64,000 nucleotides of DNA, taken from Rubidibacter lacunae KORDI 51-2. GTDB taxonomy: Bacteria > Cyanobacteriota > Cyanobacteriia > Cyanobacteriales > Rubidibacteraceae. The DNA lies in the NCBI RefSeq assembly GCF_000473895.1, contig NZ_ASSJ01000004.1:1-64000 (forward strand). The letters run 5' to 3'. Shown piece after piece: positions 1 to 64,000 of this stretch (positions are counted from its first letter, which is position 1; each line of letters starts with the position of its first letter). The notes under the pieces were generated by a model. That model saw only the letters and a list, made by a program, of their open reading frames with translations. It had not been told where the DNA came from and searched no databases. The position numbers were made by a program, and so were the translations under genes.

Positions 1-91
1 CCCTAAATAGCCAGAGAGGAGCCTGTAAAGTTTGTGTAAGCGGTCGGAGAGATAGCCCAGTATGAGACTGCAACCCATGCTCCGACGCCAG

Positions 92-210
92 TCAGAACCC
101 TCGGAAACCAGCCAGCTCCTCAACCAACCTTAGCAGCATTACTCCGGTCCCGTGCCAATCCTCTGCGAGCATGGGATGGTCAAACAACTCGGCATTAGGA
201 AATGCGCGAT
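92..210 (-). pseudogene. Short coding remnant of unknown identity
   Basis: On the minus strand an uninterrupted stretch of about 38 codons reads like protein (it contains NAELFDHPMLAEDWHGTG) and ends in TGA at 92-94. The upstream sequence only continues sensibly in another frame (…LIEKFAIAHF…), so a frameshift near 205-212 is likely. I do not recognise the family. The rest of bases 1-327 holds no clear gene. It could also be a chance open stretch. Confidence 0.25.
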
Positions 211-327
211 CGCGAATTTTTCAATTAAGTTGCGATAGCTCCACTGACTGCCGCCTGGAACGCGAGTGTCCTTTGTAAAAGACGGTCCACGATCTCAGCA
301 TGCTCGATTGCTTGCAGTTCAATCTGG

Positions 328-1104
328 CTATTTCCCCGCAGGTTGCGCGCTCAATAACTCCGCCATACCTATATAGCGTACGCCCTCAGGCGAAACCTCA
401 AATCGACACGGCAGCACCTCGACACCCGCCGCGATCGCCGCCCGCAACAGTTCCCCGTAAACTGGGTCGGCACTCTCGCCCGGTGCGAAGCGAATGCAGT
501 CGCTGCGGTTGATGAAGTACAAAATTGCCGGCGTCGCTTTGCCAGCGATCGCGCTAAGTTCGCGCAGGTGTTTTTGACCGCGCGTTGTCACCGTATCGGG
601 AAACAGCGCAAGCGTGCCCAACGCCCACGTTGCATTTTTGACTTCGAGGTAAATTGGCAGCTGCGATGCCTCCGGTCCCGTCAGCAGGAAGTCAATGCGA
701 CTGCCATCATCTTGCCCATAGCGTACTTCAGACTGCACCCGCGTGTAGCGTCCAGCTAGAGGCGGCAGCAGTTGGCGCTCTAACGCAGACTTAAGAATTC
801 GGTTGGGCAAATTCGTATTGACGCCCACCCACGTTAGCTGCGTGTCCTCGACTTGAATGAGCTCCCAGGTATAAGCGAGCTTGCGCTTGGGGTTGGTGCT
901 GCGCGACAGCAGCACTGACGAACCGATCGCCGATACGCCCGTCATAGGTCCCGTATTCGGGCAATGTGCGACGACGATTTCACCTGAATCCAGTTCGACC
1001 TCCGCAAAGAAGCGCTTGTAGCGTCGCAGTAGCTTACCAGACAGCAACGGTGGATATCGGTAAAGCCAATCGCGTTCGGAAAATGCTGTATCCTCGTCCG
1101 TCAT
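328..1104 (-). CDS. sfsA: Sugar fermentation stimulation protein SfsA family
   Basis: The 258-residue product matches SfsA over its whole usual length. The N-terminal block has the family's RRYKRFFAEVEL segment followed by HCPNTGPMTG, and the central part has the acidic/Lys motif SRIDFLL…YLEVKNATW that resembles a PD-(D/E)XK nuclease core. SfsA was named from an E. coli phenotype and binds DNA; its role in cyanobacteria is not settled. The ATG overlaps the TGA of the upstream gene in an ATGA junction (1101-1104), so the two genes are probably translationally coupled. The family assignment is firm, the function is not. Confidence 0.93.
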   Translation of the reverse strand: MTDEDTAFSERDWLYRYPPLLSGKLLRRYKRFFAEVELDSGEIVVAHCPNTGPMTGVSAIGSSVLLSRSTNPKRKLAYTWELIQVEDTQLTWVGVNTNLPNRILKSALERQLLPPLAGRYTRVQSEVRYGQDDGSRIDFLLTGPEASQLPIYLEVKNATWALGTLALFPDTVTTRGQKHLRELSAIAGKATPAILYFINRSDCIRFAPGESADPVYGELLRAAIAAGVEVLPCRFEVSPEGVRYIGMAELLSAQPAGK

Positions 1105-2120
1105 TCAACAGCATCCTCGATCTCGTCCGAGCTTGCTTCTAGATTGTCGCCCGCCGCGGGCGGTTCAACCTGCAATACGATCGCTTTGCTGGGCAGCATC
1201 TCGAACTCGATGCCATCGAGGCAACTGGTAGCCTCAGCGAGCGCGTCTCCATCGGCAGATTGGCCCGCCGAAGCAAGCGGCTCCTGTAAAGGTCCATCTG
1301 GTAGGATCTCAGTCTGGGGTTGCTTCACCTCGGGCTGGAACTTTTCAGATTGAGCTTTCTCGGCACGGACCTTTGCGGGCAGCGAGGGCATTACGGCGAG
1401 GCGATTGTAAATTTTGCCAGCATCGGCATCTAGGGCCGGACGCACCTTGCCATGTCCCGGACCATACCAGGACGCGAAACCGCTCATCGGCAAGTTGTTG
1501 GCGCGTTCGTCGAGCCACTGGCGAGCCACTACCCAGCCAAGCGGTCGAGCGCCCAACCCGGTTCGCACGGCATTAGTCCACTCAAACGCCAATCGCTCCA
1601 CAGGCACCGTCGGGTCGGAAGCTGCGAGAGCGAGCGGATCGATTGAAAACAGCGGTAGGTCGCCAGCCATTACGCCCGGCTTCCCGGCAACAAAACCCGG
1701 CCGCACGCGTATGGAAGCAAAATCAGGCGACGCAACAGCGGCAGCCAATTGCTGGGCGACAGTTGCAGCCTCAGTGCGATCGCGCAGGCGAACGATCGCG
1801 CGGTCCCCAATAGCAACTACAGTACCTTTAGCTTCCTCGAGCACCGACACATGACGGCTAGACGCGGACTGGGGCCAGAAACGATCGGCTATGAACGAGA
1901 ACGGTTGCGACCAATCAAACGGTAGTTCGCCCCACGCAGCACCCGTCTCGGAAAAGACGGATGTCCCCGCTAGGGGTGTGTCCAGCGCGCAAAAAGAATC
2001 CAATGCCTCAGTCGAGCCGGCCTCAATGACCGGCAAGAGCGGAGCCGTCCCCGATGCCAAGAGGGCTCCTGCAGCAAAGTAAGCGCTCGTCAGTGACGCC
2101 ATTTGAGAGAGTCTAGCCAT
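1101..2120 (-). CDS. RlpA-like protein lacking the double-psi barrel
   Basis: The protein has 339 residues. It starts with a signal-peptide-like segment (hydrophobic residues about 10-28). The middle (about 95-225) resembles the N-terminal domain of cyanobacterial RlpA lipoproteins: a run DRAIVRLRDRTEAATVAQQL, then AFEWTNAVRTGLG. It reaches the start of the RlpA barrel, FASWYGPGHGK, but the following barrel residues are missing. They are replaced by a low-complexity Pro/Gln/Glu-rich tail of about 90 residues. RlpA normally binds or cleaves septal peptidoglycan; this version probably cannot cleave. It lies directly upstream of sfsA with a 4-base overlap. It may be a decayed or repurposed paralogue. 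Confidence 0.7.
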   Translation of the reverse strand: MARLSQMASLTSAYFAAGALLASGTAPLLPVIEAGSTEALDSFCALDTPLAGTSVFSETGAAWGELPFDWSQPFSFIADRFWPQSASSRHVSVLEEAKGTVVAIGDRAIVRLRDRTEAATVAQQLAAAVASPDFASIRVRPGFVAGKPGVMAGDLPLFSIDPLALAASDPTVPVERLAFEWTNAVRTGLGARPLGWVVARQWLDERANNLPMSGFASWYGPGHGKVRPALDADAGKIYNRLAVMPSLPAKVRAEKAQSEKFQPEVKQPQTEILPDGPLQEPLASAGQSADGDALAEATSCLDGIEFEMLPSKAIVLQVEPPAAGDNLEASSDEIEDAVE

Positions 2121-2226
2121 AAGCCTCCACGATTAAATCTGCGCGCGGGTTAAACCACTGCTTTTGTCCCGTGACCGCATCTCAAAACAGCCCCCTTAGG
2201 GAAGACAATACATTCCCAAACAGTTC

Positions 2227-2256
2227 GGTTTATGCCTCGCAGGTTTATGCCTCGCA
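2227..2256. repeat. 15-bp perfect tandem duplication
   Basis: The 15-base unit GGTTTATGCCTCGCA occurs twice, back to back, at 2227-2241 and 2242-2256. It lies in the 309-base gap between two divergent genes (2121-2429). I see no other feature in that gap apart from the expected promoters. Confidence 0.85.
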
Positions 2257-2429
2257 ACAGAAGAATCTCGGTAGAAATGCCTAAAAGATCTTACCCGTCC
2301 GCGGCGTGACAGCGATCGCCGAGCGTCGATCTGGAATGTTTCCCCACCCGCATCTAGTCCCCGAGCCCGCTCTCCGTCAGGACAGCGCTAAAATTGTATC
2401 AGAATATTAAGAAATGTAAATCATTTGGC

Positions 2430-3077
2430 ATGCTACTACGTCAAGAGCACCGCAGGAAGCTCGACTCTAGTAACGACCTCGACTTTTACGGCGTGCCGCG
2501 CTTCGTCACGCACGTCGACGGCAGCTTCATCGATCGTCTAACGCAGCTCTATCGCAAACGCCTGCAGCCAGGCACGCGAGTGTTGGACTTGATGAGTAGT
2601 TGGGTGTCTCATTTGCCGGACGATATATCGTTCGAGCGAGTGGACGGACATGGCATGAACGCCGAGGAACTTGCCCGCAATCCGCGGCTCGACCGCTACT
2701 TCGTCCAGGATCTGAACGAAAACCCCAAGCTACCGCTCCCCGATAGCGAATTTGCGGCCGTGTTGAATACAGTCTCGGTGCAATACTTGCAGTACCCCGA
2801 GGCTGTCTTTAGCGAGGTCCGCCGCGTTCTCGCGCCGGGTGGGATCGCGATTGTGAGTTTTTCCAATCGCATGTTTTTTCAAAAGGCGATCGCAGCGTGG
2901 CGCGACAGCAGCGAAGCCGGACGCGTTGAGTTGGTCCGTCAATACTTCCAGGCAGTACCTGGTTTTGGCGAACCGGACGTCGCAATTAAAAAATCCGCCG
3001 TGCCGCCAGTATTGCAGATGCTTGGCATTGGCAATGCCAGCCCATTTTATGCCGTTCTCGCCACTAAAGTCGCATAA
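2430..3077 (+). CDS. Class I SAM-dependent methyltransferase (type 11)
   Basis: I chose the ATG at 2430 because the protein then begins like its cyanobacterial relatives; an upstream ATG at 2394 would add 12 residues of poor quality. The 215-residue product carries a Rossmann-type methyltransferase core: the motif I region RVLDLMSSWVSHLP is degenerate (no GxGxG), a later acidic segment is DLNENPKLPLPDSEFAAVLN, and the post-motif loop is VRRVLAPGGIAIVSFSNRMF. The substrate is unknown. It is a single gene flanked by noncoding DNA on both sides. Confidence 0.75.
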   Translation: MLLRQEHRRKLDSSNDLDFYGVPRFVTHVDGSFIDRLTQLYRKRLQPGTRVLDLMSSWVSHLPDDISFERVDGHGMNAEELARNPRLDRYFVQDLNENPKLPLPDSEFAAVLNTVSVQYLQYPEAVFSEVRRVLAPGGIAIVSFSNRMFFQKAIAAWRDSSEAGRVELVRQYFQAVPGFGEPDVAIKKSAVPPVLQMLGIGNASPFYAVLATKVA

Positions 3078-3536
3078 GGGGCTATGCCAGGAATGGCACC
3101 GACATTTAGGAGTCTCGAATCCGTAAGAACTAGTTCGGGCAGAGATTTTAGTCGCTTGAGCGGCGATCGTCCTGACTTGTTCAATACCTGCTAGCTGCAA
3201 TTTATTTCAGCAAGGTCGTGACCCGCTCCGCACCTTTGTCCTGCCGTTGGGTGGAGATCTTGAGAGTAAAGATGTAATGCCCTGAACCCCACATGCACTA
3301 AGGGTTATGGCTTTAGTCGGTGCCATTCGGCTCTCGTACATCCATCCATTTCCTTTATCGAGCTGTCAAGACCCGACTTCTAAACTTATGCAAGCTCCGA
3401 AGTGTGCGAAAATCGGGGCGGTCCGACGCCCGCTATTTCGGCCGACGCTCCTCAATCAAGACAATTGCAGTCCCTCGGCGCGATCGTCGTGCATTGCCAA
3501 GAGCAAGATAAACAAAGCGAACGGAAGCGAACGACC
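3078..3536. other. Intergenic region without recognisable feature
   Basis: These 459 bases separate the methyltransferase from the HAD phosphatase. Open frames here are short and do not look like protein. I see no strong terminator, repeat or RNA gene. The last 30 bases hold a possible ribosome binding site (GGAAG) for the next gene. Confidence 0.4.
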
Positions 3537-4199
3537 ATGGTGGCAGCGATTCTTTTCGATCTCGATGGCACGCTGGTCAATACCGACCCCATTCACTTTA
3601 AGCACTGGAAGGTGCTTCTTCGCGATTACGGCTACGAGATCGACCGTGAGTTCTACGATGCCAAAATTAGCGGCGGCACCAATGAAGCCATCCTGGCGGA
3701 CATTTTGCCGCAACTCTCGCCGGAACAGGCCCGCGACTTTGCCGAGTATAAAGAAGCCCAATTCCGTGCTTCAGGGTCTGACCTCCAGCGCCTGCCCGGG
3801 CTGACGGAAATGTTGGCATGGGTGCATTACAACAACCTGAAGAGTGCCGTCGTCACCAACGCACCGCGCGCTAATGCCGAGTTCATGCTCGCGACCCTCG
3901 ATCTTGCCGATACTTTCTCGATCTTGGTACTGGCAGAAGATGCTCCCGCTGGCAAACCCGATCCCGCACCATACCTGATAGCAATGGACAAGCTGGGTGT
4001 CACCGCTGAGATGACGATCGCCTTCGAGGATTCACCGTCTGGCATCCGCGCGGCCGTAGCTGCAGGAATTTACACAGTTGGCGTTGCCTCGACTCACGAC
4101 CCCAGTCGCTTGCACTCCGCCGGTGCCAGCCGCACCATCAGGGACTTTACAGACAAGGAGTTGTGGGAGTGGCTGCGCGTCCTCGACTGCGTAAGCTAG
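3537..4199 (+). CDS. HAD-IA family phosphatase (β-phosphoglucomutase/phosphoglycolate phosphatase-like)
   Basis: The start is set at ATG 3537, where the protein begins MVAAILFDLDGTLVNTDP, the classic HAD motif I with nucleophile Asp8 and acid/base Asp10. The 220-residue product also has motif II in SAVVTNAP, the motif III Lys in GKPDPAPY, and motif IV in AFEDSPSGIRAAVAAGI. The cap between motifs I and II is the small helical type of HAD-IA enzymes. It probably dephosphorylates, or transfers phosphate on, a small sugar phosphate; the exact substrate cannot be read from sequence. Confidence 0.85.
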   Translation: MVAAILFDLDGTLVNTDPIHFKHWKVLLRDYGYEIDREFYDAKISGGTNEAILADILPQLSPEQARDFAEYKEAQFRASGSDLQRLPGLTEMLAWVHYNNLKSAVVTNAPRANAEFMLATLDLADTFSILVLAEDAPAGKPDPAPYLIAMDKLGVTAEMTIAFEDSPSGIRAAVAAGIYTVGVASTHDPSRLHSAGASRTIRDFTDKELWEWLRVLDCVS

Positions 4200-4319
4200 T
4201 AACACCCTGCATCGCTCACTGGGGCAGCTCGGTAGATGTTCCGTCGAAGGAGCATGCTGCAACGCTATTGCCAAAAGCAACTCATTCAATTTAACTCGAC
4301 CGATGCGAGGTCAGGCACG

Positions 4320-4751
4320 ATGGATGAATGGATGTGCGCCGCGATCGCTGAAGCGCGCCAGGGACTAGCCGAAGGCGGTATCCCAATTGGCTCAGTGCTC
4401 GTGCGCGACGGTGCGATTCTCGGGCGCGGGCGCAATCGGCGCGTCCAAGATAGCGACCCGATGACCCATGCTGAAATCGACTGCCTTCGCAAAGCAGGTC
4501 GTATCGGCAGCTATCGCTGTGCCGTATTGTATTCAACGCTGATGCCTTGTTACCTTTGTGCTGGAGCCGTCGTACAGTTTGGGATCGAAACTGTCATTGC
4601 TGGCGAGTCAGCCACATTCGGCGGCGCGCGCGCGTTCATGGAATCCCACGGCGTTATTGTCCGCGACCTCGACCTTGACGAATGCAAGCAGTTGATGCGC
4701 GATTTCATTGCGGCCAATCCGCGCCTCTGGGACGAAGATATTGGCGAGTAA
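4320..4751 (+). CDS. Cytosine deaminase, FCY1 type
   Basis: Starting at ATG 4320 gives a 143-residue zinc-dependent deaminase. Zinc ligands and catalytic Glu are visible as H50-A-E52 and the P-C77-Y-L-C80 pair. The N-terminal VPIG-type block is GGIPIGSVLVRDG, and the C-terminus WDEDIGE matches the unusual tail of yeast cytosine deaminase FCY1, which suggests cytosine as substrate and not guanine or adenosine. The role would be pyrimidine salvage (cytosine to uracil plus ammonia). A longer in-frame start at 4236 exists but adds a non-homologous leader. Confidence 0.82.
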   Translation: MDEWMCAAIAEARQGLAEGGIPIGSVLVRDGAILGRGRNRRVQDSDPMTHAEIDCLRKAGRIGSYRCAVLYSTLMPCYLCAGAVVQFGIETVIAGESATFGGARAFMESHGVIVRDLDLDECKQLMRDFIAANPRLWDEDIGE

Positions 4752-4789
4752 CCCAAGTGCAGGCCGCTCCAATTCCGGTGAGCTTCCCC

Positions 4790-4952
4790 TAGGGCAAACG
4801 CATGCAAACCTATCTAGATTTCTATGCCACGACCTTAGTAGGGTTTTAACGATCTGGAGTGCTTGAAATTCGCTCAGCGCTCTGAACAAGCCCAGAACGG
4901 CCCGTGCTTCTTGCGAAAATCGAGCTGAAGTTTAAATATGTCTTGACCCATA
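4790..4952 (-). repeat. MITE family C, copy 1
   Basis: About 163 bases bounded by imperfect inverted ends (TAGGGCAAACGCATGC on the left, a weaker match on the right). It aligns in opposite orientation with the element at 59147-59299, sharing blocks such as ATCTGGAGTGCTT and GCGAAAATCGAGCT. It fills most of the 330-base gap before rplI and has no coding capacity, so it is a nonautonomous mobile repeat. Confidence 0.75.
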
Positions 4953-5081
4953 GTTTCCTAAGGAAGCGTTGACTAATCCCCCTGCGATCGGCTAGGCTTG
5001 TACCTTTGGGTACTTCACACTGTGGCTCCTGCAGCCGAGGAGGGGGAGTACGCACGCACGCCATTAAGGAGTTGAAATATC

Positions 5082-5546
5082 GTGCCCAAACGCCGCCAGC
5101 AAGTTGTTCTCCGCCATGATGTCAAAAAGCTCGGTAGCACCGATGATGTTGTCGACGTCGCGCCGGGTTATGCACGTAATTATTTGATCCCGCAAGGACT
5201 CGCTGCAGTTGCAACGCCGGGGCTCCTGCGCCAAGTCGAACAGCGCAAGGAAAAAGAGCGCCAGGCTCAACTTGCACTGCTCAAGGATGCCCAGGACCGC
5301 AAAACTGCACTCGCGACCGTCGGCCGCCTGACTATTCTCAAGCAGGTGGGTGAAGGCGATGCTATCTACGGCACCGTTACCACTCAGGACATCGCCGAGG
5401 CGATCGCGGCAGGAGCCGGCCAGTCGATCGACCGACGATCCATCGAGTTGACGGATGATATCAACGCCCTGGGCGTTTATAAAGCAGAGGTCAAGCTCCA
5501 TTCGGAGGTGAGCGCGACTGTGGAATTTGAAGTCGCGCCCCTATAA
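5082..5546 (+). CDS. rplI: 50S ribosomal protein bL9
   Basis: The 154-residue product is full-length L9, a long-helix ribosomal protein of the large subunit. The N-terminal domain shows VVLRHDVKKLG and VAPGYARNYLIPQGLA, the rRNA-binding signature. The central charged helix follows (RQVEQRKEKERQAQ), and the C-terminal domain ends with VEFEVAPL. The start is GTG at 5082, supported by an AAGGAGT ribosome binding site at 5066-5072. It is immediately upstream of dnaB, an order common in bacteria. Confidence 0.97.
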   Translation: MPKRRQQVVLRHDVKKLGSTDDVVDVAPGYARNYLIPQGLAAVATPGLLRQVEQRKEKERQAQLALLKDAQDRKTALATVGRLTILKQVGEGDAIYGTVTTQDIAEAIAAGAGQSIDRRSIELTDDINALGVYKAEVKLHSEVSATVEFEVAPL

Positions 5547-5727
5547 ACCGCACCCGAGGCTTTCATCACATCTGCTACCGAGCGCGCTCGCTGGCTGCAG
5601 TCGGTGTATCTCCATTAGATGGCAGTTTGCCCGCGGACAGACTGCGGTCCTAACGCGTTCGCGGGCGCTATCCTATGGCCAACGATCGCGACTTTGCGGT
5701 CGATATCCGTGCAATTTACGGTCTGAG

Positions 5728-7077
5728 ATGTCCGACACTAGCGCCCGTTTGCCCGACACCTTGCCGCCGCACAATATCGAAGCCGAAGAGTCGATTCTCG
5801 GCGGCATCCTACTCGATCCCGAGGCGATCGCCCGCGTTGCCGACACCCTCTCGCCCGATGCTTTCTACGTACCGGCGCACCAAGCCGTCTACGAGGCAGC
5901 GATCGCGCTGTTCGCCCAGAATAAGCCGGCTGACTTGATGAACGTGACGGCCTGGCTGCAGGATCGCAATCTGCTCGCGGGCGTTGGTGGAGCAAGTAAG
6001 CTCGCGCAGCTCGTGGAGCGGACGGTCTCGGCTGTGAATGTCGATGGCTACGGCAGCTTAGTCACGGACAAGCACTTGCGCCGACAGTTGATCGGTGCGG
6101 GGCGGGCGATCGCCGATCTTGGATACGACACGGCGTTAGAGCTACCAGCCGTGCTAGATCGCGCCGAACAGACAATTTTCCAACTCACCCAAGCCCGGCA
6201 GCTCCTCGGGCTGGTGCCGATTGCTGAAACCTTGGTGCAGACCTTCAACGACCTCGAAGACCTGAACCAATCGGACCAATTGCCGGGGATCGATTCGGGA
6301 TTTTACGACCTCGACGCCATGACCAGTGGGTTCCAGCGCTCGGATTTGGTCGTGATTGCCGGCCGGCCCTCGATGGGCAAAACGGCGCTGGCACTCAACA
6401 TCGCTCGCAACGTTGCCGGAACCCATCAGTTGCCCGTGGCGGTCTTTAGCTTAGAAATGTCCAAAGAGCAACTCGCCCAGCGGTTACTTGCTAGCGAAGC
6501 TCGCATCGATAGCAATCGCCTGCGTTCGGGACGTCTGGCACAACAAGATTTTGAACCCCTAAGCGCGGCGATCGCGCGCCTGTCGGAGATGCCAATCTTC
6601 ATCGACGACACTGCCAATGCCAGCGTCATGCAAATGCGCTCTCTCTCTCGCCGCTTGCAGGCCGAACAGGGCGAATTGGGACTGATCTTGGTTGATTATC
6701 TGCAGTTGATGGAAGGAAGCGGCAGCGACAACCGCGTTCAAGAACTCGCCCGCATCACGCGTGGATTAAAGACCCTTGCCCGCGAGCTAAAAGTCCCGGT
6801 TATCGCCCTCTCGCAACTATCACGCGGTGTCGAGCAACGTTCCAACAAACGTCCGATGCTTGCTGACTTACGCGAATCGGGCAGTATCGAGCAAGATGCC
6901 GATTTGGTGATCATGCTGTATCGCGACTCGTATTACCATCCCGACTCGCCCGATCGCGACATCGCCGAAGCCATCATTACCAAACACCGCAACGGTCCAA
7001 CAGGAACGATCAAGCTCCTCTTCTCGCCGGAACTAACGCAGTTCCGCAACATGCTTGCCAAGCAGCCGGCCTATTGA
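5728..7077 (+). CDS. dnaB: Replicative DNA helicase DnaB
   Basis: The ATG at 5728 gives a 449-residue DnaB starting MSDTSARLPDTLPPHN; the open frame extends upstream but that part overlaps the end of rplI and is not conserved. The N-terminal domain has IEAEESILGGILLDP. The RecA-like C-terminal domain has the Walker A motif AGRPSMGKTALALN, the Walker B region LILVDYLQLM, and motif H4 with the arginine finger near ALSQLSRGVEQR. DnaB is the hexameric helicase at the replication fork. No intein interrupts it, unlike some cyanobacterial dnaB genes. Confidence 0.97.
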   Translation: MSDTSARLPDTLPPHNIEAEESILGGILLDPEAIARVADTLSPDAFYVPAHQAVYEAAIALFAQNKPADLMNVTAWLQDRNLLAGVGGASKLAQLVERTVSAVNVDGYGSLVTDKHLRRQLIGAGRAIADLGYDTALELPAVLDRAEQTIFQLTQARQLLGLVPIAETLVQTFNDLEDLNQSDQLPGIDSGFYDLDAMTSGFQRSDLVVIAGRPSMGKTALALNIARNVAGTHQLPVAVFSLEMSKEQLAQRLLASEARIDSNRLRSGRLAQQDFEPLSAAIARLSEMPIFIDDTANASVMQMRSLSRRLQAEQGELGLILVDYLQLMEGSGSDNRVQELARITRGLKTLARELKVPVIALSQLSRGVEQRSNKRPMLADLRESGSIEQDADLVIMLYRDSYYHPDSPDRDIAEAIITKHRNGPTGTIKLLFSPELTQFRNMLAKQPAY

Positions 7078-7212
7078 CGGGCGATCGCGATCTACCCCCT
7101 AGCTTTGACGTCAGTATCCGCTCGAAATCGGTCCTCTTCCCATGACGCGCTCGACCTTTACGAAAAGGTCGGCAAGCTCGGGCTGTGCGGGGAAGCAAAT
7201 GAGCGCGATTGT

Positions 7213-7383
7213 CTAGTTGGTCTGGTCGTAAATTTTGAGCGTCCCAGCGCATGGATTGCGGTTGACGAAGTGTTTCGACGCGAGCGCGCGCCGGTCGATC
7301 GGCAAATACTCCTGGACGCTCGACAAAGTTATAATGCTGCCGAATTTCTCTTCGCGGACGCAATCGCTCTCGGATTTCGACAT
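7213..7383 (-). CDS. Possible small protein of 56 residues, unrecognised
   Basis: Inside the 915-base gap between dnaB and fbaA, the minus strand carries a 56-codon frame (ATG at 7383, TAG at 7213) that reads like a real polypeptide, with hydrophobic and charged residues alternating and a segment FGSIITLSSVQEYLPIDRR. There is no clear ribosome binding site. It could be the tail of a decayed gene, since an in-frame TGA lies about 20 codons upstream. The rest of 7384-7990 holds only the fbaA leader and nothing I can name. Confidence 0.3.
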   Translation of the reverse strand: MSKSESDCVREEKFGSIITLSSVQEYLPIDRRALASKHFVNRNPCAGTLKIYDQTN

Positions 7384-7992
7384 CCCCTCGGCAATCAGTT
7401 CGGGATTGGAAACAGCTTGTCAGCGATGAACGACTAGCTGTATTTTTCCGCTAATGGACGTTCGCGATCGCGCCAGCCCGAGTAAAATCCGACTTGCCGG
7501 AATCCAAATCCGCCGGTCAGAGCCCTAAATGCTGACAGCGGCCGTTCGAAGAGCCAGCCCCAGTCCAGGAGAATAATTGCCAACGATCGGAGCTGGGTTC
7601 AGCTTTCCGCCGAGCGTAGGAATAATTGGTCCATCGATATACTTGGTGGCGATCGCGGGCAGTTGCTTCTGGCTCGGGATAGTCCACCACCAAATAGATC
7701 GGACGTTTACCGCGGCCTTCTGTGGCACGACTCCAATCGGCTTCGCTGCAAGCTTTCGACCCTAAAGCGATCCCTTGGGTCTCCCGCAGTTCTGCAGGCG
7801 GTCAGATTCCCGCCCTAAACGGTAGCGATCGCTACCAGCACGCGATCGCAAATAATCGACACCGGCGGATTCGCGCGGCGTGCGCCTAAAAGTTTGAAAA
7901 CTATCTTAAGATTTAGAGACAAAGGGCATAAGCACTCGCTCAGAGTAGAGCCCCGAGCTCAGACATCGACCTAGAGATAGAGGAGGCAAGTC

Positions 7993-9081
7993 ATGGCGCT
8001 CGTTCCCATGCGACTGATGCTGGATCACGCAGCAGAAAATGGCTACGGCATTCCGGCGTACAACGTCAACAACATGGAGCAAATCCGGGCCATCATGGAG
8101 GCTGCTGACGAGACCAACAGCCCTGTGATCCTGCAAGCTTCGCGCGGCGCGCGCAAATACGCGGGCGAGATCTTTTTGCGTCACCTGATCCTTGCAGCGG
8201 CGGAATCCTTCCCCCATCTGCCGATCGCGATGCACCAGGACCACGGAAACGGTCCTGCTACCTGCTACTCCGCGATGCGCAACGGTTTCACCAGCGTGAT
8301 GATGGACGGTTCGCTGGAAGAAGATGCAAAAACGCCTGCAAGCTTCGAGTACAACGTGGCTGTCACCGCTGAGGTAGTGAAGGTGGCGCATTCCATCGGC
8401 GTTAGCGTCGAGGGCGAGCTGGGCTGCCTGGGTTCTTTGGAAACCGGACAGGGCGACAAAGAAGACGGTCACGGTGCAGAAGGCATCTTGACCAAAGAGC
8501 AGCTGCTGACCGATCCGGACGAAGCGGTTAGCTTTGTAGAACAAACGCAGGTGGACGCGCTCGCAGTGGCGATCGGCACCAGCCACGGTGCGTACAAGTT
8601 CACCCGCAAGCCGACTGGCGAAATCCTCGCCATCAGCCGCATTGAGGAAATCCACCGCCGCCTGCCGAACACCCACTTGGTCATGCACGGTTCTTCATCC
8701 GTGCCTAAGAAGTGGATCGACTTGATCAACGAGTACGGCGGTCAGATTCCCGAGACCTACGGCGTTCCCGTCGAGGAAATCCAGAAGGGCATCAAGAGCG
8801 GCGTCCGCAAAGTCAACATCGATACCGACAACCGCCTGGCGATCACTGCAGCTATCCGCGAGGCCGCAGCTAAGGATCCCTCAAACTTCGACCCGCGCCA
8901 CTTCATGAAGCCGTCGATCGAGTACATGAAGCAGGTTTGCGCCGATCGCTACCAAGCATTCGGCACGGCCGGCAACGGTACGAAAATCAAGCAAGCCACC
9001 CTCGACGAGTACGCGGCTAAGTACGCCAGCGGCGAGTTGGCTGCGAAGATTCAGTCTTCTCCAGCAATGGCTGGAGTCTAG
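7993..9081 (+). CDS. fbaA: Class II fructose-bisphosphate aldolase
   Basis: The 362-residue protein is a zinc-dependent aldolase of the Calvin-cycle subtype. It cleaves or forms fructose-1,6-bisphosphate and, in cyanobacteria, sedoheptulose-1,7-bisphosphate. Visible metal-site segments are AMHQDHGN and [10 protein letters not shown], and the active-site stretch is [13 protein letters not shown]. The start ATG follows an excellent AGAGGAGGC ribosome binding site at 7979-7987, in keeping with high expression. A strong terminator lies 55 bases downstream. Confidence 0.97.
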
Positions 9082-9135
9082 ACCGGTTTTTCACATGCGC
9101 AATTAACCCTTGCGTTTGTCGAGCTATGACAATAA

Positions 9136-9166
9136 ACGGGCAGTCGTGATGGCTGCCCGTTTTTTT
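9136..9166 (+). terminator. Rho-independent terminator of fbaA
   Basis: A perfect 8-bp stem ACGGGCAG/CTGCCCGT with a 9-base loop is followed by seven T residues. Confidence 0.93.
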
Positions 9167-9288
9167 CTGCATGTCTTCTGATGTATGCGAGTAGCGTCAC
9201 AACACTTTTAGCAAGCTGCGCGATGCGCTCGTCTCCCAAGGCAGTCTGCAACGCGATCGACGACCCCGCACCCGACTCGACGCACCAC

Positions 9289-9771
9289 TCAGTTCGACGA
9301 TCGGAAGCGGCGGGGGCGAATGACGGCCGCGTAACTCAGACCCCGGACTTCATCGTCCACGGGCACGAGCAACAAGCGCATCCGATCGTTGGTAAAACGC
9401 GCCTGCCCGCGCAGCACGGCCGGCCGGGACGGCGTGGCGATCGCGCGCACCACCCTGCCGTTGTAGGTTCGAAAGCGTACTCGAACGCGCCCCGACTCAA
9501 CCGAAACACGTACGTTTACTGGATACGACCGTGCCTTCGTACGCGATCGCGCACCGATCTGCAGCTTCACGGCATGGTTCAGCACCTCCACCCAACCGAT
9601 GCACTCGTAACCGCGACCGATCCGCGCCCGGCAGGTCGAGCGATATCCGCCGATCGCGCGATCGCCATTGCGGTTGAGATAGGACGCACCGCCGAAAACG
9701 ATACCCGTTATCAACATCAATAAGGCGATCGCGAGGGCTACAGCTCCTGGACTGGCTTGCTGCCGATCCAC
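9289..9771 (-). CDS. Membrane-anchored protein of unknown function
   Basis: The 160-residue product has one N-terminal hydrophobic segment (about residues 10-32, VALAIALLMLITGIVFGGAS) and a basic, β-rich remainder with many Arg and Val residues, which probably faces the periplasm. I do not recognise a domain. It lies alone between fbaA and recA, on the opposite strand. The reading is coherent over its full length, so it is probably a real gene. Confidence 0.6.
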   Translation of the reverse strand: MDRQQASPGAVALAIALLMLITGIVFGGASYLNRNGDRAIGGYRSTCRARIGRGYECIGWVEVLNHAVKLQIGARSRTKARSYPVNVRVSVESGRVRVRFRTYNGRVVRAIATPSRPAVLRGQARFTNDRMRLLLVPVDDEVRGLSYAAVIRPRRFRSSN

Positions 9772-10140
9772 AATTGGACGCTCCTAATATTCGCTGTTTT
9801 TAGTCAAGTGCTGACCCGCTTGAACCCCGAGCTCGCGCAAGGGAGGTGGCATTGTCCGGCAACCGAAGTGGGCGATCGCCGGGACTGGTCATTTCACAAT
9901 CCCCATGCCAAAATAGATGCGAACATGCGAACTACTCGGAGTTACGTTGCGTCTGGGGGTACGACTGGGGTGGCGAGCTAGAATGACGGCACGCTCCCAC
10001 CGCTAGCAGTTTTTTTGATTGAGGAGCACTTGGGCGATCGCCACGCAGCAAGTCAAAATCCCGCACGAACGTCAGAGACGCGGATTAGATCTGCGATTCA
10101 GACTCTAAAATCTACCAGCTTTTTATTGCAAGAGGCATCT
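9772..10140 (+). other. Upstream region of recA
   Basis: The 369 bases contain no gene-like frame. They must hold the recA promoter. I searched for a cyanobacterial LexA-type box (RGTAC…GTWC) and saw none. An AAGAGG stretch just before 10141 may be the recA ribosome binding site. Confidence 0.4.
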
Positions 10141-11217
10141 ATGGCTTCCAGTAGCGTAACAAACGACCCTAATAAAGAAAAAGCTCTCAACCTCGTGCTC
10201 GGTCAAATCGAGCGTAACTTCGGGAAAGGCTCGATCATGCGTCTGGGAGACGCAACGCGGATGCGTGTCGAGACCATCTCCACCGGGGCGCTAACCCTCG
10301 ATCTAGCTCTCGGCGGTGGACTGCCGAAGGGTCGCATCATCGAAGTCTACGGCCCTGAAAGTTCTGGCAAGACAACCCTTGCTTTGCACGCGATCGCGGA
10401 AGTCCAAAAACAAGGGGGTGTGGCTGCTTTTGTCGATGCCGAGCACGCACTCGACCCGGCCTATTCGGACGTGCTCGGAGTCGATATCGAAAACCTATTG
10501 GTGTCGCAGCCCGATACCGGTGAAGCTGCGTTGGAAATTGTCGATCAATTGGTGCGATCGTCGGCAGTTGACTTGGTCGTAGTAGATTCGGTTGCAGCAC
10601 TCACCCCGCGTGCAGAAATTGAAGGCGAGATGGGCGACACTCAGGTCGGTCTGCAAGCACGATTGATGAGTAAAGCTCTGCGCAAGATTGCTGGCAATAT
10701 CGGTAAATCCGGTTGCACGGTCATTTTTCTCAACCAGTTGCGCCAGAAAATCGGTATTTCCTATGGCAATCCCGAAGTCACAACGGGTGGTAACGCACTG
10801 AAGTTCTACGCATCCGTACGCTTGGATATTCGCCGCGTGCAAACGCTCAAGAAAGGCAGCGAGGGCGAGTACGGTATCCGTGCAAAAGTAAAAGTTGCGA
10901 AAAACAAGGTTGCACCGCCGTTTCGCATTGCCGAGTTTGACATCATCTTTGGGTTCGGGATCTCGCGACTGGGCTGTTTGCTAGATTTGGCAGAGCAAAC
11001 CGAGGTCGTCAAGCGCAAAGGAGCTTGGTACAGCTATAACGGCGACAATATCGCCCAAGGGCGCGATAACGCAGTGCAGTACCTGGAAGACAACCCCGAA
11101 ATTGCTGCCACGGTCGAAGAGAGCGTTCGCGAGCAGCTTGACATTGGAGGCACGCCAACAGCACGCGGCAGTCACAGGGGCAAAGGTAGCGATGCCGATA
11201 CTGGAGAAGAAGAATAA
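10141..11217 (+). CDS. recA: Recombinase RecA
   Basis: The ATG at 10141 gives a 358-residue RecA. The open frame extends upstream to 10015 but that leader is not conserved. The Walker A motif [13 protein letters not shown], the catalytic Glu region [10 protein letters not shown], Walker [13 protein letters not shown] and the L2 region [16 protein letters not shown] are all present. RecA forms filaments on single-stranded DNA for homologous recombination and repair. The C-terminus is short and acidic (DADTGEEE). It marks the left border of the core genome against the phosphonate locus. Confidence 0.98.
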
Positions 11218-11549
11218 GATTATGCGGATTGGCGGATTGCGTAGCGACTGCTCGTTACTCCCAATCTGCCACAGCCAGCAGAGACCCAGCGCGTGGGATC
11301 TTTGCGGGACATGGTTTTGAAAAGAGCTTGGGAAGAGCGGGTGTTGGAACCTAAAGCATCGCATTTAGCTTGGAAAGCCGAACACTTTACTTTAATTTCA
11401 AGGGTTACAGACTTCGATTTTCAGCTTATGTCAGTTTTTGACTAGTTCTCACTGTCCGCGGATAGTTGATTGGTCGATATAAAGCCTTCCGATCTGTATC
11501 TCGACGCTATTTAGTTCTGGGAAGTAGCTATCTTTTGAACCCATGTCAG
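11218..11549. other. Gap between recA and the phn operon end
   Basis: The 332 bases hold no convincing gene. I checked for a copy of the tRNA-Gly 3' end, as would be left by tRNA-targeted integration, and found none. No clear terminator for recA is visible. Confidence 0.4.
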
Positions 11550-12278
11550 TTAAAAAGGGAGACGCCGATCGCACACCCGATCGCGCACTTCATCATCATG
11601 AAAAATGCCGACCATGGTACAGCCGCCGGCCTTACGAGCTTCAATAAGTTGCATCACCACTTCACGGTTCTCAGCATCCAATGCTGAGGTCGGCTCATCT
11701 AATAGCAAAATCGGGTAGTTAACCGCAAATGCCCGAGCGATGTTGACTCGCTGTTTTTCACCACCGGAAAACGTGGTGGGGGATAGCGACCATAATCGTT
11801 CGGGTAAGTGGAGTTGGGCAAACAAGTTGCGGACGGTGTCATAGGCTAGTTCTGGCTCATACCCTAGATCCAGTAGGGGTTCTGCCGCCACTTCGAGGGC
11901 GGGAACACGGGGAATCACCCGCAGAAACTGGCTGACATAGCCAATGGTGTGTTGCCGAACGTGTAGTAAGTCATGGGGCGGAAGTTGCGCTAAATCAACC
12001 CAAGTGTTTTGATGCTTGACCCAAATCTGCCCGGCATCAATACGGTAATTGGCATAGAGCGATCGCATGAAGGTGGATTTCCCGGAACCCGATGGTCCCT
12101 GGAGCGCGACGCATTCCCCGGCTTGGACCGTCAGCGACACGCCCTGAAGGACGGGGATTTGGGCACCGCCCTGATGATGCAGGGTAAAGGTTTTATAGAG
12201 TTTCGCCGCGTGGAGCGAGGCAGCGGCAGGTAATGCGGCTGGGACAGCCGTTGGGGTTGGCAATACAGAATAGGTCAT
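11550..12278 (-). CDS. phnL: C-P lyase complex ABC-type ATPase PhnL
   Basis: The 242-residue ABC ATPase has Walker A GPSGSGKST, the signature FSGGEKQRVNIA, Walker B LLLDEPTSALD and a switch His in GIFHDDEV. The segment TFTLHHQGG near the N-terminus and the ATPase sequence overall are PhnL-like. PhnL is needed with PhnGHI to attach phosphonate to the ribose of ATP in place of adenine. It is the last gene of the minus-strand operon phnG-H-I-J-K-L. A 77-base gap separates it from phnK. Confidence 0.95.
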   Translation of the reverse strand: MTYSVLPTPTAVPAALPAAASLHAAKLYKTFTLHHQGGAQIPVLQGVSLTVQAGECVALQGPSGSGKSTFMRSLYANYRIDAGQIWVKHQNTWVDLAQLPPHDLLHVRQHTIGYVSQFLRVIPRVPALEVAAEPLLDLGYEPELAYDTVRNLFAQLHLPERLWSLSPTTFSGGEKQRVNIARAFAVNYPILLLDEPTSALDAENREVVMQLIEARKAGGCTMVGIFHDDEVRDRVCDRRLPF

Positions 12279-12355
12279 GGGTATGGCGCGTGTGCTGGGG
12301 TATTCGGGTATGGTTCTGATGGTGTAGCGAGATTTGGTGACTCGCTGTTCTTGGA

Positions 12356-13150
12356 TTAGGGCACGAGCGTAGCACTGACCAGTTGCTGGGTATAAGGATG
12401 CTGAGGATCGTCCAAGACCTGGTCGGTTAAGCCAGCTTCCACCACCAGACCGTTTTGCATCACCAGCAACCGTTGCGCCAGTAACCGCACCACCCCGATG
12501 TCATGGGTGACGAGAATGACGCTGAGGTGGAGGGTGCGCACCAGCGATCGTATTAAATCCAAGAGGCGAGCCTGCACGGAAACATCCAGTCCCCCGGTGG
12601 GCTCATCCATCAGGACCAGCTGAGGACGGGTCACCAAAATGCGCGCGAGCTGCAAGCGCTGTTGCATGCCGCCGGAAAAGGTGCTCGGTAGGTCGTCCAT
12701 CCGCTGTTGTGGAATTTCTACTTGGGCTAACCACTGCAATGCCTCGGCGCGAATGTTGCCGTAATGGCGATCGCCCACGTCTAATAAACGCTCGCCAATG
12801 TTAGCTCCGGCGGTCACACGCAATCGCAACCCGTCGCGAGGATTTTGCTGCACAAACCCCCATTCTGTTTTCATCAGTTGACGACGGCGCGCTTCGGGTA
12901 AGGTCTGTAAGTTGAGGATTTGCCCTGCGCGATCGCGATAGCTCAGTTGCCCGCCATCAAGGGCAATTTGTCCGGCGATCGCCCTGAGCAAAGTACTTTT
13001 GCCGGAACCAGATTCACCAATAATGCCTAGCACTTGACTGGGATAGAGGTCAAATGAGATGCGATCGCAGGCGGCAATATCTCCATAGCGTTTCGTCAAA
13101 CCATCAACGGTTAACAACGGTGTAAGTAGAGAATTTTCTGTAGTCATCAC
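12356..13150 (-). CDS. phnK: C-P lyase complex ABC-type ATPase PhnK
   Basis: The 264-residue protein carries Walker A GESGSGKSTLLRA, the signature FSGGMQQRLQLA, Walker B LVLMDEPTGGLDVS and the switch histidine in LVTHDIGVV. In E. coli PhnK binds the core PhnGHIJ complex at PhnJ. It starts 10 bases after the phnJ stop, so the two are co-transcribed and probably made together. Length and motifs match the family. Confidence 0.96.
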   Translation of the reverse strand: MMTTENSLLTPLLTVDGLTKRYGDIAACDRISFDLYPSQVLGIIGESGSGKSTLLRAIAGQIALDGGQLSYRDRAGQILNLQTLPEARRRQLMKTEWGFVQQNPRDGLRLRVTAGANIGERLLDVGDRHYGNIRAEALQWLAQVEIPQQRMDDLPSTFSGGMQQRLQLARILVTRPQLVLMDEPTGGLDVSVQARLLDLIRSLVRTLHLSVILVTHDIGVVRLLAQRLLVMQNGLVVEAGLTDQVLDDPQHPYTQQLVSATLVP

Positions 13151-13160
13151 TCAAGTTTGG

Positions 13161-14048
13161 TTAGTCAAGTTTCCGGGGAGTTTGGGTCTGTTGCTGCTGG
13201 CGCTGGTGGCAATAATCGGTATCCGAACAGATCCAAAGGCGATCGCCCCGGTCGTTCGTTACAACTTCATCCAGATACGTATCCGTCGCTCCACAAAACT
13301 CACACGGTTGCTCCCAGCTTTCCACTGTGAAGGGATGGTCCTCAAAATCCAGGCTCTTCACCTTGGTGTAGGGCGGTAAGGCATAGATTCGCTTTTCCCG
13401 TCCCGCTCCAAAGAGTTGCAAGGCCGGGCTCATGTGCAATTTTGGATTATCAAAGCGGGGAATTGGGCTCGGTTTCATCAGGTAGCGATCGTGCACCATC
13501 ACCGGATAGTCGTAGGCGATCGCAATATGGCCAAAGCGCGTGACATCTTCATATAACCGCACGTACATCGGTCCATATTCTTCAAGAGCGTGCATTTTGT
13601 TGGCTTCGGTGCGTGAAGGTTCGATGAAGTACAACGGCTCCGGCATAGGCACTTGATAGACCATAATTTGACCTTCCCGTAAGGCGGTTTCAGGAATGCG
13701 GTGGCGCGTCTGAATCAACGTGGCCGCCTCGGTCTGCTCCGTGGTCTCCACGCCGCAGACTTTACGAAAGAAGCGGCGAATATTCACGGCGTTCGTTGTA
13801 TCGTCCGCCCCTTGATCGATCACTTTCAGCGTATCCGTTTGCCCAATCACCGAGGCAGTAACCTGGATGCCCCCCGTCCCCCAGCCATAGGACATGGGCA
13901 TTTCGCGGGAGCTAAAGGGAATTTGGTGTCCCGGAATCGCCACCGCTTTGAGCAAGGCGCGCCGGACAGAGCGCTTGGTCTGTTCGTCTAAATAAGCGAA
14001 GTTAAAACCGGGTTCGGGTGTGGTTGGAGTCGGAGTCGGTGGGTGCAT
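13161..14048 (-). CDS. phnJ: C-P lyase PhnJ, radical SAM enzyme
   Basis: PhnJ makes the actual C-P bond break: it converts α-D-ribose 1-methylphosphonate 5-phosphate to methane and the 1,2-cyclic phosphate. The 295-residue protein has the unusual radical SAM cluster motif C249-x2-C252-x21-C274, with the further conserved Cys280. The glycyl-radical residue (Gly32 in E. coli) corresponds to Gly40 in KAVAIPGHQIPF. All key residues are present, so the enzyme should work. An extra N-terminal Pro/Thr-rich segment of about 8 residues is not in E. coli. It sits between phnI and phnK. Confidence 0.97.
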   Translation of the reverse strand: MHPPTPTPTTPEPGFNFAYLDEQTKRSVRRALLKAVAIPGHQIPFSSREMPMSYGWGTGGIQVTASVIGQTDTLKVIDQGADDTTNAVNIRRFFRKVCGVETTEQTEAATLIQTRHRIPETALREGQIMVYQVPMPEPLYFIEPSRTEANKMHALEEYGPMYVRLYEDVTRFGHIAIAYDYPVMVHDRYLMKPSPIPRFDNPKLHMSPALQLFGAGREKRIYALPPYTKVKSLDFEDHPFTVESWEQPCEFCGATDTYLDEVVTNDRGDRLWICSDTDYCHQRQQQQTQTPRKLD

Positions 14049-14240
14049 GGCTAAATGAGGAAGAGTTCAGGTGTGGCGGGGTTTTGCAACCCAAGGTTGA
14101 GGATCGAGGTGGGGCATGGTTGATCCACCCAAGGTGGAGTTTCGGGGGTAGTCCTTCACAGTAAGGGTGGAGCAAGGGCAGAACCTGCACTCAGCCATGC
14201 TTCTCAGCCAGCACGAGCTTCACACTTCAGGACTGCCCAT

Positions 14241-15536
14241 TCATGGAGTGACCTCTGCAGGAGACTGGGGCATGTGTTGAGAGTCTGGGGTTGGGGAAGG
14301 AACGGAGGTATCCTCTGGAGCGGGATCGGCTGACAGGGGGTCAACTGGGGCGGCATCAGGTTTCGACGGATCCTGGGCTTGGCCGTATTCCCGACGCAGG
14401 GTGCGAATTAGATTCAGTTCCGCTTGGAAGTCGATGTAATGGGGGAGTTTGAGGTGCTGCACAAAGCCTTGGGCTTCGACATTGTCAGAGTGGAACAGCA
14501 CAAACTCTTCGTCTTGGGCGGGACCGTCGATTCCCTCATTTAGGTCCCGTGCTTGCAGGGCGCGATCGACCAGTGCCATCGCCATCGCTTTGCGCTCGTT
14601 ATAGCCAAAGGTGAGGCCGTATCCTTGGGTGAATTGGGGCGGAATCGTCTTGCTGCCCTTGAACTGGTTCACCATTTGCACTTCGGTGACGGTGATATCC
14701 GCGATCGCTACCTCAAATCCCAGTTCTTCTGGGCAAATTACCACCTCGACATCCCCCAGCCGCACTTCTCCCGCAAAAGGATGATTCTTGCCATAGCCGC
14801 GCTGGGTGGAATAGGCCATGGCGAGTAGGAAGCCCTCGTCGGCACGTGCCAGATTTTGTAAACGGGCATCGCGCTGCGTGGGCGTGGTGAGGGACTGGCG
14901 GGTGAGATCGAACGGGTCGGGAATTGGCGCGTAGGACTGCTTGCCATTGGGCGGGTCGGACGAATGAGCTGGGGTCGCATCGGTTGGGGCTGAATGGGTT
15001 GAGGATGTATTCGCGAGGAGTCCTACAGGATCGATCAGCTTTTCCCGAGCAAGAGTATTGGCAACTCTGGGCGTGGATTCTGAGACTGAAACAGGCGCGG
15101 TGGTGGGTGCCGTAAATTCGTTGGTTTCGGCGGCTAATTTGAAGTCCAATAAACGATGGACATAATCAAAAGTGGGTCCCAGTTTTTGGCCGCCGGGCGC
15201 ATCTTTGAAGATGGCGGAAATGCGGCGTTGCAATTGCATGCGATCGGTGTTCAGCGGTTTGCTGTAATACAAGCGGGGCAGGGTGGTCCGATAGGCACGG
15301 AGCAGAAAAGCCGCTTCGACCAAGTCCCCCCAGGCTTGTTTGATCGCCAGGGCGGCGAGGTCGGGATCGTACAAACTACCTTCAGCCATCACCCGATTTA
15401 CTGCAAGCTGCATTTGCTGCTTAATCTGTTCCAGTGATAGTTCTGGCACGGCAGGATCGCCGCGGCGTTTAGCCTTGAGCAGAGCTTCGGCATTTTGGAT
15501 GGCCTGTTCGCCACCTTTAACTGCAACGTAGGGCAT
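14241..15536 (-). CDS. phnI: C-P lyase subunit PhnI
   Basis: The 431-residue protein matches PhnI, which catalyses the nucleophilic exchange of adenine of ATP by phosphonate, helped by PhnG, H and L. Conserved segments include the start MPYVAVKGGEQAI, the block AYSTQRGYGKNHPFAGE, VEICPEELGFE-like VVICPEELGFEVAIADIT, and GYGLTFGYNERKAMAMALVD. It is longer than usual because of a linker (about residues 170-220) rich in Thr, Ser and Pro and a Pro-rich tail of about 35 residues. A 192-base gap separates it from phnJ, with no recognisable gene. Confidence 0.95.
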   Translation of the reverse strand: MPYVAVKGGEQAIQNAEALLKAKRRGDPAVPELSLEQIKQQMQLAVNRVMAEGSLYDPDLAALAIKQAWGDLVEAAFLLRAYRTTLPRLYYSKPLNTDRMQLQRRISAIFKDAPGGQKLGPTFDYVHRLLDFKLAAETNEFTAPTTAPVSVSESTPRVANTLAREKLIDPVGLLANTSSTHSAPTDATPAHSSDPPNGKQSYAPIPDPFDLTRQSLTTPTQRDARLQNLARADEGFLLAMAYSTQRGYGKNHPFAGEVRLGDVEVVICPEELGFEVAIADITVTEVQMVNQFKGSKTIPPQFTQGYGLTFGYNERKAMAMALVDRALQARDLNEGIDGPAQDEEFVLFHSDNVEAQGFVQHLKLPHYIDFQAELNLIRTLRREYGQAQDPSKPDAAPVDPLSADPAPEDTSVPSPTPDSQHMPQSPAEVTP

Positions 15537-15555
15537 TGATTTCTCCGAGGTTTAC

Positions 15556-16013
15556 CTATTCATCTACGGGCATCGAAAAACTCTTGACCCACTGCTCAAA
15601 TCCCAAAGATTCTTAGCAAGCATGGGCTTTTTTATGCTCGAGGCTGGTCGAGAGGGGCATTTCGTAGCAGCCCGCCGCTCGAGATTGCGCGATCGCATGT
15701 TGCATCATGTGCCTCCCAATCCCTTGTCTGTGAAAGTCGGGGGCAACGGCGACTCCTGCCACCCCGCCCGCCGAGGTGCCGGTTGCACCAGAGAATCCAT
15801 ACTCAACAAGAAATATGTGCCTACGGGGGACTGCGGCAGTGCCGTCAATATGACCAGCCCGATTGGGTGGTTAGGGTATTGCTGCAGGCGCTGAAACAAC
15901 TGCTCGGCCAGAGCGAGGTCGTCCCTGGGTTCGCGATCGATCTCGACTTCGTAATTCAACCGCAGCACTGCCGACAAATCACCAAGCTTCGTTTCCCCCC
16001 TCAACACTGACAT
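15556..16013 (-). pseudogene. GNAT acetyltransferase, broken (PhnO-like position)
   Basis: The minus strand between phnH and phnI codes for a GNAT acetyltransferase in two frames. The first part begins MSVLRGETKLGDL and runs to about 15790. The second, shifted frame carries the acetyl-CoA loop VAPDFHRQGIGRHMM and the C-terminal motif KAHAC*ESLGFEQW, where TAA at 15613-15615 stands for the usual Tyr or Phe. The final stop is TAG at 15556. So there are two lesions, one frameshift and one nonsense codon. The ATG overlaps the phnH stop by one base (TAATG), so the gene was once part of the operon. E. coli phn operons carry the GNAT phnO; whether this was the same activity is an inference. Confidence 0.8.
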
Positions 16014-16609
16014 TACACGCCTTCATGAGGATTGTTGACACGAGCCGTGCGGGGTAAACCCAACACTCGATCGGCGGCAAACCACCAGAGATCTAAACCT
16101 AGGGGATAGTGTTGGGTCATCGCTTGCCATTGCTGCCAGAAGGGTCGCGCCAATGGCGATTGGATGGTGATAGTTTCTAAAATGCCGGGACCTTGGAGGG
16201 TCACAGCATGCGTTCCAGTCATTGTCGGTAGTTGCACGAGCAAACTGGTCGACGCTTCCGGATATTCGGCTGAGCCCCAATAGAATTCATCTAAGTTGGG
16301 CAGAGTGCTCGCATCGGTAATCAAAGCAAAATCTGACTGCTGCGACACGTCCGTAAACCGACAGCCGGTATGAAATACCAGCCAGGCACGAACCGCTTCA
16401 GACGTGCCGGGTTGCAACCAAACCTGCGTTTCCAGGTCAAGCAGCGTCAGGCACGCCGCCGCGCAGCTAGGGGTCAACTCCGGCGGATGGGGCGGCGATA
16501 CCGTGGTTTGAGGGATTCCCGGTCGTGAAAGGGCATCCAGCAACGCTCGAAAGGTGCGTTGGGCATCATGTACTGGATCGCGAAAGCCAGGTAGTTGGGT
16601 GGTTGGCAT
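16013..16609 (-). CDS. phnH: C-P lyase subunit PhnH
   Basis: The ATG at 16609 gives 198 residues starting MPTTQLPGFRDPVHDAQRTF, which fits PhnH; an upstream in-frame start would add a 34-residue leader without similarity. Family blocks are FRALLDALSRPGIPQ, FHTGCRFTD and LDEFYWGSAEYPEAS. PhnH is part of the core PhnG2H2I2J2 complex. The stop codon overlaps the start of the GNAT pseudogene. It is about 1.2 kb from phnG, because a broken FAD oxidoreductase gene lies between them, which is unusual since phnG and phnH are normally adjacent. Confidence 0.93.
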   Translation of the reverse strand: MPTTQLPGFRDPVHDAQRTFRALLDALSRPGIPQTTVSPPHPPELTPSCAAACLTLLDLETQVWLQPGTSEAVRAWLVFHTGCRFTDVSQQSDFALITDASTLPNLDEFYWGSAEYPEASTSLLVQLPTMTGTHAVTLQGPGILETITIQSPLARPFWQQWQAMTQHYPLGLDLWWFAADRVLGLPRTARVNNPHEGV

Positions 16610-16714
16610 AGTGGCTTCGAGGAAAGGAGGGAGAGGTGGATGGTGGACAGGCAAACGCGTGAATGAGTAACGGCGTAAGTGAGTTCGGAATCCACAGCTA
16701 AACAGTCGCAACTG

Positions 16715-17223
16715 GAGCAGGCTGGTTTGGAACTTGGCTTACTACCTCACCTTCCCGTGGAACCTCAATCATCTCCGAGCTGTTCCACAGTCCGGGCAGC
16801 AATCCGTCCGTAATAACGGCGGGGCTGTAGGCAGCCACTCGGCAGTGGCGAGCAGTTTAACCAATCTTTGGTTTGTCCTTTAGTTGCTATCAATTCTTCC
16901 AGCTCCAATTTTCTTTAGTGCGATAGTCCAAATGAAGGGAACCGGATTCCTCTAGGTGAATTCCAACAATCGGCGCGATCGTTCGCCAGATGGCAAGGGC
17001 TTGGCAAGCGCAATCGAATAACTGACCCGGGGACTGACCAAGCGGTCGAAATCATGCCGAAATTGTGAATCGCGGCACCTACAGCGGCAGGATTTTGTTG
17101 CCAAGCAGTCACCCGGTAGCCCTGATTGAAGGCAGCGAAGGCATGAACCATCCCCACAATTCCGGCTCCAACGGTTGCAATTTCAGTGGTTTTTAACGGC
17201 ATGATTTGGTCCATCTCCGGCAA
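16715..17223 (-). pseudogene. FAD-dependent oxidoreductase (TIGR03364-like), broken
   Basis: The first part has the Rossmann motif VGAGIVGMVHAFAAFNQGY followed by AVGAAIHNFGMIS, typical of the TIGR03364 clade of FAD oxidoreductases that occur beside phosphonate genes. After a frameshift near 17035 the similarity continues in another frame (QSPGQLFDCACQALAIW, then LEESGSLHLDYR). A third frame gives SPAVITDGLLPGLWNSSEM, which fits the middle of the family. The C-terminal half is gone. So this is a truncated relic with at least two frameshifts. The family is proposed to oxidise aminophosphonates; that activity is lost here unless another copy exists. Confidence 0.75.
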
Positions 17224-17265
17224 TCACAACAGAACTTAAGCTTGGCTGGCACGTCCAACTTTGCC

Positions 17266-17388
17266 TCAAGGTAGTGTTGAGGCCGCTTGCTGCTGCTTTG
17301 GTAAGCTTTTCCCGGCTTCGCGCCGGTCTTGCACCGCGGTAACAACCATGTCAAAGACTTCTAATTGAATTGCCAGTTTGGCTTCCAT
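17266..17388 (-). CDS. Small ORF of 40 residues coupled to phnG
   Basis: The ATG at 17388 lies one base after the TGA of phnG (TTGAGATG), an arrangement typical of translational coupling. The product begins MEAKLAIQLEVFDMVV, is predicted to be helical and ends in a Gln/Ala-rich stretch, with TGA at 17266. I do not recognise it. It may be the 5' remnant of a larger gene truncated when the FAD oxidoreductase region decayed, or a genuine small operon protein. Confidence 0.4.
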   Translation of the reverse strand: MEAKLAIQLEVFDMVVTAVQDRREAGKSLPKQQQAASTLP

Positions 17389-17389
17389 C

Positions 17390-17893
17390 TCAACCTTCTC
17401 CTCGGAGCAGGGTAAAGAAATTTACGCGGGTCGATTCCACTTCTGCCGCCGCTGCTTGCCGATTCGCCTGAGCCGATACCTGTAACGGTTGAATCACCTG
17501 CCGCTCCACACGGTCCTGCCAGTCAACCTGTTGGAGCAGCGCATCACAAACGGCGGCAAGTTCGGCATGGCGAAGGGAGCGTCCGGCCACATAGCCGAAG
17601 CCGGTCAAAGCTTCTTCATTCGTCGGCGTTCCCGACGCTGATGGCACTAATTGCACCACACAGCGAACGATCGTCATCTCCCCCAGGTTGAACGGCTGCC
17701 CGGTTCCCTCAGCTCGCCCACGCACCATCGCCAGCCCGATTTCGGGCGATCGCAGAAATTCATAGGCCGGCAAGTCACCCAGCGAGGTTACACCGGCTTC
17801 CAACTCAGACAAAGCTGCCTTGGCCAAAACCGAGATCCAGCCCGATCTCGATAAGCCCGTTAGCGTCATGGTTCGCGCTGCGTTCAACATCAC
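17390..17893 (-). CDS. phnG: C-P lyase subunit PhnG
   Basis: The 167-residue product matches PhnG, the smallest core subunit, which acts with PhnH, I and L in forming the ribose-phosphonate intermediate. Family blocks are SRSGWISVLAKA, PEIGLAMVRGRAEGTGQPFN and GEMTIVRCVVQL, then GYVAGRSLRHAELAAVCDALLQ. Possible starts are GTG 17893 or ATG 17890; neither has a clear ribosome binding site, and ATG 17869 is a further option. It is the first gene of the minus-strand operon, and its upstream DNA holds the PhnF operator and a Pho-box-like repeat. Confidence 0.93.
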   Translation of the reverse strand: MMLNAARTMTLTGLSRSGWISVLAKAALSELEAGVTSLGDLPAYEFLRSPEIGLAMVRGRAEGTGQPFNLGEMTIVRCVVQLVPSASGTPTNEEALTGFGYVAGRSLRHAELAAVCDALLQQVDWQDRVERQVIQPLQVSAQANRQAAAAEVESTRVNFFTLLRGEG

Positions 17894-17922
17894 TTAATCA
17901 AAGGTTAACGGGAACTTGAATT
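17893..17922 (+). promoter_or_regulatory. Pho-box-like repeats in the phnG/phnF divergent region
   Basis: Three octamers with 3-base spacers lie in direct repeat: CTTAATCA (17893), GTTAACGG (17904) and CTTGAATT (17915). The spacing of 11 bases and the TTAA cores fit the cyanobacterial PhoB/SphR box (consensus close to CTTAACCT). The repeats point toward phnF; the first octamer overlaps the phnG start, so the effect on phnG is less clear. Confidence 0.5.
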
Positions 17923-17943
17923 CGTCTAGATGTCTAGATGAAT
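17920..17943. promoter_or_regulatory. Candidate PhnF operator (divergent promoter)
   Basis: The octamer GTCTAGAT occurs twice in tandem at 17924-17931 and 17932-17939, inside a near-perfect 24-bp palindrome. HutC-type GntR regulators, to which PhnF belongs, recognise GTnTAnAC-like sites. The 12-base core TAGATGTCTAGA (17927-17938) recurs before phnM at 28632. It sits between the divergent phnG and phnF genes, as expected for an autoregulated repressor. Confidence 0.7.
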
Positions 17944-18020
17944 TATGAGGCATAATTGAATGCAATGCAATGCCCTTATCCTGTTTCTATTCGCGTCTAA
18001 GTCTCTAAAACCGTTGTTAC

Positions 18021-18749
18021 ATGCGCCAAGATGCTCTGCCTCTGTATTTGCAAATTGCCGACGAACTGCGGCGAAATATTAATGATGCGGTGTTTAAGGT
18101 GGGCGATCGACTGCCGACGGAAAGTGAGCTGAGCGAACGGTTCGGGGTCAATCGTCACACCCTACGGCGGGCGATCGAGGTGCTGCGGCAAGAAGGCATG
18201 GTTGAAGTCGAACGCGGCCGGGGCACCTTTGTGATGGCTGACCCGATCGCTATGACCATTGGTAAGCGGGTTCGCTTCACAGAAGCGCTCAAGGCGCAAT
18301 CCCTCCAGCCCCACTGGCAGGTACTTCGGGCGCTGGAAATTCCGGCAGATGCCAAATTGGCTAAGCAGTTAGAGATCGAGATCGGAGCCGCCGTGGTGGT
18401 GTTTGAACGGCTTAGTTCCATTGACGCTATTCCGCTCGGTCTTTCCACTAGTCACTTCCCCAGTCAGCGATTTCCAGGGTTGCTGGAGCATTGCCAAACC
18501 TCTCGTTCGGTCTCAAAGCTTTTGCAACAGGAATATGGATGCGATCACCTGCGGCGGCAAACCCGTCTTTCTGCCCGCGTAGCACAAACAAGCGATGCTC
18601 GACTGCTTAAAATGCCAGCCAATCAACCCATTCTCCTGTCAGAGTCGATCAACGTCGACCAGAAGGGGGCGGTCATTGAATATGGGGTGACTCGCTTGCG
18701 GGGCGATCGCATGGAACTCGTGCTGGAAAACGAAGACGATTCCATGTAA
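18021..18749 (+). CDS. phnF: GntR/HutC-family transcriptional regulator PhnF
   Basis: The 242-residue regulator has an N-terminal winged helix-turn-helix (PLYLQIADELRRNI…RLPTESELSERFGVNRHTLRRAIEVLRQEG) and a C-terminal UTRA ligand domain with GAAVVVFERLSSIDAIPLG and the end ESINVDQKGAVIEYGVTRLRGD. It is transcribed divergently from phnG. PhnF proteins repress phosphonate or phosphate-uptake genes. A tandem GTCTAGA site lies 80-100 bases upstream, so autoregulation is likely. Confidence 0.92.
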   Translation: MRQDALPLYLQIADELRRNINDAVFKVGDRLPTESELSERFGVNRHTLRRAIEVLRQEGMVEVERGRGTFVMADPIAMTIGKRVRFTEALKAQSLQPHWQVLRALEIPADAKLAKQLEIEIGAAVVVFERLSSIDAIPLGLSTSHFPSQRFPGLLEHCQTSRSVSKLLQQEYGCDHLRRQTRLSARVAQTSDARLLKMPANQPILLSESINVDQKGAVIEYGVTRLRGDRMELVLENEDDSM

Positions 18750-18782
18750 AAACTCGGTTGCAGAAGGAGCTTGAATGCAGCC

Positions 18783-18812
18783 CTTAAACAACCCTTTACT
18801 TAAGCTTAACCG
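18783..18812 (+). promoter_or_regulatory. Pho-box-like repeats upstream of phnCDE
   Basis: Three octamers in direct repeat with 3-base spacers: CTTAAACA (18783), CTTTACTT (18794) and CTTAACCG (18805). The 11-base phasing matches the cyanobacterial Pho box. The site is about 180 bases before phnC, so phosphate starvation control of the transporter is likely even though phnF lies just upstream. Confidence 0.6.
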
Positions 18813-18909
18813 CCAGTACAATCAATCTTAAACTCGCGATCGGATGATGCATTTGGCTTGTAGCGGATTACAGCTGTAAAAGTTGTCTGGGCATCCTACA
18901 CCTACATTA

Positions 18910-18932
18910 AACACATCCTTGTTAGATGTGTT
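18910..18932 (+). promoter_or_regulatory. Inverted repeat in the phnC leader
   Basis: A perfect 8-bp inverted repeat AACACATC/GATGTGTT with a 7-base spacer lies 59 bases before phnC. No T-run follows, so it is not an ordinary terminator. It may be an operator or an mRNA stem. Confidence 0.4.
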
Positions 18933-18991
18933 GAAGGTGATGAGATGTCGAAAAGTCCGGCGTCTTAACGTTCAACGGTCAAACCACTGTC

Positions 18992-19837
18992 ATGCGATTA
19001 GCTACGGAGTCTGCTTTAGAGAACGCTTTTGCCGCTCCTGCGGTGCAGGTTCGGAAATTAACAAAATCGTTCAAAGGACGTGCTGCTCTCAGCTCTGTTG
19101 ACTTAAACATTGCGGTAGGAGAGATGGTGGCCTTGGTTGGGGCTTCGGGGTCAGGGAAGTCTACTCTGTTGCGCAATCTGAACGCGTTGCATCAAGCAGA
19201 GGTTGGCACCGTAGAGATTTTTGGCAGCCCCCTGCAAGTAGATGGAAAGCTGCACTCCAAGACAAGACAGCTCCGCAGCCAAATTGGCTTTATTTTTCAG
19301 CAATTTAATCTGGTTAATCGGTTAACCGTGCTGGAAAACGTTTTAGTGGGCGGGCTCTCTCAAGTTCCACTCCTACGTTCGTTGCGCCGTGGCTTCAGCA
19401 AAACTGAAAAGCTACGGGCGCTCTCGGCACTGGAACGAGTTGGCATTTTGGATCAAGCTTACAAACGAGCTTCAGCTCTGTCCGGCGGTCAGCAGCAGCG
19501 AGTGGCGATCGCCCGCTGCTTGATGCAGGGAGCGCAAATCATTTTGGCTGATGAGCCAATCGCCTCGCTAGATCCTGAATCAGCCCGCAAGGTAATGGAA
19601 CTGCTAACTTGCTTGAATGAGAGCGAGGGGATCACCGTGGTCACTTCCCTGCACCAAATCCAAATGGTGCGGCGTTATTTCAAGCGAGCCGTAGCATTAC
19701 GCGATGGTCGAGTTCGTTTCGATGGTCTCATGATTGATTTGGACGACCGCCAATTAAACGAAATCTACGGTGCTGCTGCTGAAGAGTTAGTTCGCAGCGG
19801 TCATGGTGAAGTGTTCACGGCGTCCAAAGCATATTGA
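18992..19837 (+). CDS. phnC: Phosphonate ABC transporter ATP-binding protein PhnC
   Basis: The 281-residue ATPase has Walker A GASGSGKSTLLRN, the Q-loop FIFQQFNLVNRLTVLENVL, signature LSGGQQQRVAIARCL and Walker B ILADEPIASLDPES. The run VNRLTVLENVLVG is characteristic of PhnC. It powers uptake through PhnE with substrate delivered by PhnD, the next two genes. An upstream Pho-box-like repeat suggests phosphate control. Confidence 0.95.
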   Translation: MRLATESALENAFAAPAVQVRKLTKSFKGRAALSSVDLNIAVGEMVALVGASGSGKSTLLRNLNALHQAEVGTVEIFGSPLQVDGKLHSKTRQLRSQIGFIFQQFNLVNRLTVLENVLVGGLSQVPLLRSLRRGFSKTEKLRALSALERVGILDQAYKRASALSGGQQQRVAIARCLMQGAQIILADEPIASLDPESARKVMELLTCLNESEGITVVTSLHQIQMVRRYFKRAVALRDGRVRFDGLMIDLDDRQLNEIYGAAAEELVRSGHGEVFTASKAY

Positions 19838-19931
19838 TCTGCTGCCCTTACCGTCCTAAAAATTGCCGTCAATATGGTACGTATTGAGCGGTGTCATTTA
19901 GTTGAGTTGAAATTCGCACAAGGATCGATCC

Positions 19932-20990
19932 ATGACATATTCGACACTAACAAGAGTAGCGGCTCGTCTTACTTTGCTGGTCACTGGAGCCGCATTAATT
20001 GCAAGCTGTGGCGGCACCCCAACCCCAGATGAATCAGGTAGCGATACCACTGCCACCGCCGAGGCATCCGGTGATGCTTGTGCTCCTGAAATTGCTGAAA
20101 TTGACTTCGGTATCATTTCCACCGAATCTCAGACCAACTTGGAAGAACTATGGGAACCGTTCTTGGCTCTTATGTCCGAGGAAATGGGACGCCCAGTGAA
20201 CAGTTTCTATGCCACCGATTATGCCGGTGTGATTGAAGCGATGGGTGCTGGCAAGATTCAAATTGCATGGTACGGCGGCAAGTCTTACATCGAAGCAGCT
20301 AAGCGCTCTGGTGCGGAAGCCTTTGCTCAAACTGTGGATAGCGATGGTTCCAAGGGGTACTACGCACACTTGGTAACCAATGTTGATAATCCGATCGTCT
20401 CTGAAATCGATCTTGAAGCAGGAGACGGAGATCGGTACGTCATTGAAAATGCGGCTGAATTGACCTTTGCCTTCAACGACCCGAACTCAACTTCTGGCTT
20501 CTTGGTACCTAGCTACTATGTCTTCGCCCAGAACGGGGTTAATCCGAATGAAGCCTTCAGCGAACTGATCTTTGCCGGTAGCCACGAAGCAACTGCGCAA
20601 GCTGTAGCCAACAATCAAGTTGATGTTGCTACCAACAACAGTGAATCGATGTCTCGTCTGCAAAAAACTGATGCTGAGGCGTTTGAGCAGGTGCAAATTA
20701 TTTGGACCTCGCCTCTCATTCCTAGCGATCCAATCGCCTACAAAAGCGATCTTCCGGATTGTTTGAAGGAGGAGTTCCAAGACTTCTTCTACAATATTTC
20801 CGATGAATCGGTGTTAGGACCTTTGGATTGGTCTCGTTTTGATGAAGCTGGCGACGAGGATTGGAATCCTATTCGCGAGTTGGATATTGCACGGAAAATC
20901 GAAGAGATCAAGAACGACGGCGCTCTCAGTGAAGACGACAAAACCGCCAAGATTAAGGAATTAGGTAAGCAACTAGAGGAGTTGCAATAA
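19932..20990 (+). CDS. phnD: Phosphonate-binding lipoprotein PhnD
   Basis: The 352-residue protein starts with a lipoprotein signal (lipobox ALIASC, Cys26) and a Thr/Glu-rich linker. The binding domain follows, with FGIISTESQTNLEELWEPF, the ligand-region motif VNSFYATDYAGVIEAM and NDPNSTSGFLVPSYY, all diagnostic of PhnD. It captures phosphonates outside the inner membrane for PhnCE. The C-terminal 35 residues are a charged helix. It lies 94 bases after phnC. Confidence 0.95.
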   Translation: MTYSTLTRVAARLTLLVTGAALIASCGGTPTPDESGSDTTATAEASGDACAPEIAEIDFGIISTESQTNLEELWEPFLALMSEEMGRPVNSFYATDYAGVIEAMGAGKIQIAWYGGKSYIEAAKRSGAEAFAQTVDSDGSKGYYAHLVTNVDNPIVSEIDLEAGDGDRYVIENAAELTFAFNDPNSTSGFLVPSYYVFAQNGVNPNEAFSELIFAGSHEATAQAVANNQVDVATNNSESMSRLQKTDAEAFEQVQIIWTSPLIPSDPIAYKSDLPDCLKEEFQDFFYNISDESVLGPLDWSRFDEAGDEDWNPIRELDIARKIEEIKNDGALSEDDKTAKIKELGKQLEELQ

Positions 20991-21049
20991 GTTTCACAAT
21001 ACTCCTCCAAGACTTCCGCCTGAATTCAACCAGAGCGCGCTCATTTTTC

Positions 21050-21074
21050 CCGGGGTGAGCTAATCTTACCCCGG
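21050..21074 (+). terminator. Hairpin between phnD and phnE
   Basis: A perfect 7-bp GC-rich stem CCGGGGT/ACCCCGG with an 11-base loop lies in the 308-base phnD-phnE gap. It is not followed by a clear T-run, so it may dampen transcription or protect the phnD mRNA end rather than end transcription. The rest of the gap holds nothing recognisable. Confidence 0.5.
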
Positions 21075-21298
21075 AAGTTTGTAAATTCCCAAGACTGACT
21101 AAGCAATTCGAATGACCAAAACTCATCGCGGTCGGTAAAAACCAGCCAAACAAACCGCTTGCCGACTTTTTATCATCATAATTAGCGATGTTTTCGCCTT
21201 AGCCTCGACTCAGTGGAGGCTTGAGTGAGATGCCTGTTGATCTGTCTGCTAAAACAGACTTGATGCATACGTAAACGATACCGAGAATTTTGTGTAGG

Positions 21299-22138
21299 AT
21301 GATGCAAAATCAAGGGGATAGCGCCCCAACCCCAACCACCCAACCCTCAGCCGACGTTCGTCGAGTTATGGCAGAGGAAAAGCCCTTTTGGACAATTTGG
21401 AGTATTGGCGGACTCCTTCTAAGTATTGCGATTCTTCTTTATTCAGGCATTATCAGCGACCTTAGTTTTGTTGAGCTGATTGAAGGCACGGGTTCGATGG
21501 TCAACTTGATCTTGAAGTTTTTTCCACCGGACTTCCTTCGATGGTGGAGCTACTTCCAAGCAACGATCGAGACGATCGCAATGGGAATTTGGGGAACTTT
21601 ACTGGCGGTGATTGTCGCGATTCCCTTATCAATTTTGGCATCAGAAAACGTTTGTCCCACTTGGGTGGTGTTCCCTACCCGCCGCATTTTGGATGCGATG
21701 CGGGCAATTAATGAGTTGGTGTTTGCCCTGATCTTCATCGTGGCAGTTGGACTCGGCCCTTTTGCTGGCGTATTGGCGTTGTTTATTCATACCGCCGGTA
21801 CCCTAGGTAAGCTGTTTTCAGAGGCAATCGAGGCGATCGATCCTGGTCCGGTCGAAGGTATCCGAGCCACAGGCTCCAGCAAAGTTCAGGAAGTTATCTT
21901 TGGCATAATTCCGCAGGTGGTCCCGCTGTGGACATCTTTTACGTTGTATCGTTTTGAATCTAACGTGCGGTCCGCTTCGGTATTAGGGATTGTGGGCGCA
22001 GGTGGTATTGGGGTTGCGTTGTATCAGAATTTTCGGGCGTTCAATTACCAAAATGTTTCCGCAATTTTGATCATTCTGATCGTCACGGTGGGTGCGATTG
22101 ATACGATTTCAGCACGTATCCGCAACCGATTGGTTTAA
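21299..22138 (+). CDS. phnE: Phosphonate ABC transporter permease PhnE
   Basis: Starting at ATG 21299 (a second ATG follows at 21302) gives a 279-residue permease. It has an N-terminal helix (about 35-58), the PhnE-type core beginning WSYFQATIETIAMGIWGT and the EAA loop EAIEAIDPGPVEGIRATGSS, ending with VLGIVGAGGIGVAL and a last helix. About six membrane segments are visible. It forms the membrane channel for PhnCD. The gene is separated from phnD by an unusually long gap with a hairpin. Confidence 0.93.
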   Translation: MMQNQGDSAPTPTTQPSADVRRVMAEEKPFWTIWSIGGLLLSIAILLYSGIISDLSFVELIEGTGSMVNLILKFFPPDFLRWWSYFQATIETIAMGIWGTLLAVIVAIPLSILASENVCPTWVVFPTRRILDAMRAINELVFALIFIVAVGLGPFAGVLALFIHTAGTLGKLFSEAIEAIDPGPVEGIRATGSSKVQEVIFGIIPQVVPLWTSFTLYRFESNVRSASVLGIVGAGGIGVALYQNFRAFNYQNVSAILIILIVTVGAIDTISARIRNRLV

Positions 22139-22162
22139 GTTTGGATGTATTGCCGCATCCCT

Positions 22163-22206
22163 TGGTTGGGTCTACACGCCATAGTGGTTGGGTCTACACG
22201 CCATAG
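22163..22206. repeat. 22-bp tandem duplication
   Basis: A 22-base unit that contains GGTTGGGTCTACACGCCATA is repeated exactly, at 22163-22184 and 22185-22206, shortly after phnE. No function is evident. Confidence 0.85.
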
Positions 22207-22414
22207 ATTTATTCAGATGGTTGCGGCAATCTTTACTCAGGTAGGAGAATATGACCCGTTTAACTTAGACTTATTAGTACTCTGAAAAGGGAAAGCTATT
22301 TTTGGCAGCAACTGCGCCGACAAGCTGCGTTCATAAACACTGTTAACTCATCCAAAATAGAAGATTAAATACCTAATGTAAGTACCCAATCAAAATACAA
22401 TTGAGATTAATACC

Positions 22415-22777
22415 ATGAACGGCGAATTACTGCTTTATCTGTTGCTGGGCGTGGGCGTGGGAACTCTCAGCGGGTTAATTGGCATCGGTGGTGGAGTACT
22501 AATTACCCCTGCGCTGATCTATTTATTTGGCTTCTCCCAACACCTCGCCCAAGGAACGACGCTCGCATTATTAGTTCCACCCATTGGCTTATTGGGAGCT
22601 TGGACGTACTTTGACAAAGGTCATGTTGACATTCGTGCCGCTGGTTTTATTTGTGTTGGCTTTGTCTTGGGTGGGTTGTTCGGTGCTAGGTTTGCTGTGG
22701 ATTTACCCGAAGAGTTTCTGCGAAAAGCATTCGGTGTGTCGCTTATCTTAGTTGGGCTAAAAATGTTTACTAGCTAG
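22415..22777 (+). CDS. Half-size TauE/SafE family permease
   Basis: The 120-residue membrane protein has four hydrophobic segments and the family motif GTLSGLIGIGGGVLITPALI near the N-terminus. It ends at the position where full-length TauE/SafE proteins would begin their second repeat, so it is the short form that probably works as a homodimer. These permeases are thought to export sulfite or organosulfonates; the substrate here is unknown. Its place after phnE might hint at an anionic substrate, but it has its own leader and may be independent. Confidence 0.82.
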   Translation: MNGELLLYLLLGVGVGTLSGLIGIGGGVLITPALIYLFGFSQHLAQGTTLALLVPPIGLLGAWTYFDKGHVDIRAAGFICVGFVLGGLFGARFAVDLPEEFLRKAFGVSLILVGLKMFTS

Positions 22778-22898
22778 CAATTGCATGCCATCAATATAGC
22801 ACCCACAAGTTTATGGGTAGAATTTATGGTTAGATAGGTGTTATGGCTTCGATCTAAATAGAACGAAACCCCTTTTGCATTGCTGCGAACAATCTAGT

Positions 22899-23543
22899 TT
22901 ATTGCAAAGCTTGGTTTGCCGTTTGCTCTATTTTTCTAGCTGCCTCAGCCTTGCGTTCGCTGTAGCGATCGGTCAATTCATCAACCTTGTCACGTAACAA
23001 AATCGTAAATCGATAGAGCTCTTCCATCACATCAATCACGCGATCGCGGTAGGGCGAGTCTTTCATTGTGCCGTCCTCGTGAAACTCTTGATAGGCTTTA
23101 GCTACAGAGGATTGATTGGGGATAGTAAACATGCGCATCCACCGTCCCAGAATCCGCATTGTATTCACAGCATTAAAGGATTGCGAACCCCCAGAAACCT
23201 GCATGACTGCAAGAGTTCGACCCTGAGTGGGTCGAACTGCACCTATACTGAGCGGAATCCAATCAATTTGGGTTTTCAATAGCCCCGAGATATTGCCGTG
23301 CAATTCTGGGCTAGACCAGACCTGGCCTTCCGACCAAAGTGACAGTTCTCTTAGTTCTTGCACCTTGGGATGGGTTTCTGGCTCTGCCCCATGTAAGGGC
23401 AAACCATATGGGTTGAAAAATTTCACCTCCGCGCCAAATTCTTCAATGATGCGGGCAGCTTCTTCGGCGAGCAAACGACTGTATGACCGTTCGCGCAATG
23501 AGCCGTAGAGGAATAGAATGCGGGGTTTACGATCTAAACTCAT
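22899..23543 (-). CDS. arsH: Arsenical resistance flavoprotein ArsH
   Basis: Starting at ATG 23543 gives a 214-residue NADPH-dependent FMN reductase of the ArsH family. The FMN phosphate loop is [13 protein letters not shown], and further family blocks are PEVKFFNP-like [33 protein letters not shown] and [14 protein letters not shown]. ArsH oxidises trivalent organoarsenicals and has other redox activities. It is the last gene of a minus-strand row with arsR, a permease and a transglutaminase-like gene. Confidence 0.93.
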
Positions 23544-23621
23544 TTTGAATTGATAGAGTTGACAACAAATGTGTAAGAGCACTAGCAAACGAGCAGGGCA
23601 TTGATATATGTCCCGGTTGGA

Positions 23622-24272
23622 TTAGTGTGTGACTGGCACACCAAACTCTGCATCTTTAATCGCGATCGAACATTGATACTTGAGTTGGCGATCGCAGTCC
23701 GCTAATAGTGTCATAACTTCTACTTCACTTAACGCGGCTAGAGCTGGAGAAATTCGCACATACTGCTGGAGATATTCATAATAATATGCGTGGTGCTGAG
23801 CTTGAGTTAAATCTGGCGCGACTGACACGACAAAATCATAGGTTTCAATTGTCTTATTTTTCCCATTGCAATTGCCTTCGGTTAGATCGACTCTGTAGTC
23901 TTCGTAAGCTAAAAAGCAATGAATTTGGGGAATAAAAGCGAGTCCGTGAGGTGCTAGTAGCGCATTAACCCCGGTGACAATGTCATCATTCAGGCGATAG
24001 AAGCCGAGATTTTTACGTATGGGCAGATCGTGTTCCAGAGCCAAACGGGCGATCGCCCCATGCTTGGTGGTACAGGTTCCTCGCTCTTCAGCGAACAAAA
24101 TTAGGGAGTCTTCATTACTGGAATTCACGCCATAGGGTAAATCTTTCGTCCACTGACAGGCTTCATGAAACGTGCTTACACCTTGCTGGAGATACTGCGC
24201 CGAAATAACACCGCGTTCTTGCAAGGTCACATCTGGCAATACCTGAATCGGTGACATTGACATTGAGTGCAT
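23622..24272 (-). CDS. Transglutaminase-like superfamily protein of unknown role
   Basis: The start is set at ATG 24272 because a GGAGG ribosome binding site lies 8 bases upstream. The 216-residue product has what looks like a papain-fold/transglutaminase triad: Cys in ERGTCTTKHGAIARLA, His in PQIHCFLAYEDY, and Asp in YRVDLTEG. The whole sequence is soluble. Its place between a permease and arsH in an arsenic cluster suggests a stress or detoxification role, but I know no function. The family call rests on the pattern of these motifs only. Confidence 0.55.
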   Translation of the reverse strand: MHSMSMSPIQVLPDVTLQERGVISAQYLQQGVSTFHEACQWTKDLPYGVNSSNEDSLILFAEERGTCTTKHGAIARLALEHDLPIRKNLGFYRLNDDIVTGVNALLAPHGLAFIPQIHCFLAYEDYRVDLTEGNCNGKNKTIETYDFVVSVAPDLTQAQHHAYYYEYLQQYVRISPALAALSEVEVMTLLADCDRQLKYQCSIAIKDAEFGVPVTH

Positions 24273-24412
24273 CACAAAATCCTCCAAAAAATAACACGTA
24301 AAGCCCGAACACGGTCATATGGCTTGAAAATCTGTCTCCCTGAGCGGTAGAGAGTTTTCGGGTTAGGGCAATAATCTTGGGATGTATCCCAACAAACTGC
24401 TGGAAGGCATTT

Positions 24413-25453
24413 TTATATCACCGCTGTGTAAAGTAGTCCCGCCACAATCGAGCCCAGAAAAGCAAAGCCTAAATAGGCCATGAACACCGGCCTGCGCGCG
24501 AGTGCAAACACCGCAATCATAGCCGGAATGCTGGTTGCGCCGCCAGCCAGGAGGAAGGTCATACCCGCACCAGGGGACATGCCTTGCTGAATCAAGCCAT
24601 CGACTAAGGGCAACGCCGCATAGCCATTGAGATAGGCTGGAATACCGACCAATGCCGCCGCCAAAATCGAACGTAAGCTGCTGTCACCCGCAATCGTTTG
24701 AATCCAGCCATCTGGCACATAAATAATCATCAAGCTTTCGAGCAGAAAAGCCAGCGCCAACCATTTACCCAAAAACCAGGCGTTCTTGCGCGCCCCTTCC
24801 CAAAATTTTTGCCGCCGCTCTGCTTCCTGCCAATACTGCCAAGCAACAGGCTTGGGATTGCGAACCCGATTGCCCCCGCACCCCCCATTGCCCACCCCTG
24901 CTTGAAGTGGATTGGCAAATGCCTGGGATGACCAACCCGATCCAATCAAGATCGAGGTTCCATAGCCACCCAATAAGCCAACCCCCACGGTAGCTATGGT
25001 TTTCGCGATCGCAAAGTGCAATCCCAAGGTGCCGACTGTAAGCACAAACATAGATGGATCCATTAATGGCGACGACAGCCAAAAGGCCATGACTGCAGCT
25101 ACGGGCACCCCCATTGAGAGCAATGCCGCAATCAGGGGTATGACCCCACAGGAACAAAATGGCGAAAACGCCCCAAACATGGCTGCAAGGGGAATCATCA
25201 CTGCCAGGCGACCTTGGAAGGCTTTGGCAATCAGGTTATCGGCTCCGCTCGCTGTGGCGTAGGCAGCAATGCCAATCGACAGCAGCAGAAAGAGGATCGT
25301 CTCCCATAAGTTTTTGAGCGTAAACCACAAGCTCGGACCGACCTGAGTCGGCACTAAAAACGCGAGTCCCAGCACAATCAGGGCGATCGCCAGCACGACG
25401 CGGTCAAGCTGTTGCAGGCTGCGCTGAAAGCGGGTCAAAACTTTGGCAGTCAT
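24413..25453 (-). CDS. ArsP-type permease (DUF318 family)
   Basis: The 346-residue protein has about eight membrane helices and the FSPFCSCGVIPLIAALLSMGVPV block that defines the family, including the Cys-Ser-Cys group seen in ArsP. The second half repeats the fold with AYLNGYAALPLVDGL and AGGATSIPAMIAVFAL. ArsP exports trivalent organoarsenicals such as methylarsenite. A soluble loop of about 60 residues rich in Gly, Asn and basic residues separates the halves. The neighbours arsR and arsH support an arsenical role; other metals are possible. Confidence 0.75.
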   Translation of the reverse strand: MTAKVLTRFQRSLQQLDRVVLAIALIVLGLAFLVPTQVGPSLWFTLKNLWETILFLLLSIGIAAYATASGADNLIAKAFQGRLAVMIPLAAMFGAFSPFCSCGVIPLIAALLSMGVPVAAVMAFWLSSPLMDPSMFVLTVGTLGLHFAIAKTIATVGVGLLGGYGTSILIGSGWSSQAFANPLQAGVGNGGCGGNRVRNPKPVAWQYWQEAERRQKFWEGARKNAWFLGKWLALAFLLESLMIIYVPDGWIQTIAGDSSLRSILAAALVGIPAYLNGYAALPLVDGLIQQGMSPGAGMTFLLAGGATSIPAMIAVFALARRPVFMAYLGFAFLGSIVAGLLYTAVI

Positions 25454-25697
25454 GGGCGAACGTTCCTTGACGAATGCATTGCGGAATGGATGCTGATGAG
25501 ACTAGTGAAAAGACGTTGAGGGCAATATGCTGAAGCTCAAATGCTTAGACCTTACTTTTGTATTTCGTGAAATATCGAATCAATGCCAAATCCTACATCG
25601 ATGCTCATAAACTCAACTTGCCATTGCCATCGACCTGCCCAGGAAGTGGGTGAAGTTATGTCGTCCTTGAGCCAGGGTGCGGTGACGTCACCTCGAC

Positions 25698-26051
25698 TCA
25701 ATCTCGCTCAGTCAAGTCCAGATCGGCCACCGCAATGACCTGATTGCGAGTACAACATTCCTCAAACAAGAAATCAATCAGCGATCGCAGCACCTTAGGC
25801 TCCACCGCATACCAAATCCACTGCCGATCCTTTTGTGCCGTCACGATCCCGACCTGACGCAATTTATCCAAGTGATGAGACAGCGTCGGAGCCGCAACCT
25901 CCAACTCTTTTTGAATGTCCCCGGCAGGCAAGCCCTGGGGGTGCGCTGACAACAGCAACCGGACAATGCGCAGTCGCGAGGGTTGTCCCAGGGCAGCAAA
26001 GGCGCTGGCAATATCATCCGTTGTGGATGAGGAGGTATTTGGCATTTCCAT
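25698..26051 (-). CDS. arsR: ArsR-family arsenic-responsive repressor
   Basis: The 117-residue protein is a winged helix-turn-helix regulator with ALGQPSRLRIVRLLL, the recognition region VAAPTLSHHLDKLRQVGIV and the wing KDRQWIWYAVEP. Near the C-terminus the pair EECCTRN could bind arsenite, as in ArsR types that use C-terminal Cys residues. I chose ATG 26051 (or 26045) instead of the frame start at 26075, because the latter lies inside a palindrome that looks like the operator. It probably controls itself, the permease and arsH. Confidence 0.88.
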   Translation of the reverse strand: MEMPNTSSSTTDDIASAFAALGQPSRLRIVRLLLSAHPQGLPAGDIQKELEVAAPTLSHHLDKLRQVGIVTAQKDRQWIWYAVEPKVLRSLIDFLFEECCTRNQVIAVADLDLTERD

Positions 26052-26071
26052 ATTTTGACAATAATCGAAAT

Positions 26072-26083
26072 ACATTGCAATGT
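26072..26083. promoter_or_regulatory. Candidate ArsR operator
   Basis: A perfect 12-bp palindrome ACATTGCAATGT lies 21 bases upstream of the chosen arsR start. ArsR proteins bind such short dyads at their own promoters. Confidence 0.5.
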
Positions 26084-26618
26084 CAACTAATTGGATGTGT
26101 CCTGTTCTGCAAATTCATCCCTCATCCCGCAGCCCCTTCAGTCACACGGGGCGAAGGGGAGCTGGATCGAGAGTCATTCTTGCCCGAAAGGAGGAATTTA
26201 CCTCGGTGACAAGTCGGAGTTCGCCCGATATTACGGCCGCTATCCCATTGCGCGCAGTCAAGCACAATTTGCTGACCCGCAACGCAAACCGTCCAGAAAA
26301 GGTGCGATCGCCTGGCCGTGAAGATACTTTGGTCAGAACCTTCCGGGATTCTCTTTAAGCTGCATGATGGAAACCTCGCTGACGCCCGACGATCGCTGGG
26401 TTTCGAGGCAAGTGTCAAGAAACATGCCGCCGAACGGAAACCTGGCTGAACTTGCGACAATTGCTACAAAGCCGGTCTCGACTGTACTTGCCAACTTATC
26501 CTGACGGCGGTCGGAGAAATCGGTATGCAGCAACTGCGGATCGTCCGAATTCCTCAGAATGGTAAGGCAAGCTTAGCGGCAGTTTGAACAAAAGCTTGGC
26601 AGTCAGTCTGGCGATCGC
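26084..26618. other. Gap between arsR and exbD
   Basis: The 535 bases hold several short open frames but none reads like a conserved protein. No terminator or repeat is clear. Confidence 0.4.
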
Positions 26619-27032
26619 TCAGCGAGAGTCATCGGGCGGCTTGGTAGCGATCGCCAACTGAACGCGATCCAGCTCGCGTAGGCGATCCATTACGGAAACA
26701 ACTCTACCGTGGGGGACTGCTTCATCGGCGTTAATGACGATGAGGGTGTCAGCGTCAGGGACAAGGAGTACGCTCACTCGTGCGGTCAGGTCGGCTAAGG
26801 AAACTGGCGTTTCGTTGATGGCGATCGCGCCGTTGGATGCGATCGTGACCGTGAGTTCTGGGGCGGGTTGCGATTTCGCCGTGCCAGCTTGAGGCAGGTT
26901 GACACTCAACCCCTCAGCGCGGGTCAGATACAGTGTCGAGATGATGAAGAACGCTAATATCGAAAATATTACGTCGATGGTGGGAACGAGGTTAATTCCG
27001 AATGGTGGGTCTGACTCAGCGGGTAGACGCAT
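26619..27032 (-). CDS. ExbD/TolR-family biopolymer transport protein
   Basis: The 137-residue protein has one N-terminal membrane helix with the essential Asp in INLVPTIDVIFSILAFFII, followed by a periplasmic domain ending in VVSVMDRLRELDRVQLAI. It works with ExbB as a proton-driven motor for TonB-type outer-membrane transport. Its start overlaps the end of exbB by 17 bases, so the two are translated together. No TonB receptor is seen in the window. Confidence 0.88.
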   Translation of the reverse strand: MRLPAESDPPFGINLVPTIDVIFSILAFFIISTLYLTRAEGLSVNLPQAGTAKSQPAPELTVTIASNGAIAINETPVSLADLTARVSVLLVPDADTLIVINADEAVPHGRVVSVMDRLRELDRVQLAIATKPPDDSR

Positions 27033-27669
27033 AGTTGGGCTGACCCCCTTTCTCGTGGTAGCGGCGGTACAGCAGTTCGAGCTGACCGCCGTACTCTTGA
27101 ATTAGCGCCAGCTGGCGCTGGTAAAACCCGCGAAAAAGATTTGCAAACACCAACGTAAAAATGGCAACCACCAACCCCATGACCGTCGAGACCAGCGCTT
27201 CGCTGATGCCTCCGGTCACAACTGTGGTGCTTTCGCCGCCGACATCGCCAATCTGCAGCGCTGAGAACGAAGCGATCAAACCAAGGATTGTCCCGAGCAA
27301 ACCCAGCAACGGGGCAATGCTGATGATGGTCTCGAACATAGTCGAAGAGCGTTTCAGTGTCGGAATTTCAGCTTGAGCAGCGCTTTCGAGGGCAAGGCGA
27401 AACTCCTCCGCGGTCGGGCGATCGAGTTCGAGGGCCTCTAGGAAAATGCGCGCGATCGGCAGGCTGGCTTGTTTCCGCAAGCGCTGGACGGCAACGTGTG
27501 GATCATTCGGGTAGATGCGCAGGATGTCGCGGGCGACGCGGGGTTGGCGGCGGTTTACGCGGCCCCAAAAAATTAGTCGCTCGACGATTAACGCCACAGA
27601 GATAATCGAAGCTCCCAGTAAAGGGTACGCCACGATCCCCCCAGCAGTCAGAAAGTTATCGATCTCCAT
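27016..27669 (-). CDS. ExbB/TolQ/MotA-family proton channel protein
   Basis: Starting at ATG 27669 gives a 217-residue protein with three membrane helices. The N-terminal helix is VAYPLLGASIISVALIVERL, and the MotA/TolQ/ExbB signature is SIAPLLGLLGTILGLIASF, followed by GISEALVSTVMGLVVAIFTL. Together with ExbD it forms the proton-driven motor that energises TonB. The pair lies between the arsenic genes and phnM, so it may serve uptake of a larger substrate under nutrient stress; this is only a guess. Confidence 0.88.
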   Translation of the reverse strand: MEIDNFLTAGGIVAYPLLGASIISVALIVERLIFWGRVNRRQPRVARDILRIYPNDPHVAVQRLRKQASLPIARIFLEALELDRPTAEEFRLALESAAQAEIPTLKRSSTMFETIISIAPLLGLLGTILGLIASFSALQIGDVGGESTTVVTGGISEALVSTVMGLVVAIFTLVFANLFRGFYQRQLALIQEYGGQLELLYRRYHEKGGQPNYASTR

Positions 27670-28049
27670 TCCATACACTCGGGTCATCTTGCACGAGAAA
27701 TCGCCCGAGCGGACCCGAGCGCGCTGTAAAAAGAGAAGCTATTTCATCCCTCCATCATTCAAACACAAAGTTACGAAAGATTTTCAAGAAGATGGGAAAT
27801 TGGTTACACGCAAGAAGTTCCTGCCAAGCCCTACCATTGCGCCTCGATCGCAGTTAACCCGCTACCCCCCCTAAGCGAGCATCTGCATCAAATCCAGTCT
27901 TGGAGGATATTACAAGCCTGTGAATTACTGATTCAGAGGCGCCGTCGCTGTTGATGGAAGTAGCGTTGCCTTCTAAATCCTGCTGAAATTATTAGAATTC
28001 AGTTTCAATTATTATGAATGACCTAGCCCTGCGTCTCGGGAGAGCAGCG

Positions 28050-28500
28050 AGCGATGGAGGCGCGGCTAATGGAGGATTGTTCGGGTTCGGCTTTGCAGAC
28101 TCGACACCCAGCTGGGTAAGCTGCCTTTGCTGAATCTGAGTTTGTGCTCGAACCCGCCCTCTGGGTCCTGAAGTTGCTTCGAGAGGCAGCGCACTGCCCA
28201 ATTGGGATGACCCGCGGACGACCGAGGCTCGTGAACCGCGCAGAAATTGTGGCAGGCCGCCCTGACGACACCGTGCCAGCCAGCGCGGGAGCGTACCTTG
28301 ATGTTTGCCAGGCACCCGCGCCGTGGTTGAGATCGTCATCTGCTCTCCTCGAAATCAGTTACGGCGCTTGCAAGCGCCCTGGCGCTGACGGATGTTTCTC
28401 CACTCACAGCAATGCCTGGAGTTCCACGGTTCTCTAGCTAATTTCAACGTGGCTGGCTCCACTGATCGGAGTTTCTCCAGTCGCTGTTCCTACTTCTAGC
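28050..28500 (-). mobile_element. Degenerate relic of an IS630-type element
   Basis: Read on the minus strand, this stretch is similar to the start of the IS element at 40425. It shares the left end (GCTAGAAGTAGGAACAGCGA) and transposase codons for GKHQGTLPRWLARCRQGGLPQ. Large parts are shifted or lost and only the N-terminal third of the transposase remains. The rest of the 979-base gap (27670-28666) holds the phnM regulatory sites and nothing else I can name. Confidence 0.75.
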
Positions 28501-28574
28501 GTCGGTTACTCATTTTTTACACTTGATACAACTTGACCCAGCTCAGCCGCCTTCGTTGGTTGAAAAAACGCTCT

Positions 28575-28615
28575 AATAACGTGGGGTTAACCTGGAGTCG
28601 ACTAAACGTTAACCT
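28575..28615 (+). promoter_or_regulatory. Pho-box-like repeats upstream of phnM
   Basis: Two exact GTTAACCT octamers lie at 28586 and 28608, 22 bases apart, with weaker octamers in phase at 28575 (AATAACGT) and 28597 (GTCGACTA). The 11-base phasing is the pattern of the cyanobacterial Pho box. The site ends about 50 bases before phnM, just upstream of the putative PhnF operator. Confidence 0.6.
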
Positions 28616-28631
28616 CATTTCGGTATAAGTA

Positions 28632-28644
28632 TAGATGTCTAGAC
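28632..28644. promoter_or_regulatory. Candidate PhnF operator upstream of phnM
   Basis: The perfect palindrome GTCTAGAC (28637-28644) sits within TAGATGTCTAGA, a 12-base match to the core of the phnG/phnF divergent site. It fits the HutC-type half-site GTnTAnAC and lies 22 bases before the phnM start codon. Confidence 0.7.
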
Positions 28645-28666
28645 AAAGCGTTGCATTTAACCTGCT

Positions 28667-29803
28667 ATGGCCGAAGCGATTTTCACCAACTACCGCTTAC
28701 AACTACCAGATGAAGAGGTGCTTGGTACCCTCGTTGTGTGCGATGGAGCGATCTCTGATATCCAGCCAGGGGTCGTCAGCCGTGGCCAAGATGGTGCCGG
28801 TGACTATCTACTGCCGGGTCTGGTAGAGCTGCACACCGATAACTTCGAGCAGCGGTTATCGCCCCGTCCAAAGGTTTACTGGCCCATGGAGATAGCAGCG
28901 GTTTACCACGATCGCGATTTGGCCGCGGCGGGCATCACCACCGTGTGTGACGCGATCGCGGTGGGCGACATCACCCCTGCCTCCATGCGTATGACCCAGT
29001 TCGGCCCCATGATCGATACCATTCACCAAGGTCAAATCGAGGGACGGTTTGCGGTGGATCATCGGCTTCATCTGCGCTGCGAATTGGGCTACGAGCATGT
29101 ACATGCGGTAACCGAGCCCTATGCAACCCATCCCCTCCTGGCCCTGATTTCGTTGATGGACCATACCCCCGGACAGCGTCAGTTTGCTCGGGTAGATAAG
29201 TACAAGGAGTATTACCAAGGCAAGCACGGTGTGAGCGAAGCAGAGATGGAGGGCTTTATTCAATTGCGCGTCGATAACCAGCAACGCCATGCTGTGGACA
29301 ATCGGCGTAAGCTCGTTGAGCTGACCCAGACCCACCAAATTTGCCTTGCCAGCCACGATGATGCCACCCCAGAGCATGTCAAGGAGTCCCTGCAAGATGG
29401 GGTGAAAATTGCCGAGTTTCCGACCACGCTAGCGGCGGCAAATGAAGCCCACCAGCATGGTTTGCAAGTATTGATGGGGGCACCAAATTTGATTCTCGGC
29501 GGGTCCCACTCGGGCAATGTGTCTGCAATGGAATTGCTCGAGCATGATTTGGTCGATATTATTTCCTCAGATTACGTGCCCCAAAGCTCGATCCAGGCAA
29601 TGTTCATCATTGCCGAGCAACAGGATAAGCCGCTTCATGAAGCGATGCGTTATTTCACCTCGAATCCGGCAAAAGCGATCGGGATGGCTGCCGATCGCGG
29701 CAGTTTGGCGATCGGGAAACGCGCCGATTTCATCACTATCCACCACGACGGTGTAGTGCCCAGACTCACTTCAGTCCGTCGACAGGGCAAACGGATCGCT
29801 TGA
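28667..29803 (+). CDS. phnM: α-D-ribose 1-methylphosphonate 5-triphosphate diphosphatase PhnM
   Basis: The 378-residue amidohydrolase removes pyrophosphate from the ribose-phosphonate triphosphate before PhnJ acts. The first metal motif is LPGLVELHTDNFEQRL, and the PhnM-specific run is SPRPKVYWPMEIAAVYHDRDLAAAGIT. Later motifs include LASHDDATPEHV and the last metal Asp in ISSDYVPQS. Full length matches E. coli PhnM. The promoter region carries both a Pho-box-like repeat and a PhnF operator, so it is probably in the same regulon as the main phn operon 10 kb away. Confidence 0.95.
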   Translation: MAEAIFTNYRLQLPDEEVLGTLVVCDGAISDIQPGVVSRGQDGAGDYLLPGLVELHTDNFEQRLSPRPKVYWPMEIAAVYHDRDLAAAGITTVCDAIAVGDITPASMRMTQFGPMIDTIHQGQIEGRFAVDHRLHLRCELGYEHVHAVTEPYATHPLLALISLMDHTPGQRQFARVDKYKEYYQGKHGVSEAEMEGFIQLRVDNQQRHAVDNRRKLVELTQTHQICLASHDDATPEHVKESLQDGVKIAEFPTTLAAANEAHQHGLQVLMGAPNLILGGSHSGNVSAMELLEHDLVDIISSDYVPQSSIQAMFIIAEQQDKPLHEAMRYFTSNPAKAIGMAADRGSLAIGKRADFITIHHDGVVPRLTSVRRQGKRIA

Positions 29804-29949
29804 CCCACTGCTCGACCCACTGCTTGACCCACTTGAGTTTGCCAGATTCAAGCCATGCATAATATCGAAGCTCTTTAATTAAAGCCTAATGACTTCGCGG
29901 GTTTTGTAAGCTCAATCCACACTAAGGCTGAACTGCCCTTTCCCCCTGA

Positions 29950-31122
29950 ATGCCAATGCAACCGACGGACTTAGCGCCCAACCTGGCTTTGCAAGGTGCC
30001 ACCGTTTTAACCCCCAACGGCTGGTTGGACGAAACTACTGTTCTAATCCGCGAGGGTAAATTTGAGGCGATCGGTCACCTGCCCAAACCAAGCGGCTATA
30101 TGTCAATTGATGTTACCGGACTCCAGCTGCTGCCGGGTCTGGTCGATATTCACGGCGATGCCTTCGAACGGATGATTTGTCCGCGTCCGGGGATAATGTT
30201 GCCCCTGTCAATGGCCTTGGTAGAAAACGATCGGGCCTTGTTGAGTGCGGGCATCACCACTTTTTTTTACTCGATTACTGACTCATTTGAACCGGGTTTG
30301 CGTAGTCGAGACATGGCACGTCAACTAATTGGCCGCCTGACCCAAACGAACAATGGTTTGCGAGTTGATAGTCGCATCCACATTCGTCACGAACAAGCCA
30401 ATACTGCAAATCATGACGAACTCTGCCAGTGGTTAGAATCGCGTGCCGTCACTCTGCTCTCACTGAATAATCATTTGCCGCCAACCTTGGATGATGAAAC
30501 CTTGCAAAGATACACCAAGGGATTGCGCCAACGGGTTAAGTTGTCCGAAGCCGAGATTCGCGATTTGATTGCCGTTGCCTACGATCGCCAAGTTGAGGGT
30601 CTGGTGCAGTGTGAGGATTTAGTGCAGCGCTGCCATCAGTTTGGGATTCCAGTGGCCTCCCATGATGACGAAACCGCTGCCGATGTCGCTAAAAGTGGGG
30701 AACGGGGGGTGGCGATCGCCGAATTTCCGGCTTCCGTTGCCTTAGCAAAACAATCCCGTGCCTATGGCGCGGCAGTGCTGATGGGTGCACCCAATCTTGT
30801 GCGGGGTGGGTCTCATGTGGGCTACATGAGTGTGGCTGCTGCTGCCCAAGCCGGGGTGCTCGATTGTCTCTGCTCGGACTATCACTACCCCTCCCTTTTT
30901 CACGCGCCCTTTCGCTTAGCAGAACAGGAATTGATGTCCTTCGAGCAGGCATGGCGTTGTGTTTCGGAATATCCGGCCAAGGCAGCAAAGTTAGGACAAC
31001 AGAAAGGGCAAATTGCCCCTGGCTATGATGCCGACTTTCTGTTGCTATCGCCCAATGGAGACCTGCCGAATGCAATTCGGGCGGTTTACATTGCAGGGCG
31101 GTTGGTGCAAAAGTCCTCCTAA
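29950..31122 (+). CDS. Second PhnM-like amidohydrolase
   Basis: The 390-residue paralogue of PhnM keeps the metal frame but with different details: LLPGLVDIHGDAFERMICPRPG in place of ELHTDN, then ALVENDRALLSAGITTFF, VASHDDETAADVA and a final SDYHYPSLF. It diverges clearly from the phnM just upstream, so it is an old paralogue and not a recent copy. Such proteins are usually labelled PhnM, but the substrate may differ. It follows phnM after 146 bases and precedes a PhnZ-like gene, which suggests a side pathway for a different phosphonate. Confidence 0.82.
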   Translation: MPMQPTDLAPNLALQGATVLTPNGWLDETTVLIREGKFEAIGHLPKPSGYMSIDVTGLQLLPGLVDIHGDAFERMICPRPGIMLPLSMALVENDRALLSAGITTFFYSITDSFEPGLRSRDMARQLIGRLTQTNNGLRVDSRIHIRHEQANTANHDELCQWLESRAVTLLSLNNHLPPTLDDETLQRYTKGLRQRVKLSEAEIRDLIAVAYDRQVEGLVQCEDLVQRCHQFGIPVASHDDETAADVAKSGERGVAIAEFPASVALAKQSRAYGAAVLMGAPNLVRGGSHVGYMSVAAAAQAGVLDCLCSDYHYPSLFHAPFRLAEQELMSFEQAWRCVSEYPAKAAKLGQQKGQIAPGYDADFLLLSPNGDLPNAIRAVYIAGRLVQKSS

Positions 31123-31187
31123 TTCGGCTTTTGTTCGGTCAACCAGCCCGCTCTACCAACTTAGAATCAATAGATATCGACAACATC

Positions 31188-31754
31188 ATGGAACAGACGC
31201 TCACAACACTTACAAGTATTTTGTCGGTCTATCGCGATCGCGGGCGCGCCCAATATGGCAGCGAAGCGGTCAGCCAATTAGAGCATGCGTTGCAATGTGC
31301 AACCTTGGCTCAAACGGCTGGGCAATCAGAGGCAATGATTACCGCTTGTTTGCTGCACGACTTCGGACACTTGGTGCACCATCTTGGGGACGATCCGGCT
31401 TTACTCGGCATCGACGATCGCCACGAAGCCCGCGCTATTCCAGTTTTAGAACAGCTCTTCCCCGCCGCCGTAACCCGACCCATCCAGCTCCATGTCGCGG
31501 CTAAGCGCTACCTCTGTGCCGTGGATCCAGACTATTGGGACTCCCTGTCTTTGGCTTCAAAGCGTAGCCTGGAACTCCAGGGTGGGGTGTACTCGGCTGA
31601 AGCCGCTGCCGCCTTTATTCAACAACCGTATGCCGAGCAAGCCGTGCAACTTCGCCGCTGGGATGACCTCGCGAAAGTCGCGAATCTAAGCACACCCGAT
31701 TTGGATCGTTTTCTGCCCTGCCTCCAAGTCGCCAGCCAAACCAACCCGGTTTAA
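31188..31754 (+). CDS. PhnZ-type HD-domain mixed-valence di-iron oxygenase
   Basis: ATG 31188 gives 188 residues of an HD-domain protein of the phosphonate type. It has the block YGSEAVSQLEHALQ (Tyr23, Glu26, His33), the HD motif LLHDFGH (His57, Asp58, His61), His79 in DRHEAR, His102 and Lys106 in LHVAAKRYL and Asp159/160 in RRWDDLAK. This pattern matches PhnZ, which oxidatively splits (R)-2-amino-1-hydroxyethylphosphonate to glycine and phosphate. PhnZ needs the hydroxylase PhnY, which is not in this window. Related enzymes act on other hydroxyphosphonates, so the substrate is open. Confidence 0.8.
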   Translation: MEQTLTTLTSILSVYRDRGRAQYGSEAVSQLEHALQCATLAQTAGQSEAMITACLLHDFGHLVHHLGDDPALLGIDDRHEARAIPVLEQLFPAAVTRPIQLHVAAKRYLCAVDPDYWDSLSLASKRSLELQGGVYSAEAAAAFIQQPYAEQAVQLRRWDDLAKVANLSTPDLDRFLPCLQVASQTNPV

Positions 31755-31854
31755 GCTGCCGCGATCGCCTTAAAGCTCCAAGTCCCTCTCCAGGAATGAT
31801 TCGCCCCTATCACATGCCGGACCAGGCCATACCTTTCCGGTAACCTGACCCACC

Positions 31855-32685
31855 ATGACCCTGATTGCCCAAATTAGCGATCTTCACGTTCAGACTCCTG
31901 GACAACTCGCCTACGGTGTCGTTGATACCAATCGTCTCGTAGCGCAAGCGATCGCCCAAATCAACCAACTTCAGCCCCATCCCGATGCGATCGTTGCCAG
32001 CGGGGATTTAGTGCAGCACGGCACCATCGACGAATATGAAACCTTGAAGACCATCCTGTCTCCACTGCGATCGCCCCTATTTCTGATGCCCGGCAACCAT
32101 GACTGTCGGGCAAACTTGCGTCAGGTTTTCACCCATCAGCCTTTCAGTTTGAGTCCCTTAGGGCACCTTAGCTATGCGGTTGATTGCGATCCATTGCGAT
32201 TGATCTTGCTGGATAATACACACCCCAAAAAGAAAGCTGGTTGGTTGGATGAGCAACGACTCAAATGGCTTGCACATCAACTTGAGGAAGCCCCTCAAAG
32301 CCCTACCATTATATTTATGCATCATCCACCTTTTCTCACTGGTATTCCGTGGATGGATCGGCACCAGTTAGAGGGGGAGAGGGAACTCAAAGCATTGGTT
32401 GCTAAACATCAGCAGGTTGAGCGAGTTAGCTGCGGCCATTTGCATCGAGGGATGTATTGTCGTTGGGCAGGAGCGATCGCCAGTGCTCAACCAAGCTTGG
32501 TTCATCAAGGAGGATTAGAGTTGCGACCTGATACACCCAGCCAGTTCGTCATGGAACCTCCAGCCTATCAATTACACATCTGGAAGAACCAGAGTCTAAT
32601 TTCCCACATAGCTTTTATTGGCAAATTCGACGGTCCCTATCGTTTTTCTGATGGGAGAAGAGTAACTTCATTAACACATAACTAG
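31855..32685 (+). CDS. Calcineurin-like metallophosphoesterase
   Basis: The 276-residue enzyme has the two-metal phosphodiesterase motifs in order: ISDLHV, ASGDLVQHG, MPGNHD, MHHPPF and CGHLHRG. This is the class III cyclic-nucleotide/glycerophosphodiester phosphodiesterase type (CpdA, GpdQ). It lies 100 bases after the PhnZ-like gene in the same direction. No phnP is seen in the window, and phnP normally opens the ribosyl 1,2-cyclic phosphate made by PhnJ, so this enzyme could stand in for it. That is an inference from position only. Confidence 0.8.
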   Translation: MTLIAQISDLHVQTPGQLAYGVVDTNRLVAQAIAQINQLQPHPDAIVASGDLVQHGTIDEYETLKTILSPLRSPLFLMPGNHDCRANLRQVFTHQPFSLSPLGHLSYAVDCDPLRLILLDNTHPKKKAGWLDEQRLKWLAHQLEEAPQSPTIIFMHHPPFLTGIPWMDRHQLEGERELKALVAKHQQVERVSCGHLHRGMYCRWAGAIASAQPSLVHQGGLELRPDTPSQFVMEPPAYQLHIWKNQSLISHIAFIGKFDGPYRFSDGRRVTSLTHN

Positions 32686-33022
32686 AAGCGAAAACATTCA
32701 GCTTCATTTAAAAAAACCTGACTTTGGACAAAAGCCCGAAAAGATTCCCACTGATTGCTCAAAAGCTTTTTGGAAAATTTGGTAAAGAATATTAATCTAA
32801 ACGTAGGGCAATTCGTCTTACTCATGTTCAGTCACGACTTGTAGACGACTATATCTTCAAGTATAGGAATTATCATTTTGAACAGTAACTAAATATCGAC
32901 TAAGCGGGTTTGGTTTACAACCCGTTCGCGACTACTTCACGAGTCTATATAGTCGATCGTCCATGTTCAACGGTACGACTGCAACCTTTTCTCAAATGCC
33001 TCTTGTTGCCTTGATCACAGAA
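32686..33022. other. AT-rich gap before tRNA-Gly
   Basis: The 337 bases contain no gene-like frame. The base composition falls to AT-rich from about 32690 onward, unlike the phn genes. No clear terminator is seen. Confidence 0.4.
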
Positions 33023-33094
33023 AGCGGGCGATCGGACTCGAACCGACGACATTCAGCTTGGGAAGCTGACGTTCTACCACTGAACTACGCCCGC
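33023..33094 (-). tRNA. tRNA-Gly (anticodon CCC)
   Basis: The minus strand folds into a cloverleaf: acceptor GCGGGCG pairs with CGCCCGC, the D arm is GTTCAGTGGTAGAAC, the anticodon arm is TCAGC-TTCCCAA-GCTGA with anticodon CCC, and the T arm contains GGTTCGAGTCC. The discriminator base is U, normal for tRNA-Gly. CCA is not encoded. It marks the boundary between the phosphonate locus and the decayed accessory region. Confidence 0.95.
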
Positions 33095-34042
33095 AGAAAC
33101 CCTTTGAACTCTTTTTATGCTTGCGATTGCAAGTATATTACAGATATACTAGGAATAAATGTGTTTTCATGTATATAGCAAAACATAAAACACCTCCCCA
33201 TGTCAATAGAATATCAGGGGAAGTACATGCTTTGTCATATATCAAGGACAATTTTGACAAAGCGAGGTTGTGTAATTTTCATGATCACTTTGTCAGTATT
33301 TTTTTGACGATCGCTCGTGGGCAATGAGACTTTGCTTGTTTCTAACCCAGTCGGCCAACAGCATCAAGTGATATCTTTTGCACGTAGCACTTACTCTAAG
33401 CTAATGCATGCCTTCAATAAATGTGCCATTTATTTTTAGTAGGCGATCGTAGTCCTGTAATTTTTGCGGCATCTCACTTATCCCCATACTTGTATTGTAT
33501 TTGCTTTTTTATTTTTTGTTTCTCAAATGAATATTCAAGAATATTTAAAATTTTTTCTTTTTTGCGCGTATCCCCTCTCTCAAATACGTAGCATGAGCAT
33601 CTTGACAATCCCATGCTTCTTCAGTGTCCTTCTTGAATCTTAAGAATATGGCAAAGCCTTTAAGGTTTATGTAGTTGGAAATTATGTCAATTAAAGTGCC
33701 TGCGAAAATTATAGGTTTTTAGATCGCATGGCGGGCTTGGTAGCGGCGTCGGTCATGGCAAGTGGTAAAAGCAGCACATTAAGCCCATGCAGGATAAATG
33801 CAGTCTAAGCGCAGCGCAAGCGTGAGGCTAAACGAGTACTATTTATGTCCCGCATGGGACGGGAGTTCACGACGCCCGTTTAAATAGACGCATTATGCAG
33901 GAATTGACACCCAGAAAAGTGCATGCTAGGTTCGAAGAAATCTTGGTGGATTCGGCTCGCAGCAATTCGGCGAACTCTTGTGTGGCAAAGGCGTAGGTTG
34001 CGTAACCGGCTCTAATTAAAGTTTGGGGTCGCAGGTCAAACA
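33095..34042. other. AT-rich noncoding region with a structured element
   Basis: Nearly 950 bases without a plausible protein gene. The first 620 bases are very AT-rich. From 33839 to 33887 the sequence could fold as a three-way junction: an outer stem CTATTTA/TAAATAG encloses the hairpins GTCCCGCATGGGAC and GGGAGTTCACGACGCCC. I do not recognise an RNA family. Another small repeat GCGCAGCGCAAGCG precedes it. Confidence 0.45.
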
Positions 34043-34723
34043 ATGTCCACACTAGAACCAGATCTTTTGAAAGGTTATCTCGAAGCCGAGAAGCGTGGGC
34101 TTCGTTATGAAAGAAATGACGCGTTAGAACGCTTTTTGGATTCGTTTACCAATCTGCCGTTGGAGTCACAGCACGGCTGGTCGCTCTGCCTTGCATCGAA
34201 GATCGTAGATAATGTTGAATCTACTCCGGTTCGGATACCGCTTTTCCGCCGTGCGATCTTACCCGCACTGGAGAACAGAATCGCTACTAAACTCTAGGCG
34301 CGCGCGTCGGCTGGCCGGGTTTGCTCAACACATCTATAAATGTAGTGACCTTCGTCCACGTCTTGTTGACGGCTCCCTCACTAAACAAGCTCTACTATTA
34401 ACGGCGATTGCACGCGATCCCAATGACACGTCAGCGCGGCGTAAACTTCTGACCTACTTGCTCAGCGGCTGAACTACTCGCTCCACGAACTTCCCACCGG
34501 CATGCTAAATGGTCGCGACTCAGCGCCCGTTGAACAATGCCTCGAAATGCTTGACGAATTGGACGATTTTAATCATCACACCGAAATTCTGGGTGTCACA
34601 TACGACTACTCTAACTGGATTGCCCAATGCCACGTTCACTACAGTACTTACGCGAAATACCTGACTGTCCGTCGGGGAGCGTCCTGTTACGAAGACTATC
34701 TCTCGTTGTTCAGCGATGCCTAA
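34043..34723 (+). pseudogene. Conserved hypothetical protein, broken by two frameshifts
   Basis: Three consecutive pieces in different frames join into one coherent protein of about 225 residues. The first begins MSTLEPDLLKGYLEAEKRGL, the second resumes near 34295 with RRARRLAGFAQHIYKCSD, and the third near 34466 with RLNYSLHELPTGMLNGRD, ending in TAA at 34723. The join points lie near 34285-34300 and 34460-34466. I recognise the layout of a family of unknown function, but no named domain. It is the first of several decayed plus-strand genes. Confidence 0.75.
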
Positions 34724-34846
34724 AAAACGGATTCAGGCGAAGCCGCCGATAGCGAAGTTATTTAAGCAACGATCGCTCCAATAGCTAGGTCTTCCAAGGC
34801 GTAAGGCTTTTGCCCATCCTCTCAGTTTGCCTCTAAACCAAATGTT

Positions 34847-34982
34847 TGTTTAAAGTGTTGACTTGTTAGGGGTCGATTCGGTTATACTATTTCCAAGCTA
34901 GACACTTCAAGCTCTAAATTCTTTGCTGGAGCCGACAGTCGAAACTGAATTATCTCGGTTTTCTCACCCTGACTGAATGGCA
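34847..34982 (+). repeat. Intergenic repeat, copy 1
   Basis: Shares ACTTGTTAGG…GATTCGGTTAT with copies at 38095 and 39029, and GTCGAAACTGAAT…TCGGT with the latter. It lies upstream of the GMC-type oxidoreductase gene and has the same orientation as the other copies. The 509-base gap (34724-35232) holds nothing else recognisable apart from an AAGGAG ribosome binding site near 35217. Confidence 0.6.
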
Positions 34983-35232
34983 AAAGTCTTCATTAAATCG
35001 CCTGAAATTGCTCCAGGGCTGGTTTCCATAGCAAGCCTTTGAATTCTCGCGATCGCTTAGATCGCCGTGGTTGCAGTGGGTCGGATCGAGGAAGCTCCAA
35101 AGACTCGCCACGCGATTTCATGGGCTTTCTGCCCGCCCAGAGCTGAAGCCAAAGCGATGCGATTGTCTCAGAAGTTCTGTTAACCAATCAGTATCTGAGT
35201 ACTTAATTTAGAACGAAAGGAGAAAGAATAAT

Positions 35233-36911
35233 ATGCCATTCCAAGCAACACAATATGGAAACTTTGTTGCTGAGATATCAGCCTCCCAGCGGAACTTAAT
35301 CCCTGACTATAACGGGACAAACAGCCGATTTGATTGCATTACGATTGGCAGTGGCATTGGTGGTGGAATCTTTGCTGACGATCTTGCCGATCGCAATCAG
35401 GATCGCGATCGCGAATTTTTAGTGCTTGAAGCTGGCTCATTTTTATATCCGACTCACGTTTACAACATTTGTAACTTTCCGAACTATGATGTCGCAGGTA
35501 ATTTTGCCGTTGAAACATTCACTCAAGAAGGAAGCGGGAACTTCATTGGAGAGAGACCTCAACTTAATTTTGGCGGCCGCTCAATTTTCTGGTCTGGGTT
35601 GATTCCGTCCATCCAACCCTGGGAACTTAAATTCTTTCCCGATCGGGTTCGACAAGATCTTGAAAACACCTATCTTTCCCTTGCAGGGAAAGTCATGAAT
35701 GAATCCATCTCACTGGGCGAAATCAGCAGGGCGGTTGTCGAGTATTTTCGCGGTACTGCTTTAAATGACGACTTTTTTATTGTGGAGACTCCTAGGGCGC
35801 TCCATCAACCTTACCTCCACCCTGATGGGACGGCATTAGATGAGTTTTTACCGAGCCAACGGGTGTTTTTAATACTGCTGAACTCCTGGTCAATCAGCTC
35901 GGCTTAGTAGGGAAGCAGAATCAACCTGGTCAGACCACTGAATTTAATGTCAAGTTGAATAGCTTCGTTGAATCCGTCGATCGTCTCGAGGATGGAACTT
36001 ATGAGGTCAAAACAGTTAACACGCTAACCAATCAGTCACGTAGCTTTTTTGCGCCTAACGTTGTTATCGCTGCAGGATCGATTGAAAGTCCCAAGTTGCT
36101 TCAGCGCTCAAATGTTTTCGATCGGTTGCCTGCTTCTGTGCAAAAACTTGTGGGTTTAGGATTAACCGACCACCCAACTACAAATCCGATTAAAGCCAAG
36201 GTCACTAACCTTGGTTCTACTATCATCAATATCGACGATCATGGGAAAGTTATGTTTTACTCCCGTGGGAAGGCGGAAACCGATGGCTCTGTCCGCTATC
36301 CTTTCAACATTGAGATGAATATTAACGGTGAATATTGGCATAGACGAGAAAACGATCCAACCGATCCATCGGCCGGGCTAATTGATGAAGTGACTGTCGA
36401 TCTCAAGTTTAGTTTTGGCAACCCGCTGGAAGATAGAAATATTGTCAATCCCCATAGTTCAGATGATTACAAGTCTAAGATCGAATTCAAAGATCACCGA
36501 GATCCGAGCTATCTTTATAGGGAGCGTTTCCCAGCTCTCGCAGATTGGACTAATACCGAGGAAGAAGTTTATCAGACACTTAATAATCTAGTCTTTGAAA
36601 TCTTCTCTAAGTTCGAGTTTTTCGGTAATAATGCACGCCCGCTAGATGAGAGTTGGTATGGACCTTTTAATAATTTTGGTTATGGAACGGTTCATCATGC
36701 GATTGGGACTTTGCGCATGCCTTACAAACTCTCCTGGAGTGGAAATTTTCAAGTCGAATCTGTGGTGGATGAGGACTTACAAGTTATCAACAATATTGGA
36801 TTGTATATATGTGACATGTCAGTCATGCCATTCAGTTCGGCAGCTAATCCTGTTCGCACATTAGGGGGTTTAGCCTTGAGACTTTCCCAGCATTTGGGAG
36901 TACAACTCTAA
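35233..36911 (+). pseudogene. GMC-type FAD oxidoreductase with one frameshift
   Basis: A 225-codon first part carries the FAD-binding motif DCITIGSGIGGGIFADDLA and ends at TAG 35905. The protein continues in another frame from about 35860 (GVFNTAELLVNQLGLVG), through VVIAAGSIESPKLLQRS, to the GMC-type C-terminus with PFSSAANPVRTLGGLALRLSQ and TAA at 36911. The break lies near a run of five T residues at 35852-35862. Apart from that single shift the gene of about 559 codons is complete, so decay is recent, or a sequence error is possible. A good AAGGAG ribosome binding site precedes the ATG. Confidence 0.82.
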
Positions 36912-36966
36912 GCAGTTATTGAGGCAAGCACATTAGGTTATCTTGATTGATTTGCTTAAGATCTAT

Positions 36967-37098
36967 GAGTCTGTTTGAAAAGTCGAGTTGCGCAAAATCG
37001 GGCACATACTTCGCGACGAGGAAATAGAGCTGTTGAGGCTTTTCTACGGATTGCTCAGGGGATTCTAATACCCGACTAGACTCTTTTCAAGCAACCTC
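36967..37098 (+). repeat. MITE family B, copy 1
   Basis: 132 bases with inverted ends GAGTCTGTTTGAAAAG and CTTTTCAAGCAACCTC. It aligns with the copy at 43778-43908 along its whole length, and both are preceded by ATCTAT. It has no coding capacity. The ends look like those of IS elements in the IS5/IS4 group, which probably supplied the transposase. Confidence 0.8.
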
Positions 37099-37155
37099 AA
37101 CGCTCTTGCTGCGGTTCAGCTTCTGAACGATAGTTGACATCACGGTTATCATCCG

Positions 37156-37473
37156 ATGAATGAAGTGTCCGCAACCGTACTAGTCATATTCTTTGCAGCC
37201 TGTCTGCCCTGCACAGTTCTGGGCTAACTTATAGCAGTGATGCAGAAACGGGATTTAATTTCTGGCTGGAATGAATCAAAAGTAAAAGATCCAGTAGCTT
37301 TCGCCTCCTTTGTGGGCTGGAGCCATCTAGTATTGTCTGGCCTCTTAGCCATTGTCACAGTTGCCTGGGCTCTCCAGCTAATTCCCGAGAGTGTATTTGA
37401 CTTTCTTCTTGTCGCTGCATCACTCGTCCCGTTAATCGCTCTATTTAGAGCTAAGGTCAAGTACGGGCGATAG
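37156..37473 (+). pseudogene. Small membrane protein (DUF3784-like) with an in-frame stop
   Basis: An ATG at 37156 opens a frame with a first hydrophobic segment (EVSATVLVIFFAACLPCTVLG) and meets TAA at 37225. The same frame continues without break: GTG 37237 leads to KRDLISGWNESKVKDP and two more hydrophobic segments up to TAG 37473. The 105-codon whole has three membrane helices and the DUF3784-like LISGWN motif. Only one nonsense mutation, probably from a Tyr codon, separates the parts. Confidence 0.65.
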
Positions 37474-37604
37474 GCCAACTAGCAAGCGGAAGCAGTGCCA
37501 CGCCCAACCTGTCGCTTCGAGTTAGGTCGGGGGTGGATGCTCGCTCCTGGCGTTAAACGAAGATATTCTTGAGCTGTAGCCCGGATCCGGATCTTTTCTG
37601 CTGA

Positions 37605-37860
37605 GTGTGCGAATTCACTGACGCTCAGGTGGGAGTGCCTGCACACGCAGTGACTATTGCTTCAGCGATCGACAACGACCTTGGAGTTGATGGCGATGAT
37701 GCAGACGACTTTATCATGGAGATTCGAGCGGCAGTTTGGGATAGACCTCTCCGCGATGCCCTGGGTCGGGATTTCGGCCTCGAGTACTTCAGACCGGCAG
37801 TATTGCTCCTCCCTCTACTGCTGCTTGGTCACATGATTCACCGCCTTGGGCTCATATCCG
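37605..37860 (+). pseudogene. DUF1493 acyl-carrier-like protein, broken
   Basis: The plus strand codes in one frame for GVPAHAVTIASAIDNDLGVDGDDADDFIME, then in a second frame for FERQFGIDLSAMPW, and the first frame resumes with LEYFRPAVLLLPLLLL. Together this is the pattern of DUF1493, small acyl-carrier-like proteins. Two compensating frameshifts lie near 37722 and 37770. The N-terminus starts with GTG at 37605 and seems slightly short. Confidence 0.65.
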
Positions 37861-38094
37861 TAAGCCCACTCTTGCCAACCACCAAAGCTCTGCGGGTCTC
37901 CACCCTCGAAGCGGTGCAACTTAGTTATTTGGCAGCATAGCGCCCTTTTAACGAGTCCTTGCAGTAGACCGGGGGAGGGCCGTTTCCAATTGCTTCGACA
38001 CACTCTGGTGAAGCGCCTTCAGCCGCTTCTATAAGTTACCCGGTCGCTAAAGTCCATGTAAATTAGGCTTCAGCCCCTTCTCCTCAATCACCGT

Positions 38095-38260
38095 CTCGAT
38101 TGAAGAGTAGTTTCCTAGACTGGCTTGTTAGGGGGGGGATTCAGTTATTCTTTAGGTAAGTAAGCCACCGCTAATCCTAATTCTAATTACAGCCTTTACC
38201 AAGCTAGTGAGGTCCACATTTTTTTTAATTATCTGAATAGCAGGGGTTCGAAATTGAGAG
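38095..38260 (+). repeat. Intergenic repeat, copy 2
   Basis: Closest to the copy at 39029: both contain CTCGATT(G/A)AAGAGT, TTCAG or TTCGG with GTTATTCTT, and GCCAC. It lies about 50 bases before the pRiA4b-type gene, in the same direction. The 450 bases from 37860 to 38309 hold nothing else. Confidence 0.6.
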
Positions 38261-38309
38261 TGTACCTCTCGAGATTGAGAAATTCCGTATTTACCTAGGG
38301 AGCAAAACA

Positions 38310-38906
38310 ATGCCGACTAAGCGCCGAGTCTATGATTTCACTGTCACGTTGCTCGAAACAAACCCGGCGGTATGGCGACGCATTCAGGTTCCGGAGAAGT
38401 ATTCGTTCTGAGACTTACACGTCGCGATCCAAGATTCGATGGGTTGGCTTGATTGTCATCTTCACACGTTCCGATTTGGAAAAGTCGGGACCACGAAAGA
38501 AATAGGAATCCCGGTCGGTGAGGGGTTCTCGGACTTGGAGACTCTGCCGGGCTGGGAGATCCCGATTAAGGACTACTTCGACGTCGGCAAGAGCTGCACT
38601 TACGAATATGACTTTGGAGATGGCTGGATTCACGATTTGACGCTGCAAGGGCTTGTGCTAGCGGAGAAGGGCAAGCGGTACCCAATTTGCTTGGACGGCG
38701 CAATGGCGTGTCCACCCGAGGACTGCGGAGGGATACCGGGCTATTATCACCTCATCGAAGTCTTCGAAGATCCGGACAACGAGGAATATGAAGAATTACT
38801 GTCGTGGTTGGGCCGCCCGTTTGACGCGAAAGTCTTCGATCCTTCACTCATCAGATTTGAAAACCCGACCAAGCGGTGGGAGTATGCTTTCTCCGGCGGT
38901 ACATAA
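38310..38906 (+). pseudogene. Plasmid pRiA4b ORF-3 family protein with in-frame TGA
   Basis: An ATG at 38310, preceded by an AGGGAG ribosome binding site, opens MPTKRRVYDFTVTLLETNPAVWRRIQVPEKYSF, which is the N-terminus of this family. TGA at 38409-38411 replaces the conserved Trp (YSFWDLHVAIQDSMGW). The same frame then runs on with DCHLHTFRF, CTYEYDFGDGWIHDL and the C-terminal CPPEDCGGIPGYYHL to TAA 38906. Only the one nonsense change disrupts the 198-codon gene. The family's function is unknown; it is often near mobile DNA. Confidence 0.8.
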
Positions 38907-39028
38907 CATGAAGTTGAAGAGGACGAAGGAACCTGTTACGTCAATTGCTATCGCAACTGACACGCCAGAACCGCTTTGCCACTTAACTTGGTGCTAGGTT
39001 TTCACTCATTCGTTTTAGTTTCCTTCTC

Positions 39029-39171
39029 GATTAAAGAGTTGTTTCAGAGACTAGATTGTTGAGAGTTGATTCGGTTATTCTTCAGGCAAGCACGCCACTG
39101 CAAACCTAAAAGGTCGCCGGAATCAACGGTCGAAACTGAATTCCCTCGGTCTTCCCAACCTGCTGTGGCTT
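39029..39171 (+). repeat. Intergenic repeat, copy 3
   Basis: Similar to copies 1 and 2. It contains the inverted pair GTTGATTC/GAATCAAC and shares GGTCGAAACTGAATT with copy 1. It ends 38 bases before the methyltransferase start, again in the direction of the gene. Confidence 0.65.
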
Positions 39172-39208
39172 GCCTTCAAGACTTTAGACGTCGTAAAGCA
39201 GTTTAAGC

Positions 39209-40012
39209 ATGAGCAACGACTCCCTGCAGGCGCAAATTGAAGCTGCAACCGGGTACGAAGATTTACCGGTTCCGGCGTTGACTCAACAGTGGGCTGAACG
39301 AGTGTTGGACGCAGCGCAGATTCGGTCAGGTGACAGAGTCCTGGATGTAGCCTGTGGGACTGGTGTGCTTGCACGGTCAGCCTTAGAGCGGGTGGGTTCC
39401 TCAGGCTCTGTTTCCGGGATCGATCCGGGGTTGGGGATGCTGCAAGTGGCCGAGCGCCTGGCACCAACAGTCGAGTGGCGGCAGGGGTCAGCAGAGTCGC
39501 TGGCCTACGCCAATCAGTCATTTGACGCTGTTGTAAGTCAATTCGGCTTGATGTTTTTTGCAGATCGCCACAAGGCCCTGCAAGAGATGCTACGAGTATT
39601 GACCCCAGGTGGGCGCCTAGCGGTCGCAGTGTGGGATTTACTTGAGAATATCCCGGCCTATGCAACTGAGGTCGCGCTGCTGAACCGCCTGGCAGGCGAG
39701 GACACGGCTAACGCAGTGCGAGCGCCATTTCAGCTAGGCGCGCGAAGCGACTTGGAGAAATTGTTTGGGGAAGCAGGAGTTTCTTCGGTCGCGATCGCGA
39801 CACACAAAGGGACAGGACATTTCCCGAGCGTAAAGATAATGGTCGAAGCGGATCTGAGAGGCTGGCTGCCGGTCATGGGTATTTTCTTGGATGAGGAGCA
39901 GATTCAATCTATTTTGGTGGAGGCTGAAACCGCTCTCGATCGCTACGTCACAGCAAAAGGAAGTGTCGAGTTTGATGTTTCCGCACACATTGTTACGGGA
40001 TTGAGGTCTTAG
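39209..40012 (+). CDS. Class I SAM-dependent methyltransferase
   Basis: The 267-residue product is the only clearly intact enzyme in the decayed region. It has SAM motif I VLDVACGTGVLARSA, the acidic post-I residue in GIDPGLGML, motif II SFDAVVSQFGLMFFAD and motif III LTPGGRLAVAVWDL. The N-terminal helix and C-terminal half resemble UbiE/type-11 methyltransferases acting on small molecules. The substrate is unknown. An intergenic repeat lies just upstream. Confidence 0.85.
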   Translation: MSNDSLQAQIEAATGYEDLPVPALTQQWAERVLDAAQIRSGDRVLDVACGTGVLARSALERVGSSGSVSGIDPGLGMLQVAERLAPTVEWRQGSAESLAYANQSFDAVVSQFGLMFFADRHKALQEMLRVLTPGGRLAVAVWDLLENIPAYATEVALLNRLAGEDTANAVRAPFQLGARSDLEKLFGEAGVSSVAIATHKGTGHFPSVKIMVEADLRGWLPVMGIFLDEEQIQSILVEAETALDRYVTAKGSVEFDVSAHIVTGLRS

Positions 40013-40196
40013 CGGTTTCGAGAGCGATGATTTTGCCATAAACAAGGCACTGCAGCTGAAGCGGTTGAGCGCTGGCTGCTTTTTCACACCTCGTCCGCGT
40101 AGCTGAGTAGATCGATAGATATCAAAGTTCATAATCTACACACTACAATCGATTAGACATCAAGAAAAACCATCTGTTTCATCTATTTCTAGAATA

Positions 40197-40445
40197 ATGA
40201 GTGATTTTTCTCCGACGACTAACGATATCGAAAATCTAAACTCTGAAGTTGCTGAAGATGTAGATAGGTTTCAAGAAGCTCTTCAGATACGTAAGCTCGA
40301 TCAATCTGCTTTACATCAAACTGTTTTACATGTATCCGGACCTGCGGGGATAGTTGGCGTAGCAGGAGCAATAGTCGGAGTTTCGATCTTATACCAAATT
40401 GAAAAAAGTAAGTATCGGATGCTAGAAGTAGGAACAGCGACCTGA
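40197..40445 (+). CDS. Small hypothetical protein with one membrane segment
   Basis: The 82-residue frame has a charged N-terminal half and one hydrophobic segment (SGPAGIVGVAGAIVGVSILY). The last residues (MLEVGTAT) are coded by the left end of the IS630-type element that begins near 40425, so the original C-terminus has been cut off by the insertion. I do not recognise the family. Confidence 0.5.
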   Translation: MSDFSPTTNDIENLNSEVAEDVDRFQEALQIRKLDQSALHQTVLHVSGPAGIVGVAGAIVGVSILYQIEKSKYRMLEVGTAT

Positions 40446-41530
40446 GGAAACTCTGATGAGTGGCGTCACCCACGTTGAAATTCGCGAGAGTACTGAGGAA
40501 CTCCAGGCACTGCTGCGCGCGGAGAAGCAGCCGTCAGCGAAAGAGCGCTTGCAAGCGCTCTACCTGATTCGAGCCGAGCAGTTCACGGTCTCGGCTGCAG
40601 CGCGGGTGCTGGGCAAACATCGAGGCACGCTCCAACGCTGGCTGGCCCGTTATCACCAGGGCGGTCTGCCACAAATGCTGGCGCGCTCCATTAGCCCCGG
40701 TCGTCCGCGTGTCATTCCCGATTGGGCGGTGCGCTGCCTCCAGAAGCAACTCCAGGACCCAGAGGGCGGGTTCGAGCGCTACACGCAGATTCAGCAATGG
40801 CTGCGCACTCAGCTGGGTGTCGAGGCCGACTACGCCACCGTCCATCACTTGGTGCGCTAACGGCTGCAAGCGAAACTGAAGGTCCCGCGACCGCGCCATC
40901 GACGGCAGAGTCAAGCGCGGCGTGCGGCTTTAAAAAAACTTAGGGGCGGACCTGTCACTGCTCGGAGCGCACCGGTTGGGGCAGAAGCCACTCAAAGGTC
41001 GTATCCGCTACTTCACGGAAGATGAGGGTCGCTCCGGACTGAAGACCACGACGGGTCGTCGCATCACGCTGTCCGGCGTGAAGCCAGTAGGGGAATGGCA
41101 GTGGAAGTTCAAGGCATTTGGTTGTACGCCGCGGTGGAACCAGCGACGGGTGAGAGCTTTGTCTTGCAGCTGTCCCACGCCGACAGCCAGTGTTTCCAGC
41201 GTTTTCTTGAAGAGCTGTCGAAAATTTATCCGGATGACTTTCTCTTCCTGCAAGTGGACAACGGTCGCCTGCATACGGCCAAGAGTCTGGAGCTCCCAGA
41301 AAACGTGATGCTGTTATTCCAGCCGCCGTAATGTCCGGAGCTCAATCCCACCGAGCGGGTGTGGCAGCACCTGAAGCGAGACTTGCACTGGGAGGTGTTT
41401 GAGGACTTAGAGCAACTGGAAAGTAAGCTCGAGCAGCTGCTCGAGGAACTCACCCCAGAGGTTGTGGCTGCGCTCGCAGGCTATGACTTCATTCTCGACG
41501 CTCTATCTGTCGCGAAACTTCTTTGATTTG
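40425..41530 (+). mobile_element. IS630-type insertion sequence, nonfunctional
   Basis: About 1.1 kb with a transposase in the plus direction. The left end GCTAGAAGTAGGAACAGCGA is shared with the relic near 28500. The right end (around GTCGCGAAACTTC, 41510-41521) is a weak inverted match to the left end. IS630 elements insert at TA, and a TA lies at 40423-40424. The exact right boundary is uncertain. Confidence 0.75.
40456..41526 (+). pseudogene. IS630-family transposase with several lesions
   Basis: The first part (ATG 40456) has the helix-turn-helix region VSAAARVLGKHRGTLQRWL and stops at TAA 40858, where related proteins have Tyr. The reading shifts near the A-run at 40930, giving the catalytic-Asp region IRYFTEDEGRSGL, and shifts again near 41125. 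The last part has LFLQVDNGRLHTAK and then TAA at 41329 in PP*CPELNPTERVW, where Tyr is conserved. Final TGA is at 41524. All three DDE catalytic segments can be seen, but four lesions make it inactive. Confidence 0.88.
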
Positions 41531-42493
41531 GTATCAGCTCTTAGCAGTTAGGGATTGCCGGGGAAAGCTTTCGGACTTACTATGTGTAGCGATCGCGCCT
41601 CGCTCCTTTTCTCAATGCCTGGTTAGCGGTTCCCGACACGGCGATCGTAAAACCACCATCACATTAGGAGTCACATCCTGCAGTCAGCGGATGGCTACAC
41701 ACCCGAAACCGATGCAATCCTGCTGCTGTAATCGGGAGATCCTGCCTTGTTCCTTTACCTGCGAAACCTGACCGTTCCAACGCCTCAAGGCACGAAGTGG
41801 TCTTTAAAGGCTGGGATGAATTCAAACCGGTGGAGCACGACTTTTCCAAAACTCAACTGTTTCGCATCGATCTGAGCTCTAAGTCCAACCGCAGCCCGTG
41901 ACTCAAACCGTGTCGTTTGCCCGCCCCCCACGCCGATTTTCCAAGGATGAAGCCAGGCAGCATGCCGTTGGGCGTGGCGAACTAAAAGTAGTGGTGGGTC
42001 GCAGCCAATTCAGGGCATGACTTCCGGGCAATTCTGGCTAACATGATTGACTAAGAAATGTAGCACCCTACCTCGGTCTCTCATGAAAACTTTCTTCCTT
42101 CCCCTTCTCCTTTATTTCATTGTTTTCCTCATAAACGATGCCCAGCAACGTGGATAATTAGGTCTTAGAAATGCTCGAGATTAGTAACATTTGGTACTTC
42201 GTGCATGGCTGTAAAGTTGAGACTGCAAGAGTTTTAGCCCCCACCATTACCTATAAACCATACGCAGAGGAGAAAACCGCAGTAAATGCACATCCATTTG
42301 CTGTGGCTCAAGTGGCAGCGGACTTATTGGATTTGCCCGGCTAGAAGGGCAAACTAATGCGATATTTCCCCTACAGAGATGGGCATGCGGCACAACGTAA
42401 TGATGAGCGATTCTCAACCGATTCAATACGGCGGGCAAGCTGCCATCCTGGGTGATTTATTGCCTATCGCAAAGAGCTAGGGCTGCAATAAGT
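41531..42493. other. Region of unidentified coding remnants
   Basis: Almost 1 kb without an intact gene. Two stretches read like protein: 41770-41900 (HEVVFKGWDEFKPVEHDFSK, open for about 40 codons) and a 57-codon frame at 42171-42344 (starting MLEISNIWYFVHGCKVE), continued in other frames to about 42480 (HNVMMSDSQPIQYGGQAAI). I cannot name either. They look like decayed genes on the plus strand. Confidence 0.4.
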
Positions 42494-42518
42494 AAAGCCC
42501 CTCAAACCTCGGGGCTTT
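42494..42518 (-). terminator. Hairpin terminator (probably bidirectional)
   Basis: A perfect 8-bp stem AAAGCCCC/GGGGCTTT with a 9-base loop lies between the remnants on the left and the minus-strand gene ending at 42573. Confidence 0.65.
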
Positions 42519-42572
42519 CACCATCTTCCAATTCCTCCCGGGAATTCAAGGTAGACTCGGCTTGCCTCGACC

Positions 42573-43013
42573 TCAATCACGCGAACGTTCGGTATTAGCG
42601 AAGTAGTAACCCGTCACGGCTGTGGCAAGAGGGGTAAGGAAGGTATAGATGGTCTTCGCAGTGTCATGAACCTCGTTTAGCGCGCGATCGAATCGGCGAT
42701 TAATAGCCTCTTCATCGTTGCCAGGAGCGTGGACAAGATGCCAGGTGAGGATGCCAATGCAGATAGCGTGGAGTGAGGCGACCACGGCGAGGGTAATCCA
42801 CAACGAGTAGGCAAGCTCCCCAGAAACTCGCGTTTCATAGTTTCTGCGTCGATCCTCCTGCGAAATTTGCCGGACCGACCCGGGGTCGCCGAGCGTCTTT
42901 TTCTGGTCGTCACCCAACAAGGCCTCCAGAGTAGCTTCTGGAGATGTTGTGCCTCCCAATTCTCTATCAGGAACTGGGAGGCTGCTCCCAAGTCTAGCTT
43001 CTGGATCGAACAT
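42573..43013 (-). CDS. Hypothetical membrane protein with two helices
   Basis: The 146-residue protein has a soluble N-terminal 65 residues, a first membrane segment (LAYSLWITLAVVASLHAICI), a charged loop of about 35 residues (NDEEAINRRFDRALNEVHDT) and a second segment (FLTPLATAVTGYYFAN). I do not recognise a family. The reading is coherent and a terminator follows, so it is probably a real gene. It is the first intact minus-strand gene after the decayed region. Confidence 0.6.
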   Translation of the reverse strand: MFDPEARLGSSLPVPDRELGGTTSPEATLEALLGDDQKKTLGDPGSVRQISQEDRRRNYETRVSGELAYSLWITLAVVASLHAICIGILTWHLVHAPGNDEEAINRRFDRALNEVHDTAKTIYTFLTPLATAVTGYYFANTERSRD

Positions 43014-43777
43014 GCGTATTAGTTAATTTGCATTTTGCACCAATCTCAGAGGTGGAGCAGCATGAGGGTTAAGAGCGGCTCAATCAGGAGAAGCTCCCTA
43101 GCCCTTATTTCTCATGGATAAACTGCTCTTCCTTACTCACTTGTTCCTGAGTGAACTTCTGCTCCAAACCTTCGCCACCTATCAATAGCAGAATTTCCAG
43201 GCGATGCTTGCCTCCCGCTTTAGTAGCGACGCAAAACCCTCGATACCAACCCTGGAAGTCAGCTGTAGCTCTGTGCTGCTTCCTCGCTCACAAACACTGG
43301 TCTTGGGGGCTATTGATGACGTTAATTCAGAGTCACTTGCTCGCCAGCTCCTAACTCCTCCTCCACGAGGCCGCCATACCGACCTGCACGTTTGGTAGAC
43401 CTCGCCTGCTTTGCCATAGAATTTACGTTCAAGCACTTTCGTTGTTGGCTCCACTACTTCCAGAACCTTTTCGGACTCCACGTGGTGTTGGTCTATCTCT
43501 GCTGAGATCGATGACGCATTCCCTCTTCTCAAGAGAACTTCACGGGCAAGTGCCCCTTATCACCTTTGCAGCTGCCTTTAAGACAGATTCTTCAGCTGCT
43601 TAAGGAACTAAAGCCCACATCTTCGTCCAAGTGCTCGCGCATGCGGGATGCGCCAGACGAGAATTCCTCCTCAGACTAAGAAAAAGGGGGATCAAGTCTC
43701 TGGTGAGCTGTGCTGGCAATCGGACTCTGATGGATAAGCGCAAATCCAGGACTGGCAAAGCCAACAAATGTATCTAT
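43014..43777. other. Noncoding region or decayed genes
   Basis: The plus strand from 43113 has a frame MDKLLFLTHLFLSELLLQTF that meets TAG near 43185 and then continues in frame to 43398 (VLGAIDDVNSESLARQLL). I cannot identify it. Nothing else is recognisable up to the MITE at 43778. Confidence 0.35.
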
Positions 43778-43908
43778 GAGGCTGTTAGAAAAGTCGGGTT
43801 GTGCGAAATCAGTTATCAACATCGCGACGAGAAAATAGGACTTTTGGGGATTTCAACGGGTTGCTCAAGGCACTCCGATACTTGGGTCAACCCTTTTTAA
43901 ACAACCTC
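43778..43908 (+). repeat. MITE family B, copy 2
   Basis: 131 bases with inverted ends GAGGCTGTTAGAAAAG and CTTTTTAAACAACCTC. It aligns with 36967-37098 in the same orientation and is likewise preceded by ATCTAT. The following 450 bases (43909-44358) hold no recognisable feature. Confidence 0.8.
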
Positions 43909-44358
43909 TTAAGGATATGCCCGTCCCGGACTGGGTAACTTTGTTTTTCCCAAAAAAATCCAATGGGACCTGTCACAAGCGTTTCTTGATACCAACACGA
44001 CCCCTGTCGGCAACCCACATAATTAGACTGTTGGGAATTGTCGGCATACTGAGGCGGTTTTCAAGAAGCTAGAGCAGGGTTTTAGAACGTGTAGCTTAGC
44101 AGTGCTCCTACTGAAGGCAATGCTAGGGTTGCTGCTCTACTCGAGGCTAGGATGTCTGCTAAGTCATTAGGCTTGCTCTCACTCAAGGCTCAGTAGTATG
44201 ACCCAAATTGCGGGCATCGGCAGAGCAAGTAGTCGCAATATTAACTAATTCGCTAGCACTCTGGTTGCATCAGCGAGAGCGAAAAAGGGCTCAGCTGCAG
44301 GCATGGACTGACATCAGCCTATATCTTTCCTCAAAACTTCTTGAAGGTTGGTGCAAAG

Positions 44359-44595
44359 TTAGTGGACGACTAGCAACTTCGTCGGCTCCTCGGTATCCAA
44401 CTGGCGGATGTACAGACCAGCCTTGTGCTGCCCCTTGCGCTCGGCCTCGACAGCATTTGCATAGAGGCGCATGAGGGCAAGCCCCTTACGCAAAACTTCT
44501 GTTGCGTTGATGTTCAGTTCCTTAGAGATCTCGGAAAGCTCAGCTGAAGCGCTCTCGCTCAACCGTACCTTGAACTCGCGAGGCTTGTTCTTCAT
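44359..44595 (-). CDS. Small ribbon-helix-helix-like protein
   Basis: The 78-residue protein begins MKNKPREFKVRLSESASAEL, a β-strand followed by helices, as in CopG/Arc-type DNA-binding proteins; the second helix is INATEVLRKGLALMRLYANAV. The C-terminal third is basic and then β-like (LYIRQLDTEEPTKLLVV). Proteins like this are common in cyanobacteria and can be antitoxins or plasmid/phage regulators. No toxin gene is beside it. The sequence between 44596 and 45164 (569 bases) contains only its promoter and unidentified DNA. Confidence 0.65.
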   Translation of the reverse strand: MKNKPREFKVRLSESASAELSEISKELNINATEVLRKGLALMRLYANAVEAERKGQHKAGLYIRQLDTEEPTKLLVVH

Positions 44596-45164
44596 AGTCC
44601 CCTACTAACTCCATTTTTGTCCCCTTTTTGGGGGCTCTATTTTGATTATAGTAGCCAGATCAGCCAGCTATACTAGCTAACCTCCGAACATCTGTTTCGT
44701 CCCCCCCCTCTCCCAATCAAGCTCTTCGCGAGCTACTCCGGCAGCGTCGCACAACGCAACTTTCTTCCAACCACTCCCACCTGGTTAAATCTGTTGCCGG
44801 AAACGGCAACATGCATCCCTCGGTGGAAATCGCGCCTCCCACGCCCGAACAGGTCCTTTGCAGGGGCACGAAAGAGCTTAAAGGGGGACAATTCGCACAA
44901 CTCCAAACTCGCTGGGCGTTGGTCGATCGTATGTTCAACCACCTCAAGCACCATCGCGGTCAGGTGACGACTTTCTGTCTCAGGTCGGACTCGCAATGGG
45001 CTCGACCGATTTGCCCTCCATGACAAGATTCCGCGTTGGCGAGACTCGGACGCGATCGCCAAAAAAATTGGGCAGAGAGACTGCCATCACTCAATCTCCC
45101 TGCCCGCCACTGATACTAGGTCTTGTCTGCATCATTAAGACAAGCCCGCCGCGCGATCGCGGTT

Positions 45165-46067
45165 TTAGACTAACTTCAAATTCGGGTAAGCCTCCAGCAA
45201 GTCGTCGGCCGTGAGCGAGTCGCCCTCAGCCTGGGGCGTCCAGAGCACTTCCACCGCGAGCAAGCGATCCTGCCCGACCCCGGCAGCTTCGCGCAGTGCT
45301 TGCTGTAGATCCTCGGCACTCTTGATGGGAGACAGCGGCAATTTACCTTCCGCTCCCACCAGCAACGTCACGAGTAAATACTCGCTCGGTGCTGAAGCGT
45401 CTGTCGCTTGTGACTCACTTTGTTGCAACCGGCCGTTCGCATTTGAGAGCGTTTCTTCGCCGAACTTGCTGCGCTCGAACAGCGCTGCCTGGTTGAAACG
45501 TGACTCTGCTGCACTGAGAGTCATTTGCTGGGATTCCGTTGCTCCGTAGGCCCAGTAGTCCGAGTGTCGCAAGAGCGCCAGAGCACTTTCCTGTAGCACG
45601 CGCGCCCGGCCAGAAGCCAGCTCTGTATTGGCAGATCGTGCCAGCTGAGCCAACTCCCGTTGCAGTCCGCTCGCACTTGCCAGCAATCCGACTTGAACCT
45701 TTGCTACCGATACGCGGGGATTGCTCGTGACGGTCTCGCCGCTACCGAGTCCGCTACTCCGGAAGGCGTTAATAACGAAGTTCGCCAGCGCGAGGACAAC
45801 CAGGATAGAGAAAAGCGACCCAAAGCCACCAAAGCCAAAGAATGGGAAAAGGAACGGGAAACCAAACCCGCCACCGGGTGCGCGATATCCGCCACCACCG
45901 CGCGGCATTGTCGTGCGCGGCGTACGGAAACTACCACCGCCAATGCGCCCACCGCTCCGTGCGGCCAGTGCCGTACCGGCATCACCTAACACCAAGGCGA
46001 GGACCAGCCCGAGGGCAACAACTGCTTTAAGCAGCATTTGCCAGCGCGATCGCGCAATTGCAAACAT
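45165..46067 (-). CDS. DUF1517 family membrane protein
   Basis: Starting at ATG 46067, supported by an AAGGAG ribosome binding site at 46074-46079, gives 300 residues. A signal-like segment (LLKAVVALGLVLALVLGDAG) is followed by a Gly/Arg/Ser-rich stretch with SGGRIGGGSFR and GGFGFPFLFPFFGFGG, a second membrane segment and a soluble C-terminal domain that ends in DDLLEAYPNLKLV. This is the DUF1517 layout found in cyanobacteria and plastids. The function is not known. The upstream frame start at 46094 adds 9 residues that overlap the ribosome binding site. Confidence 0.88.
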   Translation of the reverse strand: MFAIARSRWQMLLKAVVALGLVLALVLGDAGTALAARSGGRIGGGSFRTPRTTMPRGGGGYRAPGGGFGFPFLFPFFGFGGFGSLFSILVVLALANFVINAFRSSGLGSGETVTSNPRVSVAKVQVGLLASASGLQRELAQLARSANTELASGRARVLQESALALLRHSDYWAYGATESQQMTLSAAESRFNQAALFERSKFGEETLSNANGRLQQSESQATDASAPSEYLLVTLLVGAEGKLPLSPIKSAEDLQQALREAAGVGQDRLLAVEVLWTPQAEGDSLTADDLLEAYPNLKLV

Positions 46068-46328
46068 GCGTAACTCCTTTTTAAAAAGTCCCAAGGTTGT
46101 ATCGCGTTGCAGCCCATTAGATATCCAACAGATGTCTGGGAACTGCCGAACTCATTGGTTCTCATTATTAACGATCGCTCCCCCACCTGCGGTTCGGTCG
46201 ACCGGACGCTTTACCGTATCGCCGACTCCCGGCCGGACTGCAACTTGAAGCCTTTGCCACCCGGCCGCTCGACCGCAATTGTGCGGACACACTTCCCAGC
46301 CGATCGCCCATTCAGATTCCGGATACTT

Positions 46329-46994
46329 ATGCGTCCGCTGCAAGACCACCTGCGGAATAGGATAAGGTCGCCGACCCGCACGTTACAGTTATGCCCAACC
46401 GCACTCGACCGACTGCTCGTGAATCGCCCGCTTATCTGCCGAACACTCTGCGAAGCCGATGTCGCAACCGTTGCCGACTTCGACCGCCGCTATCTCGGTG
46501 GAATGTGGAGTGAAGAGGGCTATCAACGCGAACTGACTAGCCCCAATAGCGAAATCCTCTTACTCGCAACTCCCCCTAGCACGTTCTCGAACGCCGGAGA
46601 GACCCGCCCCGGAGAAACGATCGCCGCATGGGGAAGCTTTTGGGCAATCCTCGATGAAGCCCACGTCACGCTGCTCGGCGTCGTTCCCGAGTACCGCCAA
46701 CAGGGTTTAGGACAACTCCTTCTAGCAAGCTTGCTACAGCGCGCGATCGCGCGAAAGCTGCGTCGTGCCACCCTTGAAGTCCGTAAGTCTAACCAGGCTG
46801 CGCGATCGCTCTACGCTAAGTTCGGTTTCCGCCCGGTTGGGGAGCGTCCGAACTACTATCGCAACCCACCTGAAGCTGCCACGATTCTCTGGCGTAACAA
46901 GCTTCAGACCTCTACAACTGCCGTAGCAATTGCCAACCTTTGGGAGCGAGGACGCGATCGCGCCTATCAGTGTGGATGGCAACTAATTGATTAG
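46329..46994 (+). CDS. GNAT acetyltransferase, RimI-like
   Basis: From ATG 46329 the protein has 221 residues. The acetyl-CoA region is VTLLGVVPEYRQQGLGQLLLASLLQRAIAR, and the C-terminal part LEVRKSNQAARSLYAKFGF is the RimI type, for acetylating the N-terminus of ribosomal protein S18. The N-terminal part FDRRYLGGMWSEEGYQREL matches cyanobacterial RimI. The open frame goes back to 46107, so the true start is not certain. It lies divergent to the DUF1517 gene. Confidence 0.82.
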   Translation: MRPLQDHLRNRIRSPTRTLQLCPTALDRLLVNRPLICRTLCEADVATVADFDRRYLGGMWSEEGYQRELTSPNSEILLLATPPSTFSNAGETRPGETIAAWGSFWAILDEAHVTLLGVVPEYRQQGLGQLLLASLLQRAIARKLRRATLEVRKSNQAARSLYAKFGFRPVGERPNYYRNPPEAATILWRNKLQTSTTAVAIANLWERGRDRAYQCGWQLID

Positions 46995-47161
46995 TTTTGT
47001 TTGATACAGGCCAACTATTTATTAGTCGATTTTGTCGCGATCGCCGTAACGATTGCTACGTTTATCCTTCCTCCTTGAAGGCTCAAATCCGCCAAGACCC
47101 GCCAGAATAGCTGTGCTAGAATCGGCGTAATACGGGCACGCACAGGTGATGTACTAGGCTT

Positions 47162-49642
47162 ATGTTCGAGCGCTTCACAGAAAAGGCAATTAAGGTAATC
47201 ATGCTGGCTCAGGAAGAAGCACGTCGCCTGGGTCACAATTTTGTCGGTACGGAGCAGATTCTTCTGGGCTTGATTGGCGAAGGCACTGGCGTCGCCGCGA
47301 AAGTCCTCAAATCAATGGGTGTCAACTTAAAAGACGCGCGAATCGAAGTTGAGAAAATTATCGGGCGGGGATCGGGCTTTGTTGCTGTTGAGATTCCGTT
47401 TACTCCCCGAGCTAAACGCGTCTTGGAATTGTCGTTGGAAGAGGCACGCCAACTCGGTCACAATTACATCGGAACCGAGCATTTATTGCTAGGTTTGATC
47501 CGTGAAGGTGAGGGCGTTGCCGCGCGCGTTCTGGAGAACCTTGGCGTCGATCTATCTAAAGTTCGTACGCAAGTAATTCGGATGCTGGGCGAGACGGCTG
47601 AAGTGTCTACTTCAGAGAATCGCGGCCGGACCAAAACTCCTACGCTTGACGAGTTCGGCTCCAATCTGACGCATATGGCCGGCGAGGGTAAGCTCGATCC
47701 GGTGGTCGGGCGCCAGAAGGAAATCGAGCGGGTCATCCAGATCCTCGGTCGCCGGACAAAAAACAACCCCGTGCTGATCGGCGAACCCGGCGTCGGTAAA
47801 ACCGCGATCGCTGAAGGATTGGCCCAACGTATTGCCAACGGCGACGTACCCGACATCCTCGAAGAGAAGCGCGTCGTTACCCTCGATATCGGCTTGCTCG
47901 TAGCCGGCACGAAGTATCGCGGCGAGTTCGAGGAACGTCTGAAGAAGATCATGGACGAGATTCGCCAGGCAGGGAACGTCGTCCTAGTTATCGACGAGGT
48001 GCATACGCTGATCGGAGCCGGTGCGGCTGAAGGTGCAATCGACGCTGCCAACATCCTCAAACCAGCACTGGCACGCGGCGAACTACAGTGCATCGGTGCT
48101 ACCACCCTCGACGAATATCGCAAGCACATCGAGCGCGACGCTGCCCTCGAGCGCCGCTTCCAACCAGTGATGGTCGGCGAACCGAGCGTTGAAGAAACAA
48201 TCGAAATTCTGCGGGGGTTGCGCGATCGCTACGAGCAACACCACAAACTCGAAATTACCGACGATGCGCTGGATGCCGCGGCCAAGCTCTCCGATCGCTA
48301 CATCTCGGATCGCTATTTGCCCGACAAGGCGATCGACTTGATCGACGAGGCTGGGTCGCGCGTGCGCTTGATCAACTCGCAGCTACCGCCGGCAGCTAAG
48401 GACCTCGACAAGGAACTTCGTCAGTTGCTGAAACAGAAGGACGATGCTGTCCGTTCTCAAGATTTCGACCGCGCTGGCGAGCTGCGCGATCGCGAAATGG
48501 AGATCAAGGCGGAAATCCGCGCGATCGCGGCATCGCGCAAGTCCGACTCTACTGAAGGTGACAGCGACGGACCGCGCGTCGACTCGGAAGAGATCGCGCA
48601 CATCGTCTCGTCCTGGACGGGCGTCCCGGTCAGCAAGATCACCCAGACCGAGTCGGCCAAGTTGCTGCACATGGAAGACACCTTGCACCAGCGCATCATC
48701 GGTCAAGAGGATGCAGTGAAAGCGGTTTCGCGTGCCATTCGCCGCGCTCGGGTGGGATTGAAGAACCCCAACCGTCCGATCGCGAGCTTTGTGTTCTCCG
48801 GTCCAACTGGCGTGGGTAAAACCGAGCTTACCAAAGCGCTGGCAGCGTATTTCTTCGGTGCTGAGGACGCCATGATTCGGTTGGATATGTCCGAATTCAT
48901 GGAGCGCCATACAGTTTCGAAGTTGATCGGCTCGCCTCCCGGATACGTCGGCTACAACGAAGGCGGTCAGCTGACCGAAGCCGTGAGGCGGCGTCCCTAC
49001 ACGGTTGTGCTGTTTGACGAGATCGAGAAAGCGCACCCGGATGTCTTCAACATGCTGCTGCAGATCCTCGAAGACGGTCGCTTAACCGATGCCAAGGGAC
49101 GTACGGTGGACTTCAAGAACACCCTACTCATCATGACCTCCAACATCGGCTCCAAGGTCATCGAGAAGGGTGGCGGCGGTCTCGGCTTCGAGCTGGAAAC
49201 AGACTCCTCTGAATCTCAATACAATCGCATCCGTTCTCTCGTCAATGAAGAGTTGAAGCAGTATTTCCGCCCAGAGTTTCTCAACCGCATCGACGAGATC
49301 ATCGTCTTCCGCCAGCTGACGCGCGACGAGGTTAAGGAGATTGCAGATATCTTGTTGCAAGAAGTCTTCTCGCGACTGACCGAGCAGGACATCGCGCTGC
49401 AAGTTACTGAGAAGTTTAAGGAGCGTCTCGTTGAAGAGGGCTACAGCCCTGCTTACGGCGCACGACCACTGCGCCGGGCAATCATGCGATTGCTGGAAGA
49501 CGTAATGGCTGAAGAAATTCTCTCCGGTCGTTTGCGTGAAGGCGACACGGCAACAGTCGACATCGACGATGAAGAAGGTGCCGTGAAGGTCCTCACTGGG
49601 GAGCCGGCACAGCAGAAGCTGCTCTCGCAGGCAGCCGAGTAG
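47162..49642 (+). CDS. clpC: ATP-dependent Clp protease ATP-binding subunit ClpC
   Basis: The 826-residue Hsp100 protein feeds substrates to ClpP in the cyanobacterial cytoplasm. Two N-terminal Clp repeats (residues 1-150) are followed by the first AAA+ module with [13 protein letters not shown] and [10 protein letters not shown], a UVR/M-domain coiled region ([20 protein letters not shown]), and the second module with [15 protein letters not shown] and [19 protein letters not shown]. The loop near [10 protein letters not shown] and a ClpP-binding loop segment lie in the second module. Length is typical of cyanobacterial and plastid ClpC. Intact. Confidence 0.97.
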
Positions 49643-49700
49643 CCCCGGTCCCTCGTCAAACGGCGCAGCGTCGAGGTAAACATCATCTAACCCGTACTAA

Positions 49701-49740
49701 CAGGAGACGTAGTTTAACTGGTTGCGTCTCCTGTTTTGTT
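49701..49740 (+). terminator. Rho-independent terminator of clpC
   Basis: A perfect 9-bp stem CAGGAGACG/CGTCTCCTG with a 15-base loop is followed by TTTTGTTT, 60 bases after the clpC stop. Confidence 0.9.
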
Positions 49741-49774
49741 TACGTGCTGTCTCATGTCAATCTGCAAAATATTT

Positions 49775-49874
49775 ATACCAATTTGAAGAATGCCTACAAC
49801 AGATGGTGCAATCGAGCCCCGGGAGTAAAAGTTCCCGAGCTGCCATTTGTCGCAGCACTTCCTAGAGTTGGTAT
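49775..49874 (+). repeat. MITE family A, copy 1
   Basis: 100 bases bounded by perfect inverted ends ATACCAA/TTGGTAT. Inside it shares ATGCCTAC(A/G)ACAGATG and GTCGCAGCACTTCCTAGAGTTGG with copy 2 at 54669 and, in reverse orientation, copy 3 at 61609. The remainder of the 770-base gap (49643-50412) holds only the ndhD leader and nothing else I can name. Confidence 0.85.
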
Positions 49875-50412
49875 TACAACAGATCGAGCAAATAAGCTTT
49901 GAAGTTAAATGATCCTGGATCCCTATTTGTCGCATTATTTCTTATGGCTGGCATCATTTGCCGACCGTAGGTCGCCAGCACGAATACGCAGCGTTGACAT
50001 TTCAGCAAAGTTGCACGATCGCTCAGAGACCTAGCTGTTTGCAGCAGCCTTGAGGGCGCAAACAGCATTTCTGAAGATTGTTCATGCTCGCTCACCAGAC
50101 CTGACCGCATAAGTCCTGAAGCAGTCAGGGTCGGCCCGACAAGCGCGAAGCGGTCCAAAGCGATCGGGAGCTCCTTGGAAGTTGAGATCGCACCGGCAGC
50201 CAGGCGCTCGGGAAAATCTTTCTTCAGACTGAGCTGCCGCCGCCGCGATCGACTAGGATCCCCACACTGCGGTCATTTGCAGTCCGAACAACAGGCGATC
50301 GGGCACAGAAAATAGTTCATAAAAAGCAAACTAACGACAGTTAGATGCTTACATTGCTTCACACTACTTAATATAATGGGGGCTATTGGCTAGGTATTTA
50401 TCCTCAGTAAGC

Positions 50413-52059
50413 ATGGTTGACACCAACTTCCCATGGCTGACGACGATCGTCCTGCTGCCCCTGATTGCGGCGATTCCGATTCCCTTTGTGCCGGAGCGTT
50501 TCGGTAAGGCTATTCGCTGGTACGCTCTCAGTGCAGGGCTCCTAACACTCGGGGTTACGGTTTGCGCCTTCGTGCGATTCTACGACCTCAGCGATCCCGG
50601 CTTCCAGCTGGAGGAATCCTATGCCTGGCTGCCGCAGTTGGGTTTGAATTGGTCGATGGCCGTTGACGGTCTGTCAATGCCGCTCGTCATATTGTCCGGG
50701 CTGATTTCCACGTTGGCACTGCTAGCTTCTTGGCGAGAGCAGCGCAAGCCGCGCTTCTACTACGTGCTGTTGTTGGTTCTCTACAGCGCGCAGGTTGGCG
50801 TCTTTGCATCGCGCGATTTGCTGCTGTTCTTCTTGATGTGGGAGCTAGAGCTGATTCCGGTCTACCTGCTCATTTCAATTTGGGGCGGCCAGAATCGCCT
50901 TTATGCAGCTACAAAGTTCATCCTCTACACGGCACTGGGATCGATCTTTATTCTTGTTGGTGCTCTAATATTGGCCTTCGGCGGCGACACCCTCACCTTC
51001 GACATGGGCGAGTTGGGCTTGCAAAAGATTCCCTTCGGTCTGGAAATGCTTGCCTACGCGGGCTTCGCGATCGCTTTCGCCGTTAAATTGCCGATTTTCC
51101 CACTGCACACGTGGTTGCCGGACGCTCACAGCCAAGCTTCCGCTCCCGTATCAATGATTTTGGCGGGCGTCCTCTTGAAGATGGGCGGCTACGGGCTCAT
51201 TCGCATGAACGTCGAGATGATGCCCGAGGCTCATGTTTACTTCGCACCTGTCCTGGCAGTGCTCGGTGCGGTAAATATTGTCTACGGCGCGCTGACGGCA
51301 TTCAGCCAAGACAATCTAAAACGACGTCTGGCTTGCTCCTCGATTTCGCACATGGGCTTTGTACTGATCGGTATTGCGTCCTTTACGGAGCTGGGTTTGA
51401 ATGGTGCGGTTCTGCAGATGCTCTCCCACGGTTTGATTGCGGCGGCGCTGTTTTATTTGTCCGGCGTGACCTACGAACGCACTCATACCCTGGCAATGAA
51501 GAAAATGGGGGGCATTGCCCAGCAGATGCCAAAAGTGTTTGCGCTGTTCACGGCGGCGTCGATGGCTTCGTTGGCACTTCCTGGCATGAGCGGGTTTGTT
51601 AGCGAACTGACCGTATTTCTCGGCATCACCACTAGCGATGCTTACAGCAGTTCCTTCAAAGTAGCGATGGTGTTTCTGTCAGCAGTTGGGTTGATTCTGA
51701 CCCCGATTTACTTGCTCTCGATGCTGCGCCAAGTTTTCTACGGCACGAACAGTACTGGCATCGTTATCGAGAACTACCTTGGCGACGCCAAGCCCCGCGA
51801 AGTATTTGTCACGATTTGCCTGTTAATCCCGATTGTCGGTATTGGTTTGTATCCCAAACTAGCAACTCGCACCTATGACGTGAAGACGGTAGAGGTTGCT
51901 GTCAAGGCGCGCGATGCGGTTCCCGTGATCGCCCAGCGTCAGGAGCGCTTCCAGGAGGCACGTCTGGCTTTGCCGTTCTACGCTCCGGCATTTGCAGCTC
52001 CGGGTCTGCCTGCCTCATCACTTCAAGCCTTACTAGATACCGAGCTGAATGTTGAATAA
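50413..52059 (+). CDS. ndhD: NAD(P)H-quinone oxidoreductase subunit 4 (NdhD)
   Basis: Starting at ATG 50413 ([17 protein letters not shown]) gives 548 residues; a TTG at 50386 would add nine. It is a proton-pumping membrane subunit of cyanobacterial NDH-1, with about 14 helices. Family segments include [17 protein letters not shown], the key Glu in [38 protein letters not shown] and [17 protein letters not shown]. The sequence is closest to the NdhD1 type of respiratory and cyclic electron flow. ndhF is not in the window. A terminator follows. Confidence 0.95.
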
Positions 52060-52090
52060 TCCCCGGAGTGTTTTCGTCTGAAGCGTCAAG

Positions 52091-52115
52091 AGCGGTCCGC
52101 GCGGCCGCTTTTTTT
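52091..52115 (+). terminator. Rho-independent terminator of ndhD
   Basis: A GC-rich stem AGCGGTC/GGCCGCT (one G-U pair) with a short loop is followed by seven T residues. Confidence 0.85.
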
Positions 52116-52226
52116 CGATCTCGATTCGACTTGCTGCAGTATGGCGCACCCTTTGGATGAGGTTCGCGTGCGCGCGGGAGAGAAACTGGGATAAAATCGA
52201 TGCTGTTTTGCTTGCAATGAGGGATC

Positions 52227-53318
52227 ATGCTCAGAGCTGGAATTGTCGGATTGCCCAACGTCGGCAAATCGACGCTATTTAATGCGCTGACGGCGAACGC
52301 GACGGCCGAGGCTGCGAATTTTCCGTTCTGTACGATCGAGCCAAATGTAGGCATAGTGTCGGTACCGGACGATCGTCTGGAGAAGTTGGCAGAGATTTCG
52401 CACTCGGCCCGGATCGTTCCAACGCGGATCGAATTCGTGGACATTGCCGGATTGGTGGCTGGCGCAAGTCAAGGTGAAGGGTTAGGCAATCAATTCCTTG
52501 CCAACATCCGTGAAGTCGACGCGATCGTTCACGTGGTGCGCTGCTTCGAGGACGACAATATCATCCACGTCTCGGGCTCGGTGGATCCAGTGCGCGACAT
52601 CGAGACCATTACTCTCGAATTGGTTCTGTCAGATTTCGCCCAGGTTGAAAAACGCATCGATCGCGCTCGCAAGCAAGCCAAGCGCGAAAAAGAGATTCAG
52701 GTCGAAGTTGATGCTCTCGAAAAGCTGCTGCCCGCTCTAAACGACGGGCAGCCAGCCCGTCAAGTGGAGCTAGTCGCAGAAGAAGATGCAGCCATTCGCG
52801 CGCTAGGATTGCTGAGTCGCAAACCAGTTATTTACGCTGCAAATGTTTCCGAGGACGATCTCGCCTGCGGGAACGAGTGGGTAGAACAGGTCCGCGCGCT
52901 CGCGGCGCGAGAAGGAGCAGGTGCCGTTGTCGTGTCGGCACAGGTAGAAGCCGAGCTGATCGAGTTGCCGGAAGAGGAACGTGCCGATTATCTGGAGTCC
53001 CTTGGTGTTGCCGAAGGCGGTTTGCGATCGCTCATCGGTGCAACCTACGACTTATTGGGCTTGCGAACCTATTTAACGTCAGGCGAGACCGAGACGCGTG
53101 CCTGGACGATTTGCGCGGGAATGAAAGCGCCTCAAGCAGCTGGGGTCATTCACTCCGATTTCGAACGCGGCTTCATCCGAGCAGAGACGGTTGCCTACGC
53201 GGATCTTGTCAGCACGGGCTCGATGGCAGCTGCCAAAGAAAAAGGTTTGGTCCGTTCTGAAGGCAAAGACTACGTTGTGCGCGAGGGCGACGTGATTCTC
53301 TTCCGGTTCAATGTCTAG
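52227..53318 (+). CDS. ychF: Redox-regulated ATPase/GTPase YchF
   Basis: The 363-residue protein is an Obg-like P-loop NTPase. It has G1 GIVGLPNVGKSTLFNAL, G3 FVDIAGLVAGAS, and NVSE in the G4 position (YAANVSEDD), the change that makes YchF prefer ATP. A coiled-coil part lies at 120-175, and the C-terminal TGS domain ends in YVVREGDVILFRFNV. It is thought to bind the ribosome or ribosomal subunits and to affect stress responses. It follows ndhD and its terminator, so it has its own promoter. Confidence 0.97.
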   Translation: MLRAGIVGLPNVGKSTLFNALTANATAEAANFPFCTIEPNVGIVSVPDDRLEKLAEISHSARIVPTRIEFVDIAGLVAGASQGEGLGNQFLANIREVDAIVHVVRCFEDDNIIHVSGSVDPVRDIETITLELVLSDFAQVEKRIDRARKQAKREKEIQVEVDALEKLLPALNDGQPARQVELVAEEDAAIRALGLLSRKPVIYAANVSEDDLACGNEWVEQVRALAAREGAGAVVVSAQVEAELIELPEEERADYLESLGVAEGGLRSLIGATYDLLGLRTYLTSGETETRAWTICAGMKAPQAAGVIHSDFERGFIRAETVAYADLVSTGSMAAAKEKGLVRSEGKDYVVREGDVILFRFNV

Positions 53319-53528
53319 CAACTGACGCTACTAGCTGCTCTCTAACTGCGCGAGCCGCAGCTAGAACGAATGCGCCGGGCCAGTGGTGCCGCCGGTATCT
53401 AACTAATTCGCCCTACACCCAGCTCTAAGTGTCACTTGCAGGATTTGATGTTGGGGCTCGAAAGGCGTATCGAGCCATTGATAATCTCGCCGAGCCGACG
53501 CAAGCGCACACCACCACTACGTAACCTT

Positions 53529-53816
53529 TTAGGATACGATGACACCCTTGCGTGTATAGAAGGCAACGTATCCTTCGATATGTTTGGCTCGCTCTTTGGC
53601 CTGCGGATAGGACCAGGCAGCGTCGCTCAACGATTCGCCACCAATAGTAATCGTATAGTAGCTGGCCGTCCCTTTCCAAGGGCAAACAGTGTGTGTATCG
53701 GTGCCCTGGAAGTAATCCCAATACACGTCATCGGGAGGAAAGTATTCGTTACCTTCCACGCGCTCGCATCGTTGGCTATTAGCAAGGACAACGCCATTCC
53801 AGGTTGCTTGGGTCAT
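53529..53816 (-). CDS. DUF427 domain protein
   Basis: The 95-residue protein matches DUF427: it starts MTQATWNGVVLANSQR, has the block GNEYFPPDDV, and contains CPWKGTASYYTI and AAWSYPQAKERAKHIEGYVAFY. This is the complete length of the family. The function is unknown; a small β-rich fold is expected. It is a single gene, convergent with ychF. Confidence 0.93.
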   Translation of the reverse strand: MTQATWNGVVLANSQRCERVEGNEYFPPDDVYWDYFQGTDTHTVCPWKGTASYYTITIGGESLSDAAWSYPQAKERAKHIEGYVAFYTRKGVIVS

Positions 53817-54054
53817 GTCAATAAGCCTCCGCTCGGTAAAAAGTTACGGTCTACACGATCGTCGGTTACGGTCGGTCGCTTGGTGTTATAAGACCTCACG
53901 CCATAGACCGGGGACCGCAATACTCTTGAAGCGATCGCGACGTACTTCTGGCACGGGCAACTCTAGTGGCGATAGTTATCCCCACGATTATTTTCCCCTA
54001 GCACCCGGCCAATTTATTTGCAGCCGTCCGCTCGCAACTTGATAACGTTCGCTA

Positions 54055-54594
54055 CTAGAAATCATCGAAACTGCGGGGATCGGCAGTCTCTTGCTGCTTG
54101 CCTTTGCGGCTACGTGTCGAACGGGCCGATTGACGCTGCCAGCCTTGAGAGTCGTATACACGTTGACCTTCCCAGGAACAATGCTTGCAGGCATAGCGCC
54201 GGACCGGAACGACAAGGTTGATCAGGCGATCTTCCCAGTGACGGTGTTTCTTGTAAATCGAGCCCTCGCATTTAGGGCAGCGCAGGCGCGCAAGATGCGG
54301 CATCTGCAACAAACGATATCGCAACCGCCGGAAGGCAATCGTCAGGGCGATCGAGATCGCAACCATCGCTAAGAGGTTTGAGGGGCTAGCAAACCTGGAA
54401 GCGAAATCTAAAATCGCGCCACCAACAGCTGCCATTGAGGTCCCAAGTGCCTGCAAACAATCCAATAGAGCCGCACGGAGGGAGAAACGCTCGAGCAATA
54501 AGAACAGTCCAACTAAGACTAATAAAAGGGCGATTGTTTCCTGCCACCATTTCTGCCAAATTTGTTTCCAGAGTGGTAATTCCTTCCGTGCCAT
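54055..54594 (-). CDS. Membrane protein with C-terminal zinc ribbon
   Basis: From ATG 54594 the protein has 179 residues. Two hydrophobic segments (LLLVLVGLFLLLERF and LLAMVAISIALTIAFRRL) are followed by a soluble part with two Cys pairs, LRCPKCEG and ACKHCSWEG, that should bind one zinc. The tail is rich in Ser, Arg and Gln. I do not recognise the family beyond that. The zinc ribbon may bind nucleic acid or a partner near the membrane. Confidence 0.65.
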   Translation of the reverse strand: MARKELPLWKQIWQKWWQETIALLLVLVGLFLLLERFSLRAALLDCLQALGTSMAAVGGAILDFASRFASPSNLLAMVAISIALTIAFRRLRYRLLQMPHLARLRCPKCEGSIYKKHRHWEDRLINLVVPVRRYACKHCSWEGQRVYDSQGWQRQSARSTRSRKGKQQETADPRSFDDF

Positions 54595-54668
54595 GTGCTT
54601 ACTCTCCCAAAGTTTTTGTGAGTTCGAACACAACTATCAAGATTTTTTTGAAAATGGTAATCTATTTT

Positions 54669-54766
54669 ATACTAATTTAGACAATGCCTACGACAGATGA
54701 TGCAAACAACCCCTAAGACTAGAGAACTCCTATCTGCTACTTGTCGCAGCACTTCCTAGAGTTGGG
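54669..54766 (+). repeat. MITE family A, copy 2
   Basis: About 98 bases similar to 49775-49874, with left end ATACTAA. The right end GAGTTGG runs directly into MITE family D copy 1, as if that element had inserted at or next to its end. Confidence 0.8.
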
Positions 54767-54860
54767 CACCTCGATCAATTCGCTCAAGACCGAAGTTCAG
54801 CACAGCAGCATAGGCATTTCAGTAGCCAATAAATACATTCCCGCAATATATAGAGGTCCT
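54764..54860 (+). repeat. MITE family D, copy 1
   Basis: About 97 bases beginning GGGCACCTCGATCAATTCG and sharing CGCTCAAGACCGAAG and GGCATTTCA with the copy at 58970. The right end is degenerate (AGAGGTCC). Between it and copy 2 (54861-55063) I see no gene. Confidence 0.75.
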
Positions 54861-55063
54861 TAGTTGGCATTAATCCTTTTCAATTCCTTTTGGGAGGAGT
54901 ATATTGAGCCGCTCTGTTCTTCCTCTGTATTCCCCCTGTTTCCCCAGGCAAGTTTCAGCCGACTCGAATGAAGTTCTGTTCTTTCAGCCATTATTTGCTC
55001 GTTGGCATTAAAGAGTAACTAACGGCTAGTGCCGCCAAAGCGAAACAAAAAACTTTGGTAACT

Positions 55064-55161
55064 GGACACCTCGATTAGTTCGATCAAGCTCGATGGTGGG
55101 TAGGGCAGCACGGGCAATTCAGCCGCGTGGAAGCCACAATCCGGCAATTTTCGAAATGCCC
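55064..55161 (+). repeat. MITE family D, copy 2
   Basis: 98 bases with inverted ends GGACACCTCGA and TCGAAATGCCC, similar to 58970-59067. The 365 bases from here to petN contain no other recognisable feature. Confidence 0.75.
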
Positions 55162-55526
55162 GTTAAGTTAAATTACCGGTCCTGCCAAAGGGTAAGCGCA
55201 ACAGACATCGAGCTGGATAGTCGAACCTAGCCTAGACCTGGCAAGATCCCACAACCGAGCCTTCACCACCCTGAGTCACAACCAGCACCATCGAACCGGA
55301 GCCAGATCGCACCGGATGGAAGCTTATATGCAGCAAGCAAGCCCGGGCTCTAGGTTAAGAAATGTTGCGCGATCGTCCTGCGGCAAAGTGGTTGTAACCC
55401 CGTCGCAGCGAAGCTTCTGTCAAGCGAGGGCTCGTCCGCAGCCTAGGCGGTAGGCTGCTCTGCATTGTGTCCGTTGGTATCATGCATGCTAGCCCGTTAA
55501 CATTTTGCAATTCACAAGCGCGACTG

Positions 55527-55616
55527 ATGGACATCTTGACTCTGGGTTGGGTTGGTATTTTCTCTCTTTTTACTTGGTCGATCGCGATGGTGATTTGGGG
55601 GCGTAACGGCTTCTAG
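55527..55616 (+). CDS. petN: Cytochrome b6-f complex subunit VIII (PetN)
   Basis: A 29-codon gene starts at ATG 55527 and ends in TAG at 55614. The product, [17 protein letters not shown] then [12 protein letters not shown], is the typical PetN with one membrane helix and the conserved WGRNGF end. PetN stabilises the cytochrome b6-f complex in the thylakoid membrane. No strong ribosome binding site is visible. The 3' end, including the stop codon, is part of a 23-bp tandem duplication. Confidence 0.93.
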
Positions 55617-55639
55617 TTTGGGGGAGTAACGGCTTCTAG
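55594..55639. repeat. 23-bp tandem duplication over the petN stop codon
   Basis: Two 23-base units, 55594-55616 and 55617-55639, differ at a single base. Both contain GTAACGGCTTCTAG. The first unit holds the last seven petN codons and its stop, the second lies just downstream. Confidence 0.9.
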
Positions 55640-55771
55640 GCATTCGCCGTTCCTCAAGAATTTCACGATCTCTAGTTGGGGTCGCAATGCTCTTCAAAAG
55701 GAAGATTAAGTATCGCGGCTCTTACTTTGATACTTCCACACCCACGCTCCTATTAGGCTCTCGAAACTGCC

Positions 55772-55915
55772 GTGACTGACGTTCCCTTTCTTAACTGGCT
55801 GTTTCTGGCGGCAATGGGGTTGCTGGTACTTGTCAGCAGCGGAATCTTGTATTTGACGGCTGCTGAGTGGCGCGATCGTCGCCGTCGGTCTCGAGACAAG
55901 CAATCCGGGCGTTAG
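55772..55915 (+). CDS. Small single-helix membrane protein of 47 residues
   Basis: From GTG 55772 the frame reads MTDVPFLNWLFLAAMG, then LLVLVSSGILYLTAAEW and a strongly basic tail rich in Arg, ending in TAG at 55913. One membrane helix and the positive-inside tail suggest a real inner- or thylakoid-membrane protein. A strong terminator follows 35 bases downstream, which supports transcription. I do not recognise it; it could be a small subunit of a photosynthetic or NDH-1 complex, but the only hint is the neighbourhood of petN and psbY. Confidence 0.6.
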   Translation: MTDVPFLNWLFLAAMGLLVLVSSGILYLTAAEWRDRRRRSRDKQSGR

Positions 55916-55949
55916 CGCCTTTAACAATAACGCCAGAGGAGATTTAAGA

Positions 55950-55990
55950 AATAGCCGCCTGTTCTTACAAGAACAGGCGGCTATTTGTTT
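55950..55990 (+). terminator. Strong bidirectional terminator
   Basis: A perfect 16-bp stem (AATAGCCGCCTGTTCT and its complement) with a 4-base loop is followed by TGTTT. It lies between the small plus-strand gene and infC on the minus strand, and probably serves both. Confidence 0.92.
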
Positions 55991-56050
55991 GCACGTCTTT
56001 ACACGTGATGAAATTCTCATTGTTGCAATCGCGTGTTTGCGGTTGCGCGA

Positions 56051-56710
56051 CTAGCTTTCCACTTGTTGCGGCTTAGCCGGTTTGACAGGCTTAGCCGGCT
56101 TAGCCAGTTTAGGTCTGGCCGGCTTACCGTCGGGCGTGAAGACGGGTTCTTTGTCCTTATCTTTGTCTGATTTGCGCGGTGACAACAGCATGTTCATGTT
56201 GCGCCCTTCCCGCTTAGGTAGCTGCTGGAGTTCGGCCAGCTCGCTTAAGTCAGTAGCCATACGGCGAAGTAAGGTTTCGGCAAGGTCTGCATGCTGAATT
56301 TCGCGTCCCCGGAACGTAACTGTTGCTTTTACCTTATCCCCACTTTTTAGGAAGCGCTTCGCTTGATTGATGCGCACTTCGTAGTCGTGGTCGTCAATCT
56401 TGTAGCGCATCTTGACTTCCTTGACTTCCGCCGAGTGTTGCTTCTTGCGCGCTTCCCGGGCACGGCGGTCTTGCTCGTATTTGTACTTGCCGTAATCCAT
56501 GATCCGGCACACGGGCGGATCGGCTTTGTCGCTTACTAAAACGAGATCGAGATCGCGCTCGTCCGCCAACCGCCGTCCCTCATCTGGGGTTAAGATCCCG
56601 AGCTGCTCGCCTTCTGGTGAAATCAAGCGAATTTTTGGGAAGCGAATGTTGCGGTTAATGGGTGGAATGTCGCGGGACTGACGTCGTTGTTGTTTGTTGT
56701 TGTTCTTCAC
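56051..56710 (-). CDS. infC: Translation initiation factor IF-3
   Basis: The 219-residue protein is IF-3, which binds the 30S subunit and checks start codons. The N-terminal domain has [19 protein letters not shown], the linker is basic ([17 protein letters not shown]), and the C-terminal domain has EVKEVKMRY and [18 protein letters not shown]. The start is GTG at 56710. Beyond the usual end there is a tail of about 40 residues rich in Lys, Pro and Ala ([14 protein letters not shown]), a common trait of cyanobacterial IF-3 but with a repeated unit here. Confidence 0.96.
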
Positions 56711-57004
56711 AGGCGTTGGTTTTAGCGTCGGCAGGTACGGCGATCGCGCGGGCCGCGCTCGGGCACCCTGTCATTTTACCGATCCTGCCTGAGATTCAGC
56801 TCGCAATGTTACGGAAGTTCCCACTGTAGTTCAATTGCTTGCTTGCGGCAAGGGAGATTGGCTTGCGGCGGGCTTTACACCAGTAGCGACCCTCGTACCC
56901 AGCGTTACGGCAACGCGGTATATTGTCGGTAGTGAGAATCGCTTACAAGCGGTAACATTTGCACTCACAATTGCATTTTTAAGCAAAACGCGAGGTTGGG
57001 AAGC

Positions 57005-57124
57005 ATGGATTGGCGCATTCTGGTCGTATTGGCTCCGTTGGCGATCGCGGCATCCTGGGCACTGTACAACATCGGTGCCATGGCGCTCCGTCAAGCTCAG
57101 GATATTTTGAACAAGGAAAGCTAG
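57005..57124 (+). CDS. psbY: Photosystem II protein Y (PsbY)
   Basis: A 39-codon gene starts at ATG 57005 and ends at TAG 57122. The product begins [18 protein letters not shown] and continues with [11 protein letters not shown], the typical PsbY sequence with one membrane helix and a short amphipathic end. PsbY is a peripheral low-molecular-mass PSII subunit near cytochrome b559. It lies divergent to infC and is followed by a terminator. Confidence 0.93.
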
Positions 57125-57159
57125 AATCCGCAAGCCGGATTTTCCTGGCTACATCCCAT

Positions 57160-57189
57160 CGGTTCCCGAACGCTGGGGGCCGTTTTTTT
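57160..57189 (+). terminator. Rho-independent terminator of psbY
   Basis: An imperfect GC-rich stem (CGGTTCCC with GGGGGCCG) is followed by seven T residues, 36 bases after the psbY stop. Confidence 0.85.
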
Positions 57190-57194
57190 GACTG

Positions 57195-57226
57195 TTCGGT
57201 AGGCAAACAGTTCGGTAGGCAAACAG
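57195..57226. repeat. 16-bp perfect tandem duplication
   Basis: The unit TTCGGTAGGCAAACAG occurs at 57195-57210 and 57211-57226, right after the psbY terminator. The rest of the gap up to ndhH (57227-57601) holds a small hairpin CGGGTG/CACCCG at 57239-57255 and no gene. Confidence 0.88.
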
Positions 57227-57601
57227 TCCATTTTGAAACGGGTGTTCGTCACCCGAGAAGGCATTTGCACCAGTCGCGCTCCTCTAGTACGAGCGAAATC
57301 CTGCCGATCCTGACTGCCCTCGGGCTAACGCGAGGATGCAATCCTCAATGAGTGGTGGCAACGGAGGGGAGCGTCCGGACCTTTTCCAAGACAGAAGTTT
57401 CGATTTGCTGTCGTTCGGGCTTGGCGCGTTTAACAGCAGATACTTAACCGCCATTTCGGGCTGTGCAACTAACCCGGTTGCAATCTGAAGTGAGGCTAGT
57501 CTAAGTTACCTGCGATTAGCTAGCGGATTCGAAGACTATTCGGGTTTGGAGACTTTAGCGCCTTCTTTAGCAGGCGCTGGATTCGTGCAGACCGCGCTCC
57601 C

Positions 57602-57607
57602 TATAAT
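57602..57607 (+). promoter_or_regulatory. Possible -10 element upstream of ndhH
   Basis: A perfect TATAAT lies about 100 bases before the ndhH start. I see no convincing -35 box 17 bases upstream, so this is tentative. Confidence 0.35.
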
Positions 57608-57709
57608 GTGGAGTAGCGAAACAAAACTACATGGAAACGGGCATCCGGGCACTGTAACGGTGTCGACTCGGCCCGTCAGGACTTAACTGCGAGGGAACGA
57701 AAGCGATCG

Positions 57710-58894
57710 ATGGCTAAGATCGAAACCAGAACCGAGCCCATGGTGCTGAACATGGGGCCGCATCACCCATCAATGCACGGCGTGTTGCGCCTGATCGTCA
57801 CCCTCGACGGGGAAGACGTGATCGATTGCGAGCCCGTGATCGGCTATCTCCACCGCGGAATGGAGAAAATCGCCGAAAATCGCACCAGTGTTATGTACGT
57901 CCCCTACGTCAGCCGCTGGGATTATGCTGCTGGGATGTTTAACGAGGCAATTACGGTTAACGCTCCCGAGCAACTGGCAGATATTGAAGTGCCCAGACGC
58001 GCGCAGTACATTCGCGCGATTATGCTCGAACTTAATCGAATTGCCAATCACCTGCTGTGGCTCGGTCCGTTCCTTGCCGACGTGGGGGCGCAAACACCAT
58101 TCTTTTACATCTTCCGCGAGCGCGAGATTATCTACGATTTGTGGGAAGCGGCGACCGGTCAGCGAATGGTCAACAACAACTACTTCCGTATTGGCGGCGT
58201 TGCGGTCGACTTGCCTTACGGTTGGCTCGATAAGTGCCTGGATTTCTGCGACTATTTCTATCCTAAGGTCGATGAATACGAGCGCCTGATCACGAATAAC
58301 CCCATTTTCCGCCGGCGCGTGGAAGGCGTCGGGACAATCTCGCGCGAGGAAGCAATCAACTGGGGACTTTCGGGTCCGATGTTGCGCGGGTCGGGTGTGC
58401 AGTGGGACCTGCGCAAAGTGGACCACTACGAGTGCTACGACGATTTCGACTGGGACGTGCAGTGGGAAACAACCGGCGATTGTTTCGCGCGCTATCTAGT
58501 GCGCGTCCGCGAGATGCGCGAGTCCGTAAAAATTCTTCGCCAAGCATGTAAGCAAATCCCTGGCGGACCTTACGAGAACCTTGAAGCCCGTCGCGAGGTA
58601 GAAGGGCGCAAGTCCCCGTGGAATGACTTCGAGTACCAGTACATCGCCAAGAAGGTGCCGCCGACGTTCAAGATTCCAGCGGGCGAGCACTACGTGCGAT
58701 TGGAATCTGGCAAGGGCGAGTTGGGCATTTTTATCATCGGCAACAACAACGTTTTCCCTTGGCGTTGGAAGATCCGCGCTCCGGACTTCAACAACCTGCA
58801 AATCTTGCCACACCTGCTACGCGGCGTGAAGCTGGCTGATATCATGCCAATTCTTGGCAGTATCGATGTCATCATGGGCTCGGTGGATCGATAG
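57710..58894 (+). CDS. ndhH: NAD(P)H-quinone oxidoreductase subunit H
   Basis: The 394-residue protein is the 49-kDa-type subunit of NDH-1, near the quinone site in the peripheral arm. Conserved segments are [52 protein letters not shown], and the end [23 protein letters not shown]. The length is typical for cyanobacteria. It is a single gene, with MITE copies just downstream instead of other ndh genes. Confidence 0.98.
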
Positions 58895-58969
58895 AAAAAT
58901 GCAATCGCACCACCCATATTCGCAGCTTGGTCAACGTAACCGCATTCTTCAGAAAATCGACAGGATTTC

Positions 58970-59067
58970 GGGCACCTCGATTAATTCGCTCAAGACCGAA
59001 GGTCGACAAAGCAGTAAGGGCATTTCAACTACCGATACGCCGCAATCCAGCATTTTTCGAGGTGCCC
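58970..59067 (+). repeat. MITE family D, copy 3 (intact ends)
   Basis: 98 bases with perfect 11-bp inverted ends GGGCACCTCGA/TCGAGGTGCCC. It is the best-preserved copy of the family seen at 54764 and 55064. It has no coding capacity. Confidence 0.88.
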
Positions 59068-59146
59068 ACAATTTTTCGGATGGATCGCTCGTGTCGTTGG
59101 CTAAGCAGATGCGTTCATCCCGGTAAAAACCCCGCGAACTTTCCTA

Positions 59147-59299
59147 TAGGGCAAATGCATACTTGGAACCTAAGCTCGATTTTCGCAATCCGCGAGACTC
59201 GAGATGGACTTGTTGGGAACGGAGAGCTAAGCTTAAGCACTCCAGATAGCTGAAACCCTAATTCGGTCGCGGCACAAAAGTTTGTATGCATTTGCCCTA
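59147..59299 (+). repeat. MITE family C, copy 2 (intact ends)
   Basis: 153 bases with perfect 16-bp inverted ends TAGGGCAAATGCATAC and its complement. The inner sequence aligns in reverse with the copy at 4790. Together with family D copy 3 it fills most of the 516-base gap between ndhH and the histidine kinase. Confidence 0.9.
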
Positions 59300-59410
59300 A
59301 ACTCACCCATTAAATTGAAAATGCCGCACTACCTTCACCATTTGAAACGCGCTAAAACAGAGGCTTAGCAAGGCCTTGCGGATGGTGTGCGAGCAGAGGA
59401 GACGACATCG

Positions 59411-60751
59411 ATGGTAAAGGCGATCGCCTTTCTGCTGGGGCTCGCGCTCGGACTAGCGGTAAGTTTTTACCAATCCCGCCGCCGCGATCGGCAGTTGCAG
59501 CAAGTCTTGGACGGCTGGCCTCAGGGCAGCACTGATGGCCGCACCGTCTCCCTTCTGCCGAGGTTGCGGCGCGACCTCGCCCGCAGCCACCACCACCACC
59601 ACGTCTTAGAAAAGGCGATCGCTACCTGGCACCAAGCCGTTGACGGCGCACCGGTTGGGTACCTGCAAGTTGATGAAGACAACCAATTGCACTGGTGCAA
59701 CCAACAAGCACGACACCTGCTGCAGATCGAGCGTTGGCAACCCGGTCAAGTACGGTTGTTATTGGAAGTGGTGAGGTCTTACGAACTCGATCGCCTGATT
59801 GAAAAAACGCGTCACACCCAACAGCTGCAAACCTGCGAGTGGCAGTTTCGCAATACCGATACAAACGTCCAGCATTGGCAATCTGCAGCCCGCGCTAGCG
59901 GAAGCGACCGCACCCTCGCGCTCAGAGCCACCGCTAGCGCCCTTCCAGCCGGCGCTGTTGGCGTTTTTCTGGAAAACCAACAGCCGCTTGTGGAGTTAAG
60001 ACGATCGCGCGAGCGCGCCTTTGCCGACCTCACCCACGAATTGCGTACACCTCTGACGTCGATTCGGCTCGTAGCCGAAACGCTTCAAGGTCGGCTACGG
60101 CCGCCCGAAAAAACATGGGTTGAGCAATTGCTTCTAGAAGCCAATCGCTTGATTCACCTCGTGGAAGATTGGTTGGAAGTGACGCAGCTCGACCGCCAGC
60201 TCGACCGCCAGCTCCAACTCGAAACCGTTGTCCTGCAGGATTTAGTTTGTTCGGCTTGGGAGACCCTCGCACCGCTTGCTTGTCAGAAATCGCTGCAGCT
60301 CGTTTACGAGGAGTCGCAGCCGCTAACCTTACAAGCCGATCGCGCGCGCTTGCTACAAGTGTTTTTGAATCTGTTCGATAACGCCATCAAGTTCAGCCCC
60401 TATGCCGAAACGGTGCGCGTGCACGCGCAGCTCGCAGATAGCACCTCTGAAGCAAGCAACGAGCAGCTGATTGTAGACACAATCGACGCCGGCACGGGCT
60501 TCTCCGAATCGGACTTGAAACATGCTTGCGAACGTCGATATCGCGGGACAAACGCCCCGATACCGACAGCTATTTCTGCTTCTGATAGTCTGGCATCGGC
60601 GCGACCGGGCAGCGGACTCGGTCTGGCGATCGCGCAACAGATCGTCCGCGCCCATGGGGGGACAATTCGCGTGCAGAACCATCCCGAGACTGGGGGCGGT
60701 TGGTTGCGTCTGGAGCTTCCGCAAGTAACACTACTCCCCCGCCTGCCCTGA
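59411..60751 (+). CDS. Sensor histidine kinase, SphS/PhoR-like
   Basis: From ATG 59411 (AGAGGAG upstream) the protein has 446 residues. An N-terminal hydrophobic segment (AIAFLLGLALGLAVSFY) is followed by a His-rich linker (HHHHH at 60-64) and a PAS domain (about 75-135) with GYLQVDEDNQLHWCNQQA and VRLLLEVVRSYELDRLIE, which closely resembles cyanobacterial SphS (PhoR). The HisKA box is FADLTHELRTPLTSIR (His209), the N box NLFDNAIKFS and the G2 box GSGLGLAIAQQI. SphS senses phosphate shortage. The partner regulator SphR is not adjacent, so the identity is probable but not proven. Confidence 0.75.
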   Translation: MVKAIAFLLGLALGLAVSFYQSRRRDRQLQQVLDGWPQGSTDGRTVSLLPRLRRDLARSHHHHHVLEKAIATWHQAVDGAPVGYLQVDEDNQLHWCNQQARHLLQIERWQPGQVRLLLEVVRSYELDRLIEKTRHTQQLQTCEWQFRNTDTNVQHWQSAARASGSDRTLALRATASALPAGAVGVFLENQQPLVELRRSRERAFADLTHELRTPLTSIRLVAETLQGRLRPPEKTWVEQLLLEANRLIHLVEDWLEVTQLDRQLDRQLQLETVVLQDLVCSAWETLAPLACQKSLQLVYEESQPLTLQADRARLLQVFLNLFDNAIKFSPYAETVRVHAQLADSTSEASNEQLIVDTIDAGTGFSESDLKHACERRYRGTNAPIPTAISASDSLASARPGSGLGLAIAQQIVRAHGGTIRVQNHPETGGGWLRLELPQVTLLPRLP

Positions 60752-60841
60752 ACGACCCTCCGGACCTACATCAGGGATTCCAAACTAACGTATCCCCGCG
60801 CTTCTGCAGCTAGCTGACGCGATTGCTTCAATGCTGCCACT

Positions 60842-61558
60842 ATGCAACTGCAACGCCTGAGCATTGCCCCCGGCCAACTGGTTGCCGGCAAGATCCGCCT
60901 TACTTCCGAACAGCAGCATTACCTGCAGCGCGTTCTGCGCTTGCAGCCCGGAGCTCGTTTCATCGCACTCGACGGGTGCGGTTCCTCCTGGCTGAGCGAA
61001 CTCAGCGAACCGTCTGCTGCGCGCGTCATCAGTCCTGTTGACGTCTGTAGCGAATTGGCGGCCGACATCACCTTGTTGGTCGCTCTCCCCAAAGGTAATG
61101 GCTTCGAAGAAACCATCCGCTGCTGCACCGAATTGGGCGCTGCCGCTTTCGTGCCCGTGTTAAGCGAACGCGCCCTACTTCGTCCGAGTGCGAACAGAGT
61201 TGCCCGTTGGCGGCGCATTGCCGCCGAAGCCGCCGAACAGTCCGAACGCGCTCTGATTCCCACGATCGCCGAGCCGCTGTCCTTCCCCGATGCGATCGCC
61301 CGATTTGCCACCGGGGCGCGTTATCTCTGCGTCGCCCGCCGCGACGCGCCCCACGCGATCGCTGCCATCACGCCCGGATCGCTGGTCATTGCCACCGGTC
61401 CGGAAGGCGGCTGGACCCCGACCGAAGTCGATATAGCGATCGCTGGCGGCTACCAGCCCGTTACCCTCGGACCCCGCATTTTGCGTGCTGTTACTGCCCC
61501 GATCGCCGTCATTGCCGCGATCGCTGCCCGGATCGAAGCCGGGCAGGAAAATCTTTAA
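60842..61558 (+). CDS. rsmE: 16S rRNA m3U1498 methyltransferase RsmE
   Basis: The 238-residue protein is a SPOUT methyltransferase that modifies U1498 of 16S rRNA. The N-terminal PUA-like domain has SEQQHYLQRVLRLQPGARF. The knot domain has LLVALPKGNGFEETIRCCTELG, the SAM loop VIATGPEGGWTPTEVD, and TLGPRILRAVTAPIAVIAAI at the C-terminus. Length is typical. It follows the kinase by 90 bases in the same direction. Confidence 0.95.
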   Translation: MQLQRLSIAPGQLVAGKIRLTSEQQHYLQRVLRLQPGARFIALDGCGSSWLSELSEPSAARVISPVDVCSELAADITLLVALPKGNGFEETIRCCTELGAAAFVPVLSERALLRPSANRVARWRRIAAEAAEQSERALIPTIAEPLSFPDAIARFATGARYLCVARRDAPHAIAAITPGSLVIATGPEGGWTPTEVDIAIAGGYQPVTLGPRILRAVTAPIAVIAAIAARIEAGQENL

Positions 61559-61608
61559 TACCTAGGGCATTGCGAGTCGGTCCCCGGCATTTCATCTGCC
61601 ACCATCTG

Positions 61609-61708
61609 ATACCAACTCTAGGAAGTGCTGCGACAGATGGCGGATCGGGATCGGTTACTCCTCGAGATTGTTTACCTCATCTGTCGTAGACCTTATACAA
61701 ATTGGTAT
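61609..61708 (-). repeat. MITE family A, copy 3
   Basis: 100 bases with perfect ends ATACCAA/TTGGTAT, in reverse orientation to copy 1 at 49775. It shares CTAGGAAGTGCTGCGACA and the following segments. Confidence 0.85.
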
Positions 61709-63060
61709 GACATCTGCAGTCGAGTGAACCCGAGGTCGAATCTGTTTTTTGGACATCGCAGCCGCCCTAAAGCACCTGGGCTACTCCGCTCTCGAGCGCT
61801 TTTAGACGATTGCCGCTTCCCACCACCACAACGATCCGTGGCCTCAGTAATTATCGCCCCGCTGGCAGGAAGCAAACGGCCGTTTTGACGAAGCAGTCGC
61901 CACCTATCGGAATTTTCGCCAGCTACGACCCATCTCAAACTTATCGCCCAAGTCCGCCGGGGACTGACTCGCGCCAAATCCACGCTGGCTGCTGACCGAA
62001 AACTCGAGGGCGATCGCTTCCGCGCAGCTGCTGGCCAATGCCCCTATCAATAACGAGACGGGAATATTCATGCTTGAGGCGATCGCGCCTTCCGAGCGGC
62101 AGCAAGCCGTCCGAACCCTCTTTCAGGTCGCGGGGCTGGAGGCTTACAACGCCAACCTCCGCCAGCCCGGGCGCAGATGGTAGCCAAAACAGGTCGGTCC
62201 CCTCGGCGGCCTGCGCGAGATCGCAACCGAACTATAAGATCTTGGCGTCCATTGCTCTCGGTCCCCCTCAACGCGATCGCTATACTCAATGTCTGCGCCG
62301 CGCGCTAACTGAGCCAACAAGTGAAAAGGGTCACCGCCAACTGCCTGGACGCCTTAGGTAAAGAGAAGACTATGTCCCTGACCTTAAGTGAAATCGGCTA
62401 GCTCCCGTTCTAACGGCTTCCGAAGTTCTGGGGCGATCTGGTTTGCAGCCCTCGCAAATCTCCAGAAGAGGCCGACCGCATGTGGACTAGTGTCGATTTA
62501 GACCAAATCCTCGACTCGCGCTTGCCTGGGCGTGGGTACATCTAACGCTTCAGCGATCGCTGTTACCAATTTCAGCAAACAATCTTGTTATCAGCCAACA
62601 AATGCCCCAGCGGTTGGACGACAGGTCAAAGCTTGCAACAGTTGTAACTCTACCTAAAGGAAGACCTTAGTAGAGCTCCCATACTCGATGAAATTAATAC
62701 CTTTGGCGAATCAGCCATGGATGATACGTTGTTGCTGTGCCGGGTGAAATCCTACGTCGAATTTCGCCAACTGCAGCCATCGCTCTGGGACGAATCCATG
62801 CAGGCATACAGCGGATTCAGCCTTCATCCGTCTCCGCGATTTACTCGTTAGCTAACGGTTTCGAGCCTCGCCCGACGCACTTATGACAGGACCAAAGTAG
62901 TGGGCGCGCCCGCGCGTCGAATACCAGATTGGAACATCACGGGCTGCGCCCCCCTGCAGTTCGTAGATTGGGTTTTGAAAAGCCCTATCTCAAAAAGAGC
63001 GGATACAGAACAGATACACAACAGCGTTCGAAACGGAAATCTAACAACGGTGAAACTGAC
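61709..63060 (+). pseudogene. Decayed coding sequence, partly TPR-like
   Basis: More than 1.3 kb between rsmE and the PPK2 gene has no intact frame, yet several plus-strand stretches read like protein in alternating frames: ANGRFDEAVATYRNFRQL (TPR-like) near 61880, IAPSERQQAVRTLFQVAG near 62090, and a segment near 62740-62850. Stops and shifts occur every 50-150 bases. The first part seems to come from a tetratricopeptide-repeat protein; the rest I cannot name. Exact borders are uncertain. Confidence 0.5.
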
Positions 63061-63963
63061 TTAGGAAACAGCGTCTTCCGCCTCTAAAATCGCCTTGGCT
63101 TCCTGCAAGCGCTGCAGGTGGTCGGGTCCGACCTCGGGATAGGCCAAATTCAAGCTGTCCAGCTTTTCATGGATGAAGTACCCAACGGCTAGCCGCGCAA
63201 ACCACTTGCGATCGGCGGGGATGACGTGCCAAGGAGCCCATTTTGTGCTGGTGTGGGTAAGCGCGTCCTCGTATGCCTCCATATATTCGCCCCAATGCTC
63301 GCGCTCCCGAGCGTCGCTGACGGAAAATTTCCAGTTCTTCTCCGGGCGATCGATGCGCTCCAGAAACCGCTCCCGCTGCTCCTCTTTCGAAACATTTAAG
63401 AAAAATTTAAGAACGTGGATGCCACTATTGACCAAGTATTTTTCGAAGTTGTTGATCTCTTCAAAACGCTGTTTCCAGATGTGCTTGCCCTTCACCGCAG
63501 GCGGCAGCTGTTGACTATCCAATAGCTCGGGATGGACCCGAACGACCAACACCTCCTCGTAGTATGAGCGGTTGAAGATCCCGATTCGTCCTCGCTCTGG
63601 CAGCGCCTTGAACGAACGCCAAAGATAATCGTGATCGAGTTCTTCCGCTGAAGGCTGCTTGAAGCTAAATACCTGACACCCTTGAGGATTGATGCCCGAC
63701 ATGACATGTTTGATGGTGCTGTCTTTGCCCGCAGCATCCATGGCTTGGAAAATAATCAGTAAGGCATGGATGTTCTGGGCGTAAAGCATGTCTTGAAACT
63801 CGGCCAGCCTCCCGACGCCTGTTGCCAAAACTTCTCGAGCTGTGTCTTTCTGAAGCTTGCCAGTATAGCGCGTGTCGTATTCTTTTAGTCGCACCTTGCT
63901 ACCAGGGACAACAAGCATCTTTTCTGGAGCAAGAGCATCAATGAGCGAGTCTTTGTCTTTCAT
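63061..63963 (-). CDS. Polyphosphate kinase 2 family protein
   Basis: The 300-residue protein is a PPK2-type kinase. It moves phosphate between polyphosphate and nucleoside mono- or diphosphates. The Walker A-like motif is IIFQAMDAAGKDSTIKHVMSG, the lid region is RIGIFNRSYYEEVLVVRVHPE, and Walker B is HVLKFFLNVSKEEQRERFLERI with a following Arg-rich lid. The length fits class III/class I PPK2 enzymes. It starts just inside the right edge of the window, so its neighbours cannot be seen. Confidence 0.92.
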   Translation of the reverse strand: MKDKDSLIDALAPEKMLVVPGSKVRLKEYDTRYTGKLQKDTAREVLATGVGRLAEFQDMLYAQNIHALLIIFQAMDAAGKDSTIKHVMSGINPQGCQVFSFKQPSAEELDHDYLWRSFKALPERGRIGIFNRSYYEEVLVVRVHPELLDSQQLPPAVKGKHIWKQRFEEINNFEKYLVNSGIHVLKFFLNVSKEEQRERFLERIDRPEKNWKFSVSDAREREHWGEYMEAYEDALTHTSTKWAPWHVIPADRKWFARLAVGYFIHEKLDSLNLAYPEVGPDHLQRLQEAKAILEAEDAVS

Positions 63964-64000
63964 GTTTCCCCTCGATTCACTTGGCTGTTTCTGCTGCAGG

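Follow-up and report, generated by a model that had tools for sequence, protein, structure and literature searches.

How does a C-P lyase locus without phnN and phnP complete phosphonate breakdown, and what do the additional genes beside it contribute? The question arises from a 64,000-nucleotide stretch of Rubidibacter lacunae KORDI 51-2 (hereafter the window; its source genome is a 99-contig draft, 99.63% complete), in which four genes, all on the plus strand at 28667-32685, form a row beside a C-P lyase locus. The preliminary description had named them as phnM, a second PhnM, a PhnZ-like oxygenase and a phosphodiesterase (PDE), and all four are present within those coordinates. The relevant features are as follows.

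11550..17893, minus strand: C-P lyase core phnG, H, I, J, K, L (order G to L); open reading frames (ORFs), PhnJ and PhnI profiles, BLAST counterparts in relatives
18021..22138, plus strand: phnF, phnC, phnD, phnE; TIGR02325, TIGR02315, TIGR03431 and TIGR01097 (NCBIfam), each above cut-off
18783..18812, plus strand: best Pho-box-like site of the window, upstream of phnC; score 21/24
28586..28615, plus strand: Pho-box-like repeat, 51 bp 5' of phnM1; three 8-mers with 11-bp spacing, outer two GTTAACCT; score 19/24
28667..29803, plus strand: phnM1, orthodox PhnM (RPnTP diphosphatase); TIGR02318, 488 bits, and tree
29950..31122, plus strand: phnM2, divergent PhnM paralogue with HGD for HTD; NF011987, 505.6 bits, own clade
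31188..31754, plus strand: PhnHD, PhnZ-like HD-domain oxygenase, presumably mixed-valent diiron; TIGR03276, 237.9 bits
31855..32685, plus strand: GpdQ/CpdA-type metallophosphodiesterase (PDE), proposed PhnP replacement; PF00149, 2dxl/3d03 match

The window holds phnGHIJKLM in full, with PhnJ (493.6 bits) and PhnI (513.7 bits) both above cut-off and free of stops in the profile search; phnG, phnH, phnK and phnL were assigned by position and BLAST, and all six core genes have counterparts in relatives. The core lies about 11 kb upstream of the row on the opposite, minus strand, and TauE-, ars- and exb-type genes fill the roughly 6.5 kb between phnE and phnM1. The phnC-M genes are those of the Escherichia coli phnCDEFGHIJKLMNOP operon, whereas PhnN and PhnP are missing above cut-off, PhnM2, PhnHD and the GpdQ-type esterase are added, and the match to a PhnO-like gene is spread over two frames. 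A neighbouring protein of 221 aa gave a low-quality predicted fold (pLDDT 57.4), and its structure search returned nothing informative.

We read the row as the tail of the C-P lyase locus, an interpretation to which we give slightly better than even chances: the PDE would act in place of PhnP, PhnHD on hydroxyphosphonates and PhnM2 as a second diphosphatase, the reactions being those that we infer from sequence. PhnM1 would trim ribosyl-phosphonate triphosphate as usual, PhnJ would afterwards free 5-phosphoribosyl 1,2-cyclic phosphate (PRcP), and the GpdQ-type PDE would open PRcP instead of PhnP. The PDE may continue to ribose 5-phosphate and Pi, which would account for the missing PhnN. PhnHD, as a PhnZ-type enzyme, would need no PhnY*, because its substrate would be an alpha-hydroxyphosphonate that is already made; (R)-1-hydroxy-2-aminoethylphosphonate or something close to it is the likeliest, and Pi and an acid would be the products. 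PhnM2 would be a second PhnM-type diphosphatase with an altered pocket.

The preliminary description saw neither phnN nor phnP, and at curated cut-offs this holds for the whole 99-contig draft. The best match to PhnP (TIGR03307) reaches 26.6 bits against a cut-off of 272.25 and the best to PhnN 63.7 bits against 156; as all matches are below cut-off, we rejected the idea of either gene elsewhere in the draft. Such sub-cut-off matches are common: the PhnP model gives them in 10 of 13 genomes and the PhnN model in all 13, and among the 14 controls each model gives them in 11. We take them to be other MBL and kinase families. The PDE matches PF00149 (62.5 bits, cut-off 21.5), and among solved structures the entry group 2dxl/2zo9/3d03, which carries the label phosphohydrolase, is nearest to it (E 1.5e-44); we take this group to be GpdQ. 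GpdQ-type enzymes are promiscuous, a point against our reading. The PDE shares its fold family and metal motifs with the class III phosphodiesterases GpdQ, Rv0805 and SpdA, but differs from them in its link to C-P lyase and in falling below the cut-offs for SpdA (NF050112, 160.5 against 400) and CpdA (PRK11148, 123.2 against 225).

The order of the row is conserved. Among the matches listed, phnM1-phnM2-HD-PDE directly follows phnGHIJKL in two cyanobacterial loci (L100 and L101) and phnKL in a third (L103), and three of the four genes occur in L102 (M2-HD-PDE on a 3 kb contig), L105 and L109 (M1-HD-PDE). PDE homologues, 57-66% identical, stand immediately 3' of HD in L100, L101, L102, L103 and L109, and L101, L102 and L103 share a 4-bp overlap between the HD and PDE frames. 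The gene order comparison across cyanobacteria that the preliminary description had proposed finds the row kept together in relatives, and the outcome that it had named as contrary, phnP and phnY elsewhere in the genome with the genes scattered in relatives, did not occur. It was also fair in calling the exact combination unfamiliar: L100, L101 and L103 carry it, and we found no paper describing it. Some observations count against our reading. The PDE association is narrow, at six loci including the window among the matches listed; in G170, a genome whose phn genes are close to the window's, other contigs carry the PDE homologue (49%) and a 2H gene; and the gaps within the window's row are 146, 65 and 100 bp, so that co-transcription is putative.

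Some sister operons carry a 2H-type esterase beside phnM1 or HD. In the best 80 of 406 HD loci, the PDE type occurs in 5 and the 2H type in 6, never together; beyond those 80, the window adds one PDE and L096 one 2H, and no examined locus has both. Being the best of 406 confirmed relatives, the 80 scanned over-represent the kin of the query; neighbours were counted by tblastn on all of them, which registers query-like genes within 1.2 kb, and a blank in these counts does not equal an empty flank. The 2H esterase has two HxT/S motifs, and the best PDB match of its predicted fold (pLDDT 87.6) is the Arabidopsis cyclic phosphodiesterase of Appr>p (1fsi/1jh6, E 1.4e-4); judged by best matches, the modeled fold resembles a plant ribosyl-1'',2''-cyclic phosphodiesterase. 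According to the available text of a review, 2H proteins from phnP-less operons can hydrolyse ribosyl 1',2'-cyclic phosphates (PMC10574752). The family occurs in 5 of 386 genomes and is not bound to C-P lyase: PhnM goes unmatched in two of the five, G255 and G262, and a third, G070, matches PhnM but neither PhnJ nor PhnI. In the window genome there was no match to the 2H family at E 1e-10 or to DUF1045 at E 1. The GpdQ-type PDE seems to stand in for PhnP, a replacement that the preliminary description had offered as a possibility and that draws indirect support from the conserved placement, the HD-PDE overlaps, the absence of PhnP above cut-off and the 2H esterase of some sister operons.

Against our reading, many HD-bearing C-P lyase loci among the best 80 of 406, particularly in Nostocales, have neither PDE nor this 2H family nearby, so PRcP would be opened there in some other way. 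The same observation, most such loci managing without either gene close by, suits an alternative in which the PDE works upstream, freeing phosphonates from phosphonate monoesters or from glycerol or polysaccharide diesters for C-P lyase and HD, while an unrelated housekeeping enzyme opens PRcP. The nearest solved relative, 2dxl/3d03, fits this too if, as we assume, it is GpdQ and acts on glycerophosphodiesters and phosphonate monoesters. We nevertheless regard the upstream role as unlikely: the 2H esterase beside phnM1 or HD in some sister operons resembles in fold an enzyme that acts on ribosyl 1'',2''-cyclic phosphates, neither PhnP above cut-off nor DUF1045 nor the 2H family turned up in the window genome, and the PDE protein begins right at the metal motif, without a long leader.

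PhnHD exceeds the cut-off of the Phn-HD family TIGR03276 (214.6) and carries the H...HD...H...H...D diiron ligands (H33, H57, D58, H79, H102, D159) and YxxE (Y23, E26); every tested residue of the PhnZ pattern noted earlier is present. The diiron motif and Y24/E27 of PhnZ follow the available text of PMC8177086. Among solved structures it matches TmpB (6npa, E 4e-36) and PhnZ (4mlm, E 9e-23), and alignment makes the ATG at 31188 a more likely start than the TTG at 31131, where the ORF opens. An HD ORF was recovered from 73 of 86 loci, the ORF caller having lost 13; of 12 tested positions, 11 are identical in all 73 ORFs and the twelfth in 72. The remaining PhnZ residue numbers in the ligand comparison are taken as general background.

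This oxygenase family is known from PhnY*-PhnZ pairs, and PhnHD could form such a pair with an unlinked PhyH-type hydroxylase, giving a complete oxidative pathway whose link to C-P lyase is locational only. The whole-genome search found one PhyH gene, on another contig (C44) and unlinked to the row; the survey had six genomes whose C-P lyase locus includes HD, and four of these (the window's, G051, G233 and G338) have one or more PhyH genes elsewhere; in five small surveyed genomes PhyH lies directly 5' of HD. The C44 protein, however, has no NCBIfam match at E 1e-20 and no detectable similarity to two picocyanobacterial PhnY queries, and on this dissimilarity we rejected a PhnY elsewhere in the draft, in keeping with the earlier statement that the row has no PhnY hydroxylase. 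No PhnY*-type partner is recognised near PhnHD, no gene like the two queries lies near HD in the best 80 of 406 relatives at E 1e-8, and G042 and G170, both with HD inside a C-P lyase operon, gave no PhyH match. We judge the pair improbable. Of the second oxidative pathway once suggested, the PhnZ-type oxygenase residues stand; since HD is found within C-P lyase operons and next to nothing resembling PhnY*, it looks instead like an accessory, and PhnHD is probably an oxygenase for ready-made alpha-hydroxyphosphonates rather than half of a PhnY*-PhnZ pair.

PhnM1 clears the TIGR02318 cut-off of 390.55 and clusters with E. coli PhnM in the tree. PhnM2 falls below it (324.9 bits), scores well above the cut-off of 253 for the PhnM subfamily NF011987 and belongs to a separate cyanobacterial clade with 100/100 support; in this tree, where several long branches converge, the branch with that support is what separates M1 from M2, and the PhnM placement of G177, G320 and G381 is unsure. 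The alignment shows the conserved PhnM H/D/E retained, on which ground we rejected a dead copy, and 21 differences that are clade-wide, the previously noted HGD for HTD among them; the structure search found no solved PhnM structure for residue roles. PhnM2 is probably a second triphosphate-trimming enzyme. It neighbors HD in 22 of the best 80 of 406 relatives (in L120 as a gene tail at a contig end). An obligatory tie to HD is ruled out: G284 and G143 have M2 with phnCDE and no HD, G051 has it beside copies of phnF/phnH, and G170, L104 and L109 have HD but no M2. In G143, which also has PhnJ and PhnI, M2 is the sole PhnM-family match at E 1e-40 (4 of 6 candidates scored).

The tree also bears on whether the extra genes are passengers of a horizontally acquired phn island, duplicates and generic hydrolases without a joint role, the PDE being an ordinary CpdA/SpdA-type cyclic-nucleotide esterase. 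The window's M1 and M2 cluster with Leptolyngbya-type loci and not with the Nostocaceae-type genomes of its own order, so the phn cluster has probably moved, and a PDE paralogue, 30% identical, lies elsewhere in the genome. Yet the order and catalytic residues of the row are kept across families, HD and PDE overlap in three loci and the PDE is far below the SpdA and CpdA cut-offs; we hold little expectation that this account is right. Least probable of all, with only a slim chance, is an oxygen-using branch of C-P lyase that would handle ribosylated hydroxyphosphonates by PhnM2 and PhnHD in succession: PhnGHI(L) would attach the phosphonate to ribose, PhnM2 would trim the triphosphate, the HD diiron oxygenase would use O2 to break the C-P bond instead of PhnJ, and the GpdQ-type esterase would deal with the ribosyl ester last.

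PhnPP of Eggerthella lenta, a non-PhnP enzyme of the PHP family with an unrelated fold, opens PRcP and then removes phosphate. If our main reading of the row as a C-P lyase tail is right, the PDE would join PhnP, the 2H RcsF type and PhnPP as one more unrelated family able to open PRcP, and would bear on how PhnN/PhnP-less cyanobacteria complete the methane-releasing breakdown of methylphosphonate. The marine cluster B3_TF_MPn_2, with its RcsF/2H operon, is likewise phnP-less and has a non-PhnP phosphodiesterase, a second phnM-like gene and a GNAT gene; its replacement is of 2H type, whereas that of the window is a metallophosphoesterase of different fold, and the available text names no HD protein there (PMC3840354).

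PhnHD is homologous to PhnZ and TmpB and keeps the diiron-ligand positions and YxxE but, unlike PhnY*-PhnZ, TmpA-TmpB and GmPhnY*-PhnZ, has no adjoining PhnY*-type partner and is placed with C-P lyase. As far as the available texts go, members of the same family or close homologues also occur without PhnY* in hydrolytic clusters: PhnHD (TIGR03276) accompanies phosphonatase genes (PMC11203657), and phnWX and phnWAY clusters can hold a lone PhnZ homologue, for which R-HAEP processing was suggested (PMC8154272), R-HAEP being the proposed substrate. The window's HD instead lies within a C-P lyase locus beside PhnM2. If our main reading holds, C-P lyase clusters would, like hydrolytic ones, recruit a PhnZ-type oxygenase for hydroxyphosphonates. 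Published work already covers, one by one, a second PhnM, a 2H type in place of PhnP and PhnHD lacking PhnY*; in the literature we found no description of PhnHD inside C-P lyase operons or of a GpdQ-type swap for PhnP.

Pho control of the phnM1 row and of phnC is inferred from the two Pho-box-like sites listed above. Scoring allowed a degeneracy, chosen in this analysis, around the consensus CTTAACCT as given in the available text of PMC1906773. The site upstream of phnC is the sole one in the window scoring at least 20, and four sites in the whole window score at least 19, where 60 simulated sequences matched to it in dinucleotide composition average 0.25.

The phnM1-phnM2-HD-PDE row is a real and conserved variant of a known system. 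Its new element is a candidate, and testable, GpdQ-type substitute for PhnP, namely the GpdQ/CpdA-type metallophosphodiesterase (PDE), and it extends the occurrence of PhnHD, the PhnZ-like HD-domain oxygenase (HD), to C-P lyase operons. The window comes from contig C4 (NZ_ASSJ01000004.1) of a genome of 4.15 Mb and 99 contigs. Its C-P lyase locus is split over both strands, with the row on the + strand about 6.5 kb beyond phnE:

17893 down to 11550, - strand, phnG to phnL
18021-22138, + strand, phnF, C, D, E
28667-29803, + strand, phnM1
29950-31122, + strand, phnM2
31188-31754, + strand, HD
31855-32685, + strand, PDE

Using a Pho-box consensus from the part of PMC1906773 consulted, with the permitted degeneracy set in this analysis, we found four Pho-box-like sites scoring at least 19 in the 64-kb window, where 0.25 would be expected. 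The highest-scoring site is upstream of phnC and another ends 51 bp 5' of phnM1; of the remaining two, one falls between phnG and phnH (16856) and one within phnJ (14028).

The complete row recurs in Tildeniella torsiva (L100), Leptolyngbya FACHB-60 (L101) and Leptolyngbyaceae MAG.088 (L103). Partial versions are M2-HD-PDE at L102, where the contig ends, M1-HD-PDE in Leptolyngbya PCC 7375 (L109), and M1-M2-HD followed by a methyltransferase at L105. The window PhnJ is 92% identical to those of L100 and L101 and 82-83% identical to Nostoc-type PhnJ, and the M1 and M2 trees agree with this affinity, on which basis the phn cluster was probably transferred as a whole from one order to another.

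The interval from phnE to phnM1 contains a TauE-like half gene, ArsH, a 221-aa protein without family match, an ArsP-type permease, an ArsR-like gene, two ExbB/D-like genes and a transposase-like remnant (ArsR, ExbB/D and transposase were named by eye). At locus L104 (Oscillatoria CS-180), phnFCDE, a 144-aa ORF, phnM1 and HD form an uninterrupted run, and this ORF resembles the window TauE-like gene (29%, E 4e-6); the ars/exb block therefore seems to have been inserted into a phnE-phnM1 run that predates it.

HD is a TIGR03276 member over the cut-off, and its only solved relatives at E 0.001 are TmpB and PhnZ. Residues were checked on 73 ORFs, yielded by 73 of 86 loci: all 73 agree at the positions of the six diiron ligands, in the YxxE loop and at four presumed phosphonate-binding positions, except at E26 (72/73). 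The pattern favours an amino-hydroxyphosphonate as substrate, because in PhnZ and TmpB the glutamate of YxxE contacts the substrate amino group (PMC8177086, in the part consulted).

We surveyed 386 genomes of the phylum. Thirteen have a TIGR03276 match of E 1e-50 or lower, seven of them over the curated cut-off, and PhnM matched at E 1e-40 in 14, of which six also have an HD gene at E 1e-50; in all six, HD lies inside a C-P lyase locus. A scan of genome contigs covered the best 80 of 406 HD relatives, among which the best named matches of the window gene are cyanobacterial. C-P lyase genes occur in the stretch around HD at 37 of these 80 loci, and phnJ at 30. The nearest recognized same-strand genes within 1.2 kb are given below.

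Neighbours of HD at the best 80 of 406 loci
5' side: phnM2 22, phnM1 6, phnE 5, TIGR03364-type FAD oxidoreductase 5, 2H-type esterase (2H) gene 4, PhnX-like gene 2, none recognized 36
3' side: phnJ 14, PDE 5, GNAT 3, FAD oxidoreductase 2, PhnX-like 2, none recognized 54

Two PhnY queries at E 1e-8 found no PhnY-like gene at any of these 80 loci (best 80 of 406). PhyH, the family of PhnY*-type hydroxylases, has no match in G042 and G170, two of the six surveyed genomes whose HD gene lies in a C-P lyase locus; the other four have one (the window's genome), four (G051), one (G233) and six (G338) matches. The literature consulted in part describes PhnHD in phosphonatase clusters that lack PhnY* (PMC11203657) and lone phnZ homologues with phnWX or phnWAY, never with PbfA (PMC8154272, Table 1). 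In the text portions of the open-licence literature covered, we recognized no description of PhnHD inside a C-P lyase operon, nor of a GpdQ-type esterase in PhnP's place; a figure of PMC5955973 depicts 28 cyanobacterial phn clusters.

Second phnM-like genes in C-P lyase clusters are on record in the covered parts of PMC3840354 and PMC5649143. By profile scores, phnM1 encodes an orthodox PhnM and phnM2 a PhnM subfamily member. We aligned 44 M1-type and 32 M2-type proteins, each assigned to its type by the best BLAST hit, with E. coli PhnM. Fifty-five columns more than 90% conserved are identical in both types, including H56/H68, D58/D70, H135/H144, H166/H175, H230/H238, H281/H289 and D302/D310. 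A further 21 are conserved within each type and differ between them, including T57/G69, N59/A71, H81/N93 and C138/H147; the HTD/HGD difference reported in the preliminary description is T57/G69, a clade-wide difference. E. coli PhnM agrees with M1 at 18 of these 21 columns and with M2 at none. Cyanobacterial M2 proteins form a single clade (31 rows, support 100/100), and cyanobacterial M1 proteins group with PhnM of E. coli and other proteobacteria. The shared columns, the type-specific columns and the separate clade point to M2 as an old paralogue whose metal site appears to be intact; its pocket, we infer, has changed. In genome G143, the PhnM family has a single match at E 1e-40, an M2 protein adjoining phnCDE, and no orthodox PhnM matches at that threshold (four of six candidates scored). 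Since G143 also has PhnJ and PhnI, this suggests that M2 may be able to perform the PhnM step. The phn genes of G143 lie at three scattered places (L091:9700-13794 and L193): phnCDE-phnM2, phnJKL and phnI.

In some other cyanobacterial operons the PDE position is taken by other genes. A protein of 175-190 aa adjoins phnM1 or HD at L121, L128, L129, L141, L126, L123 and L096; Pfam gave two weak 2'-5' RNA ligase matches and three without match among the five of seven scanned. It carries two HxT/S motifs, and its predicted model (pLDDT 87.6) matches 2H esterases, the top match being the Arabidopsis cyclic phosphodiesterase of Appr>p. The substrate of that enzyme is a ribosyl 1'',2''-cyclic phosphate, and 5-phosphoribosyl 1,2-cyclic phosphate contains this same group. 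At L088:8470-9093 the Nodularia cluster (G284) has an ORF that differs from this family; it carries two HxTL motifs, matches DUF1045 weakly and probably encodes a further 2H esterase in the role of PhnP. No locus among those examined has both PDE and the 2H family. Phosphatase-type genes, namely an inositol-phosphatase-like gene 5' of the 2H gene at L141, a HAD phosphatase 3' of HD at L129 and a HAD gene 0.7 kb 3' of HD at L131, would fit a PhnN-free ending at ribose 5-phosphate and Pi. Against PDE and 2H as stand-ins for PhnP, 2H genes are also present in two genomes that have no PhnM match, the PDE-type and 2H-type genes of G170 both lie away from its phn cluster, and the Nostocales loci have neither PDE nor 2H. 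In the sections consulted, the RcsF 2H protein is a PhnP analogue (PMC3840354, PMC10574752) and Trichodesmium without PhnNOP grows on methylphosphonate (PMC10574752).

A TIGR03364-type FAD oxidoreductase lies between phnG and phnH (17193-16725, - strand) in two pieces in different frames (53% over 60 aa; 35% over 104 aa) and is probably the remains of a gene type that occurs in phosphonate clusters. A PhnO-like GNAT gene at 16013-15565 (- strand), located between phnH and phnI in relatives, is matched in two reading frames and is either broken or an assembly error. On contig C51 of genome G000, a broken second Phn-HD-like copy (about 30564-30915) adjoins a CbiC gene, and the surrounding 20 kb gave no phn-like match.

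The phn region includes, at 22899-26075, ArsH, the ArsP-type permease and the ArsR-like gene (the last so named by eye), and in G170 the 221-aa protein and ArsH come after HD; phn loci and arsenic genes may be linked. The 221-aa protein (23622-24287, - strand), which matched nothing in Pfam or NCBIfam, is shared by four cyanobacterial phn loci, the window, L039:11016-11681, L088:9235-9846 and L126:7489-7875, and in two of the four it stands directly 3' of phnM1 or HD.
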